Source: Amaranthus tricolor (Eukaryota; Streptophyta; Magnoliopsida; Caryophyllales; Amaranthaceae). Taken from it: a stretch of DNA of 64,000 nt. Shown piece after piece: positions 1 to 64,000 of the stretch. The notes below the pieces were generated by a model. That model worked only from the letters and a program-made list of their open reading frames with translations. It did no database searches and was not told the DNA's origin. The position numbers and the translations under genes are program-made. Location: the NCBI RefSeq assembly GCF_026212465.1, contig NC_080058.1:4468501-4532500 (forward strand), given 5' to 3'. The stretch's first letter is position 1. The number at the start of each line of letters is the position of its first letter.

Positions 1-1508
1 TGTAGATACGATTAATCAAAAGGATAAATTAATACTTCGAAAGTATGTGAAAATTTCCTACTTCCTAATGCAAGATATTATTTAACCTAATCAATGGGAG
101 CAATTATGCATTACAAAATTCATTTGAAGTAGAACCTAACAAAGATTATTAAGAATGCCAATGGCTAGTGCAAACATCATGATACCACAATGGCTTGGCA
201 GGTTTCAACTTCATAGTTAACTAGAGGCCGCAAGTCTGCAACATTCGTCATTTGCCTAGCAGATAAAATAAAAAATACAAGGCACCTGGAAGCTACTTTA
301 GAATTACAGAAAACATGAATTTGCAAACCAGAAGAAAAGATGTCTTGTCTTGTTTCTCATAGGAGAAAAACAAGCTCAAAAATATCGGTGCAAAATCCTT
401 GCAAAGGCCAATTATTACTACCAAAGGTCTTATTTATACCAATCAAGTAAAAGTGTAAAAATCATGTAAAAAAGGTGAATAATAATCTCAAGAGTGATCC
501 AAGACTTTGAACAAGTCGCCAATTTGATGTAGAGCACTCGAAATGACCATCTTTCATCCATAAAAGGGTGAACTTTTGAAACGCAATAATGAATAACAAT
601 TCAACTCAAACAAGTACACAATGATATCATGCATAACAAGACATCACAAGTCATTTAGGAGATAGTAAGACACCAATGCCAACTCTTTCACACCAAGGTT
701 TGAATAAAATGAACCCGCATAGCAAATTCGTGCAACCGATCAACAACATCAAGCAAGAAAATCATCACAAGTCATTCAGGAAATAGTAAGACACCAATGC
801 CAACTCTTTCACACCAAGGTTTCAATAAAACGAACCCACGAAATAGAAAATTCGTGCAACCGATCAACAACATCAAGCAAGAAAATAAATCCAGAACATA
901 CATTACACATAATCTGAAGTTCTTAAAATCTGCCATAACAACACAACTCCCGCACGACTTATAGTCGTCGACTCTTCTCCCACCTTTTTCAAATTAATAA
1001 CTCGTTTCCAACCTAAGAACCAACCAGTAACAGTTAAGAATAAATAAAAACGATCACTTTCCACCGGAAAAGCTTTTCACTTGAACAAAACTTCAAGCAA
1101 TTGAACCTTACATGCTAAATCAAACAACCAAAAAGCACATAAATAACCTCAAACCCAATGAAATAGCCAAGAAACATTACCCAATAAAATCAAACAACAC
1201 ATAAAATTCAAGATCCGTAGGCAAAAATAGACCATCTTATCAAATAAACCTAAAACAAAAGGCCCCAAAATCATGAAAAAGATAGACCATCAATTCGAAC
1301 GGCATTAAACAGTGCAAAAACACCTCTAATCAATTAAAATCATGAAATTAAAACGATCCATCAGATCAATTAACACACAATGCTACAAAAGTGTCAAAAT
1401 TCAAATTGGCCAATCAAATTAAATAAACCCAAAAAGCCCCAAAAAAATTCCAAACCCTTACATTAATTACAAAAAATTAACAATACAACAAAGAAAAATA
1501 AAAATTAC
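1..1508 (-). other. First intron of the bZIP gene (runs off the window)
   Basis: This stretch follows the exon 1 donor on the minus strand. I see no basic-region or leucine-zipper coding sequence in it, so the intron is inferred to extend past position 1. It holds the 121-bp tandem duplication listed separately and nothing else recognisable. Confidence 0.6.
643..886. repeat. Two-copy tandem duplication, unit about 121 bp
   Basis: A block beginning ATCACAAGTCATT at 643 recurs at 764. The copies differ by a few substitutions and one small insertion near 840-845. It lies in the inferred bZIP intron. Confidence 0.85.
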
Positions 1509-1871
1509 CCTAGTCATAGCAACAGCAGCACAAGCTAAATCGAGTTTACTTTTAAGAATAGCGTGATACTCATCAGAATCAACAGGAAAAGAACTCGACC
1601 CTTGATGATTAAACGCCGGCATTTTACTGGTAATATCATTATTAGATTGATGGAGAGAATCCCTGATCTCAACAACATCATTTTCAGCAAGGGATTTAGA
1701 AGAAGAAGTATCAGATATTGGGGAAGCTTCTTGAAGAAACCTCTCAAACGCCCATTCAGAAGCACTTCTATTCATCTTTGAATCACCACCGGGTGGTTGT
1801 GATGGTGGTGGCGGTGGCGGCGATGACCAAAATTGGTCAGAAATGTCACCCACTGAAAAGACCCGATCCAT
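1509..1871 (-). CDS. Group C bZIP transcription factor, first coding exon (partial gene)
   Basis: The exon starts at ATG 1871 and reads to a splice donor (GT at 1508-1507) after an AGG codon, giving 121 residues. Seen: an MDRVFSVGDIS start, a proline run, the NRSASEWAFERFLQEAS block, and the VDSDEYHAILKSKL-DLACAAVAMTR block at the exon end. From family knowledge, these blocks precede the basic region in plant group C bZIPs (Arabidopsis bZIP63/bZIP9/bZIP10/bZIP25 class), nuclear factors that bind ACGT-core sites and heterodimerise with group S1 bZIPs in energy and seed programmes. The basic region and leucine zipper are not in the window, so the call rests on the N-terminal blocks. The closest match by memory is bZIP63, but orthology is not established. 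Confidence 0.85.
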
Positions 1872-1971
1872 TTTGTATTACCCTTTTTCTTTTTTTTTTT
1901 GGTGAGGATAAGAACTAAGATCAAAAGATGGATGTAAAAAATGAAGTTTTCTTTTCAAGTTCTATCCGTTT

Positions 1972-1980
1972 TTTTATAAA
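1972..1980 (-). promoter_or_regulatory. TATA-like box of the bZIP gene
   Basis: On the minus strand TTTATAAAA lies about 100 bp upstream of the ATG at 1871, a usual distance for a short 5' leader. The assignment rests on position and composition only. Confidence 0.35.
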
Positions 1981-1989
1981 CTACTTCAA

Positions 1990-3795
1990 GAAGCTAAAAC
2001 TTTGCACAAAATTTTTAATTTATATCTATATCTATTTATTAGCTAAAATATATGGATGTAGATCTTGTTAAAATTGTTTGAACATATAAAATTTTATTAT
2101 ATTGTTATAATAATTTTCTATGAAATATATTTACAGATATTGAATATTGAATATATTTAAAAAAAAGATAAAAAAGCAAATTGAAACAATAAATGACAAC
2201 AAATAAAGTGTTTCGTAGTACCAGAATAATATATATAAGCCTTAAGATTGTATATAAGAAAGAATATTGTATTCTTTTTATCTAATTAAATATTATTTTT
2301 ATTTTGGAAATATAATATTCCTAATTAAATTATACTCCTATTATTTTATTATCATTTATTCTTTTTGAAAAGTTATCTGGCCATAGTTATCTATGAGCGA
2401 GATACACTAAATATGAAAAGTTAAAATAATTATATAAAATATTAATTATTTTAGTTTTTTATACTAAATAATCTTGAGAAAAGTTTAAATTAGTAATAAT
2501 AATGAGAGTTTGTTAATTTTTATGTACTTGTATGGACTACAAATATGATTATCTTTAATTTGGATGATGAAGAATGATGATTGAGGATGGGCCAATAAAA
2601 TGTGTGCTTTTTGTGATTGATGTCCTAAATATTTGAAAGATGGGGTTGGTGGTGGATTTGGGTAAACAAGTGGGAGAATCGTACCAAAGTAGTGTAGCCT
2701 TCTTCACTTTCCACACTTTCCTCCCTTGTGCATGATTTCATGGATTAAAATTTTTAAAAAGTAAAACTAGTTAGGGTTTAGTCTTGCCTCATTGACTCAT
2801 TGTGTTTTTAATGTGAGATTTTTGAGGATTTGGTGGGATTGAGATATGGTAAGATTGAAATTAAGGATTTTTATTTTGATAAGATTAGCGTATAGTTTTG
2901 TAGAAATGTTTATAAATTCAGTTGTTCTAATTGTTCTTAAGATTGCAATTATAAATTTATGGAGCATTAGAGTTATATCTACTAATGCTATGTTTGAGAA
3001 AGAGATTTTTATTTGAAAATATAGATTTGACTAAAATTTTATTTTAATGATTTTATATTCTAAGACTCAAAAATCTCTTACATATTTGAATTTTAATGTG
3101 TAAAGTTAGAATAACAGAGAAAGTGTTTTTTAATATTTGATTTTGCGGAATAAATTATGTTAATTTGTTCAATTTAGGATTCGCAAGTACTTGGAGAATG
3201 GACTTGAATTCGTGTTAGTGTAATTTTCATAATTTTTTCATCAAATGAAGATGACAACCATTAAACTTAAGTTTTTCATTTAATTAACGCCTATATATAT
3301 ACTATATACTATTAATAAAATTATTGATAATGTTAGTAATTCATAGGTAGATACGCTAACAATACTATCAACGATATTAATTGAACAATAACAAGTTGAT
3401 TTTGCCGGTGATTATTCCTTCCATTTTCAATTTTAGCAAGAGATAATGAAGAGAAAGATGTGAAGATATATGCTTGTTTTGATTTTCCTTAAACAAATTG
3501 AAGAAGAGAAGATGAGGTAACTATCGCATCTAGTTAATTTAAAAACGTAATTGTTTATTTTTAAGATTATAAGTAATCACTTTAACAATATAATTTAAAT
3601 TGGTCGGTCTAATAAGAGATGAATCTCAATATAAGATGGTCTTGTGTTACTGTGTGAGAATTTGCGTTACTATTATCTCTGTTTTATTTTCACACATAAT
3701 ATGTCATGATCGAATGCCAATATTTCATAAAAGACAAATTATAAAAATGACAAATGAACCAAAATCTTAAGAAAATCACACATTTTCCAACTTGA
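1990..3795. other. Gene-free intergenic DNA
   Basis: AT-rich sequence between the divergent bZIP promoter and the MULE. No sizeable open frame, RNA gene or clear transposon end was found. Confidence 0.6.
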
Positions 3796-3804
3796 TAATA
3801 AATT

Positions 3805-3905
3805 GGATCTATTCCCAATCTATAGCCAAAATAAAAAAAAATTCCCACTTTCCTTAAAATGGAAAAGTATTTCCAAGTTTACCGTCCACGTAGGATTGCT
3901 TTGAG
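3805..3905 (+). repeat. Left terminal inverted repeat of the MULE
   Basis: Pairs with 8475-8581. The best conserved blocks are the terminal 13 bp, ATTCCCACTTT near 3841, and TACCGTCCA near 3880. It is followed by a long poly-T tract. Confidence 0.8.
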
Positions 3906-3929
3906 AAATTTTTTTTTTTTTTTTTTTTA

Positions 3930-4074
3930 ATAAAACCGCTACATGAAATGGCGGTTTTATTCATGCATCTGAAGTAAAACGCCATCTGAGATGGCGGTTT
4001 GGTTAAGTGAATTTTTTTTTTAAAAAAAAAAAAAATTAATATGTGGAGTAAACCGCCACTTGAAGTGGCGGTTT
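3930..4074. repeat. Left subterminal hairpin cluster (three AAACCGCCA palindromes)
   Basis: Three short palindromes at 3930-3960, 3977-4000 and 4050-4074 share the form AAACCGCCA, 5-7 central bases, then TGGCGGTTT. They are GC-rich islands between long A or T tracts. Their place just inside the terminal repeat suggests transposase binding sites or host-protein sites; that role is inferred. Confidence 0.85.
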
Positions 4075-4084
4075 GGTATCAATA

Positions 4085-4683
4085 CAAAACAGCAGCTTCC
4101 TTCGACATTTTTCACAATTCATTTTGCTCTTCTTGCTTCTTGCCGGTATAACCCTAAAAAAAAAAAAAATTTTCACTCTCATTTACTTTAAATTTACAAT
4201 TACTCTCATTCCACTAAACTAATCAACTACATTCCCATCTTCTCCTTGTGTACTAGTTTATTTTCATCCTCATTTAAGGTATGAATAAAACCCTAATTTT
4301 TGTTCAATATGCAAATTGTTTATTTTGTTCATTATTGTTTTGAATTGAAGTTATAAAAACGTTAATGTTTGTTACATTTTATTGTTTTCATGATTTATGC
4401 TTACGTTTTACACATTTGTAGTTGAATTTTAGGATTTGCTTTGTATGCATATAAAGTGTTTGATGAAATGCTTCAATGAAAGTTTATTACTTTGTAGGGT
4501 TAGTTTAATGATTTTTGTATATATTCATGCTATTTTTAGCTACTAGGGGTGAAATGAACTTTCTAACAAGTGTTGTAATACCTTAATATCACAAATTCTT
4601 GTATTCAAATTTACACTTCCCTTACTCACATACAACAATTAAGTGTATGTGAAATCAAATGAAAAATATGTTTGTACTTGCAG
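4085..4683 (+). other. Leader exon and 5' UTR intron of the MULE gene
   Basis: A T/C-rich leader ends at a donor (AAG|GTATGA, GT at 4279-4280). A matching acceptor (TTGCAG) ends at 4683, four bases before ATG 4687. The leader therefore appears to carry a 405-bp intron. The transcription start was not located. Confidence 0.55.
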
Positions 4684-4686
4684 AAT

Positions 4687-5857
4687 ATGGATCATTATCC
4701 TGTTATAGTGTATTGGGGTGGGGAAGTAAGTTATACTGGATCCGATGTTGGATATAATGGAGGATTAAATACAGTGATGTTTATCCATCGTCAAAATACG
4801 ACTTTTGAGGTGTTTGTTAGCAAAGTGTATGATGTAATTGGTTGTGATCGCAACTCTTATATGTTAAAAATGGAGATGAAATACCCGGTGACTGGGAAAA
4901 ATGTGTTAGTCCCTATGAAGAATGATGAAAGCATAAGTGCTCTTGCTTATGCGGCATCACAAGCCCCTGGAACGACAATGGAGGTTTATGTTGAATTGGT
5001 TGCAAATTTGGATAAGGCGAGGGAAGTCATGACTAGCATGGAACTTCCAGAATCAGGTCCTAGTGTACGCCATGATACATTCACAGAAATGTTAAGTAAC
5101 CCGAATTACGTTAGTGAGCACTTGGATGAGTTTACCTCTCCAACTCATTCACGTGGCATTGGTGGTGGTGTAATGAACACCTTTTCCACGAGTCACTTGG
5201 GTAGGCTTAATGCGAACGAGGTTGACTCTTTAGATCAGGAGGATGAGCATATTGATTCTGATTCAGAAGAGGATGATGAAAGAAGAGAAGCTCTAGATGC
5301 AGCGATTAGAGATGGTGCTCCATCTCAAGATTGGCTTAGAATTGATGAGGTTGATCAAAGATTGATTGATGCATGGATGACCTGGAACGATGACAACTCC
5401 ATGAATGAAAATGGAGACTTTAGGATAGGGCAAGAGTTTAGCTCCTTAGACCACCTTAAGAAGAATGTTAAAGCATGGGCGATTTCTAACAATAGAAACT
5501 TCCGTGTAATTGAGTCGAAGCCTTCAAAGTACGTTGTCCAATGCACTAATGCGGAGGATATAGGTTGTGAATGGAGGATGCGAGCTGTTATGACCGCAAC
5601 GGGTTCATTTAAGATTGTGCGATACAAGGGTCATAATCAAGATTGCTCAGTACATTACAGTGATGACCATCCCCTCCTTACTTCTGAATTTGTTGCTGAT
5701 CTTATCATGGATATGATTAGAGTTGATCCAGCGTTTAAGGTGAAGTCAATCGCTAATTTTTTAAAAAATAAATACGAATTTGTAATAACATATAAGAGAG
5801 CTTGGTTGGCCAAAAATAAGGCTATAATAAGAAAACATGCCCTCGAAGGTCAAGAAA
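4687..5857 (+). CDS. MULE transposase N-terminal exon (PB1-like region plus Mutator DNA-binding domain)
   Basis: ATG 4687 is chosen because it is the first ATG after the leader acceptor at 4683. The exon encodes 390 residues. Residues 1-110 resemble the N-terminal module common in plant MuDR-type transposases (MDHYPVIVYWGGE start). An acidic stretch (SDSEEDDERRE) follows. The region from about IGQEFSSLDHLKKNVKAWA to the exon end matches the Mutator transposase DNA-binding family, with C and H residues in VQC-x6-GCEW and KGHNQDCSVHY consistent with a WRKY/GCM1-type zinc fold. The exon ends at donor GTATGT (5858). In ordinary MULE transposases the DDE domain and SWIM finger follow this point; here they are absent and PMD sequence comes next. 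Confidence 0.85.
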
Positions 5858-5936
5858 GTATGTTTTTTTTTTTTTTAATAATATGTTGCATCTAATAATA
5901 ATTATATGATTATTATAACACTTATGTATGTAACAG

Positions 5937-8113
5937 CGATCATGGTGATGCCGGGCCCAGTTGATCCATTAGTGCTTACGCTTCAGGCGACCCACAGGAG
6001 CGTAGCTGCGTGGGAGGGCTCCACTGCCCAATTGGTTACTCGTCAGCACTACCAGGCGAGTACGTTACAGTGGGAGGTGGATGACAGGGTGTTAGACGTA
6101 GTCGAGCTAGCTGGTTTCAGATACATTCACCGGTTGTTGGGCGGGGGCTTGGAGCTCGATCGAGCTCTTATCACTGCATTGGTGGAGAGGTGGAGGCCAG
6201 AGACACATACATTCCACCTCACAGTTGGCGAGGCAACGATCACGTTGCAAGATGTGGCAGTTATCATGGGACTACCGGTTGAAGGACAAGCAGTCATTGG
6301 TCATGGGGAGGGAAATTGGCCAGCATTAGTACATGAGCTGCTAGGGGTTAGGCCGGAAAACCCTCAAGACCCCACCCAGCCCAAGATTATCGTTGGATCG
6401 TCATTGAAGCTGACTTGGCTCCGACAGCATTTTAGCGCGCTTGAGGATGATGCAGATGATGTGACGGTTGACAGACATGCCCGCGCTTACATCTTGTACC
6501 TGTTTGGATGCATCTTGTTTCCAGACAAGAGCGGCGACTCGGTACAGCTGATCTATCTCCCTCTACTGGGAGATTTGGAGCGCGTAGATGAGTACAGTTG
6601 GGGAAGTGCTACCCTGGCGTATCTGTATCGTAACTTATGTCGAGCATCTCGTAAGGGTGCCAAGGACATTAGTGGATGCTTGATGTTATAACAGATATGG
6701 TCATGGGAGCACATTCATATAGGGAGGCCAATTATTCGGACGGTTCGACCGGATGGGCAAAATGATCAGGAAGATGACGCGGATGATTTTGAACCGATAT
6801 TAGGGTCACAGCATCGGCGCGGGGTGGATCCTTTGGCAGTAAGGTAGCAACACTCAATTCACTATTCAAATTCATAATTTCACTATTTTATGATAGATGA
6901 AAATGTTAATCAATGTTTATTTGTTTGCAGCTGGCTTCGCGTATATCTTTCGAGATCCCACTCCCCACATACTCTCGTCTACTACAGGGACGCACTAGAT
7001 CGACAACGGGACGAGCAGGTTAGTAACATTTACTATTTGTATTAGTTATGAATAAATTGTATACATTACTAAGCATATTGATTTCTATTACAGATGACAT
7101 GGCAGCCTTACACAGCGGCTAAGATGGAAGCTTTACCGCACATATGTACATCGGGCCACGAGATTTGGAGATCGCGTTGTCCTCTTATTTGCTTTGACAT
7201 CGTCGAGCTACATCTACCGGATCGTGTCATGCGTCAATTCGGTTTGGAGCAAGTAATCCCGCAAGCCTGTGACACCCAACCTCAACTACATGCGATCGAT
7301 CGGAGGACTGGGGACAAGAACTACCTCGTACGACATAGATCGCATGTAGATGCGTGGAACGACCGAGCATCTACATTGGTTGGAGGAGATAACTTCACAG
7401 GTCATAGCTCTGCTATGTACATGAGTTGGTACAGGCGCATCTCGATATTACGCCTAACGAACACCGCATTTGCGCAGCCAGGATCACATTACCATCCGAC
7501 ATCTACGTTTCTGGTACGTTTTATTTCAACACTCATAACAAATAGTAATAGTTTTAAGTAACTCTTTTAACAATATAATGATAACAAACAGGCTGAGCGC
7601 ATCCGATCGGTGCTCATACAATGTAATGACACGATTCAAGGGGCCGCTACATCGCCAGTTGACGTGGGGTATCGGCTATGTTCTCAGACCTTAGGCTCCA
7701 TTAACGCGTCGATGACCGATGCATTGAGTCAAGCGGGTTATGAGTACCTCATACCGACTCCACCCGTCATTGGCGAGGTAGATGACGCATTCCACACTCC
7801 TTCTCCAAGGAGTTCAGCCCATCGAGGTAGCTCTTCCGGAGGATCCAGTTCTCGGTCCACAAGAGGCCACCAGCGTTCATCTACTCGAGGTCGGTCTTCC
7901 AGATCGCCATCGACATCCGCTACTATGTCGCCGTTCGTTCCCCCGTCTTCCATCAACACTCCTCCTCCACATCCATCGCCTCCGCAAAGGATTATCACAT
8001 ATCAGCGTGCTAGTCAACGACGAGCTCCTGCTCTTAATGTCATTGCGGAGGTTGACGAGTTCACACCATCATCATCCACCGGTGCGCAAAACAAAAGGGG
8101 CCGGGGGTTGTAG
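5937..8113 (+). pseudogene. Plant mobile domain (PMD) part of the MULE gene, with an in-frame stop
   Basis: Exons 5937-6843, 6931-7018, 7094-7513 and 7592-8113 are joined by clean GT-AG sites. Joined to the exon ending at 5857, the coding length is 3108 bp and frame is kept throughout. The product matches the plant mobile domain (MAIN/MAIL1/PP7-long type): RYIHRLLGGGLELDRALI, VGEATITLQDVAVIMGLPV and the WLRVYLSRSHSPHTLVYYRD block. A serine-rich, probably disordered tail (PSPRSSAHRGSSSGG) ends with NKRGRGL. One TAA at 6689-6691 interrupts the conserved block GCLML-L-x-IWSW where a leucine is expected; TTA to TAA explains it. The rest of the frame is open, so inactivation looks recent. Several PMD proteins are carried by plant transposons; the molecular role in transposition is not known to me. 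Confidence 0.85.
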
Positions 8114-8330
8114 TTTAACAAACTTTGTATATTCTTATATGACTTGAACTTCTTGTATGAGTTTCCATAATTGTAATATATCTTTGTATTATTTTCATAT
8201 TTATTTTTTTTAGAACAAGCCGGTTCGTAATTGATTATTATGGAATTGATGGTATTGAACTACTTTAATGCATGTTGCGTTTAATATTTTAAAATGAAAT
8301 AAAAAAAAAAAAAAAAATCAGGCCACAAGC

Positions 8331-8462
8331 AAACCGCCACATGAAGTGCGCGGTTTACCTGGACCAAACCGCCACCTGAGATGGTGGTTTGCCTTCACCA
8401 AACCGCCACTTCATGTGGCGTTTTTGTGCTTAAGGCAAACCGCCATCTCAAGTGGCGGTTTT
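8331..8462. repeat. Right subterminal hairpin cluster (four AAACCGCCA palindromes)
   Basis: Four palindromes of the same form as the left cluster lie at about 8331-8356, 8366-8390, 8399-8425 and 8437-8462. Compensating differences in some arms (for example GCCAcc with ggTGG) keep parts of the pairing. Confidence 0.85.
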
Positions 8463-8474
8463 GTCTGAAAAAAT

Positions 8475-8581
8475 AAAAAAAAAATAAATTTTCCACATGG
8501 ACGGTATTGTGGGAAATAATTTCCCAAAAAATGCAAAGTGGGAATTAATCTGTTTTTTAGCATTAATCTGAGAATAGACTC
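8475..8581 (-). repeat. Right terminal inverted repeat of the MULE
   Basis: Reverse complement of the left end with substitutions and small indels. Its outer base is followed directly by the target duplication at 8582-8590. Confidence 0.8.
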
Positions 8582-8590
8582 TAATAAATC

Positions 8591-8818
8591 TAGAGGAGAA
8601 CAAGAAGACAAGTATTAGAACCCTTCGCTCTCTCGCAGAACGTGATAGAAAACTAGAGCGATAAATGAGTGGCCATCGATTTGCGGTTCTTCCTTCTACG
8701 TAGCTTATTTATTGTACTCCTTCCTCCTCTCAATTCCTGTAAATCAACGTTTTTCATTATCTCTTTCATTTGTTTTCTTCTCCCTTAAATTAAACTCTTC
8801 CAATTCTTTGTTAAACAG
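8591..8818 (+). promoter_or_regulatory. Probable GME core promoter and non-coding leader exon
   Basis: Pyrimidine-rich leader-like sequence (for example 8695-8815) ends with a donor, ACAG|GTATGAGC (GT at 8819-8820). The matching acceptor GAGCAG ends at 9430, one base before the GME ATG. A leader intron of about 612 bp is therefore inferred. The MULE ends only 10 bp to the left, so any promoter elements further upstream are now separated by 4.8 kb. Confidence 0.55.
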
Positions 8819-9431
8819 GTATGAGCTTTTTCGGGTTTTCAGTTCTATTATTGCAATTTCCTTCAATTTTAATTTTTGATGCTTATGAGTCTTTTTATTT
8901 AGGGTTATTTTTGCTTGTTTAATTTTTATATTTGACGTATTTATTGAATTGGGTAATCGTCTAATTAACAATTTATACATCAAATTTGGTGTTTTAAAGA
9001 ATCAGGCTGTATTTCATTTTTAAATGCTGCAGAGGAAGTGGGTTAGAATGTTAGATCTAGAACCTAAGAAATAATTTAAAATTACTATACTAGCAAGAAA
9101 TAGAGTAAAATTGACAAAAAAAAAGGAATTTTTTTATTGTATAGTATGCCCCTGGTTGATTTGTCTTTTTTCTATAATTTAGAATTAGCTAATTGTTAAT
9201 TGTTGACAGTCTTGTTCTATTGGAAAATGAATCAATTTTGGTTGGCTTATTCCTTGTATCTTTTTCTTCCTTTTCCAGCCTTTTTCTCTTTTGTTGATTG
9301 GTCACTGAATTTTTATTGTGATTTCTTGAATTGGGTTTGTGTAGTTAATGGGGGAATGTTTGCCTGTTAAGTTACTGACTAATGAGTGAATGCAATTGAG
9401 GTCTGAAATATGCTATTTTGTTTAGAGCAGG

Positions 9432-11819
9432 ATGGGGAATAATGATGGATTTGACTATGGTTCTTACACCTATGACAAGCTTGAGAGGGAGCCATACTGG
9501 CCGTCGGAGAGGTTGAGGATTTCAATCACTGGAGCTGGTGGTTTTATTGGATCCCACATTGCTCGGCGTTTGAAGAGTGAAGGACACTATGTAATAGCTT
9601 CAGATTGGAAGAAGAATGAGCATATGACTGAGGATATGTTTTGTAATGAATTCCATCTTGTTGATCTTAGGGTGATGGACAATTGTTTGAAGGTCACGAA
9701 AGACGTTGATCATGTGTTTAACCTTGCTGCCGATATGGGTGGCATGGGTTTCATCCAATCCAATCACTCTGTTATTATGTATAACAATACAATGATCAGT
9801 TTCAACATGCTTGAGGCAGCTAGGATTAGTGGTGTTAAAAGGTTTGATTCTGATTCTTGTTATGGTCTTATAGGCCACGCAATTTGTTTGTTTATGTTGT
9901 TCTGTGAAATTCCGACTTTGAATGTTTCATTTCATTACAATTGTTATTAAAAGTGTGCTTTCTGAAACTTGGTGCAGGTTCTTCTATGCCTCAAGTGCGT
10001 GCATATACCCTGAATTCAAGCAGTTGGAAACTTCCAATGTTAGTCTTAAGGAGGCAGATGCTTGGCCTGCAGAGGTAAGATTCTTGTAATTTCTTCTCGC
10101 AGCAAAATTTTGCTTGAGTAAACTTATGCTGCGTTTGGTTAATAATATTGAATGGTGACAATGAAAATGAGTTTAGTGTTAATGTTGATGAAATATTATA
10201 TGCATTCTCATGGTAATAAGCTCTCATCCTCAAATATGTTTTTTTTCTCATTATAATTTTCCATTACCGATTAATACCGCCTTGTCGAGTAGTTATGGGT
10301 GGGAATGTATTTTCATGAAGTAAAAATTGATTAGCGTGGGAAAACGTAAGTATAAATCTTATCAAGTAATTTCTAGCTAAATACATTATATTTACATTAC
10401 TATTCCCACCATTTAAAACCAATATCCAAACGGCCCGAATGCCGATAATGTACGAGTATTGTACGTTTGGACTTAGGAGAGTTGTGTGCCATTAATTTAG
10501 CTTTGGTTTTTTATTTTTAATTTTGTTAGCCACAAGATGCTTATGGGCTGGAAAAGCTAGCTACTGAGGAGCTGTGCAAGCATTACACCAAAGATTTTGG
10601 TATTGAATGCCGAATTGGAAGGTTCCATAACATCTATGGTCCATTTGGCACTTGGAAAGGTAACATGTCTATTCCATGTTTTTCTTGGTTGGCATGCTTA
10701 CTATGTTCTAGGTACACTGTGCACTGTTCAACCGAATTACGAGTATGTGATTTCCTTTAGAGACAAGATCCATAACTATTTTAAGCTATACTCTTTGATT
10801 CATTCAAGTATTTATAAGTTCATTCAAATCACAATGCTCTTATTCTTGAATATACATGTTTCTAACATACCTATTCATGATTATATTTGTTTTACTATTT
10901 CCGTTCCTGATATTTCAATCGTGTGTAGGTGGTAGGGAGAAGGCTCCAGCTGCTTTCTGCAGGAAGGCGATTACGTCTACCGATAAGTTTGAGATGTGGG
11001 GGGATGGGTTGCAGACTCGGTCTTTCACATTCATTGATGAATGTGTGGAAGGTGTACTAAGGTGAGCATTCACTTATTATTATTGCTTATAAGGCCTTAC
11101 TTTAATGGCCCGTTTGGTAATCGATACCAAATGGTGGGAATGAGTAGTGTATTTTTGGTAGAAATATTTCTTGACAAATTTAATGGTCATGCTTATTCTC
11201 CTTCAGCAATCTCATTTTTCTTCACAAATTTCTCTTCACAAATTTCTCTTCAATGCATTATGATTTTGAACATGTGGTACTAGTAACAGGCCGTAAGGGA
11301 TTCATCTTGCTCTATACGTATAGTTTTGAGCTTAATTAACATTGTGAATTTTATATTAGACTGACGAAGTCCGATTTCCGAGAGCCAGTGAATATTGGAA
11401 GCGATGAGATGGTTAGTATGAATGAGATGGCTGAAATAGTTTTGAGCTTTGAGGACAGGAAGCTTCCAATCCATCATATTCCGGGCCCAGAGGGAGTCCG
11501 TGGTCGTAACTCAGATAATACATTGATCAAGGAGAAACTTGGCTGGGCCCCAACCATGAGGCTAAAGGTAAATTTCTAGAAGTTTTCAAGTCTATCGTTA
11601 TTTGCGACATCGAATGGCTAAAAAATCATTATCTCAAACTCTTATCTATAAAACAATTTGTAGGATGGGCTACGGATTACTTACTTCTGGATCAAGGAGC
11701 AGATTGAAAAAGAAAAGTCTCAAGGTATGGACCTGTCGGTTTATGGATCATCTAAGGTGGTGGGCACCCAAGCTCCAGTTCAGCTAGGCTCTCTACGCGC
11801 TGCTGACGGCAAGGAATGA
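9432..11819 (+). CDS. GME: GDP-mannose 3,5-epimerase
   Basis: Converts GDP-D-mannose to GDP-L-galactose (and GDP-L-gulose) in the cytosol, the committed step toward ascorbate and a supplier of L-galactose for cell walls. Exons are 9432-9841, 9978-10074, 10530-10659, 10929-11061, 11360-11567 and 11664-11819, all with GT-AG junctions. Joined they give 1134 bp and 377 residues, the same length as the Arabidopsis enzyme, with very high identity by memory. Seen: Rossmann NAD-binding GAGGFIGSH, then C145 in YASSAC, Y174 and K178 in DAYGLEK, and the KGGREKAPAAFCRKA loop. The C-terminus VQLGSLRAADGKE is intact. This is an extended short-chain dehydrogenase/reductase. No damage is visible, so the gene is expected to be functional. 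Confidence 0.97.
10131..10435. mobile_element. Small non-autonomous DNA transposon in GME intron 2
   Basis: The ends GCGTTTGGTTAATAATATTG and CAATATCCAAACGGC form short inverted repeats of the GGCCGTTTGG type common in plant MITEs. No target duplication could be settled. A similar end (GGCCCGTTTGGTAATCG near 11108) lies in intron 4, probably a fragment of the same family. Confidence 0.5.
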
Positions 11820-12200
11820 TGCATTTTCGTCCGTACATAAACCATCATGTGTTAGGTTATACTACCTATGTTTTTTTAATAGCTAGTCGTATATGCCCTT
11901 TTTGCTATTCTAGCAATGATTTTCAATCGGTAAATTCTCGGAAGTGTTCTCAGACAGAACAATGCCAGGCTTCAGCATAAACTTTATGTTATCATAAACT
12001 GGGTCAAGTGTTGTTAAGTCGAATATATACCTCAATTTCAGGTTGTTTTGGGCACCGGAAATTGTATGTTATTTAGTATTATCAGAAAATTTTGGTTCAG
12101 TTACTTGCCAATCCTTTTTAATGGCTAAACCTATTTTTCGGGATTATCATAAATCGTGTTTGTAGTTCGTTTTATGTAAACTTAGTGGCATGGGTGTTGA
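11820..12200 (+). other. GME 3' untranslated region (end not fixed)
   Basis: T-rich sequence after the stop codon, with no further coding exon. The polyadenylation site was not located. Confidence 0.45.
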
Positions 12201-12469
12201 AGCCTTCTCAAGATGTCGACATTTCGGGTTTGTAGCCATTAATCATTTGTGATGGTTGGCAACGTGAGGGTAGCTTTCTTCTTATGGATAAGTATATGGG
12301 AAGATTATGTACTTTTGGGCCACAAAGACTGTCCTTTATTTCACGTAATGTGGATGTGTAGGACAGTAGGAGCCCCATACCCACTACACAGAGTATAAGC
12401 TGCAATTCTTGAATTGTTGGAAGTTGTCGTTTTTTGCGTTCGGAAACAAAAAGAATATTTAGCTCCAAC

Positions 12470-13051
12470 TCGTCCGGATATTCTCTCTGTCTCTCTGAGT
12501 TTACCACATTACTATTTTGATCTGTTTTTTTATTTTATAATATTTTTATTTTTTTTGTTTTTGTATTATTTTTATTTTAAGCAATATTGTTACAACTTTT
12601 TTAATATTATCTGTACAATTTCTTTCATTTTTCTCGTTCTTATTCCAATTTCAAAAATTTAATTATTTTCATTAACTTTTAATTAATTTTTATCTCGTTA
12701 TTTAATACTGCAAGGAGCCAAGGAGTATGTTTTATACGAGTATGATTTTGTGATCATATTCTCATTGGACTTTTTACCAAACATTGTTTAATGATTGTGT
12801 CCTATTAAATATTGTTATATTTACTTTTTAAAATTTTTCCTATAGATATTTAGAAGAAAAATTACGAAAAAGACAAAAAATAATACTGTGGGGTGGTAGA
12901 AAAATGAGCGATGAGCTAAACACGTAAGTTAAATGTGTGAATAAGAATTAATAAAATAATTTGAGTCATGATTAAAAATAAAAACGAGATAAATTTTGTG
13001 TGACGAACTAAAAAGAAAAATATGATAAATTTCATGGGATAGAAGGAATAT
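12470..13051. mobile_element. Possible decayed Stowaway-like MITE
   Basis: The left ATTCTCTCTGTCTCTCTGAG and the right end, reverse-complemented ATTCCTTCTATCCCATGAAA, look like diverged inverted ends of the CTCCCTCTGTCCC type. Internal sequence is AT-rich with no coding. Weakly supported. Confidence 0.3.
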
Positions 13052-13059
13052 GTATGAAT

Positions 13060-16000
13060 ATAAAGTATTAGACTATTAGCTTATGTAATTTTATTCTTTT
13101 GATTTATCTTTCAGCGCAGCAAAACCTACTTTTGTCAAAGTTTTCCTTCACCTTGCAAACCACCAATTTTGGCGGCATCACTTTCTAGCATTAGCAACCT
13201 CACATTAAACCCAAGTTAGTGAAATTTGTGTATATTTTATCTTAAATCAATGAAAATATCATTCAAGTGGTCGAATTTGAGTTTAAGATTCTAAATTTAG
13301 GGTTTTTTCCTCAAATTTAACCATAAATGATGATTGTTGTAGTAAATAACTAATTTGTTTAATTTTTTATTTGTCGAAGTCAAGTCTGTATCTGATATAT
13401 ATTATAGGGGTTATAGGCAAAAAAAATATAAGGCCCTCTAAAATACCTTTAAAGAATACACTTGTTACGTTTTGAATTAATAGATAGAATTTGACTTTTG
13501 CTTTACTCACTCAAATCACTAGATTTAAATTTGTAATTATACATAGGAAAATCACAAATAATGTGCAATCTAATTAGACTTATCATACCGTATAATTTCA
13601 TAAAATATACTTTTCACAATTTTTATATTAATATTTTTAGGTATTTATCATTTAAATTGTGAATTAGCAAGCATACTAATTGAGGTGTATCTATTAATTT
13701 TTAAAATGGAAAAAACTCATAAATTCATGTTAATGATAGAATGCACAAAAATTTTCTTCAAATAAGTATGTAAGGATATTAAAAATATTTTATTTTGAAC
13801 TCAATAACGTCTTTACAAATCCCATTTTCATCTAAAAAACTAAAAAAATAACTAAATAAAAAGTGACTTATATTAGGAAAGCAAAATTATTAATCACTAT
13901 TATAAGAATTTTTTCTAATACTTCTAAAAATTCTCAACACCTCAAACAAATTTGTTAGGCATTCTTATACTAGAGCTAACCTAATCTCTACAAAGGGCAA
14001 AAAGCAATATGAATTTAACGTTTAGAGGTGTTAAAACATAACACAAACAATACCAAATAATATTTGATTATTCCTAGAGAGTAAAGAGTGTTATAGGAGA
14101 ACCATGGATTATTTTATAATTGGGTAGAAAATAAGAAGTCAATGAACTTTTCAAAAGGAGAAATGTAGATAGTTATTGATTTTTCGAAGGAGAAATTAAA
14201 ATTGCGACTAATAATGGTATTGATTTATTTAATTTTCAAGATTTCCTTAATTTTACATTTGTCGTGTTTTTTTTTTTTTTGTTGCTAACTTGTTGGATTG
14301 ACTTTAGGTTCTTCAAATAATGGCTATTATCATTTGGGTTCCTTACATATTTAATTTCTAGATTTTAAAATTGGACCCTGGACGGTGGTCCTTCTAACCT
14401 ACCCTAAGATCGAGCCTAGTGGAAGAATTAGTGTTTGTTCTCTTCTTGTTGCTACTATACTAGGTGTACTGTTGTAATTGTGGTGGGCGGCTGCTCGTTG
14501 GTGGTGGAGGTGGCGAATGGTAGAAATTTATCAAATGGTGGTGTATTTGTAGTGGTCTTTGGTAGAGGAGATTAAATGTTAGACTCTATTATGAACTGAA
14601 CAATGGTGATGCCGAATTTCAAACGGTCAAATGACTAGTGCTATTAGAGTAATGGTGAATGTTTAGGTTTTGATTATTTGGGATAGAAAGTTAATTGTTT
14701 CCCTATAGCTTTTGTTGAGGTAAAAAAACAATTATTTTCAAGAATTGGTACTTCTTGTTCAAATACACAAGTAACTGATTGGATTATTTGAATTCGTAAC
14801 ATGGGATGAAAAACACCGTGCCAAACAGTCTTAGTAGGTAACAAATGAGTGTTTTATTGGAGTGATATATTAAAAAATTAAAGATTCTCTAATGACTATG
14901 TTTTCAATTTGGTAAGGAAAATCAAACTGGAGAAACATCACATATTCATATATAGGCATGAAGAGTCATGCATGGTATGTATCATGCAGCAATCAATACT
15001 CGTAGCGCTTTTGCAAATTATTACCAAATAAAATATGAAAAATCCAAATAAAAATTAGTCTATCCTTTAAAAATTTAAATTCAATAGAAAAATAACATAA
15101 CCACTTTTAGATGGTTGACAATCAAAACACCAAATGTAAATAAAAATAAATAAAAAGTAATTTTCTAAAGCAGCATTTATTCTCCTAGAAATTGCTTGGT
15201 GGAGTATTGTGCAAGTCCTCTAAAAATAATGTGATCATATATCATTACCACGTAATATTCATACACTTTGTTGGAGAAAGTACCAACTAAATTTATTACT
15301 AGTCATGAACTCATAGGAGACTACTGACTAGGTCCATCAAAACATGTCACAAAGTTTTTAAATTACGTAGAGACAAATAATTATATAAATAGCTGTTCTC
15401 CTGAGAGACTGTAAACGTTTTTCAGATTCAATTTATTAAAGATAAATTAAATTAAAAGATAATGAGCTGATCAAATTAGAAATGGTCTTTTAAAGAGATC
15501 GTCTCTTATAAAAATTTGTGTTATACAAATAAACTAATAATGCATGTTTGACTTGTTTTAGGATTTTTTTTGGATAATAAAATTAAAAAGAAAAGAACGA
15601 GGAGAGGGAAAAAAAGGTGATGGATAATTTTTGTTATATATCTACGTTATTTAAAAAATTATTTCTCAAAGTATAGAGATTTGTTTCCTGCAAAATATAT
15701 AATATTTAAAAAAACTCTAATTATCTATTATAATGAAGAATCTTTTCTTTTCTATATATCTATCTATTTCTTTCAATCCAAACAAACTATAAATTAATTA
15801 TCATATACATCTAGCTTTTTTGATTAACTATCATATTAATTAATTAAATAAATAAAATCTTATATAAATTACACTAATTTTTAGTACTATGATATTATTG
15901 ACGATGTATTTTAAACGATTATTATTTTTTTTAGAATAGATAGTATCATAATCTATTTAATTTGTTATTTTTATCCTCGACATTTTCGATTTAAAATTAT

Positions 16001-16600
16001 AAAGTAACATACAATGTAAGATAAATGGTTGAAGTTCCCAAAAAAGTAATGATTTTGTGCATTTAAATAGTTTCATTCAATAAAAATATAACATATTTCA
16101 TTAAAAAAGTATTTATATTGTATTATTCTACTTATTTTCCTTAGCTCCTGAACTGTTATACTTTTCAAATAAGTATTACACTTTCTCCGCAACAAAATAA
16201 CAAAATATTTATAATGTTTGACTTTTTATGCAATTTAATATAATAATTCGATCTTTAAAAAGTATTTCTAATTTCATAACAAAAAGTTATAAAAAATTAT
16301 ATTAATAATCGTTGCAAGAACATCTTTTGCTGAACATTTTTCCGAGGATATAATTTTCTCGAGCCAAGGGACTCTTTGGTCGCATCTTTTTTTATGGGTA
16401 CAGGTTTTTGCCTTCCTTTCCTCCCTAGACCCAGATCGTAGTTTCTTATGAGCGTAATACACTGAATACGATGATGATGATGCATTGAGCGTTTGAGACG
16501 AATAAAAAAATATGTCACTTGACTATGTTTTAACTTACAAATTAAAAATTAACCATAAATTAATAGTGATGAATAAATAGCGTAATATTTCTAATATTGT
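13060..16600. other. Gene-free AT-rich intergenic DNA
   Basis: No credible coding region. Near 15400-15510 there is a diverged AGACxGTxTC-type inverted motif of a kind that recurs near 3610, 23050 and 54760, probably remnants of small transposons. Confidence 0.5.
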
Positions 16601-16610
16601 ATCTATTATA

Positions 16611-16864
16611 CTTTCTCTGTCCACTATAATTGCTACATTTGACTTTTTATACAATCCAATGTGTTATTTTGATCATTTATATATTGAACTATACACATCT
16701 AAAAATTATAAAAACTTAATATAATAAAAGTATGTGATTAGACGATTAAATAAGATCCTGCTAGACTAGATTTCTCTTACACATTAGCCATAATATGTAA
16801 ATAAGCTTGAATAATAAATCGTGTCAAAATCGGTTATATAACGAGTATTTCAAAACGGAGAAAG
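16611..16864. mobile_element. Stowaway-like MITE
   Basis: The ends CTTTCTCTGTCC and (reversed) CTTTCTCCGTTTTG are inverted repeats flanked on both sides by TA, the Stowaway/Tc1-mariner target. No coding capacity. Confidence 0.7.
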
Positions 16865-17398
16865 TAGAACAGAAAGAAGTATTATTCTACTTATTGGAAA
16901 AGGATATATACAACCCTTAGGGTTTTATATAAGAAAGAATCTTATATTTAATATATATATATATATAGTTTAATATTATTTTTGCTTTGAAACCTAAAAC
17001 ATTTTATTATATTTAATTATTTTAACATTAATTCTTTCTAGGGAAGTCAAATTCATTATATAAAACATTAATTATTTTTCTATTTCTTGATTAGATTCTC
17101 TTAAAAATTTAAAATTAATAATAAAGAAAATTTATTAGCTTTTATTTGCAATCCTAAAGACTTTAAATATCATTACCCCATTTAAAAAATAAAGGAGGAG
17201 TCAAATAAAATAAAAGACTTGACTCGAAGTTTTAAATCTTAAACTGCGTGAGTGTTGATGATGTCTCCAAAAATATATGTGTGACATACCCCGTTTTTCG
17301 TCATCAGTTACAAAGCAAGGTTGAATAATAGTTTGCTCATATAAACCTCATCAAAAGTAAGATTGATAAAGATTGACCTCACCTAATACTCCCTCCAA

Positions 17399-17639
17399 TT
17401 TTTTCTATTTATCCCATTTATTTTTCATTACTATTCACTTTTAATTTGAATTTTATTCTTATAGAATAAATTAAAATATAGTCATGTGAAATTTTATTTT
17501 ATTTGTCTCAATATAAAGATTATTAATATCAAATTTTTATAATTTTTAATTATGCACAATTAAAAATCTTAAAGATTAAAATGTTGCCTCGACATTTGTG
17601 AAAAAAGTAAATAAGACAATTAGAATAAATAGGAGGGAG
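17399..17639. mobile_element. Stowaway-like MITE (family shared with 59278-59500)
   Basis: The ends CTCCCTCCAATTTTTTCTAT and (reversed) CTCCCTCCTATTTATTCTAA are inverted and TA-flanked. The interior resembles 59278-59500 closely enough to be the same family. Confidence 0.8.
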
Positions 17640-18309
17640 TATAAACAAGATTATAATGCACTTTGGAAAAAATATTGCTCTCAAAATTTGCGTTATAGTA
17701 GTATGATTTAAAAAAATTTCACATTTTTTATTTTTTAATAATATGACATTTTTTCATTTTTTGTCTTTCCATTAAATTTATTGCAGTATTTTTTTTGTCT
17801 GTTTTACTTGATTGTATCATTTTTATTTTTGAATAATAACTCACTATATTTTTTTAATCTCATCTATACATTTTAACTCTCTTTTAATTTCATTCACACA
17901 ATTATTTCTATTATTTATCACTACTTTCTTAAAATTTATACTTTTCTCTTTGATACAAATTTAATGAAACAAATGAGTATTTTAATCACTTATTTAAGTC
18001 TTTATTTGAGGTGATAAATATTTTAATGTAGACTAAATTTATTGAAGACTTTTATTGTATTAGGGCTCAAATGTTCGTGAAACCACTTGAATCATAAAGT
18101 ATAATATTACGGACTTACAGTGTGTACGTAATCAATAATGACATATGCAAGATTATGTCAGCAAAGTCTTGGACAATACTTGTCTGTCCCGACTCCGAGC
18201 ATAAAATTGTTCGATTATGTCACAAACCCTTGGAAGGGAAGGGCCATGGGTTCATGTATAATTGAATCCTAAGGTTTTTTTTTTTTTTTTTTTTTTTCAG
18301 AAAAAGCCG

Positions 18310-18790
18310 TTAAATTTAGTAGGATTTATTGTCAATATCAAATATATAATCGGAAACGAGAAATATACACTTCATAAGTCAAAGTAATATCATCTCAAAA
18401 CTATATAGTTATGGGAGAAAGGACACAAATTACTTATAATTAATGTGTGCACACCATCTTTAATTCATCGATATGAGACAAACGATCCCCCACCACCCCC
18501 GACATGCAAACCCCTCTCTAGTTTACACGTGAGAGTAATCAATTAGTGTATGAACATCCTTCTTTTTAGATCTATCATTCAGTTTTTAAAAAACCTTAGC
18601 TTTGGCTCTGTTACTATGTTAAATTTGATTGGATTTATTGTCAATATCAACACATAATTGGAAAAACACAAGATATACACACTTTATAAGCGAAAGAGAT
18701 ATCATTCTAAAATCACATGGTAATAGGAGAAAAGACTTTAATAACATAAAAAATGTGCACACCATCTTTAATTTATCAAATATAGAACAA
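18310..18790. repeat. Diverged direct duplication (about 175 bp, copies at 18310-18485 and 18617-18790)
   Basis: Both copies share TTAAATTTxxTxGGATTTAT, TGTCAATATCAA, ATATACAC and GTGCACACCATCTTTAATT in the same order. Copy type is unknown; possibly fragments of a retrotransposon terminus. Confidence 0.6.
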
Positions 18791-19104
18791 ATCATTTCAA
18801 CAACAATACTTATTTAAACGAGACCAAATACGATTCTCAAAATACACAAAATTTTTAAGTTCCTCTTTATTTAAATGAAGGAAGTTAGAAACATTAGTAG
18901 CGCTGGCGCAATATAGAGGAGTACTCCTTGTACATATCAACTAATTAAGGATATAAAATACATACCTTGACTAGTTTTAGTCCTTGAAATCAGTTGGAAA
19001 CCACAGTTCAATTTTGCATCATTTGTAAATGGGGTATGTTTTAAAAAAGGGTGGAAATTTCAATAATAAAAATAGAAAGATTAAAATGCGTATATTTAAA
19101 AAGA

Positions 19105-20760
19105 AAGTTATAGCACTCATTTCCAAATAAAGATATGAAGAAAAATAAATATAAGACATTTCAGAATAAAATATTATACAAATTAAAAGAGACACTTAAA
19201 CTATCCATTTTTGTTTGACACATTATTTTTAATTACTAAAGTGAGATTTACACCTCAATTTTGATATTATACGAAAAAATTAAATTGTTTATGATTATAA
19301 GAAACTGATGAATGATTTGCCTAATTGGGTTGAAAAATAAAAAAAAATTTAACTTTGGTGTTCCCTAAAACTTAATTTCCTAAATGGTGTTCATATAGTT
19401 AAATAGTTTCACTAAGCTACATGTTTTTGGTTTGGTAATTCCCAACCTGCAAGAGGATAATGTTGTTTTGTCGAGCAAACATATGCGTTAAAAAAATTAA
19501 AAAAATCCCACAAGTCTTACAGAAAGAGCCGAATGTCCAAAATATACTTCTACATACAACCCAAAAATCTCAATCAAGTTCAAAAGTTAAAATCAATAAA
19601 GATGTTTGTCGAAACTACTATTCTTGGTTTGCAAATCGGTTGAGGCTACCATAGAATTTGTGTGACTTTACCATGACTAAAACCAAAAAGACCTGTCAAA
19701 CCAAGCAAAAACCCACATTTAACATTATCAAATTCAACAAAGATTCTCTAAAAAAATATAACAGTTTAACGAATATGCAATGTGCAAGGCTATCTCTAAA
19801 TGAAGATAGTATTATCCTTGTGATCTTTTGTTTAAAAATAAATGCAAACTTTGATAAAAAAAAAAAGAAAAAGAAAAGAGTAGCAATTTGATGTGAATAA
19901 TAAGCTTTGATAAAGTGCAGTAGCAATTTGACATGAACGCTACCATCTTCTTCGTTTGCTGTCAATCACAATAAAATGTGAGTGTATTAACAATGGATAA
20001 TAAAATGTAGTCTGTTTTCTGACAATTGATGAATTGCTTAACAAAGTCAATTGATAAATTGACTAACAAAGTAAACATCAACATAGCATAGTTATATTCT
20101 TATTGACAGATTGAGTAACAAATTAAACATCAAATAGCATATTTTAATATTCTTATTAAAATAGCATATTAAGATCAATCGTTTACCGTAGAGCCGATTG
20201 ACATATTTGTGATTATACAAGTCACTCAATAACATTCTTATTCATAGAGATCCAAAAATATAAGACAATAATTACAAGATAAATAACAACATGACTATAA
20301 TTTATTAAGTTAATTATTAGGATAAGATTTTCAAACAAATATTTTACCTTAGTAAAACTCTTTACCTAAAAAAATACTATTTTGAAAATTAAATTTTAGA
20401 GAATATCAAAGTTGAAATTTTTTTATTTTCAACACTTCTTGATCAAATCATTCAAAACTAATAGCATTCATTTCCAAATAAAGATATGAAGCAATATAAG
20501 TTAATGGTTAATTAAAAAGGACGGTTAGAATATTCATTTTTGTTCAACTCATTATTTTAACTCAATGTAATTTTATTTTACACATTAGTTTTACTTATAT
20601 GTTTTTATTTCTTCTAATTTTATGATCAATTAATGATCAGTTCAATTTAATTCAATAAATCTAGGTCTTTTAAAAAATGCAAGTTTTTAGTATGTCAAAT
20701 AAATTGATTTAAATACTAGAGCTAAATTTATACCTCAATTTTTTATTAATTGCTACTGAA
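19105..20760. repeat. Dispersed direct duplication (about 19105-19290 and 20455-20760)
   Basis: Both stretches share CATTTCCAAATAAAGATATG, followed by a TTTTTGTTxxACxCATTATTTT block and an ATTTAxACCTCAATTTT block. Spacing differs between copies, so they are old. Confidence 0.5.
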
Positions 20761-21005
20761 ATCTTATATATTATGCCAGTAAGTAGATTCATTTCTTAAA
20801 TTTTGGTGGTCAAATTTATAATGAAACACTAATAAAAATACAAATTAAAAACCTGAAATAATATGACTTATAGGCTTGCAAAAGTTAGACAATTGCAAGT
20901 AAAATAATACACAAACATATAGTAACTATTTAGATATATCAAATTTTATATGACTAGTATCATAAATATTATTAAATGTCTTGATATCTACTCAATGTAA
21001 TATTA

Positions 21006-21437
21006 CTCCCTCCCTCTGTTCCCTAATGAAGTTCCCAAAAGGAATGTTTACGAAAATTAAGAAAAATAGAATATTTTATATAGTGGATATATTATTTAAT
21101 TGAATAATAAATTTGATCGGAGAAAAGTAGGAACTATAAGCATTAAAAAAAATATTAAAAGAAAGTTAGTGGAAAAATATGGGAACCACAACTGATAAAA
21201 AATTAGTTTTATAAAGTTAGTGAAAAACATATGGGGATCATAAGGAATATTAAAATGTTAAATTGAAGTTAGTGGAGAATATGTGAGGTACATAAGCATT
21301 ATAAAATCATTAAAGTGAGTATGAATAAGGTTATTTTTGTTCAAAATTTATAACATAAATGAAAAGATTCTTTATGGGAACAACAAATAAAACACTCCAA
21401 AATGACAAATAGAAACTTTTTTAAGGAACAGAGGGAG
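21006..21437. mobile_element. MITE with internal repeats
   Basis: The ends CTCCCTCCCTCTGTTCCCTA and (reversed) CTCCCTCTGTTCCTTA are inverted and TA-flanked. The interior holds at least three diverged copies of a GTTAGTGGAxAAxATATGxG block, so this family grew by internal duplication. Confidence 0.8.
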
Positions 21438-22619
21438 TAATATTTTCAGATACAATATTCATAATATACATAAATATACTAAAACATGTTTTTCTCCAAG
21501 GGCATAGGACAAATGTCCCTCTCATCCTATCTAAATACGATCCTAATAAAAAGATAATGAGAATTCTCAATAAAAAAAAATCTTAAAGGAGACATATTTA
21601 ATTACCATAGATTGTGAGGTAATTGCTAGGATGTTTGTACAACACATTAATAGTACATAGTATTAGCTACTAAGTTAGTACAAGGAGTAACATGAAGGAT
21701 TATGATTCAATTGAGTAAATATTTGGTATTTTGATGAAATGGAATGTTGATTATTGATCCATCTACTTATTGACTCGCAAGTCTTAATTGTCTATGTTGC
21801 CTAATTCAAACAAACCTAACTTTGATTATTCTTTGTATGTAATGTACCTACGGACAAATGAATATTAGATTGCCATGTAAGATGTTGTAGCCGACAAGAA
21901 AATAGACCTTGATGTTGACGATAATAATTTTTCAAGAATAAAATCAGACATTCTCTTATATATGGCTAAGGACCTTTGGAATTTATATCAAATGATGAGA
22001 TATAAATACCCCTCATTTGACACTATCTAGGTATCGTAATTCTGACCAACTCCTACTATTGAATCAAGCTTTTCTCTGAGAACGAGCTTTGTTTATTGCA
22101 TCTCTTGTGAGACAAGAAAACTTACTTAGACAACATGTCATAAAACAAACCCTAGCATAGTTCCTCCAAGCTAAAAACAACTGTGCACTTGGAATAGGGC
22201 TTGTTAGGTACTCATCTTAGATTATTACTGATTTGGACGTCGGAGAAGGTCCTCAGAGAACCTATTTAGGTCCTCCTAACCCTTGTTACTTGTCAAGGTG
22301 ATCTTATTGCAAGAATTATTGCAAGAAGAACTAGATAGCAAAAACACGTCTCTCAACCAGCAAATCTCTCTTGAGACTAACCATGTCACTAACGACAAGT
22401 TTAGTGCAAGTTAATTGTATCAAGTCCTAGACTAGGCCGTTGCGAAATCGTCATTATTTTCTAAAACAAACGACAAACATTTATTATCACCTTTTAAGAG
22501 TCAGAATTTTTAATATTTACTATTTTCTGAAGATACACTGTTATTTGACAAATCAATATGCAAATTCAAGTAGGAATATCTTATGTAATAACTAATGACT
22601 AAAAGTAAATAATTATATA

Positions 22620-22904
22620 CTTCCTCCACACCAATATAATTGTCACATTTCCTTATTTGGCAAAATCATATCAATTGTCACATTTTTATTTTTGTCAATC
22701 TTTTTTTTACCTAAATATCCTTAGTTCACACAAGTAATTACGAATATAACCCCGTATACCTTACTTACCCAACTATCCTTCACTACTTACCCTTCACTAA
22801 TTACCTTTTACTACTTATCCAACTACCACCTTTTTAATGGACCCCACACCACTTTTAATATCCGTACCCAAGCAAATGAGACATTTATATTGATGTGGAG
22901 GGAG
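22620..22904. mobile_element. Stowaway-like MITE
   Basis: The ends CTTCCTCCACACCAATATAA and (reversed) CTCCCTCCACATCAATATAA are well-paired inverted repeats flanked by TA. No coding. Confidence 0.85.
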
Positions 22905-23564
22905 TATTATATATTAGGAGTAAAAGTACATAGTTAAATCTTAATTATCAAGCATAACTGCATAATTAATGCTTACTACGCGCAAACGTAACGTAATCCT
23001 GATTCCTGTGAATGAATTGGGGGACTTCATTCTTCCAAGCAAATCACAAACAGACTCTTGAGAGACCGTCCATAGTATAAACGTCTTTTAAGAGTCCAGT
23101 CCAGCCCACATCTCTCTTTTAAAATTTATTTTTTTTATAAAAAACTGCTGCTTTCTTCGAAAAAAAAACTGTTGCTTTTTTCCTATGCACGTGTATTGTA
23201 TTCGGAAATATGAAAAGTCTAATCATTAACCGCCTCTTCCCCATGTTAACTTATGAAAATGAAGAAATCAATTTTTCATACTACAATGAAAGATTTAGTA
23301 CTTGAATTCGATTGTGGGTTTTTTTAAATAAAGCTTTATAAATGGTGGAAAACAGTGATGTTGAAGAAGACAACAATATATACTATTTGGGGAAGGTAAT
23401 AAAAACTATTGCGGTTCTTCTGATTTTTTTAAAAAAATTAAGGTTCATCAATGGTGGAAAAAGTGATGTTGAATAAGACAATTATGGATAATTTTTGGAG
23501 AATTGTAATAAAAGCATTTGTGGTTATATATTCATATATTTGGGGATATAACAAAAATATAATT

Positions 23565-23815
23565 GGTATTATAACTGTGAACATTTAACATAGGTTGATG
23601 TAGTTGAGAGTATAACATTGTGTAATCTGGGTTATATCATTTTTAGTTGATTTTATAACATAATATAGTTGTGAGTATAACATTGTTTAAAGGGTGTTAT
23701 AACATAGTTTAATTGGGATTACAACATAGTTTATTAGGGGTTATAACATAGTTTTAATTGTGATTATAACATTATTTAGTTGAGATTATAACATTACTTT
23801 ATAAATCCAAAATAT
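23565..23815. repeat. Degenerate AT-rich minisatellite, core TTATAACATAGTTTA
   Basis: About eight copies of a 25-35 bp unit built on [A/T]TATAACAT[A/T]GTTTAxTTG, with variable spacing. It lies about 0.55-0.8 kb upstream of the Ca2+-ATPase start codon. Confidence 0.75.
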
Positions 23816-24013
23816 TATAAACATCTTATTAGCATATATTTAGAAATGTAACTTGCTCTCTCAAAAAAAGAAATATATCTTATTACAGAAGACTTACAAA
23901 TCTCTAGTTATAAACATTCACTTGCCAAAAAATTAGCATTTAAGCATATTACTGCGCAAGAGAACTACTAAATATCATGTAATACAATAATAAAAAAGCT
24001 TTCCCAAATACTA

Positions 24014-24104
24014 CTCCTTACGTTTGAGTTTTCTCCTTTTAACTATTTCTTGTGAGAGCTTTTTTTTTTTGTTAAATGGGACAAATTCTAGGAAACGGGA
24101 GGAG
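24014..24104. mobile_element. Very short MITE-like element (91 bp)
   Basis: The ends CTCCTTACGTTTGAG and (reversed) CTCCTCCCGTTTCCTAG are imperfect inverted repeats flanked by TA. It is about 260 bp upstream of the Ca2+-ATPase ATG. Confidence 0.5.
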
Positions 24105-24253
24105 TACCGTTTAAAAAAAACAAAAAAACTTAAGCTACACTTCAATTATGCAGAAAAAGTGAAATTTAACTGAAATTTCCAACAGGAAAAAAAAAATAAG
24201 TAGACCATTTCTAGTCTTGCATACTCATATTTTAAATATTCTCTGGAGACCCT

Positions 24254-24261
24254 TATATATA
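24254..24261 (+). promoter_or_regulatory. TATA box of the Ca2+-ATPase gene
   Basis: TATATATA lies about 100 bp upstream of the ATG at 24362, a good distance for a short leader. Confidence 0.5.
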
Positions 24262-24361
24262 TTGTCACTTTATTACCATAATCTCATAAACCAAAGTAAC
24301 CTTAACGGTAATTAAAGGTAATAAGTAAAGACCCATTTCAGCTGTATCTCTGGGCTTTAAA

Positions 24362-27300
24362 ATGAAAGCAATAGGAATGCACCAACGTAACCTTACAAAA
24401 ACCAAACTCCGTGTATTTGATCCTAAAAAACGCTGGAGTTTGGTACGTAACACAGTTTACTTCATTGTTACACTATCTCACAAAGTCCACAAAAATAACC
24501 ATCCTATCAAACGAGCGAGTCTCATCCGCTCCTCGTCTTATGTTGTCCTTGATGTTGAATCGGATTCTAAGTCTTCTGTCAATGACGTCACATCGTCGAT
24601 TCATTTCTCTCTTACCCAAAAAACTCTCACTTCCATGATGAAGGAGAAAGACCTTGAATCTCTTTCGAACCTCGGTGGTGTAAAGCATATTGCATCGAAA
24701 CTAAACATCGATGACACACTTGGTCTAAGTAGCATTGACACTCGTGGTCTTATGCTCCGTAAGGCCGTTTATGGGTCCAATGTTTACCAAAGATCATCAA
24801 AAAGAACCTTCATTAGTTTCATCATTGAAGCTTTTAAAGATACCACCATCATAATACTCTGGTTATGTGCATGTTTCTCCTTAGGGTTTGGTATCAAGCA
24901 ACATGGCCCTAAAGAAGGGTGGTATGATGGCGGTAGCATCATTATTGCTATTGTGCTTGTTGTTTCAGTGTCTGCAATAAGCAACTTCAAGCAAAGTCGA
25001 CAGTTTGACAAGTTCTCGAAAGACAGTAGCAACATACCAGTTGAAGTGTTACGAGATGGACATCGCAAACATATATCGATTTTTGAAGTTGTTGCGAGTG
25101 ATATCGTCTTTTTGAAGATAGGTGATCAAATTCCAGCTGATGGGTTATTCTTGGATGGTCACTCGCTGAAGTTGGATGAATCAAGCATGACCGGAGAAAG
25201 TGATCATGTCGAAGTAAATGATCGGAATAATCCTTTCTTATTCTCGGGTACAAAGGTCACAAACGGATATGGGAGGATGCTGGTTACTTCAGTAGGGATG
25301 AACACTGCATGGGGTGAGATGATGAGTTCGATAAATACGAACTTAAATGAAGAAACTCCATTACAAATGCGGCTCAATAAGCTTACCTCATGGATAGGTA
25401 AAATAGGGCTTCTTGTTGCATCATTAGTTCTTGTGGTGTTGTTTATACGTTACTTCACAGGAACTACGAAAGATGAACATGGTAATAGAGAATTCAATGG
25501 AAGAAAAACAAAAACAGATGATGTAATGAACACAATCATTAACATTGTTTCTGCAGCAGTTACCATTGTAGTTGTAGCCATTCCTGAAGGTCTTCCTTTA
25601 GCAGTGACTTTAACACTAGCATATTCCATGAAGAAGATGATGGCGGAGAACGCCATGGTAAGGAAACTCTCCGCTTGCGAGACTATGGGGTCCGCCACAA
25701 CCATATGTACTGATAAAACTGGTACGCTTACCCTTAATCAAATGAGTGTCACTGAATTCTGGCAAAGTAAAGAAAAGGTAAATAACCCAGTTAGGTTACC
25801 AAGTAATCTGCATGAGTTGTTTCAACAAGCTGTTGTGTTAAACACTACAGGAAGGGTGTGTCAATTACCTTCTGAACAAATTCCCGAGATATCTGGTAGT
25901 CCCACCGAGAAAGCGATACTACATTGGGCCGTTTTTGATTTGGAGATGGGGGTGGAGATGGATGAACTCGTTAGTGGTTTCGAGATTTTGAAAGTTGAGA
26001 CATTCAATTCGGAGAAGAAGTGTAGTGGGGTTATGGCTCGGAAGAAGAATGACAAAAAGGTGCAAGTACACTGGAAGGGAGCAGCAGAAATGATACTATC
26101 CCGGTGTTCAAACTATTATGACAAGAGAGGGGTAGTTACGAGTTTGAAGGACGAAGATATGAAATACAAGGAAATAATCCAAAACATGGCAGCCAAAAGC
26201 CTAAGATGCATTGCTTTTGCCCACAAACAAGTAGAGGAAGATAGTTCCTTGAATCAACTTCATGAAAATGAGCTCACCTTATTGGGCATAGTAGGGTTGA
26301 AGGACCCATGTCGAAATGGTGTTGAAAAAGCAATAGCTACATGCAGGAAAGCAGGAGTTAGTGTCAAAATGATCACGGGGGACAACATTTTTACAGCGAA
26401 AGCCATTGCTCGAGAATGTAGAATCCTTCAACTAGAAGATCAACTATATGAAGAAGCTGTCATAGAAGGTATAGTATTTCGAAACTACTCCCACGAACAA
26501 AGAATGGAAAAAATAGATAACATTCGAGTAATGGCAAGATCTTCCCCATTGGACAAACTTCTCATGGTACAATGCTTGAAGAAGAAAGGCCATGTTGTGG
26601 CGGTAACAGGTGATGGTACCAATGATGCTCCTGCTCTAAAAGAAGCGGACATTGGGTTATCAATGGGTATCCAAGGCACCGAAGTTGCTAAAGAGAGCTC
26701 TGATATAGTCATCCTAGATGACAACTTCGCTTCCATTGTTACTATCTTAAAGTGGGGTAGATGTGTGTACAACAACATTCAAAAGTTCATTCAATTCCAG
26801 CTAACAGTAAATATGGCTGCCCTGGTTATCAACTTTGTAGCTGCAGTTTCTTCAGGAATCGTTCCTCTTAACGCAGTCCAACTCTTATGGGTGAACTTGA
26901 TCATGGATACCTTAGGAGCATTAGCTCTGGCTACTGAGGAACCAACGGACGATCTTATGAAGAAAACCCCAGTAGGAAGAACCGAGCCACTTATAAGCAA
27001 AATCATGTGGAGAAACCTCACGGCACAAGCACTTTATCAAATAACAATCCTGCTAACCCTACAGTTTAAGGGCAAGTCTATTTTCGGAGTAGAGGAGAGG
27101 ACGAAGAACACGATCATTTTCAATTGTTTTGTGCTATGCCAAGTATTCAATGAGTTCAATGCCAGAAAGCTAGAGAAGAAGAACATATTTGAAGGCATTC
27201 TAAAAAACAAGTTGTTTTTGGGGATAGTTGGAATTACTATTATTCTCCAAGTAGCCATGGTGGAATTTCTGAAGAAATTTGCAGGTACCGAGAGATTGAA

Positions 27301-27385
27301 CTGGGGTCAATGGAGCATATGCATCGCACTTGCTGCTGTCAGTTGGCCCATTGGCTGGGTTATAAAACACTTTCCGATCTCGTAG
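24362..27385 (+). CDS. Autoinhibited Ca2+-ATPase (P2B type, intronless ACA12/ACA13-like)
   Basis: Exports Ca2+ from the cytosol across a membrane (plasma membrane in the ACA12/13 group) using ATP, resetting calcium signals. The uninterrupted 1007-residue frame is full length. Seen in order: a basic N-terminal stretch (KKRWSLVRN, about residues 22-31), the usual place of the calmodulin-binding autoinhibitory region; TGES at 277-280 in the actuator; PEGLPLAVTL in the fourth membrane segment; the phosphorylated aspartate D451 in DKTGTLT; nucleotide-domain KGAAEMIL; MITGDN; and the hinge TGDGTNDAPAL from residue 749. The C-terminal membrane segments include NFVAAVSSG and LLWVNLIMDTLGALALATE. Arabidopsis ACA12 and ACA13 also lack introns, whereas most other ACA genes have them; the single exon supports this subgroup. 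No lesion is visible. Confidence 0.95.
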   Translation: MKAIGMHQRNLTKTKLRVFDPKKRWSLVRNTVYFIVTLSHKVHKNNHPIKRASLIRSSSYVVLDVESDSKSSVNDVTSSIHFSLTQKTLTSMMKEKDLESLSNLGGVKHIASKLNIDDTLGLSSIDTRGLMLRKAVYGSNVYQRSSKRTFISFIIEAFKDTTIIILWLCACFSLGFGIKQHGPKEGWYDGGSIIIAIVLVVSVSAISNFKQSRQFDKFSKDSSNIPVEVLRDGHRKHISIFEVVASDIVFLKIGDQIPADGLFLDGHSLKLDESSMTGESDHVEVNDRNNPFLFSGTKVTNGYGRMLVTSVGMNTAWGEMMSSINTNLNEETPLQMRLNKLTSWIGKIGLLVASLVLVVLFIRYFTGTTKDEHGNREFNGRKTKTDDVMNTIINIVSAAVTIVVVAIPEGLPLAVTLTLAYSMKKMMAENAMVRKLSACETMGSATTICTDKTGTLTLNQMSVTEFWQSKEKVNNPVRLPSNLHELFQQAVVLNTTGRVCQLPSEQIPEISGSPTEKAILHWAVFDLEMGVEMDELVSGFEILKVETFNSEKKCSGVMARKKNDKKVQVHWKGAAEMILSRCSNYYDKRGVVTSLKDEDMKYKEIIQNMAAKSLRCIAFAHKQVEEDSSLNQLHENELTLLGIVGLKDPCRNGVEKAIATCRKAGVSVKMITGDNIFTAKAIARECRILQLEDQLYEEAVIEGIVFRNYSHEQRMEKIDNIRVMARSSPLDKLLMVQCLKKKGHVVAVTGDGTNDAPALKEADIGLSMGIQGTEVAKESSDIVILDDNFASIVTILKWGRCVYNNIQKFIQFQLTVNMAALVINFVAAVSSGIVPLNAVQLLWVNLIMDTLGALALATEEPTDDLMKKTPVGRTEPLISKIMWRNLTAQALYQITILLTLQFKGKSIFGVEERTKNTIIFNCFVLCQVFNEFNARKLEKKNIFEGILKNKLFLGIVGITIILQVAMVEFLKKFAGTERLNWGQWSICIALAAVSWPIGWVIKHFPIS

Positions 27386-28213
27386 CCCGTAGTTTGGAGT
27401 CCCGCATGAAACAAGAAACAAGGAACAAGTCATAGCTTATAAGTCATATTATGATGTCCAAGTCTTTGTCAATGGCATTTGGAGTCTTTTTTTAATACTA
27501 GTCAATATTTATTATTCAATATGATGCTGAAGAATAGTACATAGAAAGAATTAATATGCCCTATTTTAACTTTACCAAGTGTAACTAAAAGACAACTATT
27601 ATATCTACCACACTAAAGTAAGTACGCAATGCATACTACAAACATCATTATCATTGTTGTTCACTAAGATGGTTTATGATGCACATGAACACAGAATTTC
27701 TTGTGTAATCAAGATCCTACAGCCAGAATTCCAGAGTAACCACTATAAAAATCATTCTACCTCAAGAAGTCGTGTTACATATAATAATTGATACCTTAAT
27801 TCGAATGAAGAAATAAATTCATGAAAAATAAACAAAGACTAATAAATAACATTGCCTGTATTGAAAACCAAAATTGCACAACATTTCATAACTCCAACGA
27901 TATAAAATGGCTCCCACGTTACATGGTTTGGGGATTCAAACCTTACCTTTGTTAGAGCTAACAAAGAGGTTGTTTCCAATTAAAATCCAACACCAATGAA
28001 AGTATATATTAAAATGCTCGAGTCAGTTACATCTCTGATTGAGCTCAGCTTAGACTTAACTGAGAAGTAGCTCACAATCACGTTAAGCTCAGGACCACTT
28101 TCAAATTCCAAACAATATACATGACATTTCCATGAGCTCTATCCTCTGTCTTAAGTTTACAAAGCAAGTGGCCACTGATCAAGTACCTTTTCAAGTCTTT
28201 GTAACTTAAGATA
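27386..28213. other. Ca2+-ATPase 3' region and intergenic DNA
   Basis: No coding region. Includes the SINE-like fragment at 27925-27985. Confidence 0.5.
27925..27985 (-). repeat. SINE-like fragment
   Basis: On the minus strand TTGGAAACAACCTCTTTGTT is followed by an AAGGTAAGGTT block, resembling the 3' part of plant Au-type SINEs and the copy at 46125-46245. No A/B boxes are visible, so it is a fragment. Confidence 0.4.
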
Positions 28214-28395
28214 CTCCCTCCATACTTAAGAGATTGTCACACTTTTATTTTAGTCCGTTCCTATAACTTTGCAACATTTCTATTTGGTATAACGTCCCCA
28301 CCACTTTCTTTAATTATTATCCACATATTATCTCTCACTTTAAATCATACCCACATATTTTAATGGTCCCAACCAATTTCTTAATATTTGTGCCG
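28214..28395. mobile_element. Left part of a Stowaway-like MITE (right end missing)
   Basis: Begins CTCCCTCCATACTTAAGAGA after TA and continues with typical MITE interior. No matching right end is found before the large palindromic element at 28543. Confidence 0.55.
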
Positions 28396-28542
28396 ATTTG
28401 ACCCGGAACATATCGACCTAACTGGTCAAAGTTTTGATTGAAAATTTTCTTTAAAAATACAAAATAATATTTTTTATTTTTATAAAAAAACTCTTCTATA
28501 GACAATAGACAACTTAAGGCTTCAACAAAGAAATATTAACTT

Positions 28543-29090
28543 TGTTTTGATTATGAAACGAGGAAGTGCAAAAGACACTTGAAACACCAGAAGTGGAAGC
28601 GTTATCAAGATCAGCGGTCAACGGAGGGAAAGTGACCTGAATTCCTGCAACACAACACGTTAGCTTTGCCCGGGGTGATCTCCAAGAAAACCCCTCCGAC
28701 GCTCAAGTCAGATCAATGAATGACTAATATTAACTTGAATGTAAGGTAATATATGGAGATGTTGGATGATTGTATTCGGGTTTTTAGTGAATAATAATTT
28801 GGGCAGAGTTTTGCTATAGAATAATAAGCATGAACCAAAAATGGTGTTGGTAGGTTTTATTTATAAGAACTAGAGGAGAAAGGAGGATATGATGGATATC
28901 ACGGCGAATGGTGGTAAATGATGGGCAGTTACTTTAGGACCATGGAAGTTACTTGCTTGGTAGCCAAGCGACATAGTTGAGAAGTTAAGAGAAAGCCCCT
29001 TGATTTAAAGTCAAGATCAACAAAAAGTCAAAGGGTGTTAAGGTGATATAGTATTAATAATTAAACAAATAAATAAATGTTACCATAACA
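28543..29090 (-). repeat. Left inverted LTR-like end
   Basis: Read on the minus strand it runs from TGTTATGGTAAC (29090) to AACA (28543), 548 bp, with TGTT...AACA termini. It contains the CTTGAGCGTCGGAGGGG and GGGAGATCACCCCGGG blocks typical of plant Ty3-type LTRs by memory. It matches 44318-44874 in the opposite orientation and 49813-50438. Confidence 0.8.
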
Positions 29091-29199
29091 AAAGCCAAAA
29101 TTTAGATGTCTTCGTGATACATATATAATAATTATCATACATATTTTAAAGCAATTTATATAAGAATATAGTCAAACTTTTAATAAAAAAATTACGTAC

Positions 29200-29430
29200 C
29201 CTTGCGTTTTTTAAGGCATGTCGATATGCGTCCCGAACACGTGTCAATCCATGTTTTAATATATCACTCGAATTGCTTCCTAATATATTTGAATGCGAAG
29301 CACTAAGAAGGGCATTCCGCTGGTTTTTCGACCATTCCATAAATTTTCTAAGATAATCCGAATCCCTCGCTTTTAACAATTCCATGAGAAACGTAATACT
29401 TGATCTCTTCATCATTTCACGGAAATCAAT
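29200..29430 (-). pseudogene. T segment, left copy: unrecognised exon ending in a splice donor
   Basis: On the minus strand it encodes MKRSSITFLMELLKARD, then YLRKFMEWSKNQRNA, SNILGSNSSDILKHG and VRDAYRHALKNAR, ending at a GTACGT donor (29199). It is charged and helical-looking and follows segment P in what was one frame. I do not recognise the family. The donor implies a spliced gene rather than retroviral gag/pol. It lies 110 bp from the LTR-like end. Confidence 0.6.
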
Positions 29431-30180
29431 ATCAATAGGATTTACAAAAGCCTCTTCACATGTTGGGTAGAGACTAATGATATTATGTTGGGTACAAACA
29501 TGATTCACATTTCAACACTCCAGAACACAACATTTTGAAAAATCATGTTCGGATTTACTAGAAGTTGTTGATGAGTAAATTTTATAAACGATTTACCAAA
29601 TGACCTTATCTCTTCACGTATGGTAGTTGAATTTCTGGCTTTAATTTTTCCAAGAGTGTTGAATAACACAGAACGTTCGTTTCCCTCATATGTGCAATCA
29701 TAAGTTTGACGTCTTGATTCATAGTAGGTGAATACAACATTTGTCTTGACCTACATACATGTATCTAAAATATAGAATCGGCCGAAACAGCAAGACAACA
29801 AATACAACGACCATGTTGACAACGCTGAGCACAAGTTTCTTTAGTTCCACAGTCATATACATAACTTCAGAAGCCGATATATTTTTGGATAGATCATAAG
29901 ATATTAAAACTTTCTGAAAACACCAATCGATCTTTACTTTTGAAAATTGATCAAAATTTACACATTTGACCATTAAAATCGGATCATCACGCTCATCAAT
30001 GGTGAAAAGAGGGAGGTGATTAGGAATCGTGTGGCGGTTCATCACACGTCTTATACTTTGAAGAAGGCTCTCTACTTGATTTTGAGGGTTACAATGCACT
30101 TCTTTGTAAAAAGATTATCATCTTTCCAATAAATCGAGACTTCTCCGTGCTGAATTTGTGTGTAACATTCTGGAAAATGA
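29430..30180 (-). pseudogene. P segment, copy 1 minus (the only copy still attached to T)
   Basis: Minus-strand frame from about 30180 includes VESLLQSIRRVMN, LPLFTIDERDDPILM and MYMTVELKKLVLSVV. A 2-bp loss near 29745 shifts the frame and about 23 bp present in other copies is missing near 29485. The MFV-type segment then joins T, showing that P and T were once one reading frame. Function unknown. Confidence 0.6.
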
Positions 30181-31000
30181 AGCACAATGATAAAATGTTC
30201 GTTTCTTTCTTCAAAGCAAGTTTCAAAACCTTGTGGTCTTTAGCCGACGCACGAAGGACGGCTGAGAGGAACGGAGCGTGGCCGGCGAAGAGTGAGTGGC
30301 GGCGGGTAGGACCTACTCTCTCCTTCTCCTACTTATTTTGTTCGACAATAAATAGAAATAAAACCAGAACCCTCGAAGCTGCTTCAATGGAGGTGAGAAA
30401 ACTCATAATGCACTTCAATGGAGAATGGAGAGCACGAGTTCAATAGAGTGAGAGAGCTCGTTCTCACCTTCTCTTCCAGGCCACCACCTCCGAATTCCCA
30501 CCTTCTCCATTGAAGCCGTTTTCGAGCTCTCTCACTCCACTGAAGCAACTGCATGCACCTCCTTCTCTCTTCATATCACTCCTCCATTGAAGTGCATGCA
30601 GAAAAAGAGGTGCCTGCAGCTGCTTCAATGGAGTGAGAGAGCTCAAAAGCGGCTTCAATGGAAAAGGTGGGAATTCGTAGGTGGTGGCTTGGAAGAGAAG
30701 GTGAGAACGAGCTCTCCCACTTCATTGAACTCGTGCTCTCTATTCTCCATTGAAACGCATTCTGAGTTTTCCAACCTCCATTGAAGCAGCTTCGAGGGTT
30801 CTAGTTTATTTGTATTTTTTTTCAAACAAAATAAGTAGGAAAAGGAGAGAGTAAGTCCTACCCGCCGCCACTCACTCTTCGCCGGCCACCCCTCCGTTCC
30901 TCTCAGCCATCCTTCGTGCGTCGGCTACCGACCACCAGGTTTTGAAACTTGCTTTGAAGAAAGACACGAACATTTTATCATGGTTCTTCATTTTCCAAAA
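30180..31000. repeat. U palindrome 1 (axis about 30584), representative of the six U hairpins
   Basis: Arms of about 400 bp around a loop of about 30 bp. Within the arms the 11-bp motif CTTCAATGGAG, or its complement, recurs about eleven times at irregular spacing, so the arms can also fold into smaller nested hairpins. Other copies lie at about 31860-32420 (one arm shortened), 34030-34815, 36420-37210, 38830-39580 and 41200-41970; a half copy is at 43570-43998. Several short open frames cross this region on both strands, but they follow the repeat symmetry and are not credible genes. Confidence 0.75.
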
Positions 31001-31760
31001 TGTTACACACAACATCAGCACGGAGAAGTCTCGATTTGTTGGAAAGATGATACTCTTTTTTACAAAGAAGTGCATTATAACCCTCAAAATCGAGTAGAGA
31101 GCCTTCATCAAAGTATAAGACGTGTGATGAACCACCACACGATTCCAAATCACCTCCCACTTTTCACCATTGATGAGCGTCATGATCAGGTTTTAATGGT
31201 CAAAAGTGTAAATTTTGATCCCTTTTCAAAAGCAAAAATCGATTGGGGTTTTCAGAAAGTTTTAATAACTTATGAACCATCCAAGAATAAATCGGTTTCT
31301 GAAGTTATGTATATGACTGTGGAACTAAAGAAACTTATTTTCAGCGTTGTCAACACAATAGTTGCATTTGTTGTCTTGCCGTTTCGGCCGATTCTTGATT
31401 CTAGATACATGTATGTAGGGGAAGACAACAATGTTGTATTCACCTACTATGAAACAAGACGTCAAACTCATGATTGGGCATATGAGGCAAACGAACTTTC
31501 TTTGTTATTCAACACTCTTGGAAAAAACAAAGCCAGAAATTAAACTACCATACGTGAAAAGATAAGATCATTAGGTAAATGGTTGATAAAATTTACTCGT
31601 CAACAATTTTTAGGAAATCCGAACTTGATTTTTCAAAATGTTGTATTCTGAAGTGTTGAAATGTGAATCATGTTTGTAATCGAATTGCATGATTTCATGA
31701 AGCATAATATCATTAGTCCCTACGCAACGAAGCTTTTGTAAATTCTATTGATAATATTGC
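31000..31760 (+). pseudogene. P segment, copy 1 plus
   Basis: Open from before 31000 to a TAA at about 31541, where the other copies read TCA (serine). Further stops follow: TGA in place of the tryptophan codon near 31650 and TGA in place of CGA near 31665. It ends at the palindrome axis 31779. Confidence 0.6.
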
Positions 31761-32418
31761 CATTGATTTCCGTGAGAATATTTCACGGAAATCAATAGCA
31801 ATATTATCAATAGGATTTACAAAAGCCTCTTCACATGTTGGGTAGAGACTAATGATATTATGCTTCAATGGAGGTGAGAAAACTCCGAATGCACTTCAAT
31901 GGAGAATGGAGAGCACGAGTTCAATAGAGTGAGAGAGCTCGTTCTCACCTTCTCTTCCAGGCCACCACCTCCGAATTCCCACCTTCTCCATTGAAGCCGT
32001 TTTTGAGCTCTCTCACTCCACTGAAGCAGCTGCATGCACCTCCTTCTCTCTTCATATCTCTCCTCCATTGAAGTGCATGCAGAGAAGGAGGTGCCTGCAG
32101 CTGCTTCAATGGAGTGAGAGAGCTCAAAAGCGGCTTCAATGGAAAAGGTGGGAATTCGTAGGTGGTGGCCTGGAAGAGAAGGTGAGAACGAGCTCTCCCA
32201 CTTCATTGAACTCGTGCTCTCTATTCTCCATTGAAGCGCATTCTGAGTTTTCTCACCTCCATTGAAGCAGCTTCGAGGGTTCTGGTTTATTTCTATTTTT
32301 TTTTCAAACAAAATAAGTAGGAAAAGGAGAGAGTAGGTCCTACCCGCCGCCACTCACTCTTCGCCGGCCACCCCTCCGTTCCTCTCAGCCATCCTTCGTG
32401 CGTCGGCTACCGACCACC

Positions 32419-33240
32419 AGGTTTTGAAACTTGCTTTGAAGAAAGACACGAACATTTTATCGTGGTGCTTGATTTTCCAGATTGTTACACACAACTTCAG
32501 CACGGAGAAGTGTCGATTTATTGGAGAGATGATACTCTTTTTTATAAACAAGTACATTGTAACCCTCAAAATCGAGTAGAGAGCCTTCATCAAAGTATAA
32601 GACGTGTGATGAACCACCACACGATTCCTAATCACCTCCCTCTTTTCACCATTAATGAGCGTCATGATCAGGTTTTAATAGTCAAATCTGTAAATTTTGA
32701 TCCCTTTTCAAAAGTAAAGATCGATTGGGGTTTTCAGAAAGTTTTAATATCTTATGAACCATCCAAGAATATATCGGCTTCTGAAGTTATGTATATGACT
32801 GTGGAACTAAAGAAACTTGTGCTCAGCGTTGTCAATACGGTCGTTGCATTTGTTGTCTTGCCGTTTCGGCCGATTCTTGATTTTAGATACATCTATGTAG
32901 GTGAAGAGAACAATGTTGTATTCACCTACTATGAATCAAGACGTGAAACTCATGATTGGGCATATGAGGCAAACGAACTTTCTGTGTTATTCAACACTCT
33001 TGGAAAAAACAAAGCCAGAAATTCAACTACCATACGTGAAGAGATAAGATCATTTGGTAAATCGTAGATAAAATTTACTCATCAACAACTTCTAGGAAAT
33101 CCGAACTTGACTTTTCAAAATATTGTGCTCTGGAGTGTTGAATTGTGATTCATGTTTGTAATCGAATTGCATGATTTCATGGACCATAATATCATTAGTC
33201 TCTACCCAAGGAGGCTTTTGTAAATCCTATTGATAATATT
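32419..33240 (+). pseudogene. P segment, copy 2 plus (longest open copy)
   Basis: The frame is open from about 32419 (GFETCFEERHEHFIVVLDF) to a TAG at 33065-33067, over 210 codons. It lacks an obvious ATG at the start of the conserved region, so the original gene probably began upstream or was spliced. Visible features: a polar N-terminal half, one hydrophobic stretch (KLVLSVVNTVVAFVVLPF) and a charged C-terminal half. I do not recognise a domain. Confidence 0.6.
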
Positions 33241-33284
33241 CTATTGATTTCCGTGATAATATTTAACGGAAATCAATAACAATA

Positions 33285-34030
33285 TTATCAATAAGATTTA
33301 CAAAAGCCTTTTCACATGTTGGGTAGAGACTAATGATATCATGCTTCATGAGGTCATGCAATCCGATTACAAACATGATTCGCATTTCAAAACTCCAGAA
33401 CACAATATTTTGAAAAATCAAGTTCGGATATCCTAGAAGTTGTTGACGAGTAAATTTTATCAACCATTTACCTAATGATCTTATCTCTTCACGTATGGTA
33501 GTTGAATTTCTTGCTTTGTTTTTTCCAAGAGTGTTGAATAACACAGAAGGTTCGTTTGCCTCATATGCGCAATCATAAGTTTAACGTCTTGATTCATAGT
33601 AGGTGAAGACAACAATTGTTGTCTTCACCTACATACATGCATCTAAAATCAAGAATCGGCCGGAACGACAAGACAACAAATGCAACGACCGTGTTGACAA
33701 CGCTGAGCACAAGTTTCTTTAGTTCCACAGTCATATACGTAACTTAAGAAGCCGATATATTTTTGGATAGATCATAAGATATTAAAACTTTCTGAAAACA
33801 CCAATCGATCTTTACTTTTGAAAATGGATTAAAATTTACACATTTGACCATTAAAATCGGATCATCACGCTCATCAATGGGGAAAAGAGGGAGGTGATTA
33901 GGAATCGTGTGGTGGTTCATCACACGTCTTATACTTTGATGAAGGCTCTCTACTTGATTTTGAGGGTTACTATGCATTTCTTTGTAAAAAGAGTATCATC
34001 TTTCCAATAAATCGAGAGTTCTTCGTGCTG
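33285..34030 (-). pseudogene. P segment, copy 2 minus
   Basis: Interrupted by TAA near 33742 (GAA in other copies) and TAA near 33582 (CAA in others), and by a frame change at the 34-bp palindrome 33599-33632. Confidence 0.6.
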
Positions 34031-34814
34031 AATTTGTGTGTAACATTCATGAAAATGAAGCATCATGATAAAATGTTCGTGTCTTTCTTCCAAGCAAGTT
34101 TCAAAACCTTGTGGTGGTAGCCAACGCACTAAGGACGGCTGAGAGGAACGGAGGGTGGCCGACGAAGAGTGAGCGGTGGCGGGTAGGACCTACACTCTCT
34201 ATCTCCTACTTGTTTTGTTCGACAAAAAATAGAAGTAAAACCAGAACCCTCGAAGCCGCTTCAATGGAGGTGAGAAAACTCCGAATGCACTTCAATGGAG
34301 AATGGAGAGCACGAGTTCAATAGAGTGAGAGAGCTCGTTCTCACCTTCTCTTCCAGGCCACCACCTCCGAATTCCCACCTTCTCCATTGAAGCCGCTTTT
34401 GAGCTCTCTCACTCCACTGAAGCAGCTGCATGCACCTCCTTCTCTCTTCATATCTCTCCTCAATTGAAGTGCATGCAGAGAAGGAGGTGCCTGCAGCTGC
34501 TTCAATGGAGTGAGAGAGCTCAAAAGCGGCTTCAATGGAAAAGGTGGGAATTTGTAGGTGGTGGCCTGGAAGAGAAGGTGAGAACGAGCTCTCCCACTTC
34601 ATTGAACTCGTGCTCTCTATTCTCCATTGAAGCGCATTCTGAGTTTTCTCACCTCCATTGAAGCAGCTTCGAGGGTTCTGGTTTATTTCTATTTTTTTTT
34701 AAACAAAATAAGTAGGAAAAGGAGAGAGTAGGTCCTACCCGCAGTCACTCACTCTCCGGCCATCCCTCTGTTCCTCTCAGCCATCCTTCGTGCGTCTCTA
34801 CCGACCACAAAGTC

Positions 34815-35640
34815 TTGAAACTTGCTTTGAAGAAAGACACGAACATTTTATCGTGGTGCTTGATTTTCCAGATTGTTACACACAACTTCAGCACGGAGAA
34901 GTGTCGATTTATTGGAGAGATGATACTCTTTTTTATAAACAAGTACATTGTAACCCTTAAAATCTAGTAGAGAGCCTTCATCAAAGTATAAGACGTGTGA
35001 TGAACCACCACACGATTCCTAATCACCTCCCTCTTTTCACCATTGATGAGCGTCATGATCAGGTTTTAATAGTCAAATCTGTAAATTTTGATCCCTTTCC
35101 AAAAGTAAAGATCGATTGGGGTTTTCAGAAAGTTTTAATATCTTATGAACCATCCAAGAATATATCGGCTTCTGAAGTTATGTATATGACTGTGGAACTA
35201 AAGAAACTTGTGCTCAGCGTTGTCAACACGGTCGTTGCATTTGTTGTCTTGCCGTTTCGGCCGATTCTTGATTTTAGATACATCTATGTAGGTGAAGAGA
35301 ACAATGTAGTATTCACCTACTATGAATCAAAACGTGAAACTCATGATTGGGCATATGAGGCAAACGAACTTTCTGTGTTATTCAACACTCTTGGAAAAAA
35401 ACAAAGCCAGAAATTCAACTACCATACGTGAAGAGATAAGATCATTTGGTAAATTGTAGATAAAATTTACTCATCAACAACTTCAAGGAAATCCGAACTT
35501 GATTTTTCAAAATATTGTGCTCTAGAGTGTTGAAATGTGATTCATGTTTGTAATCGAATTGCATGATTTCATGGACCATAATATCATTAGTCTCTACCCA
35601 AGCAGGCTTTTGTAAATTCTATTGATAATATTCTATTGAT
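34815..35640 (+). pseudogene. P segment, copy 3 plus
   Basis: TAA replaces CAA near 34957, and one extra A in the run near 35395 shifts the frame. The middle part (34997-35395) is open. Confidence 0.6.
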
Positions 35641-35674
35641 TTCCGTGATAATATTTAACGGAAATCAATAATAT

Positions 35675-36420
35675 TATCAATAAGATTTACAAAAGCCTTT
35701 TCACATGTTGGGTAGAGACTAATGATATCATGCTTCATGAGGTCATGCAATCCGATTACAAACATGATTCGCATTTCAAAACTCCAGAACACAATATTTT
35801 GAAAAATCAAGTTCGGATATCCTAGAAGTTGTTGACGAGTAAATTTTATCAACCATTTACCTAATGATCTTATCTCTTCACGTATGGTAGTTGAATTTCT
35901 TGCTTTGTTTTTTCCAAGAGTGTTGAATAACACAGAAGGTTCGTTTGCCTCATATGCGCAATCATAAGTTTGACGTCTTGATTCATAGTAGGTGAAAACA
36001 ACTATTGTTGTCTTCACCAACATACACGCATCTAAAATCAAGAATCGGCCGGAACGACAAGACAACAAATGCAACGACCGTGTTGACAACGCTGAGCACA
36101 AGTTTCTTTAGTTCCACAGTCATATACGTAACTTCAGAAGCCAATATATTTTTGGATAGATCATAAGATATTAAAACTTTCTGAAAACACCAATCGATCT
36201 TTACTTTTGAAAATTGATCAAAATTTACACATTTGACCATTAAAATCGGATCATCACGCTCATCAATGGTGAAAAGAGGGAGGTGATTAGGAATCGTGTG
36301 GCGGTTCATCACACGTCTTATACTTTGAAGAAGGCTCTCTACTTGATTTTGAGGGTTACAATGCACTTCTTTGTAAAAAGATTATCATCTTTCCAATAAA
36401 TCGAGACTTCTCCGTGCTGA
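35675..36420 (-). pseudogene. P segment, copy 3 minus
   Basis: Two overlapping open pieces (36366 to 35983 and 36101 to 35655) show one frame shift near 36000, at the site of an imperfect version of the small palindrome described for other minus copies. Confidence 0.6.
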
Positions 36421-37209
36421 ATTTGTGTGTAACATTCTGGAAAATGAAGCACAATGATAAAATGTTCGTTTCTTTCTTCAAAGCAAGTTTCAAAACCTTG
36501 TGGTCTTTAGCCGACGCACGAAGGACGGCTGAGAGGAACGGAGCGTGGCCGGCGAAGAGTGAGTGGCGGCGGGTAGGACCTACTCTCTCCTTCTCCTACT
36601 TATTTTGTTCGACAATAAATAGAAATAAAACCAGAACCCTCGAAGCTGCTTCAATGGAGGTGAGAAAACTCATAATGCACTTCAATGGAGAATGGAGAGC
36701 ACGAGTTCAATAGAGTGAGAGAGCTCGTTCTCACCTTCTCTTCCAGGCCACCACCTCCGAATTCCCACCTTCTCCATTGAAGCCGTTTTCGAGCTCTCTC
36801 ACTCCACTGAAGCAACTGCATGCACCTCCTTCTCTCTTCATATCACTCCTCCATTGAAGTGCATGCAGAAAAAGAGGTGCCTGCAGCTGCTTCAATGGAG
36901 TGAGAGAGCTCAAAAGCGGCTTCAATGGAAAAGGTGGGAATTCGTAGGTGGTGGCTTGGAAGAGAAGGTGAGAACGAGCTCTCCCACTTCATTGAACTCG
37001 TGCTCTCTATTCTCCATTGAAACGCATTCTGAGTTTTCCAACCTCCATTGAAGCAGCTTCGAGGGTTCTAGTTTATTTGTATTTTTTTTCAAACAAAATA
37101 AGTAGGAAAAGGAGAGAGTAAGTCCTACCCGCCGCCACTCACTCTCCGGCCATCCCTCCATTCCTCTCAGCCATCCTTCGTGCGTCTCTACCGACCACTA
37201 GGTTTTGAA

Positions 37210-38020
37210 ACTTGCTTTGAAGAAAGACATGAACATTTTATCGTGGTACTTGATTTTCCAGATTGTTACACACAACTTTAGCACGGAGAAGTCTCGATTT
37301 ATTGCAGAGATGATACTCTTTTTTACAAACAAGTGAATTGTAACCCTCAAAATCGAGTAGAGAGCCTTCATCAAAGTATAAGACGTGTGATGAACCACCA
37401 CATGATTCCTAATCACCTCCCTCTTTTCACCATTGATGAGCGTCATGATCAGGTTTTAATGGTAAAATGTGTAAATTTTGATCCCTTTTCAAAAGTAAAG
37501 ATCGATTGCGGTTTTCAGAAAGTTTTAATATCTTATGAACCATCCAAGAATATATCGGCTTCTGAAGTTATGTATATGACTGTGGAACTAAAGAAACTTG
37601 TGCTCAGCATTGTCAACACGGTCGTTGCATTTGTTGTCTTGCCATTTCGGCGAATTCTTGATTTTAGATACATGTATGTAGGTGAAGAGAACAATGTTGT
37701 ATTCACCTACTATGAATCAAGACGTGAAACTCATGATTGGGCATATGAGGCAAATGAACTTTCTGTGTTATTCAACACTCTTGGAAAAAACAAAGCCAGA
37801 AATTCAATTACCATACGTGAAGAGATAAGATCATTTGGTAAATCGTTGATAAAATTTACTCATCAACAACTTCTAGGAAATCCGAACATGATTTTTCAAA
37901 ATGTTGTGTTCTGGAGTGTTGAAATGTGATTCATGTTTGTAATCGAATTGCATTATTTTATGGAGCATAATATCATTAGTCTCTACCCAAGGAGGCTTTT
38001 GTAAATCCTATTGATAATAT
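37210..38020 (+). pseudogene. P segment, copy 4 plus
   Basis: TAG near 37281 (CAG in other copies), then open from 37333 to the TGA at 37927-37929, which replaces CGA. This is the longest run of P toward its C-terminal side among plus copies. Confidence 0.6.
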
Positions 38021-38064
38021 TCTATTGATTTCTGTGAAAATATTTCACATAAATCAATAACAAT

Positions 38065-38830
38065 ATTATCAATAGGATTTACAAAAGCCTTTTCACATGT
38101 TGGGTAGAGACTAATGATATCATGCTTCATGAGGTCATGCAATCCGATTACAAACATGATTCGCATTTAAAAACTCCAGAACAAAATAATTTGAAAAATC
38201 AAGTTCGGATATCCTAGAAGTTGTTGACGAGTAAATTTTATCAACCATTTACCTAATGATTTTATCTCTTCACGTATGGTAGTTGAATTTCTTGTTTTGT
38301 GTTATCCAAGAGTGTTGAATAACACAGAAGGTTCGTTTGCCTCATATGCGCAATCATAAGTTTGACGTCTTGATTCATAGTAGGTGACGACAACAATTGT
38401 TGTCTTCACCTACATACATGTATCTAAAATCAAGAATCGGCCGAAACGGCAAGACAACAAATGCAACGACCGCGTTGACAACGCTGAGCACAAGTTTCTT
38501 TAGTTCCACAGTCATATACGTAACTTCAGAAGCCGATATATTTTTGGATAGATCATAAGATATTAAAACTTTCTGAAAACACCAATCGATCTTTACTTTT
38601 GAAAATGGATTAAAATTTACACATTTGACCATTAAAATCGGATCATCACGCTCATCAATGGTGTAAAGAGGGAGGTGATTAGGAATCGTGTGGTGGTTCA
38701 TCACACGTCTTATACTTTGATGAAGGCTCTCTACTTGATTTTGAGGGTTACAATGCATTTTTTGTAAAAAGAGTATCATCTTTCCAATAAATCGAGACTT
38801 TTCCGTGCTGAATTTGTGTGTAACATTCAT
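38065..38830 (-). pseudogene. P segment, copy 4 minus
   Basis: Open from 38830 to about 38375, then out of frame at the small palindrome near 38385-38418, with a further altered stretch near 38295-38310. Confidence 0.6.
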
Positions 38831-39579
38831 GAAAACGAAGCATCATGATAAAATGTTCGTGTCTTTCTTCCAAGCAAGTTTCAAAACCTTTTGGGAGTAG
38901 CCAACGCACTAAGGACGGCTGAGAGGAACGGAGGGTGGCCGACGAAGAGTGAGCAGTGGCGGGTAGGACCTACACTCTCCTTCTACTTGTTTTGTTCGAC
39001 AAAAAATAGAAGTAAAACCAGAACCCTCGAAGCTGCTTCAATGAAGGTGAGAAAACTCCGAATGCACTTCAATTGAGAATGGAGAGCACGAGTTCAATAG
39101 AGCGAGAGAGCTTGTTCTCACCTTCTCTTCCAGGCCACCACCTCCGAATTCCCACCTTCTCCATTGAAGCCGTTTTTGAGCTCTTTCACTCCACTGAAAA
39201 TGCTGCATGCACCTCCTTCTCTCTCCTCCATTAAAGTGCATGCAGAGAAGAAGGTGCCTGCAGCTGCTTCAATGGAGTGAGAGAATTCAAAAGCGGCTTC
39301 AATGGAAAAGGTGGGAATTCGTAGGTGGTGGCCTGGAAGAGAAGGTGAGAACGAGCTCTCCCACTTCATTGAACTCGTGCTCTCTATTCTCCATTGAAGC
39401 GCATTCTGAGTTTTCTCACCTCCATTGAAGCAGCTTCGAGGGTTCTGGTTTATTTCTATTTTTTTTCAAAAAAAATAAGTAGGAAAAGGAAAGAGTAGGT
39501 CCTACCCGCCGCCACTCACTCTCCGGCCAACCCTCCGTTCCTCTCAACCATCCTTCGTGCGTCTCTACCGACCACCAGG

Positions 39580-40405
39580 TTTTGAAACTTGCTTTGAAGA
39601 AAGACACGAACATTTTATCGTGGTGCTTGATTTTCCAGATTGTTACACACAACTTTAGCACGGAGAAGTCTCGATTTATTGGAGAGATGATACTCTTTTT
39701 TACAAACAAGTACATTGTAACCCTCAAAATCGAGTAGAAAGCCTTCATAAAAGTATAAGAGGTGTGATGAACCACCACACGATTACTAATCACCTCCCTC
39801 TTTTCACCATTGATGAGCGTCATGATCAGGATTTAATGGTCAAATGTGTAAATTTTGATCCCTTTCCAAAAGTAAAGATCGATTGAGGTTTTCAGAAAGT
39901 TTTAATAACTTATGAACCATCCAAGAATATATCGGCTTCTGAAGTTATGTATATGACTATGGAACTAAAGAAACTTGTGCTCAGCGTTGTCAACACGGTC
40001 GTTGCATTTGTTGTCTTGCCGTTTCGGCCGATTCTTGATTTTAGATACATATATGTAGGTGAAGAGAACAATGTTGTATTTACCTACTATGAATCAAAAC
40101 GTGAAACTCATGATTGGGCATATGAGGCAAACGAACTTTCTGTGTTATTCATCACTCTTGGAAAAAACAAAGCCAGAAATTCAACTACCATACGTGAAGA
40201 GATAAGATCATTTGGTAAATGGTTGATAAAATTTACTCATCAACAACTTCTAGGAAATCCGAACTTGATTTTTCAAAATGTTGTGTTCTGGAGTGTTGAA
40301 ATGTGAATCATGTTTGTAATCCAATTGCATGATTTCATGGATCATAATATCATTAGTCTCTACCCAACGAGGCTTTTGTAAATCCTATTAATAATATTGC
40401 TAATG
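39580..40405 (+). pseudogene. P segment, copy 5 plus
   Basis: TAG near 39655 (CAG elsewhere) and TGA near 39884 (TGG elsewhere). Open again from 39947 to the TGA at about 40304. Confidence 0.6.
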
Positions 40406-40434
40406 ATTTCCGTGAGAATATTTCACGGAAATCA

Positions 40435-41200
40435 ATAACAATATTATCAATAGGATTTACAAAAGCCTTTTCACATGTTGGGTAGAGACTAATGATATTA
40501 TGCTTCATGAGGTCATGCAATTCGATTAGAAACATGAATCGCATTTCAACACTCCAGAACACAACATTTTGAAAAATCAAGTTCGGATATCCTAGAAGTT
40601 GTTGACGAGTAAATTTTATCAACCATTTACCTAATGATCTTATCTCTTCACGTATGGCAGTTGAATTTCTTGCTTTCTTTTTTCCAAGAGTGTTGAATAA
40701 CACAGAAGATTCGTTTGCCTCATATGCGCAATCATAAGTTTGACGTCTTGATTCATAGTAGGTGAAGACAACAATTGTTGTCTTCACCTACATACATGTA
40801 TCTAAAATCAAGAATCGGCCGAAACGACAAGACAACAAATGCAACGACCGTGTTGACAACACTGAGCACAAGTTTCTTTAGTCCACAGTAATATACGTAA
40901 CTTCAGAAGCCGATATATTTTTGGATGGATCAAAAGATATTAAAACTTTCTGAAAACACCAATCGATCTTTACTTTTGAAAATGGATTAAAATTTACACA
41001 TTTGACCATTAAAATTGGATCATCACGCTCATCAATGGTGAAAAGAGGGAGGTGAATAGGAATCGTGTGGTGGTTCATCACACGTCTTATACTTTGATGA
41101 AGGCTCTCTACTTGATTTTGAGGGTTACAATGCATTTCTTTGTAAAAAGAGTATCATCTTTCCAAAAAATCGAGACTTCTCCATTCTGAATTTGTGTGTA
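40435..41200 (-). pseudogene. P segment, copy 5 minus
   Basis: A 1-bp loss near 40882 and the frame-shifting palindrome 40758-40791 interrupt it. Keeps CGA where most plus copies have TGA. Confidence 0.6.
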
Positions 41201-41969
41201 ACATTCTGTAAAATGAAGCATCATGATAAAATGTTCGTGTCTTTCTTCCAAGCAAGTTTCAAAACCTTCTGGTGGTAGCCAACGCACTAAGGACGGCTGA
41301 GAGGAACGGAGGGTGGCCGGCGAAGAGTGAGCGGTGGCAGGTAAGGCCTACTCTCTCCTTCTCCTACTTATTTTGTTCGACAAAAAATAGAAATAAAACC
41401 AGAACCCTCGAAGCTGTTTCAATGGAGGTGAGAAATCTCAGAATGCACTTCAATGGAGAATGGAGAGCACGAGTTCAATAGAGTGAGAGAGCTCGTTCTC
41501 ACCTTCTCTTCCAGACCACCACCTCCGAATTCCTACCTTTTCCGTTGAAGCCGGTTTTGAGCTTTCTCACTCCACTGAAACAGCTGCATGCACCTCCTTT
41601 TCTCTTCATATCTCTCCTCCATTGAAGTGCATGCAGAGAAGAAGGTGCCTGCAGCTGCTTTAATGGAGTGAGAGAGCTCAAAAGCGGCTTCACTGGAGAA
41701 GGTGGGAATTCGTAGGTGGTGGCCTGGAACAGAAGTTGAGAACGAGCTCTCCCACTCCATTGAACTCGTGCTCTTTATTCTCCATAGAAGCGCATTCTTA
41801 GTTTTTTCACCTCCATTGAAGCAGCTTCGAGGGTTTTGGTTTTATTTCTATTTTTTTTCAAACAAAACAAGTAGAAAAACGAGAGAGTTGGTCCTACCCG
41901 CCGCCACTCACTCTCCGGCCACCCCTCCGTTCCTCTCAGCCATCCTTCGTGCGACTCTACCGACCACCA

Positions 41970-42785
41970 GGTTTTGAAATTTGTTTTGAAGAAAGACACG
42001 AACATTTTATCGTGGTGCTTGATTTTCCAGATTGTTACACACAACTTCAGCACGGAGAAGTCTCGATTTATTGGAGAGATGATACTCTTTTTTTACAAAG
42101 AAGTGCATTGTAACCCTCAAAATTGAGTAGAGAGTCTTCATCAAAGTATAAGACGTGCGATGAACCACCACACGATTTCTAATCACCTCCCTCTTTTCAC
42201 CATTGATGAGCGTCATGATCAGGTTTTAATGGTCAAATGTGTAAGTTTTTGATCCCTTTTCAAAAGTAAAGATCGATTGGGGTTTTCAGAAAGTTTTAAT
42301 ATCTTATAAACCATCCAAGAATATATCGGCTTCTAAAGTTATGTATATGACTGTGGAACTAAAGAAACTTATGCTCAGCGTTGTCAACACGGTCGTTGCA
42401 TTTGTTGTCTTGCCGTTTCGGCCGATTCTTGATTTTAGATACATGTATGTAGGTGAAGAGAACAATGTTGTATTCACCTACTATGAATCAAGACGTCAAA
42501 CTCATGATTGGGCATATGAGGCCAACGAACTTTCTGTGTTATTCAACACTCTTGGAAAAAACAAAGCCAGAAATTCAACTACCATACGTGAAGAGATAAG
42601 ATCATTTGGTAAATCGTTGATAAAATTTCAACTTCTAGGAAATCCAAACTTGATTTTTAAAAATGTTGTGTTCTGTAGTGTTGAAATACGAATCATGTTT
42701 GTAATCGAATTGCATGAATATCATTAGTCTCTACCCAACATGTGAAAAGGCTTTAGTAAATCCTATTGATAATATTGCTATTGAT
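41970..42785 (+). pseudogene. P segment, copy 6 plus
   Basis: TGA near 42124 (CGA elsewhere) and one extra T near 42248. Shares private changes with the neighbouring minus arm, including loss of about 18 bp near 42716. Confidence 0.6.
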
Positions 42786-42809
42786 TTCCGTGAGAATATT
42801 TCACGGAAA

Positions 42810-43570
42810 TCAATAGCAATATTATCAATAGGATTTACTAAAGCCTTTTCACATGTTGGGTAGAGACTAATGATATTCATGCAATTCGATTACAAACATG
42901 ATTCGTATTTCAACACTACAGAACACAACATTTTGAAAAATCAAGTTCGGATATCCTAGAAGTTGTTGACGAGTAAATTTCATCAACCATTTACCTAATG
43001 ATCTTATCTCTTCACGTATGGTAGTTGAATTTCTTGCTTTGTTTTTTCCAAGAGTGTTGAATAACACAGAAAGTTCGTTTGCCTCATATGCGCAATCATA
43101 AGTTTGACGTCTTGATTCATAGTAGGTGAAGACAACAATTGTTGTCTTCACCTACATACATGTATCTAAAATCCAGAATCGGCCGAAACGACAAGACAAC
43201 AAATGCTACGACAGTGTTGACATCGCTGAGCACAAGTTTCTTTAGTTCCACAGTCATATACATAACTTCAGAAGCCGATATATTTTTGGATGGATCATAA
43301 GATATTAAAACTTTCTGAAAACACCAATCGATCTTTACTTTTGAAAATTGATCAAAATTTACACATTTGACCATTAACATTGGATCATCACGCTCATCAA
43401 TGGTGAAAAGAGGGAGGTGATTAGGAATCGAAAGGTGATTCATCACACGTCTTATACTTTGATGAAGGCTCTTTACTTGATTTTGAGGGTTACAATGCAC
43501 TTCTTTGTAAAAAGAGTATCATCTTTCCAATAAATCGAGACTTCTCCGTGCTGAATTTGTGTGTAACATT
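42810..43570 (-). pseudogene. P segment, copy 6 minus
   Basis: Two open pieces (43500 to 43117 and 43151 to 42867) separated by the frame-shifting palindrome 43122-43155. Confidence 0.6.
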
Positions 43571-43998
43571 CTGTAAATGAAGCACCATGATAAAATGTTT
43601 GTGTCTTTCTTCAAAGCAAGTTTCAAAACCTAGTGGTCGTAACCGACGCACGAAGGACGGCTAAGAGGAACGGAGGGTGGCCGGCGAAGAGTTAGTGGCG
43701 GCAGGTAGGAATTACTCTCTCCTTCTCCTACTTATTTTGTTTGACAAAAAATAGAAATAAAACCAAAACCCTCGAAGCTGCTTCAATGGAGGTGAGAAAA
43801 CTCAGAATGCGCTTCAATGGAGAATGGAGAGCACGAGTTCAATGGAGTGAGAGAGCTCGTTCTCACCTTCTCTTCCAGGCCATCACCTCCAAATTCCCAC
43901 CTTCTCCATTAAAGTCGTTTTTGAGCTCTCTCACTCCATTGAAGCAACTGCATGCACCTCCTTCTCTCTTCATATCTCTCCTTCATTGAAGTGCATGC

Positions 43999-44208
43999 AG
44001 AGATCAAATATTACATTTCTCAAGGAATTGTTAAAAGCGAGGGATTCAGATTATCTTAGAAAATTTATGGAATGGTCGAAAAACCAGCGGAATGCTCCCC
44101 CTAGTGCTTCGCGTTCAAATATATTAGGAAGCAATCCGAGTGATATATTAAAACAAGGATTTGACACGTGTTCGGGACGCATATTGACATGCCTTCAAAA
44201 ACACGAGG
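43999..44208 (+). pseudogene. T segment, right copy
   Basis: Encodes NITFLKELLKARDSDY and the following T blocks and ends at a GTAAGT donor (44209). A 1-bp change near 44160 shifts the end of the frame (RILTCLQKHE instead of AYRHALKNAR). It is joined directly to a U arm, without P, by a deletion at about 43995-44000. Confidence 0.6.
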
Positions 44209-44317
44209 GTAAGTAATTTTTTTATTAAAAGTTTGACTATATTCCTATATAGATTGCTTTAAAATATGTATGATTATTATTATATATGTATAACGAACAC
44301 ATCTAAATTTTGGCTTA

Positions 44318-44874
44318 TGTTATGGTAATATTTATTTATTTAATTATTAATACTACATTACCTTAACACCCTCTGACTTTTTGTTGACTTGACTTTCAAT
44401 CAAGGGGCTTTCTCTTAACTTCTCAACTGTCTTGCTCGGCAACCAAGCAAGTTTCTTCCATGGTCCTAAAGTAACTGCCCATCATTTACCACCATCCCCC
44501 ATGATACCCATCATATCTTCCTTTCTCCTGAAATAACTCCCCTCTAATTCTTATAAATAAAACCTACCAACACCATTTTTGGTTCATGCTCATTATTCTA
44601 TAACAAAACTCTGCCCAAATTATTATTCATCAAAAACCCGAATACAATCATCCAACATCTCCATATATTACCTTACATTCAAGTTAATATTATTCATTCA
44701 TTGATCTGACTTGAGCGTCAAAGGGGTTTCCCGGGAGATCACCCCGGGCAAGGCTAACGTTTTGTGTTGCAGGAATTCAGGTCACTTCCCCTCCGTTGAC
44801 CGTTGATCTTGATAACGCTTCCACTTCTGGTGTTTCAAATGCTTTTTGCACTTCTTCGTTTCATAATCGAAACA
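44318..44874 (+). repeat. Right inverted LTR-like end
   Basis: Runs from TGTTATGGTAATAT to CGAAACA, 557 bp. It is the inverted partner of 28543-29090. The base side facing the array is the LTR 5' (U3) end in both copies, so both outer ends are U5 ends. I see no purine-rich tract just left of 44318, which a normal 3' LTR would have. Confidence 0.8.
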
Positions 44875-46124
44875 AACTCAATACAAAAATTAACAAGCAA
44901 TAGAGTGGATACCAACCAAAAATTGACGAGAAACTCAGTACTTGAAAAAAAAAAGGAAAATAGTTCAAGAGGATCTAGTTTACGATATAATCGAGTTTGA
45001 CCCTTTTTCGGCTTTTTTGAATCATGCCACCATTATCAGTCAGGTTTCGGGTCAAATCAAAATTTGCAATAAATTCAACAAATTGCTAAAAGTTTATGGT
45101 GCAAAACTAGAAAGGGTGAGTTGAGATCACGGCAGCATAAACTTTAAATCAGTTTGCCAAAGTCTACTATTTACCAGAAATTATCACAAGCTGTAACGCA
45201 AACAAATCAAGCATCAGGAGTCTCCAGTAGGCACAATGTTAGTCAATCATCACTGCAAATTATTGAAAAGCGTAACATGAGATTCCCTCCCTGTTTCAAG
45301 GCAAATTCAAAGTTAATGTACCTCAAAGGTTACAAGCAATAACTATATATATCAAGTACTTCAATAACAAGAACAACCAAGCTGCATGCTCACACGAACT
45401 TCTAAAGGTCGGAAACAAATTAAAGAGTACTAACAGAGAAACAAACTGATAACAAGCTCACTGCAAAGAAATTAACACGTATCAGCCGAAGTAAGAATCA
45501 GAGGTGCAAAAAGTTTCAACTGGCATACATATACATGTAGTTTTACAGATAAATCATCAGCATTGATGTCGAGCGAATAACTTTGGCACCAGATATCTCA
45601 ATCCAACCATATAAGTTGGTAAATCATTGGTATATAAAGTGAAGCAAAGAACTTTGACACCAGATCACCAGATATCTAAACCTAAACGTTATATCAACTG
45701 CTAGCAAACAGAGAGGAATGACCAGATCATCAGAAGATTGACATAGTGATGCTATATTACTGATAGGCCTAAAACCATAAAGTGAAGGCTGAATTAACAC
45801 TCACACCAACAAATAGTCGCATCATGACAGGGATTTCTAAACTTAAGTTGGTAGTATCTCTGAATTGAAAAGCATAAAATGTGATGGTTCACATAGTCAA
45901 TTAGATCTAACTTTGAACCAAAACTAACTAATAGAAGTGAAATTGGCTCTAATAGTCCAGAGACTCTTCTGTGGAGAATGATGTTGCCAAGAGCCAAATA
46001 CAAACTTTATGATCTAACTCTGATCAAGTGACCTACAACTATAATAGACTATATCAAAATAGCTAGCTCACTGAATCATGTGCAATTTTTACTTATGTGA
46101 AACAGAACATGATGTTTGCCAACA

Positions 46125-46245
46125 AGGGTCAATCGGAACAACCTCTTTGTTAAAATTGACAAGGGTAAGGTTGCGACCGTCCCCCGACCCCCAAACCCCA
46201 GGAGTCCCTTGAAGACATTTGGGTACGCTAGGGATTGTTGTACTT
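46125..46245 (+). repeat. SINE-like fragment (Au-type 3' region)
   Basis: GGAACAACCTCTTTGTT, then AAGGGTAAGGTTGCG, then a C-rich GACCCCCAAACCCC block and GGGTACGCTAGGG. These blocks recall the 3' half of Au-type plant SINEs by memory. The tRNA-like 5' half is not visible. Confidence 0.45.
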
Positions 46246-47884
46246 TGTGTAGCAATGTGAAAGATCTATAATGGTGTAAACATAAATTTATCTTTCTTAT
46301 ATAATTAGAAAGATCTGCAATAGCTTAATATCATCTTTTTTCGTTTCCTGTGTAATGGTCTACTGCTTTCGTATAATCCATAAAGTCCTGCGTAGGTTCT
46401 ATCCTTCATCAAGGAGTGCTTGTGTAAAGGCTGTAATATCATCCTTACCTTCTCATGCAGCTTATTTAGATAAAGTAAAACTCTATGTTTCTCACTATGG
46501 GTCCAATATGTGACTTGAAGAAATTAAATCATTCAGAACAATCTAACACCTAGCATATTGTTGAGTAAATTTAGAAAAACAATTGTGGCTCTTGTTCCAA
46601 TCAAAATATTTGGCTCAATAAATGTAACATTCTAATTTCTAATTTATTTTCATTACCATATCATAATCAAAAAACAATGCAGGCTAATAACATATTAGTA
46701 ATGGATAAGACAAGTTAAGAAAAATAATATTAACAAAGCAAATATAAAAAAAAAGAAAAAAAACAAAACAAGTCAAAACACAGAGCTGCCACAAAGCATG
46801 CTTTTAACAAACCACATCTATCAAAAAGTTTTTTAAAATTAAGTGACGGCTAAGCTATGTTTATTTAATAATTTCATTACTTTGAATATATGCTTAAACA
46901 TCTTAATTGCACAACAGAAAGGTCCTCTACTACTTTTTGTGGATTTTATATATCAAGTTATTCACATTAGGAAATAACGTCTTTCTTAGTTTTATCATTA
47001 ACAAGGATAAGATTGCGTACAAGTTGTAGCCAGTGATCCAAAAGCATATTGATTTGTACAAGTCATATATGCTAAACAAAAACTACAAAGAAAAGAACAA
47101 ACTAGTGCATCTGGAGCCATGCTGACTCACACACTTAGGACATGGATATGTGTTTAACAGTCACACTCAACTATTTAGTTTTAAAAAATTTCATGTTTGG
47201 TCTAAAATGAATTGTCAAGTGCTAGTTTTAAGGCTTCAACAGAAGTATCAGAGAGTCTGGGTAACATTAGATGGGACATGGGAGGTCTTAGATCCAAACA
47301 CTGAATCGCCCCACTGAAGCTTCTTTTGGATCAGGGCAACATATAGGGGTTTGGATGCGTCATTTTTAACTTATCCATTTCGTTGTCTATTTGTCTTTTT
47401 CAATAACAGATTCATATTATTATCTGGAATACTCCATCTTATAGTCTTTCTACAAAATGATTTTCAATGACTCATTTTGAGCTTTTAAGCACATGCTAGC
47501 CAAAAGTTTAACTGAGTTTTGCAATAAAGTATGTATTTTTCCATGTCAAAATCTGTTCTTGCCTGTGTTCATCTTACCTGTGAGATAACCCCTTGTAGAG
47601 GTTATTTCCTATACAAATGTGCATGTCTAAGTGCATCATTTTAAACAGATTTAAGAAGGAACTGATTTAGGATAATACTCGAAACTTAAAACAATCACAA
47701 TAAAAAGTTAATGCAAAATCATTAAAGAGAATTTATTTGTAAATAAGGACAAGGACCGATCAAACACTTCTTAACAATCAACCCTGACTCATCACAGATC
47801 TAGGCCTATATTCAATGTTAAAATAACCTAAAAAAAACCAAAGAAAGATAACTAGAACTTAGAACACAACTAATGGTGAACTAA

Positions 47885-48031
47885 TTAAAAATAAGCCCAA
47901 GACTTAATGATCAAAGTTGTCACTAATAACATCCCTACATAAAAAAGTAAGGTAAAATCAACTGAATCCAAAACAAAAACTAGTAAAATAAGCACTCCCA
48001 AGTCCAAGATTAGTTTAAACACTTCTTTCAT
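47885..48031 (-). CDS. Possible 48-residue two-helix membrane microprotein
   Basis: The minus-strand ATG at 48031 opens a 48-residue frame (MKEVFKLILDLGVL start, IIKSWAYF end) ending TAA. Two hydrophobic segments (about residues 6-20 and 26-42) are joined by an acidic turn (LDSVDF). Composition looks more protein-like than the surrounding AT-rich noise, but there is no homologue I can name and chance is possible. It lies in a stretch with donor-like sites on the same strand. Confidence 0.25.
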   Translation of the reverse strand: MKEVFKLILDLGVLILLVFVLDSVDFTLLFYVGMLLVTTLIIKSWAYF

Positions 48032-49812
48032 TTTCAGAAATCCCACCCCACCACTCAAGTTACCTGTCCTTTCTCTTCCATTCAACAAAAAAAATACCTC
48101 ATTTTCTCCTAATACATATTTTTCTAACTATGTAACTTAATAGTTGATGTGTATCAAAGGAGTATGAAAAATATAGGTTAAAGATTCACATCAATCTATC
48201 CCTCCCCTCTTACTTTTGTGGAACAACCACAAATAGGAAGAAATGCATGTGGGGTGTTTGGCAAACAATTGTTGATGATGGTTGTTTCACTAAGCTTGTA
48301 CTATTGGCAGTAATTTTTGACTTTTTAACTTGTTTGTTTCAATGCTCATTATCCATAAGACAATCATAGGCCAATAGAAAAAGGTGTACACAGCAAATTA
48401 TTCATTTTGGCTGCAAAGCTTGCTTTTCAGTTCCTTGAGTAACTTATCTAACATATGTTTTAACTATTGATCATATTAATCAGCCTAAACCAAACTAATG
48501 AGCTGGTTAAAGCCATTTGCCAACATACCTCAAGACAGGGGGGGTGAAGAGGACCTACAAAGTGACCAATTGATCAACAAAAGAATGCCTCACATTGTAC
48601 AGGGCCCAAGATTCTGAATTTCAATACTTATTAGCAATAAAACGTCAAACTTTCACAATTAAGGCACCTTATCCTATTGAAAAATAATTTTCAAATTGAT
48701 CATATTATGAATAGTTATGTACACTGTAAAAACATGCATTTTGTTTGTATTTTTTGATGCCCAATTTACCCAAGAAGCACATTGGGCTCAAATCGTTTAA
48801 AACGGCTCTTTCTCAAAATGATCAAAAACGGGAAACAAGTGAAGTTACTTGAAAAGAAATACAATACATTAAGGGCAACGGAAATGGAAATGGGCGTTAA
48901 AGGAAACGAAGGGTTCACGTGATAAATCATACGATCCTTTTTATCATACATAAATTAAGAGAGTAATATTTCAATCAATTGTAGATTGAAACATTTTTTC
49001 ATTAGAAAGTTTAGGAACGAAATGTTCAAAATGTTAATTTAAAGTTTCAGGGACAAAATTTCCTAAACAGGATTCTATGGGAAATTTCTGGTTTCTATAA
49101 TTCGGAACACAACAAACTAGAGATTAGGGAAAACGGATGATCCAAGTTTGATGATCAAAATTGGGAGTATTGCACAATCCAATAATTCATCCAATTAAAA
49201 ATTAAATCTAATAATTTGATTGTGGTTTAAACATGTAAGCATATTGTTACAGCATCATCATCTCAGAAACCTAATTAAGTACACAGTCAACCATTAACAA
49301 TCAAGCTATAACAATAATCATACAAACCCAATAATAAAAAAGTAGGGTAGTTTTCATCAAATCATTTTGGAGTGTTCTTCACCAATGATTTATCATTGGA
49401 TGGAATGGTAGTTGTGGTTGTTACATGTTAAACACAGAAATGTCACTATCTTAATTCGACATTAAAAACCCATATTTGGACCCCAGAAAGTGAACAGAAT
49501 TGTATAATACCCAACAAACAATCCAATAATTGAAAATTCCAGCTGATAAAATAAATACCAAACAATTATTGAAAAGAAAAAGATAACAATAAAACGAGAA
49601 TCCTTATCGAATGAAACAGTAAAATATGAGAGGGTGCTCTTAAGTTACCATTTTGATAATTCAATAATAATGGATGCAAATTGCAAAAGTTGGGGAAATT
49701 CCCAATTCAACCGCAATCCAATCGATAAAGACCTAAATTTGCAGAAAACCCATGCATGTAAGTGAGACAGACCTAGAAAACTCCGTAAAAGTCACGGGAG
49801 AAATGGAATTCA

Positions 49813-50438
49813 TATTATTCATAACATTTATTCATTTATTTATTTATTTAATTATTAATGTTATATTACCTTAATACCCTTTAACCTTGACTTTCGGTCA
49901 AGAGGTTTTTTCTAAACTTCTTAACCATTTTGCTTGGTCACTAAGGTAGTAACTTCACTAACCCTAAAGTAACTACCCGAAGTTACTACCCACTACCATC
50001 CCTAACCCTAAAGTAACTACCCGAAGTTACTACCCACTACCATCCATCATACCCATAATGATCTACTTTCTCCCAGAAATAACTCCCTCTCCACCATTAT
50101 AAATAGAGGCAGCCAGCATCAATGAGAGGACAGTAACAAATACCATACCAAAACTCCGTACTCACAATCATCTTCATTAACCTGCACAAATACAAGCAAC
50201 TTTTACCCTGACATCTATATTCCTGCATTCAATTTATTATCGTTTATTCGTTAATCTCTCATCTTCGTTCTAACTTGAGCGTCGGAGGGGTTTTCCGGGA
50301 GATCACCCTCGGGCAAGGCTAACGTGTTGTGTTGCAGGAATTCAAGTCACTTCCATTCCGCTAATTGCTGATCTCGATAACACTTCCTCCTCAAGTATTT
50401 AAAAGTGTCTTGCACTTCCTCATTTTATCAGCGAAACA
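49813..50438 (+). mobile_element. Solo LTR of the family that bounds the palindromic array
   Basis: The left end TATTATTCATAACATTTATT aligns with TGTTATGGTAACATTTATT of the array LTRs; the right end is CGAAACA. Flanks ATTCA (49808-49812) and ATTCT (50439-50443) look like a 5-bp target duplication with one mismatch. It shares the ACTTGAGCGTCGGAGGGG, TTCCGGGAGATCACC and GGCAAGGCTAACG blocks. A TATAAATAGAGG box lies near 50098. An internal 44-bp tandem duplication occupies 49959-50046. Confidence 0.8.
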
Positions 50439-51000
50439 ATTCTTATTATTATAGGTGATCGTAAAAATTGTATGTCATAATTCAGAGGTACGAAAAAAAC
50501 GTGAACGTGAAGAGAAAATAAATTAGACTCGTAAACAAAATGAAAATATAAATTAAGATTTTTAATGGAAGAAAAATGAAAAAATAAATTAGTTATAGAA
50601 ACGTACCAAATGTGATTGGACGGACTTGAAAAAAAATATAGCAATTCTCCTTGCACGAAGAGAATAATAATATCCTAAGAATAAGATAATTACCCATAAG
50701 GCCGTAACAACAAAACAGTATCGTTCCTGACAATTTTTGAGCCGTATGCGAAAAATAAAAAATCTCTTATGTAAGTAAAGTTTTGATTATTTTTCTCCTA
50801 ATGTGTAGGTTAGTAGTCATGTGTTTAACTGAAAAACCTATTGCTCTATCCATACTAAAAGTCACTTATGCAAATATGAAGTAATTTTTAATTATAAAGA
50901 TTAACTTAATTTGGGTCTTAGGCGGTTGCACCTTAAAACTACCCTAAGACACATTGTTGGTTAACAAGTGCAAAATCAAAGAAAAATGCAGTTATACATA
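50439..51000. other. Gene-free spacer
   Basis: AT-rich sequence with no supported feature. Confidence 0.5.
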
Positions 51001-51255
51001 TTCCCTCCATTTTAAAGAATAAGCTTAAAGTACAAATAGGATGAAAATCAACAAAATATGGATAAAAATGATAAAAAAATATATATATTTTATGAAAAAG
51101 TAAGAGAAATTTATTGATGAGATGAAAAGGTAAGTAAATTTTATGGATGAGAACTTAAAAAAGAAAGTGTGTCATGATAAAAAATAGACTAAGGCAAATT
51201 GAATAAGCCGATTAAAAAAGGAAAATAAGACTAGTTCTTAGAATAGAGAAGGTAG
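51001..51255. mobile_element. Stowaway-like MITE
   Basis: Left TTCCCTCCATTTTAAAGAAT and right (reversed) CTACCTTCTCTATTCTAAGA are diverged inverted ends next to TA dinucleotides. Confidence 0.5.
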
Positions 51256-52034
51256 TAGTTTTTCATTTTTCTTAAATGCTAGCTTAAAAACTACTTTTTC
51301 TGTTCTTTTTTGTTCTTCTTATTTGCTTTTTGCACAGTTTTTAAAAAGCAAATTTGAGGCTTCAATATCTCTATATACACATTATAAACAATCATATAAA
51401 AAATATATGATAAAAAAATATATATCAAGACAAATCTCGTATCGATATATTTTATCTTCTATTTATGTCTCAAACACCTTAATTAAATTTCTTTCTCCTC
51501 AAAGTGAAATATTCTAAAGGGGAAGAACATTAGAGAACCGAGAAAGTATTTAACAAATAAATAATTATTTGATCAACCTACAAACCATATGAACCAAAAG
51601 TATGTAATATTCAATATGATGTTTTAGATTTGTCATCAAAAGGACAAAATATTGGCTAAGATGGTTTGGTTTTTAATAATAGAGGTCTCGTAACTTGAAA
51701 TAATATGTAAAGTGTTTCCTTTAAGTTAAAGCTTTACCTAATTCATTATTTTGTTAAATTCTGTTTGATTCAAATTAAAGCAATGATTCGTTGAAAGAAA
51801 ATTTAGTTTTCCGATTAAATTTAACTTACGTTCAATAAAAAATAAATAAGTTTCAATTAATAAAATATCGACTTAAAATAAAAATTATATTAACAATATA
51901 ACAAGCTCAATAAATTGTGCTTTAGTTTATAGGAAAAAAATCTTAAGGTAAAATCGAGTATAGTTTTTATGGGATAAAATTACGTATTTGTACAATTAAA
52001 GGGGCAACTGTAATTAGAAAATAAGATCATTGAA

Positions 52035-52696
52035 TGTAACAACCCGGTCCAACGGATTCTTGATAACTACTCATAGAGACTGTAGACTGGCTCCACAGAC
52101 CAACACAAGTCTTTTCCAGCGCACTTTGACCTCACTTGTGCGTGCCCGGGAAAACTTCTCAGGAGGTCATCCATCCTAAGAGTGCTCTCCACCAAGCACG
52201 TTTAACTGTAGAGTTCTTAGCAAATGAGCCCCTATGAAAAGAAGATACACCTTATTTATATGAGTAATCTATCAATGTTTTTTAAACCTAAATTTGGGGT
52301 ATCACACTCTTCCCTACTTAAGAATACAATGTCCTTGTTGGACCGTAGTTTCAGGATCTTTTCCCCCGCTAGGTACACTGAACGCACAATCAGCCACGGT
52401 GACAGGGTTGCTCTGATACCTTTTTTAACACCCCGACCCCAACAGACTGTTGGTAACTACTCATGGAGACTGTAGACTGACCCCACAGACCAACACAAGT
52501 CTTTTCCAACGCACTTTGGCCTCACTCGTGCGTGCCGGGAAAACTTCCTAGGAAAGTCACCAATCCTAAGATTGCTCCCCACCAAGCACGCTTAAGTGTG
52601 GAGTTCTTAGCAAATGTACCACATGAAAAGAAAATACACCTTGTTTGTATGAGTAATCTACCAATTTTTTTTTAAAGCTAAATCTAGGATATCACA
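52035..52696 (-). mobile_element. Cassandra TRIM retrotransposon
   Basis: Two LTRs (52035-52306 and about 52424-52696) flank about 117 bp. Read on the minus strand, each LTR starts TGTGATA and ends GTTACA or a diverged form of it. Each contains a 5S rRNA-like block (AGAACTC, GTTAA, CGTGCTTGG, then AGGATGGGTGACCT on consensus), the hallmark of Cassandra elements. Flanks TTGAA (52030-52034) and TAGAA (52697-52701) suggest a 5-bp target duplication with one mismatch. No protein is encoded, so it depends on other retrotransposons for mobility. Confidence 0.9.
52410..52420 (-). promoter_or_regulatory. Primer binding site of the Cassandra element
   Basis: GGTATCAGAGC on the minus strand, complementary to the 3' end of initiator tRNA-Met, lies just after the 5' LTR. 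At the other end of the interior a purine-rich tract (AGGGAAGAG) abuts the 3' LTR at 52307. Confidence 0.8.
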
Positions 52697-53358
52697 TAGA
52701 ACTTAGAAAAGCTATAGCAAAAGAGATAATTTTTATTGAGTAAAAGGGTTCAAATAATAACAAGAGGGGTACGGGTTGGGTAGCTTTCGGTTCTGGCTTA
52801 GTTTTCGGATTAGGTTGCATTCGAATAGCTTTAGGCATGATGGTAGTTGGTATGCTAAAGAATTTCTATAGGCATTGGTAGAGAAATTAATGCGAGAAAG
52901 AAAAGAAGTATGTGGATGAGATAAAAATGTAAATTAAAGATATAGATCAAATTTAGAGAAATGTAAATCATAATAAAAATAAAAGTTTGAAAAATTTCAT
53001 GAGATTTACTTGAAAAGAAAAATGGTAAATTCCGTAAGACACAAGCACTTTACCATATATAGCCAAATTCATTGGTATTTACTTTTGGTAATTCTATATG
53101 ATTTCAAACTAAGTTGGATCTGTAACCAAATGGCCAAAACTTTTGGTGGAACATGATCTTATGTAATGTTGTTTGAAAATAGTAACATATGGTTTTCTTA
53201 AAAGGTATTTTTACCGAATTCAAAACCTAAAAAACCTTGACATTTAATTCAAAATTATAGTGTTTCTCTAGTAATTTTCTAATAAATAGTTTAAAACTTA
53301 ATAAAATTTGAAAGAGTTATTACACGAAAATTCTATACATAATATTTTTGGAAAAATT

Positions 53359-53736
53359 GTATAAAGCAAGTTGAACTTTGGCAAAAAAAAAAAAAATTGT
53401 TTATCATGTCAAACTTCAAGTATTGTGTTCGTTGGAACGAATCTAATAGACTTTTGCCTATTGGTGACTTGAACATCAAGTCACCTGCTGACTTGGCCAC
53501 CATATGTGCTACCAAGTGTGTTGTCTTATGTTAAAATATTTTAGAAAAGGATGTTACGTGTACAACTACATCAGAAAAGGGGTACATGTATAGCCACGTC
53601 AACAAGTGATTTGATGTTCGGGTCACCAACAGGTGAAAGTATATTAGATGAAAACTAGGTTTAAAATTTGTCTAAGCGAACACAATAATTGAAGTTAGAC
53701 CTATTAAACATTTTTTGTTAAAGTTCAGCCTGTTAC
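53359..53736. mobile_element. Fold-back element of about 380 bp
   Basis: The left arm from 53369 (GTTGAACTTTGGCAAAAAA) pairs with the right arm ending near 53731 (reversed CTGAACTTTAACAAAAAA). Pairing continues inward through TATTGTGTTCG, a GGTGAC block and a CATGT block, leaving a short centre near 53540. No target duplication was settled and nothing is encoded. Confidence 0.65.
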
Positions 53737-53739
53737 ATA

Positions 53740-55991
53740 CATTTTTTTTTCCTAACATTATTTACACTATATTTGGATAGCTTGTCGAGAGGAAAAAGAA
53801 AATGATTGAAACTACAAAGACAGAAAGGGGGAAAGTGAAACAAAAGAAGATCATTTATTAAGATACAAGCTAAGTGTAGAAAAGAGAGAAGGTGAAGGAA
53901 GGACTCTCCAAAGTATTGAGATGTTAATTGTTAGGTGTGACTTTTATGAAAACGATGACATTTGCTTAAAATTTTCAAGTTTTATGCGATTTCTTTTACA
54001 TTGTTGTTTGGGTTTAAGTAATTGAATAAAGAAAATGAAGGAATTTAGACGAATTAATTTAGTCTTTCCTATGGATAAAAAATTTCATGAAACATTTTTA
54101 AAAAGATTAATTTTATTGATGACCAAATTTCTTCAAAAATGGAAAAATTTAGAGAGATGTAACTTTATCGAGGACATAGGTCACTTTTGGTTGAGATGAT
54201 CTCTTAATATAAATAAAGTCAAACAACGTGTTGAGCACGTGATTGAAATGAATGTCTTTCACTGTGGATAGTAATCGCAAGAAATATATTTTTAGGCAGT
54301 TTTATTGTAGTTCATTTCTGACCAAAAATAATTTTTAATTCAAATATTTTTTTAAAATTATTATGTATTTTTACACATCTTTAAATAATATTTAACGACC
54401 CACAAATTAGTCAATCACTCTTATAAATTAATTTTCAATTTAAATTTTTTCACTCTCCATTTCAAACATAGTATTACAACTTACGCAAGATAAGGATCTG
54501 CCCTTATGTATCATTATGAATTTGAATAAGACATCATGGGTCATGTGTGAACTTTTAGAGATTTATTTTATGGTTCTTGAGTTTTGTTATGTAATGTTTG
54601 GAAATTTGGATTTTATTTTGAAATTTAATATTGTCACAAATTGAGCATTTGGCAATTAAATTTAAAAATAAAACTTTTTATTTGATTTAATCTCACTCTT
54701 AATTTAAAAGTAGTTAAAGTTAATCGTATAAGAATCACAAATTCTCAAATAAGACGGTCTCATGATAAGATCATTTTTATTGAATTGATCAGTGTACATC
54801 TACTGTGTAAAGGTATCATTTACAACTATATAATAATCAATTAAAAAAATAGACTAATGATATAAACTCGTTTCATAATAAGATGATCTCATACAAAGCG
54901 AGCTGAGAACAACTTATTATCAAACACAACCTAATAATTTCATTAGCCAAGTGTATCTCTATATTTTAAGCTTAGATTGAACTGAAAATATTAGTGTTAT
55001 TGACTTTTGAAATATTATAATTAGTCTTGGTGACTAAGTGATGTGCATGATAATGATCTTACACCATTATGATAAATTAATGTTAAGGTTTTTATCATGT
55101 TACATTCGAATATGCAGTTAGTTGGGTGTTATCATAATGGAAAACTAAAAATACATATTAAATATCGTATACAACTTTAAATAAAGAAAAAGTATATAAA
55201 AAATTAATATTAATAAAATTTAAAAATTATTTACATTCAGCAGACTCCGCATATTGAACTTGAAATCCACATTTTCATTGAAAGATGGTATTGGAGAAAT
55301 TCGTAAATTTCATGATAATTCGTAAATTCGTAAGTTGGGTCTTATATTTTTTTAAAGATGTTTGGTAAATTTAGTTATTGATTGTTGACTGTTTATTAGA
55401 GAAAAAATAATAAGTCAAAAGCCAACTTAAAAAGATTATTGAATTAACTTTTTCATTTTAGCTTAAAAATCAGTTTTTCAGTTGACTTAAAAGCTATTTA
55501 CTAAACACTTTCTTAAACTATTTGACCAACAAATAAATTAAAAGTCAAAAATAACCTATAAAAAAGCCATGAGTCGATAAGTGATTTCATGAGCAGAGAG
55601 TACATGCTCAAAAATTTGACCTTGGTTAAAATAAATAATATTAATGTGATTGACTTTTCAAATATTATAGTAATAACTAGTTTGGAAACGAAGTGATGTG
55701 CATGAATCATGATAATGATGTTACAACATTATGATAAAATATAAATTTCACATGTGTCATTCAATTGAGTAGTTAGTTGATTCTAGCACACCCATTTAAC
55801 ATTTTTTGGGTTTTGGCACAAGATTAACAATTTCTTATGTTACTTTGAGGATGCACTATTCATGGAGGATTTGTAGAGCTAGTCACCTAATATTCAAAAA
55901 AAAGGATTGAGAGACATTAAAAGAATCATTTTCATAAAAAAATACTTGATTTCTTTTTAAAATTTTTCAAAATTTTTAAATTTTTTTATAG
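53740..55991. other. Gene-free AT-rich DNA
   Basis: No coding region supported. Diverged AGACGGTCTC-type motifs near 54757 and 54880 may be MITE remnants. Two stretches near 55010-55090 and 55650-55740 share TGATGTGCATGA and TTACAxCATTATGATAAA and are an old direct duplication. Confidence 0.5.
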
Positions 55992-56000
55992 TTGGGATCA

Positions 56001-56345
56001 TGGGCGGATCCAATTGGATCCTGTGCCTGCACGTAAGGGCACTGAAGCTTTGTAAAATATCAGTAGTTTGTAAGATTTGAACCTAAGACCTTTTATGTTA
56101 GAGCCTTTATGGGACACTTATGACCAACTGGAGCTACACACTTTCTATGTAACTCTTGTCTCTTAATATTCTTATTAATTAATCTTCCATAAAGCACAAA
56201 TACATATGCATTTCAATTCACAATTTCAAAAATTAATCTCTCAATATAAAAACTCGTCAAAATAGATTATAGAATAGTGTTTTTTATTGAATTGTTTTGT
56301 CATGGCCGTGCTCTCACCAAGTTTAACTTTTGGATCCGCCACTGG
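56001..56345. mobile_element. MULE-type MITE
   Basis: The ends TGGGCGGATCCAA and (reversed) CCAGTGGCGGATCCAA are inverted. Flanks TTGGGATCA (55992-56000) and TTGGGATTA (56346-56354) form a 9-bp target duplication with one mismatch. No coding capacity. Confidence 0.75.
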
Positions 56346-56801
56346 TTGGGATTATTCATGTTTAGTTAAAAGTTGGGATTAATATAGAAAAATCAAAGGT
56401 TAAATTATCATGGGTAATTTTTCTTTATTAAAATTATGAGAATGGAGTCTTGTCTTACTTAGAGCAAATAGTGCATTCCTTAAGCAAGGTCTTAAAATTA
56501 AGGGAAATTATCAATTGTAACCCTGAGTTTTGGCACTTTATCAATAAACCCTAAGTTTTTTTTATTATCAATGGTACCCTCGTACTATTAAGCGTTTTAC
56601 AACCGTAAGCTTTTTAAATTTTACCGTCCAAAACCGTTAACTTTTTTTCTTTTTCTTTTATTTTTCATTCAAAACATAAAAGAAAGTAAACGGTTTTGAA
56701 CGTTTTCGGACGGAAAAAGTTTTAAAAGGTTACGATTGTAAAGCGTTCAATAATACGAGGATACCATTAATAATAAAAAAAAACTTAAGGGTACCATTGA
56801 T

Positions 56802-57072
56802 TATAACACCTCGGCCCCTCGGACCGCTGGTGACTACTAATGCAGACTGTAGACTAGCCCCACAAACCAACACAAGTCTTTCCAGCGCACTTTGGCCTCA
56901 CTCGTGCGCACCCGGGAAAACTTCCCAGGAGGTCACCCATCCTAAGATTGCTCCCCACCAAGCACGTTTAACTGTGGAGTTCTTAGCAAATGGGCTCCCA
57001 TGAAAAGAAGATGCACCTTGTTGATATGTGTAGTCTATCAATCCTTTTTCAAGCTAAATCTGGGGTGTTACA
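56802..57072 (-). mobile_element. Solo LTR of Cassandra nested in the MULE
   Basis: Matches the Cassandra LTRs at 52035-52306 and 52424-52696, including the 5S rRNA-like block. It is flanked by a perfect 5-bp duplication, TTGAT (56797-56801 and 57073-57077). The perfect duplication suggests it is younger than the Cassandra copy at 52 kb. Confidence 0.9.
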
Positions 57073-57427
57073 TTGATAAAGTGATCCAAACACGCAATGA
57101 TACGTACGGGAATGGATTGGACACGAAGATATAGAAGGATATTCCAAGACTGACAACAGTGCCTTGATCAGGTGTGGACTGCCAAGCCCCTTTTCAACGC
57201 AACAATGATGAATTCCTTTGATTAATCAAGGGAATGATCAATGTTCTTGGATAGGTTGAAGTGCAATCTTGAATGTCTGATCAAGAGGATGCACGTTCAA
57301 ATGGAGGGCAAACTGGCCCAAGTAACCCAATTGCAAGCAATTGAAGAAAATTCAAACACTTGAAATTTTCTGAAATTTGGAAATTTTATTCAACATTCAA
57401 CATGTCCTTTACAATGATTGATTCACT

Positions 57428-57436
57428 TATTTATAG
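57428..57436 (-). promoter_or_regulatory. TATA-like box in the captured segment
   Basis: TATAAATAA on the minus strand, about 110 bp after the end of the captured frame. A TATA box just after a coding frame is the arrangement of a retrotransposon 3' LTR, so the captured segment may derive from one. Confidence 0.3.
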
Positions 57437-57548
57437 AGTTAGGAAAGAGAGGTAGGCTGATTACATGAAGGTTTAACGGCTAATAACGGCTAATTACACG
57501 TGTACATAAAGACTTAAACAAAACAGAAACAAGGCAGCAGCTCCTTGG

Positions 57549-58079
57549 CTAATCCGTCAACTGGGCAACCTTGGTCTCCATTTTCAGTCCACCTCCGGTG
57601 ACTTCCAGGAGGGCTCTTGGGTCATGGTAGTTAGCCCCATGTGCAGAGATTCCAGATCTACCCTCCACGTCATCCAATGGGCTCGGGTCACGTCTGGGCG
57701 GGCTTGCCAAGGTGGCTTGGTCAGTGGTCAGAAGCTGCTGGTTTTGGCCTGTTGTCCTTGTTGACTGAGTGACCTTTGTCTCGAGTTTCCATGAGCTTCC
57801 AATGATCATGCGTGGGACCCTTGGACCATGATGGCTAGGTCCTAATGTGGAGATTCCAATTATGCCCTCCACGTCATCCCATGGCTTCAGGATTCGTCTG
57901 TACAGGTCCACCAAGGTGGCCTGGTCAGTGGATCTGGTCAGAGATTGCTGATGGTCTTGAATGCCTTTGATCTTGGCTTGCTGTTGGCCTTTGTGATTGT
58001 TGAATGCTTCCTTGCTAGCTTTTGGGTTATTGTTGTTGTCCTTACGTGAGCCTAGCTGATATGGCTCATAAAGTGTCAA
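57549..58079 (-). CDS. Open frame captured in the MULE, with a 68-residue tandem duplication
   Basis: A 176-residue minus-strand frame. The first 50 residues are basic and Q/N-rich (NHKGQQQAKIKGIQDHQQ). Then two in-frame copies of a 68-residue unit occur, each with DQATL, then PxDDVEGxxGIS, an HGxNYHDPRA- or GPSHHGPRV-type block and KxETKV. The DNA period is 204 bp. No known domain is recognised. Base composition is clearly GC-richer than the flanking DNA, which supports capture from elsewhere. Whether it is translated is unknown. Confidence 0.45.
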   Translation of the reverse strand: MTLYEPYQLGSRKDNNNNPKASKEAFNNHKGQQQAKIKGIQDHQQSLTRSTDQATLVDLYRRILKPWDDVEGIIGISTLGPSHHGPRVPRMIIGSSWKLETKVTQSTRTTGQNQQLLTTDQATLASPPRRDPSPLDDVEGRSGISAHGANYHDPRALLEVTGGGLKMETKVAQLTD

Positions 58080-58116
58080 AACTCAGAAATACCATTGATA
58101 ATTTCCCTAAAATTAA

Positions 58117-59277
58117 TTCTCATCTAACCCTCTCTTTCCTCATAATCCCTTGTAATAAAAAATGAAAATTATATACATCATATGAAGTTATGAATATCTT
58201 ACAAAATCACACATTATATAATTATTAATTTAAAACAAAATAATTTTAATTTATTTAATCCATAAATGAACAATATTTATGGATCATTAGAAGGAAAAAA
58301 CAAAAAAAATGAATAGAGAAGAGTAGTAAAGTAAAGAAAATTGGGATGGAGTAAGGAAGTTAAAAGGTGGATAATTTGGGCCTAAAAAGGAAGAACAAAG
58401 CTTGAATAATAAGTTGTTAGAAAAAGACAAGTGTAAGACAAGGCAAATGCACAAGACGTGCTTTTGATCTGGACGTGGCCACTACCTTGTCCAATGTTTA
58501 CATCTCTTTCCGTCCACGCTGGACTTCTCCTTTAGGTTTGGTAATAATTGTCTGAATCAGTTTGAATTGCTTTCTATAAATTTGTTACATATGTAAATAT
58601 AAATAAAATATTTATAAATATTATGTAACAAATTTAATAGAATGAAAGACTATTGTTTAAATTATTAGTTCTTGTATATTTTTGAGATTAGATTAGATAA
58701 ATTCTCGTGCAAATATATATTTTTATATTTTTAAAATATTTTAATTTTGTTTTAGTAACACTTAATTGATTTATTTGATATTTTATACAATTCTCCTTTT
58801 TAAAAAGATTTGTGTAGGTGAGTTGAAATTGTGACAATTTTCATAAGACTGAAAGGAAATTAATTGAATAGTGTAGGAAAAATTAGTCTATTAATTTTTT
58901 TCATTTTATTTAGTGCAACACTTTATAAGTTAGCTGAAATTTTATTTTTATTTTGTCGACTTTTAACTTGTTAATCCTAATTTTTATACCCAAAATTAAT
59001 ATTCTCTATTCTCTACAAACATTTTATTTTGAATAATGTCATAAACACTTTCTCTAATTCATATCTACAAGCCTTCTTTTACTTTCTCTTATTTTTTATA
59101 TTATTCCCAAAATTTAATCATCCCTGTCAGTTTCATATTTGTGCAATTGTTGGTCGTTTACAAGCCAATAAGCGATAGAGATGACTAAGATTTTTTGTAC
59201 TACCAATAAACCAATTGAACAAGTAAACAACATTAGGACAAAGAAAATCCTTTATTATTTCAGTTAGAAAACAAATA
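58117..59277. other. Gene-free AT-rich DNA
   Basis: No supported feature. Confidence 0.5.
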
Positions 59278-59500
59278 CTTCCTTATTCAACCTATTTGTT
59301 CTATTGAGTTTTTGATTACTATTTACTTATCACTTTTAATTTGTATTTTATTCTTTTCAATAAGTTAAAATATAATCAAATGAAATTTTATTTGATTCGC
59401 CTCTTAATATTAATTTTTCATAATTTTTAATTAAACATATTAAGGTTTAAAATATTATCTTGACAGTGCGAAAAAACTAAATGAGACTAATCAGAGGGAA
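59278..59500. mobile_element. Decayed MITE, same family as 17399-17639
   Basis: Interior blocks CACTTTTAATTTG, TTTTATTCTT, AAATGAAATTTTATTTGAT and TTTTTAATTA follow the same order as in 17399-17639. The inverted ends are diverged (CTTCCTTATTCAAC and reversed TTCCCTCTGATTAG) and TA-flanked. Confidence 0.65.
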
Positions 59501-59749
59501 TATTACTTTTCACTAGAAATCTAAATTCGAATTAGAGGTGTTCATTCGAGTTATTGAGTTAATTTCAAGTTAGATATTTCTAATTAGTTTGAAATCGAAT
59601 TTTTTGTCCATATCGTTGTTTTATATAATTATAAATCATTTTTAAAGTAAGGTAAATCTGATTCAATTACAAAATTAAATAAATTATAAATTATCAAATT
59701 TATTTTAAACCCTCTAATTTAATTTTAACCTAAGTCTTTTATTCTCTCG

Positions 59750-60264
59750 GCCATTCCCATAAACAAAACAAAAGGACAAACACCCGGTATTTTTCCATAC
59801 CAATGCATTCCCAGGAAACCTGTATAAGTGTAACAGCTGTTTACTCTCTGTTTCTCTAAAAATACAGAGAGGTTTGAGAAAGTCGATAAAAGTGCCTAAA
59901 ACCTCCCACCAAACATATTACACTATGACTACTTCTCCTTTCTTTTCTTAATTCTTTTCTTCCTCCATTTTTTTATATCAATCATTTTCTTTACCAAACT
60001 TATCTATATAATCTATTTGTTCTTTATTATATTGATTCTTCATCAGAATAATTCTCAAACCCAACTCAAATTTTCAATTCTTAGCCTTCCTTTTACAGTT
60101 ATTCAATCATTGTCATTCTCTTAATCTATTATTTGTACTTTCATTATAGTCAACACCCAAGTTTTTAAGGACATAATCACATAATCACCCTTTGAACAAG
60201 CTAGTTTTCTGGGTTTGATTCATCATTTTGGACTGCTTTTAAAATCAAAAGTTTCTGATAAGTG
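59750..60264 (+). promoter_or_regulatory. Promoter and leader exon of the O-fucosyltransferase gene
   Basis: A pyrimidine-rich leader ends at a donor AGTG|GTAAGT (GT at 60265). The next acceptor in a suitable place (AAAACAG, ending 62375) precedes the coding exon. The transcription start was not located. Confidence 0.5.
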
Positions 60265-61260
60265 GTAAGTTTTCTGCAATCTTTTAAACTAGTTAGTTTT
60301 TGTGTCAGTAATTAACTCAAATAAAGCTTAAGCTGATGGTTGAGGTCCCAAAATATATTATATAGCTTAGCGGGTTAGAAGTGTGCAGAATATTCGACTT
60401 AAATTTTATATCTGTGACCTCTTGTCACATTGACACATTGATTACTGATAGATGATTTGATATAGAGTTTGTGGGTGGGTTTGTTTTTGTTTGGTGGGTT
60501 AAATTTTAATTTTGTTGTTGTAATTGGTGTTTGTTTATCTTTGGATAGTTGTAAATTTGAATGTATAAGACACGCCCTTTTACTCACTTTGGTTTTAGAA
60601 ATGCATGCTTTTATAAACCACCAAAAAATTTAGGCTTAAGTCTGCATAGGCTATAGCTCAAGTCGTTTGATACAAACTTATTAAGAAATAACAAGCAGAG
60701 TTGATTGTGTACACTATACACTTATAGATATGAGTGTTCAAACCGTCTTATACTAATATTATGAATTTGGATATGTTTTCAAATGTAAGTTTGTCTTGTC
60801 TGATTAAAATGTGCAGAAAACAGAATTCTAAACTGCACAGTTTTAGATAATTCTCTAATCTTTCCATGCTTTTAAAATAATAAAAAACAAATTATAGATA
60901 ATTTTAGGGTATTTTTAAATATTTTACGTAAATTGTAAATTTAAAAGGCGGACTGAATTTAGGTGTTGATGAAACCGAGTAATCAGCAATAGGAAAAAAG
61001 TAAAGGTATAAATTTTTGATGTAAATTTGCTAGGGGAGCCAAAGTCAATCTATAAAACATGTGTTTTTTTTTTTTGTTGAGGTTAAGTGGACCAATTAAA
61101 TACCATCTACCTATAATGGTACTAGATAATGGATTTTTGAAAGAATTAAAACAAATGTCTGGTGAACAAGCACGAAAAAAAGGTCAACATAAGTGCTTTC
61201 CCCACAAAAATTTAAACCTGTGGTTAAGTATATAAAAGGCAGTGTGGTTCCTTATATTTT

Positions 61261-61326
61261 ATGGGTTGGTTTCGTTTTTAAGGGGTGATGTTTTATGGGT
61301 TGGTTTCGTTTTTAAGGGGTGTCTAG
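61261..61326. repeat. Two-copy tandem repeat, 34-bp unit
   Basis: ATGGGTTGGTTTCGTTTTTA begins at 61261 and again at 61295, with near identity. Confidence 0.9.
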
Positions 61327-62040
61327 AAAAGTAAAGCCACAATATTACAAGCGGATTTCTAAGTCTATATAATAATATTGCTAAATTAAGGTATTTGACC
61401 TCTTTTTTGCTGTGCTTTCTAGATAAATATTTACCTTGCTTTAGGTCAAAAACGACCTTATATAAATGTTGTAGCTTCTTTGCACGAGAGCCCTTTAAAA
61501 GTTCGAACAAAGGTGTCAATAAAATTTGAGTGTACATGCTAAATTCAGTGTCCTTAATTAAGATACCTACCTTGCACTTTGTTCCATACATGAACAATGA
61601 TCAGAGTTTTATGATTTTGTGAATACAAATTTGATTCTCTAATGGAAATTCCTGATTGTGCAAATACATGAATTGGGTGCACTTTAGATGAAAACAACAT
61701 AACATTAAAAAATTTCTGAGAAAACTTGTCTCTCAAGTCCATAATCTATCCCAAAAATGCTGAAAGAGGTTCCTATATACTTTCCTTAGTCTCTTTATCT
61801 TGTGTAATGGCTAGCCACCTAAAGAAACCAAGGAAATAGTGTAGTCTTATCCATATAGTTTCTATGTTTTAGCATGAGAGCATGCATAGTAATCAGGGAC
61901 GGTGTAAAAATACCCAATAGTTTTTTAAAGCCTATTTATTTTTACATTTTTTTTGTAATTTTGAGGCCTAAAAACAACCAACTAAAGTAAAAGTAATGCA
62001 AACTTATATTTGAAACCCTTTAATTTCGACGACCTATACC

Positions 62041-62154
62041 ATCAAAGACCTTGAACATGCCTATAACCACCCTATGCCATCGAAGACCTTGAACATGCCT
62101 ATAACCACCCTATACTATCAAAGACCTTGAACATGCCTAGAACCACCCTGATAG
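62041..62154. repeat. Three-copy tandem repeat, 38-bp unit
   Basis: ATCAAAGACCTTGAACATGC begins at 62041, 62079 (one mismatch) and 62117. It sits about 220 bp before the coding exon acceptor. Confidence 0.9.
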
Positions 62155-62470
62155 TGTGATCAATGTCACATGATTCGCTAATCCCCTCGCAAATCGCAAA
62201 TTGAAAAAAGGCGAATTATGCTAGGGGTTTTAGGCTATTTTGAACCATTTTTAGCAAATTGCGAATTCAATAGGCGAACTAACTAGCGAATTATGTTTCA
62301 TTGAGAGTGATACTTAATCCTCGGTTGTATCTCAGTCTGGCTAATTCTATGTCTTACCTTTATTTCTTAAAACAGGTTGAAGTTATTAGGCTAATAAGGG
62401 ATATATTGATCAAAAAGAAGAAACAAGCTTATAGGGAAAACACTAAGAGAGTTATAGTTTGTTTGAGCAT

Positions 62471-64000
62471 ATGGGGAAGCCAAGGAGGCTATCTTACATA
62501 GCAGTACCATCCCAAATCATAAACTCCCTCTCTTCGTCTTCCCTCAATTCTCTACTCGAGTCTCCGAAGAAATCTTCCAAGAGAGGAAAGAAGTTTGTTC
62601 TATGCAGCAACCTGATTAAGAGGCCAACCTTGTGTTTTTTGACACTAATTTTCGTCGTAGGATTTTTTGGCCTTATAAAACTCTACTTTAACCTCAATTT
62701 AGAGCCATTGACACAGTTGTTCCCTACCCCATGTAATCAGTTAGATACAGTTAAGTCAAACAATGGGATTATGCTTGCACAAGAAGAGCAGCTCGGGCTT
62801 AACAAGAGTATGCGCCGATTATCAGAAGACAAGAACATAAAAATGGTGAACGAGAAGGAAAATGAAGAGGCTTCTAGCACTTTCTGGAAGCAACCGGATA
62901 GTTTTGGGTATAAACCGTGTCTAACATTCAGCCAAGAATATAAGAAGACAAGTCCAGATATCCTTAAGGACAGGACTAAATACTTGATGGTGGTTGTAAG
63001 TGGTGGGATGAATCAACAACGGAATCAGATTGTTGATGCTGTTGTAATTGCTCGAATTCTTGGAGCTGCACTTGTTGTTCCTGTTCTTCAAGTTAACATC
63101 ATATGGGGAGATGAGAGGTAGCTACACTTTCATTCCCATTTTCTATTTTTCCATTTTTGGATTGATTGACTGATTATTGTATCTATTGATGATGTGTTTA
63201 GTGAATTCTCGGATATATTCGATTTAGAGCACTTTAAGAAAACGCTTGCAGATGATGTACGAATTGTTTCATCACTTCCATCAACACACTTGAGGACCAA
63301 ACCACCCGAGGAGAGTCAAACTCCCTTCGATGCCTCCCCACGATGGATCCGCCAACATTACCATGGAAAGGTAGCATTTATACGCATTTTTCTTTTTTTT
63401 CTGGGGTAGGCTAGAAAATCCCTACAGATGATTCTCAACATTTTAATGCTAGTTTTATTACCATTTTTTTTTTTAATTCTAAGGTAGGCTAGAAACCGGT
63501 TCTCAACATTTTTATGCTTACTTGTGGAACCAAGTCACCTATGACTTTGTTTATCGCTATATCACGGTCAACTAACTACATAGAATCGCATTGGCTAGCG
63601 AAAGTTAAAAATACACGTGTTCATAGTGTTGTGTTTACGTTCCTTGCAGCTCAGAAGATATGGGGTTTTGCTGTTACGTGGTCTAGATTCAAGGCTGTCG
63701 AAGGATCTCCCATCCGATCTGCAGAAGCTACGCTGCAAGGTATCATGTCGCATCACGATCAATATCACATCAATAATTTTTTGCGATCCTATGAATTGTT
63801 TCTGACGGTTCTGTTTTCTTGTCAGGTCGCCTTTCATGCCCTCAAGTTTGCCCCCCACATTTTACACATCGGTAACAAGATTGCTGAAAGGATGAGCCAC
63901 AAAGGCCCTTATATAGCTCTCCATCTGCGCATGGAGAAAGATGTTTGGATTAGAACTGGGTGTTCACCGGGTTTGAGTACAGAATATGATGACATGATCG
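62471..64000 (+). CDS. O-fucosyltransferase family protein (5' part, cut by the window end)
   Basis: Plant GDP-fucose protein O-fucosyltransferase-like family (former DUF246, GT65/GT106-related), a Golgi type II membrane enzyme class. The ATG at 62471 is the first in-frame ATG after the acceptor at 62375. Exons: 62471-63117, 63202-63370, 63650-63739 and 63826 to the edge; all junctions are GT-AG and in frame. Seen: a basic N-terminal tail, one membrane anchor at about residues 53-75 (LCFLTLIFVVGFFGLIKLY), a stem, then SGGMNQQRNQIVDAVVIARIL, the VVPVL and WGDESEFSDIFD blocks, and IALHLRMEKDVWIRTGC, whose H-x-R-x-E pattern is the family's donor-site motif. The C-terminal third is outside the window. 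Substrate is unknown; related members act on wall polysaccharides or proteins. No damage is visible. Confidence 0.93.

Follow-up and report, generated by a model that had tools for sequence, protein, structure and literature searches.

In DNA elements of the Foldback, FARE and Galileo type, the inverted ends are very long and repeats also occur internally. Among LTR retrotransposons, the LTR motif of the locus described here presumably belongs with the plant Ty3/Gypsy Tat/Retand group. Retand LTRs measure 315–1,194 bp, and the region from pol to the 3′ LTR in Tat/Retand elements typically contains additional ORFs as well as repeat arrays (PMC11963269). Inverted terminal LTRs are known from DIRS elements (PMC5633606), and an inverted LTR pair has been called the classic structure in a locust Gypsy subfamily (PMC8786324). 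Cassandra retroelements form tandem arrays (PMC7215508), and Mu killer of maize, in which part of a transposon is naturally duplicated in inverted orientation, has been proposed to yield a hairpin RNA of about 4 kb (PMC3440606).

The present locus lies in a 64,000-nucleotide stretch of the Amaranthus tricolor genome (the window) and consists of a palindrome array inside inverted LTRs (Table 1). It shares long inverted ends with the Foldback, FARE and Galileo type, but here the ends are LTRs, and the termini and the duplication differ. A TATA box, TG..CA ends and an LTR size within the Retand range agree with Tat/Retand elements (PMC11963269), whereas the LTRs are inverted and neither gag-pol, in the ORFs tested, nor a polypurine tract was found; neither TRP28 nor any other Pfam domain scored above cut-off in these ORFs. 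Inverted terminal LTRs are also a feature of DIRS (PMC5633606), but the locus differs in its TG..CA ends and putative target duplication and in showing no reverse transcriptase or tyrosine recombinase in the tested ORFs. Both Cassandra arrays and this locus are chromosomal arrays of LTR-element copies; the former are tandem (PMC7215508), whereas here an inverted unit of 2.39 kb is enclosed by inverted LTRs. Mu killer is a MuDR duplication with demonstrated silencing (PMC3440606), whereas this locus has twelve axes and derives from an LTR element. Among the literature matches listed for LTRs in inverted or opposite orientation and for palindromic LTR layouts, none was recognized, by its title or the opening of its abstract, as the arrangement described here. 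The letters of the LTR motif occur in a paper that, by its title, reports a bean GWAS, and longer LTR strings had no occurrence in the literature text search. In viral contigs, the R-U5 motif matched six stretches (L001–L006), none with LTR context in the 180 bases inspected, and two other LTR patterns gave 0 matches.

In a self-BLAST comparison, long matches in both direct and inverted orientation fill the interval 28543–44874 as a single block, and the two outer ends (28534–29419 and 43987–44883) align with each other in opposite orientation at 90.7% identity, in agreement with the earlier note on this DNA. A symmetry scan of 28.0–45.5 kb with 150-bp arms and a threshold of 75 returned 11 axes scoring 97–147 out of 150; the best centre outside the element scored 80 (at 56669, a short inverted repeat; n = 93,601 centres), and the next distinct one 73. 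The twelfth axis, at 31778, has a right arm of just about 83 bp and stayed below the scan threshold, but is legible by eye. This confirms a single palindrome array with 12 alternating axes, the number first counted by reading. The spacing of about 2.39 kb originally given for like axes holds at 2,375–2,396 bp, except across the deletion at 31861, where it falls to 1,481 and 1,486 bp. Within the arms, the gene reads from the B axes toward the A axes. The right end of the array is no mirror of the left, and one arm is truncated, features absent from the earlier description.

Table 1. Features of the palindromic locus and its surroundings (window coordinates).
Feature	Position	Strand	Details
Left flank AACTT, putative 5-bp target duplication	28538..28542	.	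4/5 match to right flank
Left LTR, inverted, U5 outward	28543..29090	-	548 bp; contains TATAAATA and TTGAGCGTC
Gene-fragment flank contiguous with left LTR	29091..29430	-	Exon end, splice-donor-like AG/GTACGT, ~110 bp to LTR
Palindrome array	29430..43985	.	12 arms of ~1.19 kb plus one truncated arm
1,002-bp tract	29877..30878	.	Identical to 36144-37145; offset 6,267
B axes	30584, 32065, 34461, 36851, 39233, 41619		Scan/sequence
A axes	31778, 33264, 35654, 38045, 40422, 42797		Scan/sequence
Internal deletion junction	31861	.	Arm past A axis 31778 lacks ~0.9 kb
302-bp tract, second exchange tract	33281..33582	.	Identical to 35670-35971
Right outer junction, B loop joined to LTR-side gene flank	43985..44000	.	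By eye; ATGCAGAGA/ATGAAGAGA 8/9
Gene-fragment flank contiguous with right LTR	43995..44317	+	Sequence
Right LTR, U5 outward	44318..44874	+	557 bp
Right flank AACTC, putative target duplication	44875..44879	.	Sequence
Diverged LTR relative, probable solo LTR, outside element	49813..50438	+	Without gene flank; K2P 0.35-0.37 to outer LTRs

The LTR ends of the element were defined via the diverged copy at 49813–50438, the one place in the window where the terminal sequence recurs as an LTR, with the LTR portion only. Since this copy has the same U5 end base as the outer LTRs and its similarity fades near the U3 start, the outer ends of the element are LTRs; the copy itself is flanked by ATTCA/ATTCT and starts with TA where TG would be expected. 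Comparison of the LTRs places U5 outward on both sides, as had been proposed, and the pair is thus inverted rather than in the direct orientation of a canonical LTR retrotransposon. Only the outer 548 and 557 bp belong to the LTR proper, and gene fragment makes up the ~320 bp that follow, a division not made in the earlier note. No polypurine tract was found beside U3 within 100 bp upstream, the longest purine run being 5 on both sides.

The element begins with TG at 28543 and ends with CA at 44874, and these ends and their flanks read as originally described. A 4/5 flank match is reached by 2.4% of random 5-mer pairs in the window, and among boundary pairs up to 12 bases from the ends 19/625 give 4/5 and 0/625 give 5/5, so that the match is notable solely for its position on TG/CA. 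The single target duplication claimed before is a weak point of that reading, being imperfect, and is best called putative. At shifted boundaries (28541/44884), the 10-bp flanks AAATATTAAC/AAAAATTAAC match at 9/10, which random flank pairs reach in 3.2% of cases, and the termini there are not mutual inverted repeats. Separate LTR insertions with their own duplications had been named as an alternative; at neither LTR does the outer flank (AACTT on the left, AACTC on the right) recur on the inner side, where the bases are AAAGC and GCTTA, respectively. Because, in addition, the same gene flank adjoins both internally, the outer LTRs are not two LTRs inserted alone.

The gene fragment in the arms is decayed, and its sole named database relative is in quinoa; the exon end at the left flank coincides, by eye, with the match limit of the quinoa protein P0006. 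As a query in a protein search, the quinoa protein found no relative but itself at E <= 0.01, and the array protein had no relative in the viral contigs. Among the 20 stop-to-stop ORFs of 28543–32080, the 10 tested gave no gag-pol or other Pfam domain above cut-off and two weak matches below it; three further element ORFs had no Pfam domain, and neither reverse transcriptase nor tyrosine recombinase was detected by Pfam in these 13. A stretch of 201 aa is open in one of the 12 arms (32065–33264), and the other 11 carry a stop or frameshift against that arm. Differences from each group's consensus (152 non-synonymous, 14 of which create stops, and 42 synonymous) correspond to a pN/pS of 0.94, a rough value in that a change shared by several arms enters the count once for each of them and the reverse (R) arms are frameshifted. 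A coding function of the arms was considered and is not supported, given this ratio and the 11/12 broken arms.

At the B axes, the arms are symmetric to within a loop of about 31 nt containing a 10-bp inverted repeat, CTGCATGCAC/GTGCATGCAG, which pairs in the predicted single-stranded DNA fold. The A junction is the same in all six A axes with small differences; independent fold-backs at each axis were rejected, the six A junctions being homologous to one another and likewise the six B junctions. The right outer junction lies about 3–13 bp past the A fold point, and by a simple estimate a position within ~13 bp of that point would arise in about 2% of cases if the two were independent. With its right end formed by a separate junction next to the A fold point, the array suggests that axis A arose when a break was repaired by fold-back, not in the original dimer; the inverted-dimer origin suggested earlier for the palindromes would thus not extend to this axis. 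Near B, predicted single-strand folds show no more than moderate stability: three pieces beside it have z = −2.87, −1.94 and −1.19, while the sequence spanning the right junction gives −2.00 and the intact A site +0.11. The simplest self-snapback, at ATTTC-CGT-GAAAT, would not yield the A junction.

Forward (F) and reverse arms form separate clades, each at 100/100, with divergences of ~5.5% between like arms, 10.6% between opposite arms and 7.3% for the outer pair. Over all arm columns, the F–R distance of 0.106 (0.092–0.122) and the outer-pair distance of 0.073 (0.053–0.092) have intervals that barely meet, so the arms may have differed before dimerization or evolved faster. In columns 740–1170, the left-outermost arm stands at 0.087 from F and 0.095 from R, and F–R is 0.083; these intervals overlap, also with that of the outer LTR-plus-flank pair (0.073), and dimerization, the A event and insertion may therefore have been close in time. 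That units have recently exchanged sequence or undergone conversion is shown by the identical tract of 1,002 bp. Together with the separate F and R clades and the homologous junctions in all units, it supports later exchange between units, in line with the earlier view that the inner unit was amplified by unequal exchange. Of 205 private changes, 89 are C>T or G>A and 21 are T>C or A>G, with C>T rates per site of 0.021 (CG), 0.016 (CHG) and 0.014 (CHH); this excess fits methylation, yet it was set aside as evidence, the count having no control.

To account for these features, we favor a sequence of fold-back cDNA, U5–U5 insertion, a single break with fold-back repair, and unequal exchange, to which we assign slightly less than an even chance. 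A non-autonomous LTR-retrotransposon derivative carrying the gene fragment would have given rise to a cDNA that folded back near the 5′ side of the gene (axis B), producing an inverted dimer whose two tips are both U5 ends. An integrase from another element may have inserted this dimer via its two U5 ends (LTR'-gene'-B-gene-LTR). The right gene arm would then have broken at the A position, and a single repair by fold-back copying and end joining would account for both axis A and the unusual right junction (LTR'-gene'-B-gene-A-gene'-B-LTR). The inverted unit of 2.39 kb would then have multiplied to about six by unequal exchange, with homogenization by the same process ongoing. The earlier note had likewise proposed a palindromic cDNA or dimer integrated by two U5 ends, and the U5-outward LTRs agree with it, while the integration itself is a proposed step. 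In favor of this course are LTR ends with the same U5 end point as the third copy, the 4/5 duplication exactly at TG/CA, the symmetric B arms, the uniform A and B junctions, the F and R clades, the overlapping distances in columns 740–1170, the right junction near A, and the decay of the gene fragment seen in the 11/12 broken arms and the pN/pS of 0.94; the absent polypurine tract beside both LTRs is compatible with a self-primed plus strand. Against it stand the imperfect duplication, which 19/625 nearby boundary pairs equal, the 9/10 flank match at 28541/44884, the F–R distance over all arm columns with its interval barely meeting that of the outer pair, the moderate fold stability near B and the A junction at odds with the simplest self-snapback. 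Moreover, a hairpin has a single open end, so two U5 ends would require an extra step.

Two same-family insertions lying head to head, fused at B by deletion of their 5′ halves and later subject to unequal exchange, could explain the divergence of the outer pair as divergence among family members and the B loop as a deletion junction, and a 4/5 flank match is not rare among random pairs. We nevertheless regard this as unlikely: the deletion would need matching end points in the two elements, to within ~31 nt over a length of ~2 kb, and the outer flank match would be due to chance. The missing inner duplications are compatible with two longer elements. Axis A, the right junction with its 8/9 microhomology and the deletion at 31861 resemble DNA-level repair, and the palindrome and array could have formed once an ordinary insertion was already in the chromosome, through fold-back replication or breakage–fusion and with no odd integration. 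The U5 terminus as the stopping point of both outer ends, and the similarity of their flanks, would then go unexplained, and we judge this course quite improbable.

A terminal-inverted-repeat DNA transposon, Foldback- or MULE-like, with an LTR captured in its ends, would fit the long inverted ends and the alternative 10-bp flanks, but the ends coincide with LTR ends set by an independent copy, the termini at the alternative boundaries are not mutual inverted repeats, and no transposase domain occurs among the tested element ORFs; we judge such an element highly improbable. Slightly less probable still in our estimation is one-go rolling replication of a hairpin closed at A and B, or an assembly error: alternating axes at constant spacing are the expected product of such a template, and exact repeat tracts of 1,002 and 302 bp could be read in favor of either. 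Rolling replication would start from identical opposite arms, yet F and R clades are separate, although concerted evolution could mimic this; dumbbell replication of the 1.19-kb unit as the sole source was disfavored on the same separation. Same-direction arms are only 92.5–97.9% identical, which argues against duplicated reads and simple assembler stutter.

In sum, the locus looks like an unusual retrotransposon accident and not a new kind of element. Inverted LTR pairs are readily taken for nested or separate insertions; this locus is open to dissection, as its LTR ends can be distinguished from the fold-back junctions and from the later exchange. Folded as RNA, one 2.38-kb unit has a predicted energy of −1,776 kcal/mol, against a range of −435 to −480 for five window segments of equal length, showing by fold prediction a capacity for long hairpin RNA. 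The chain of 1.19-kb hairpin arms is accordingly a candidate source of long double-stranded RNA, and hairpin RNA or silencing may occur at the locus. The locus makes U5–U5 integration testable in plant genomes, through LTR pairs with U5 outward and one shared target duplication. Tentatively, and with more doubt than confidence, we propose that in plants an integrase can insert inverted-dimer cDNA via two U5 ends and thereby seed palindromes that break and expand into alternating-axis arrays, a route that would lead from one reverse-transcription error to a self-homogenizing hairpin locus, possibly a persistent source of siRNA against a gene family or relatives of the LTR.

The element at 28543–44874 was identified by self-alignment and a symmetry scan as a palindrome array, and its outer ends are inverted copies of each other in the self-alignment, as an earlier note had claimed. 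The twelve alternating axes of that note are likewise borne out: 11 were scored in the array by the scan (97–147 of 150), and the twelfth was read by eye. Outside the element, the top score among 93,601 centres was 80, near 56669, and the next distinct centre scored 73. Two axis types, A (tight) and B (with a ~31-nt loop), take turns at ~1.19 kb between neighbours, and like axes, put about 2.39 kb apart in the note, are spaced at 2,375–2,396 bp except across 31861, where ~0.9 kb is missing from one arm. The locus is real and unusual, a palindromic LTR-element derivative that was amplified afterwards. Several short CTCCATTGAAG-like motif copies, inverted and direct within one arm, were seen by eye at 30380–30790 and in the homologous flanks of other B axes.

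Features of the element and its neighbourhood (positions in the window)
Feature	Position	Remark
B axes	30584, 32065, 34461, 36851, 39233, 41619	
A axes	33264, 35654, 38045, 40422, 42797	
Twelfth axis (A)	31778	short right arm; by-eye reading of sequence
Calcium-ATPase ORF, ACA12/13 type, uninterrupted	24362–27385	1.2 kb left of element
Decayed MULE-like element	4672–6691	MuDR DNA-binding domain, then ORF with plant mobile domain
Dispersed repeat, three ~280-bp direct copies, 84–85% alike	52028–52306, 52423–52700, 56795–57076	self-alignment
Imperfect palindrome, ~240 bp (79%), perhaps MITE-like	56549–56790	self-alignment and symmetry scan (score 80 near 56669)

The outermost 548 bp (left) and 557 bp (right) span TGTTATGG to AAACA. 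Within them, TATAAATA is at 226/235 and TTGAGCGTC, a putative marker of Tat-type LTRs, is at 385/394 of the left/right LTR. Because a diverged third copy at 49813–50438 (K2P 0.35–0.37) resembles them in the LTR only, shares their U5 terminal base and loses similarity close to where U3 begins, the outer ends are LTRs with both U5 ends outward, which supports the earlier reading. This third copy is a probable solo LTR, flanked by ATTCA/ATTCT and starting with TA in place of TG.

The proposed single target duplication is putative: the flanks are AACTT (left) and AACTC (right), and an equally good match is found in 2.4% of random 5-mer pairs and in 19 of 625 boundary pairs at most 12 bases from the ends. 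At shifted boundaries, 10-bp flanks match at 9 of 10 positions, a level that 3.2% of random flank pairs attain. The inner LTR flanks do not repeat the outer ones, so these are not two solitary LTR insertions, each with a duplication of its own.

Between LTR and array, ~320 bp of one gene fragment is present on both sides (left versus right K2P 0.073), and the gene reads from every B to every A. The arm protein matched seven database proteins, namely Chenopodium quinoa A0A803KUN8, one listed as the window's own and five entries from ena, jgi or lgn. No match was returned by Pfam in three ORFs of the element and none above cut-off in ten further ORFs. Stops or frame changes break 11 of the 12 arms and pN/pS is 0.94; thus, there is no sign of constraint on the fragment. 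The neighbouring calcium ATPase shows 77% identity to quinoa and beet proteins.

The 12 full arms form a forward and a reverse clade (100/100 each), with K2P of 0.054–0.055 within either, 0.106 (0.092–0.122) between them and 0.073 (0.053–0.092) for the outer LTR-plus-flank pair. Over columns 740–1170, a part of the arms that lies clear of the largest recent exchange, forward arms, reverse arms and the outermost left arm are about equidistant (0.083–0.095), and a single junction is common to all axes of the same type. The separate clades, divergence pattern and single junctions therefore indicate that the inverted unit arose once, its arms diverged, and multiplication or homogenisation came later. 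Identical tracts of 1,002 bp (29877–30878 and 36144–37145) and 302 bp (starting at 33281 and 35670), from a scan that kept just the longest exact run per offset, show recent exchange. Of the claimed amplification by unequal exchange, the exchange between units is supported. Identity over 134 bp in the arms flanking A axis 42797 (42660–42934), the element's only inverted exact run of at least 120 bp, suggests recent exchange across the palindrome centre too.

U5–U5 integration of a fold-back cDNA is a plausible and testable origin. No polypurine tract lies beside either LTR; a minus-strand cDNA without one may have folded back at B, where a 10-bp inverted repeat, CTGCATGCAC/GTGCATGCAG, is paired in the predicted fold. 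The resulting duplex would carry U5 at the end that stays open, and its opening or replication would yield an inverted dimer that integrase could insert by its two U5 ends. Predicted folds are moderate near B (z −2.87, −1.94 and −1.19), the right junction has z −2.00, and no fold is predicted at the intact A site (z +0.11). In the main alternative, a deletion fused two insertions that lay head to head; this requires both that the deletion was symmetric and that the flanks match by chance.

At the array's right end, a B loop meets the gene flank in a junction over ATGCAGAGA/ATGAAGAGA, which lies about 3–13 bp past the A fold point. Since two unrelated breakpoints would fall within 13 bp in a 1,190-bp arm with a chance of about 2%, one break may have made both axis A and this junction. 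The gene side would then fold back and be copied as far as the B loop, and the copied end would be joined to the LTR side.

C>T/G>A changes dominate private arm changes in all three sequence contexts of the array (29430–43985), an excess, in an uncontrolled comparison, such as heavy methylation would give.

No description of this layout was found in the portions of the literature searched; DIRS elements, as described in the text consulted (PMC5633606), share the inverted LTRs. The claimed capacity for very long hairpins agrees with fold prediction: one 2.38-kb unit as RNA is predicted at −1,776 kcal/mol, with 92% of its bases paired across the B axis; five further stretches of equal length gave −435 to −480. 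The putative LTR promoters are directed outward. Mu killer, according to the part of the source consulted (PMC3440606), is a natural inverted duplication for which a ~4-kb hairpin RNA was proposed.
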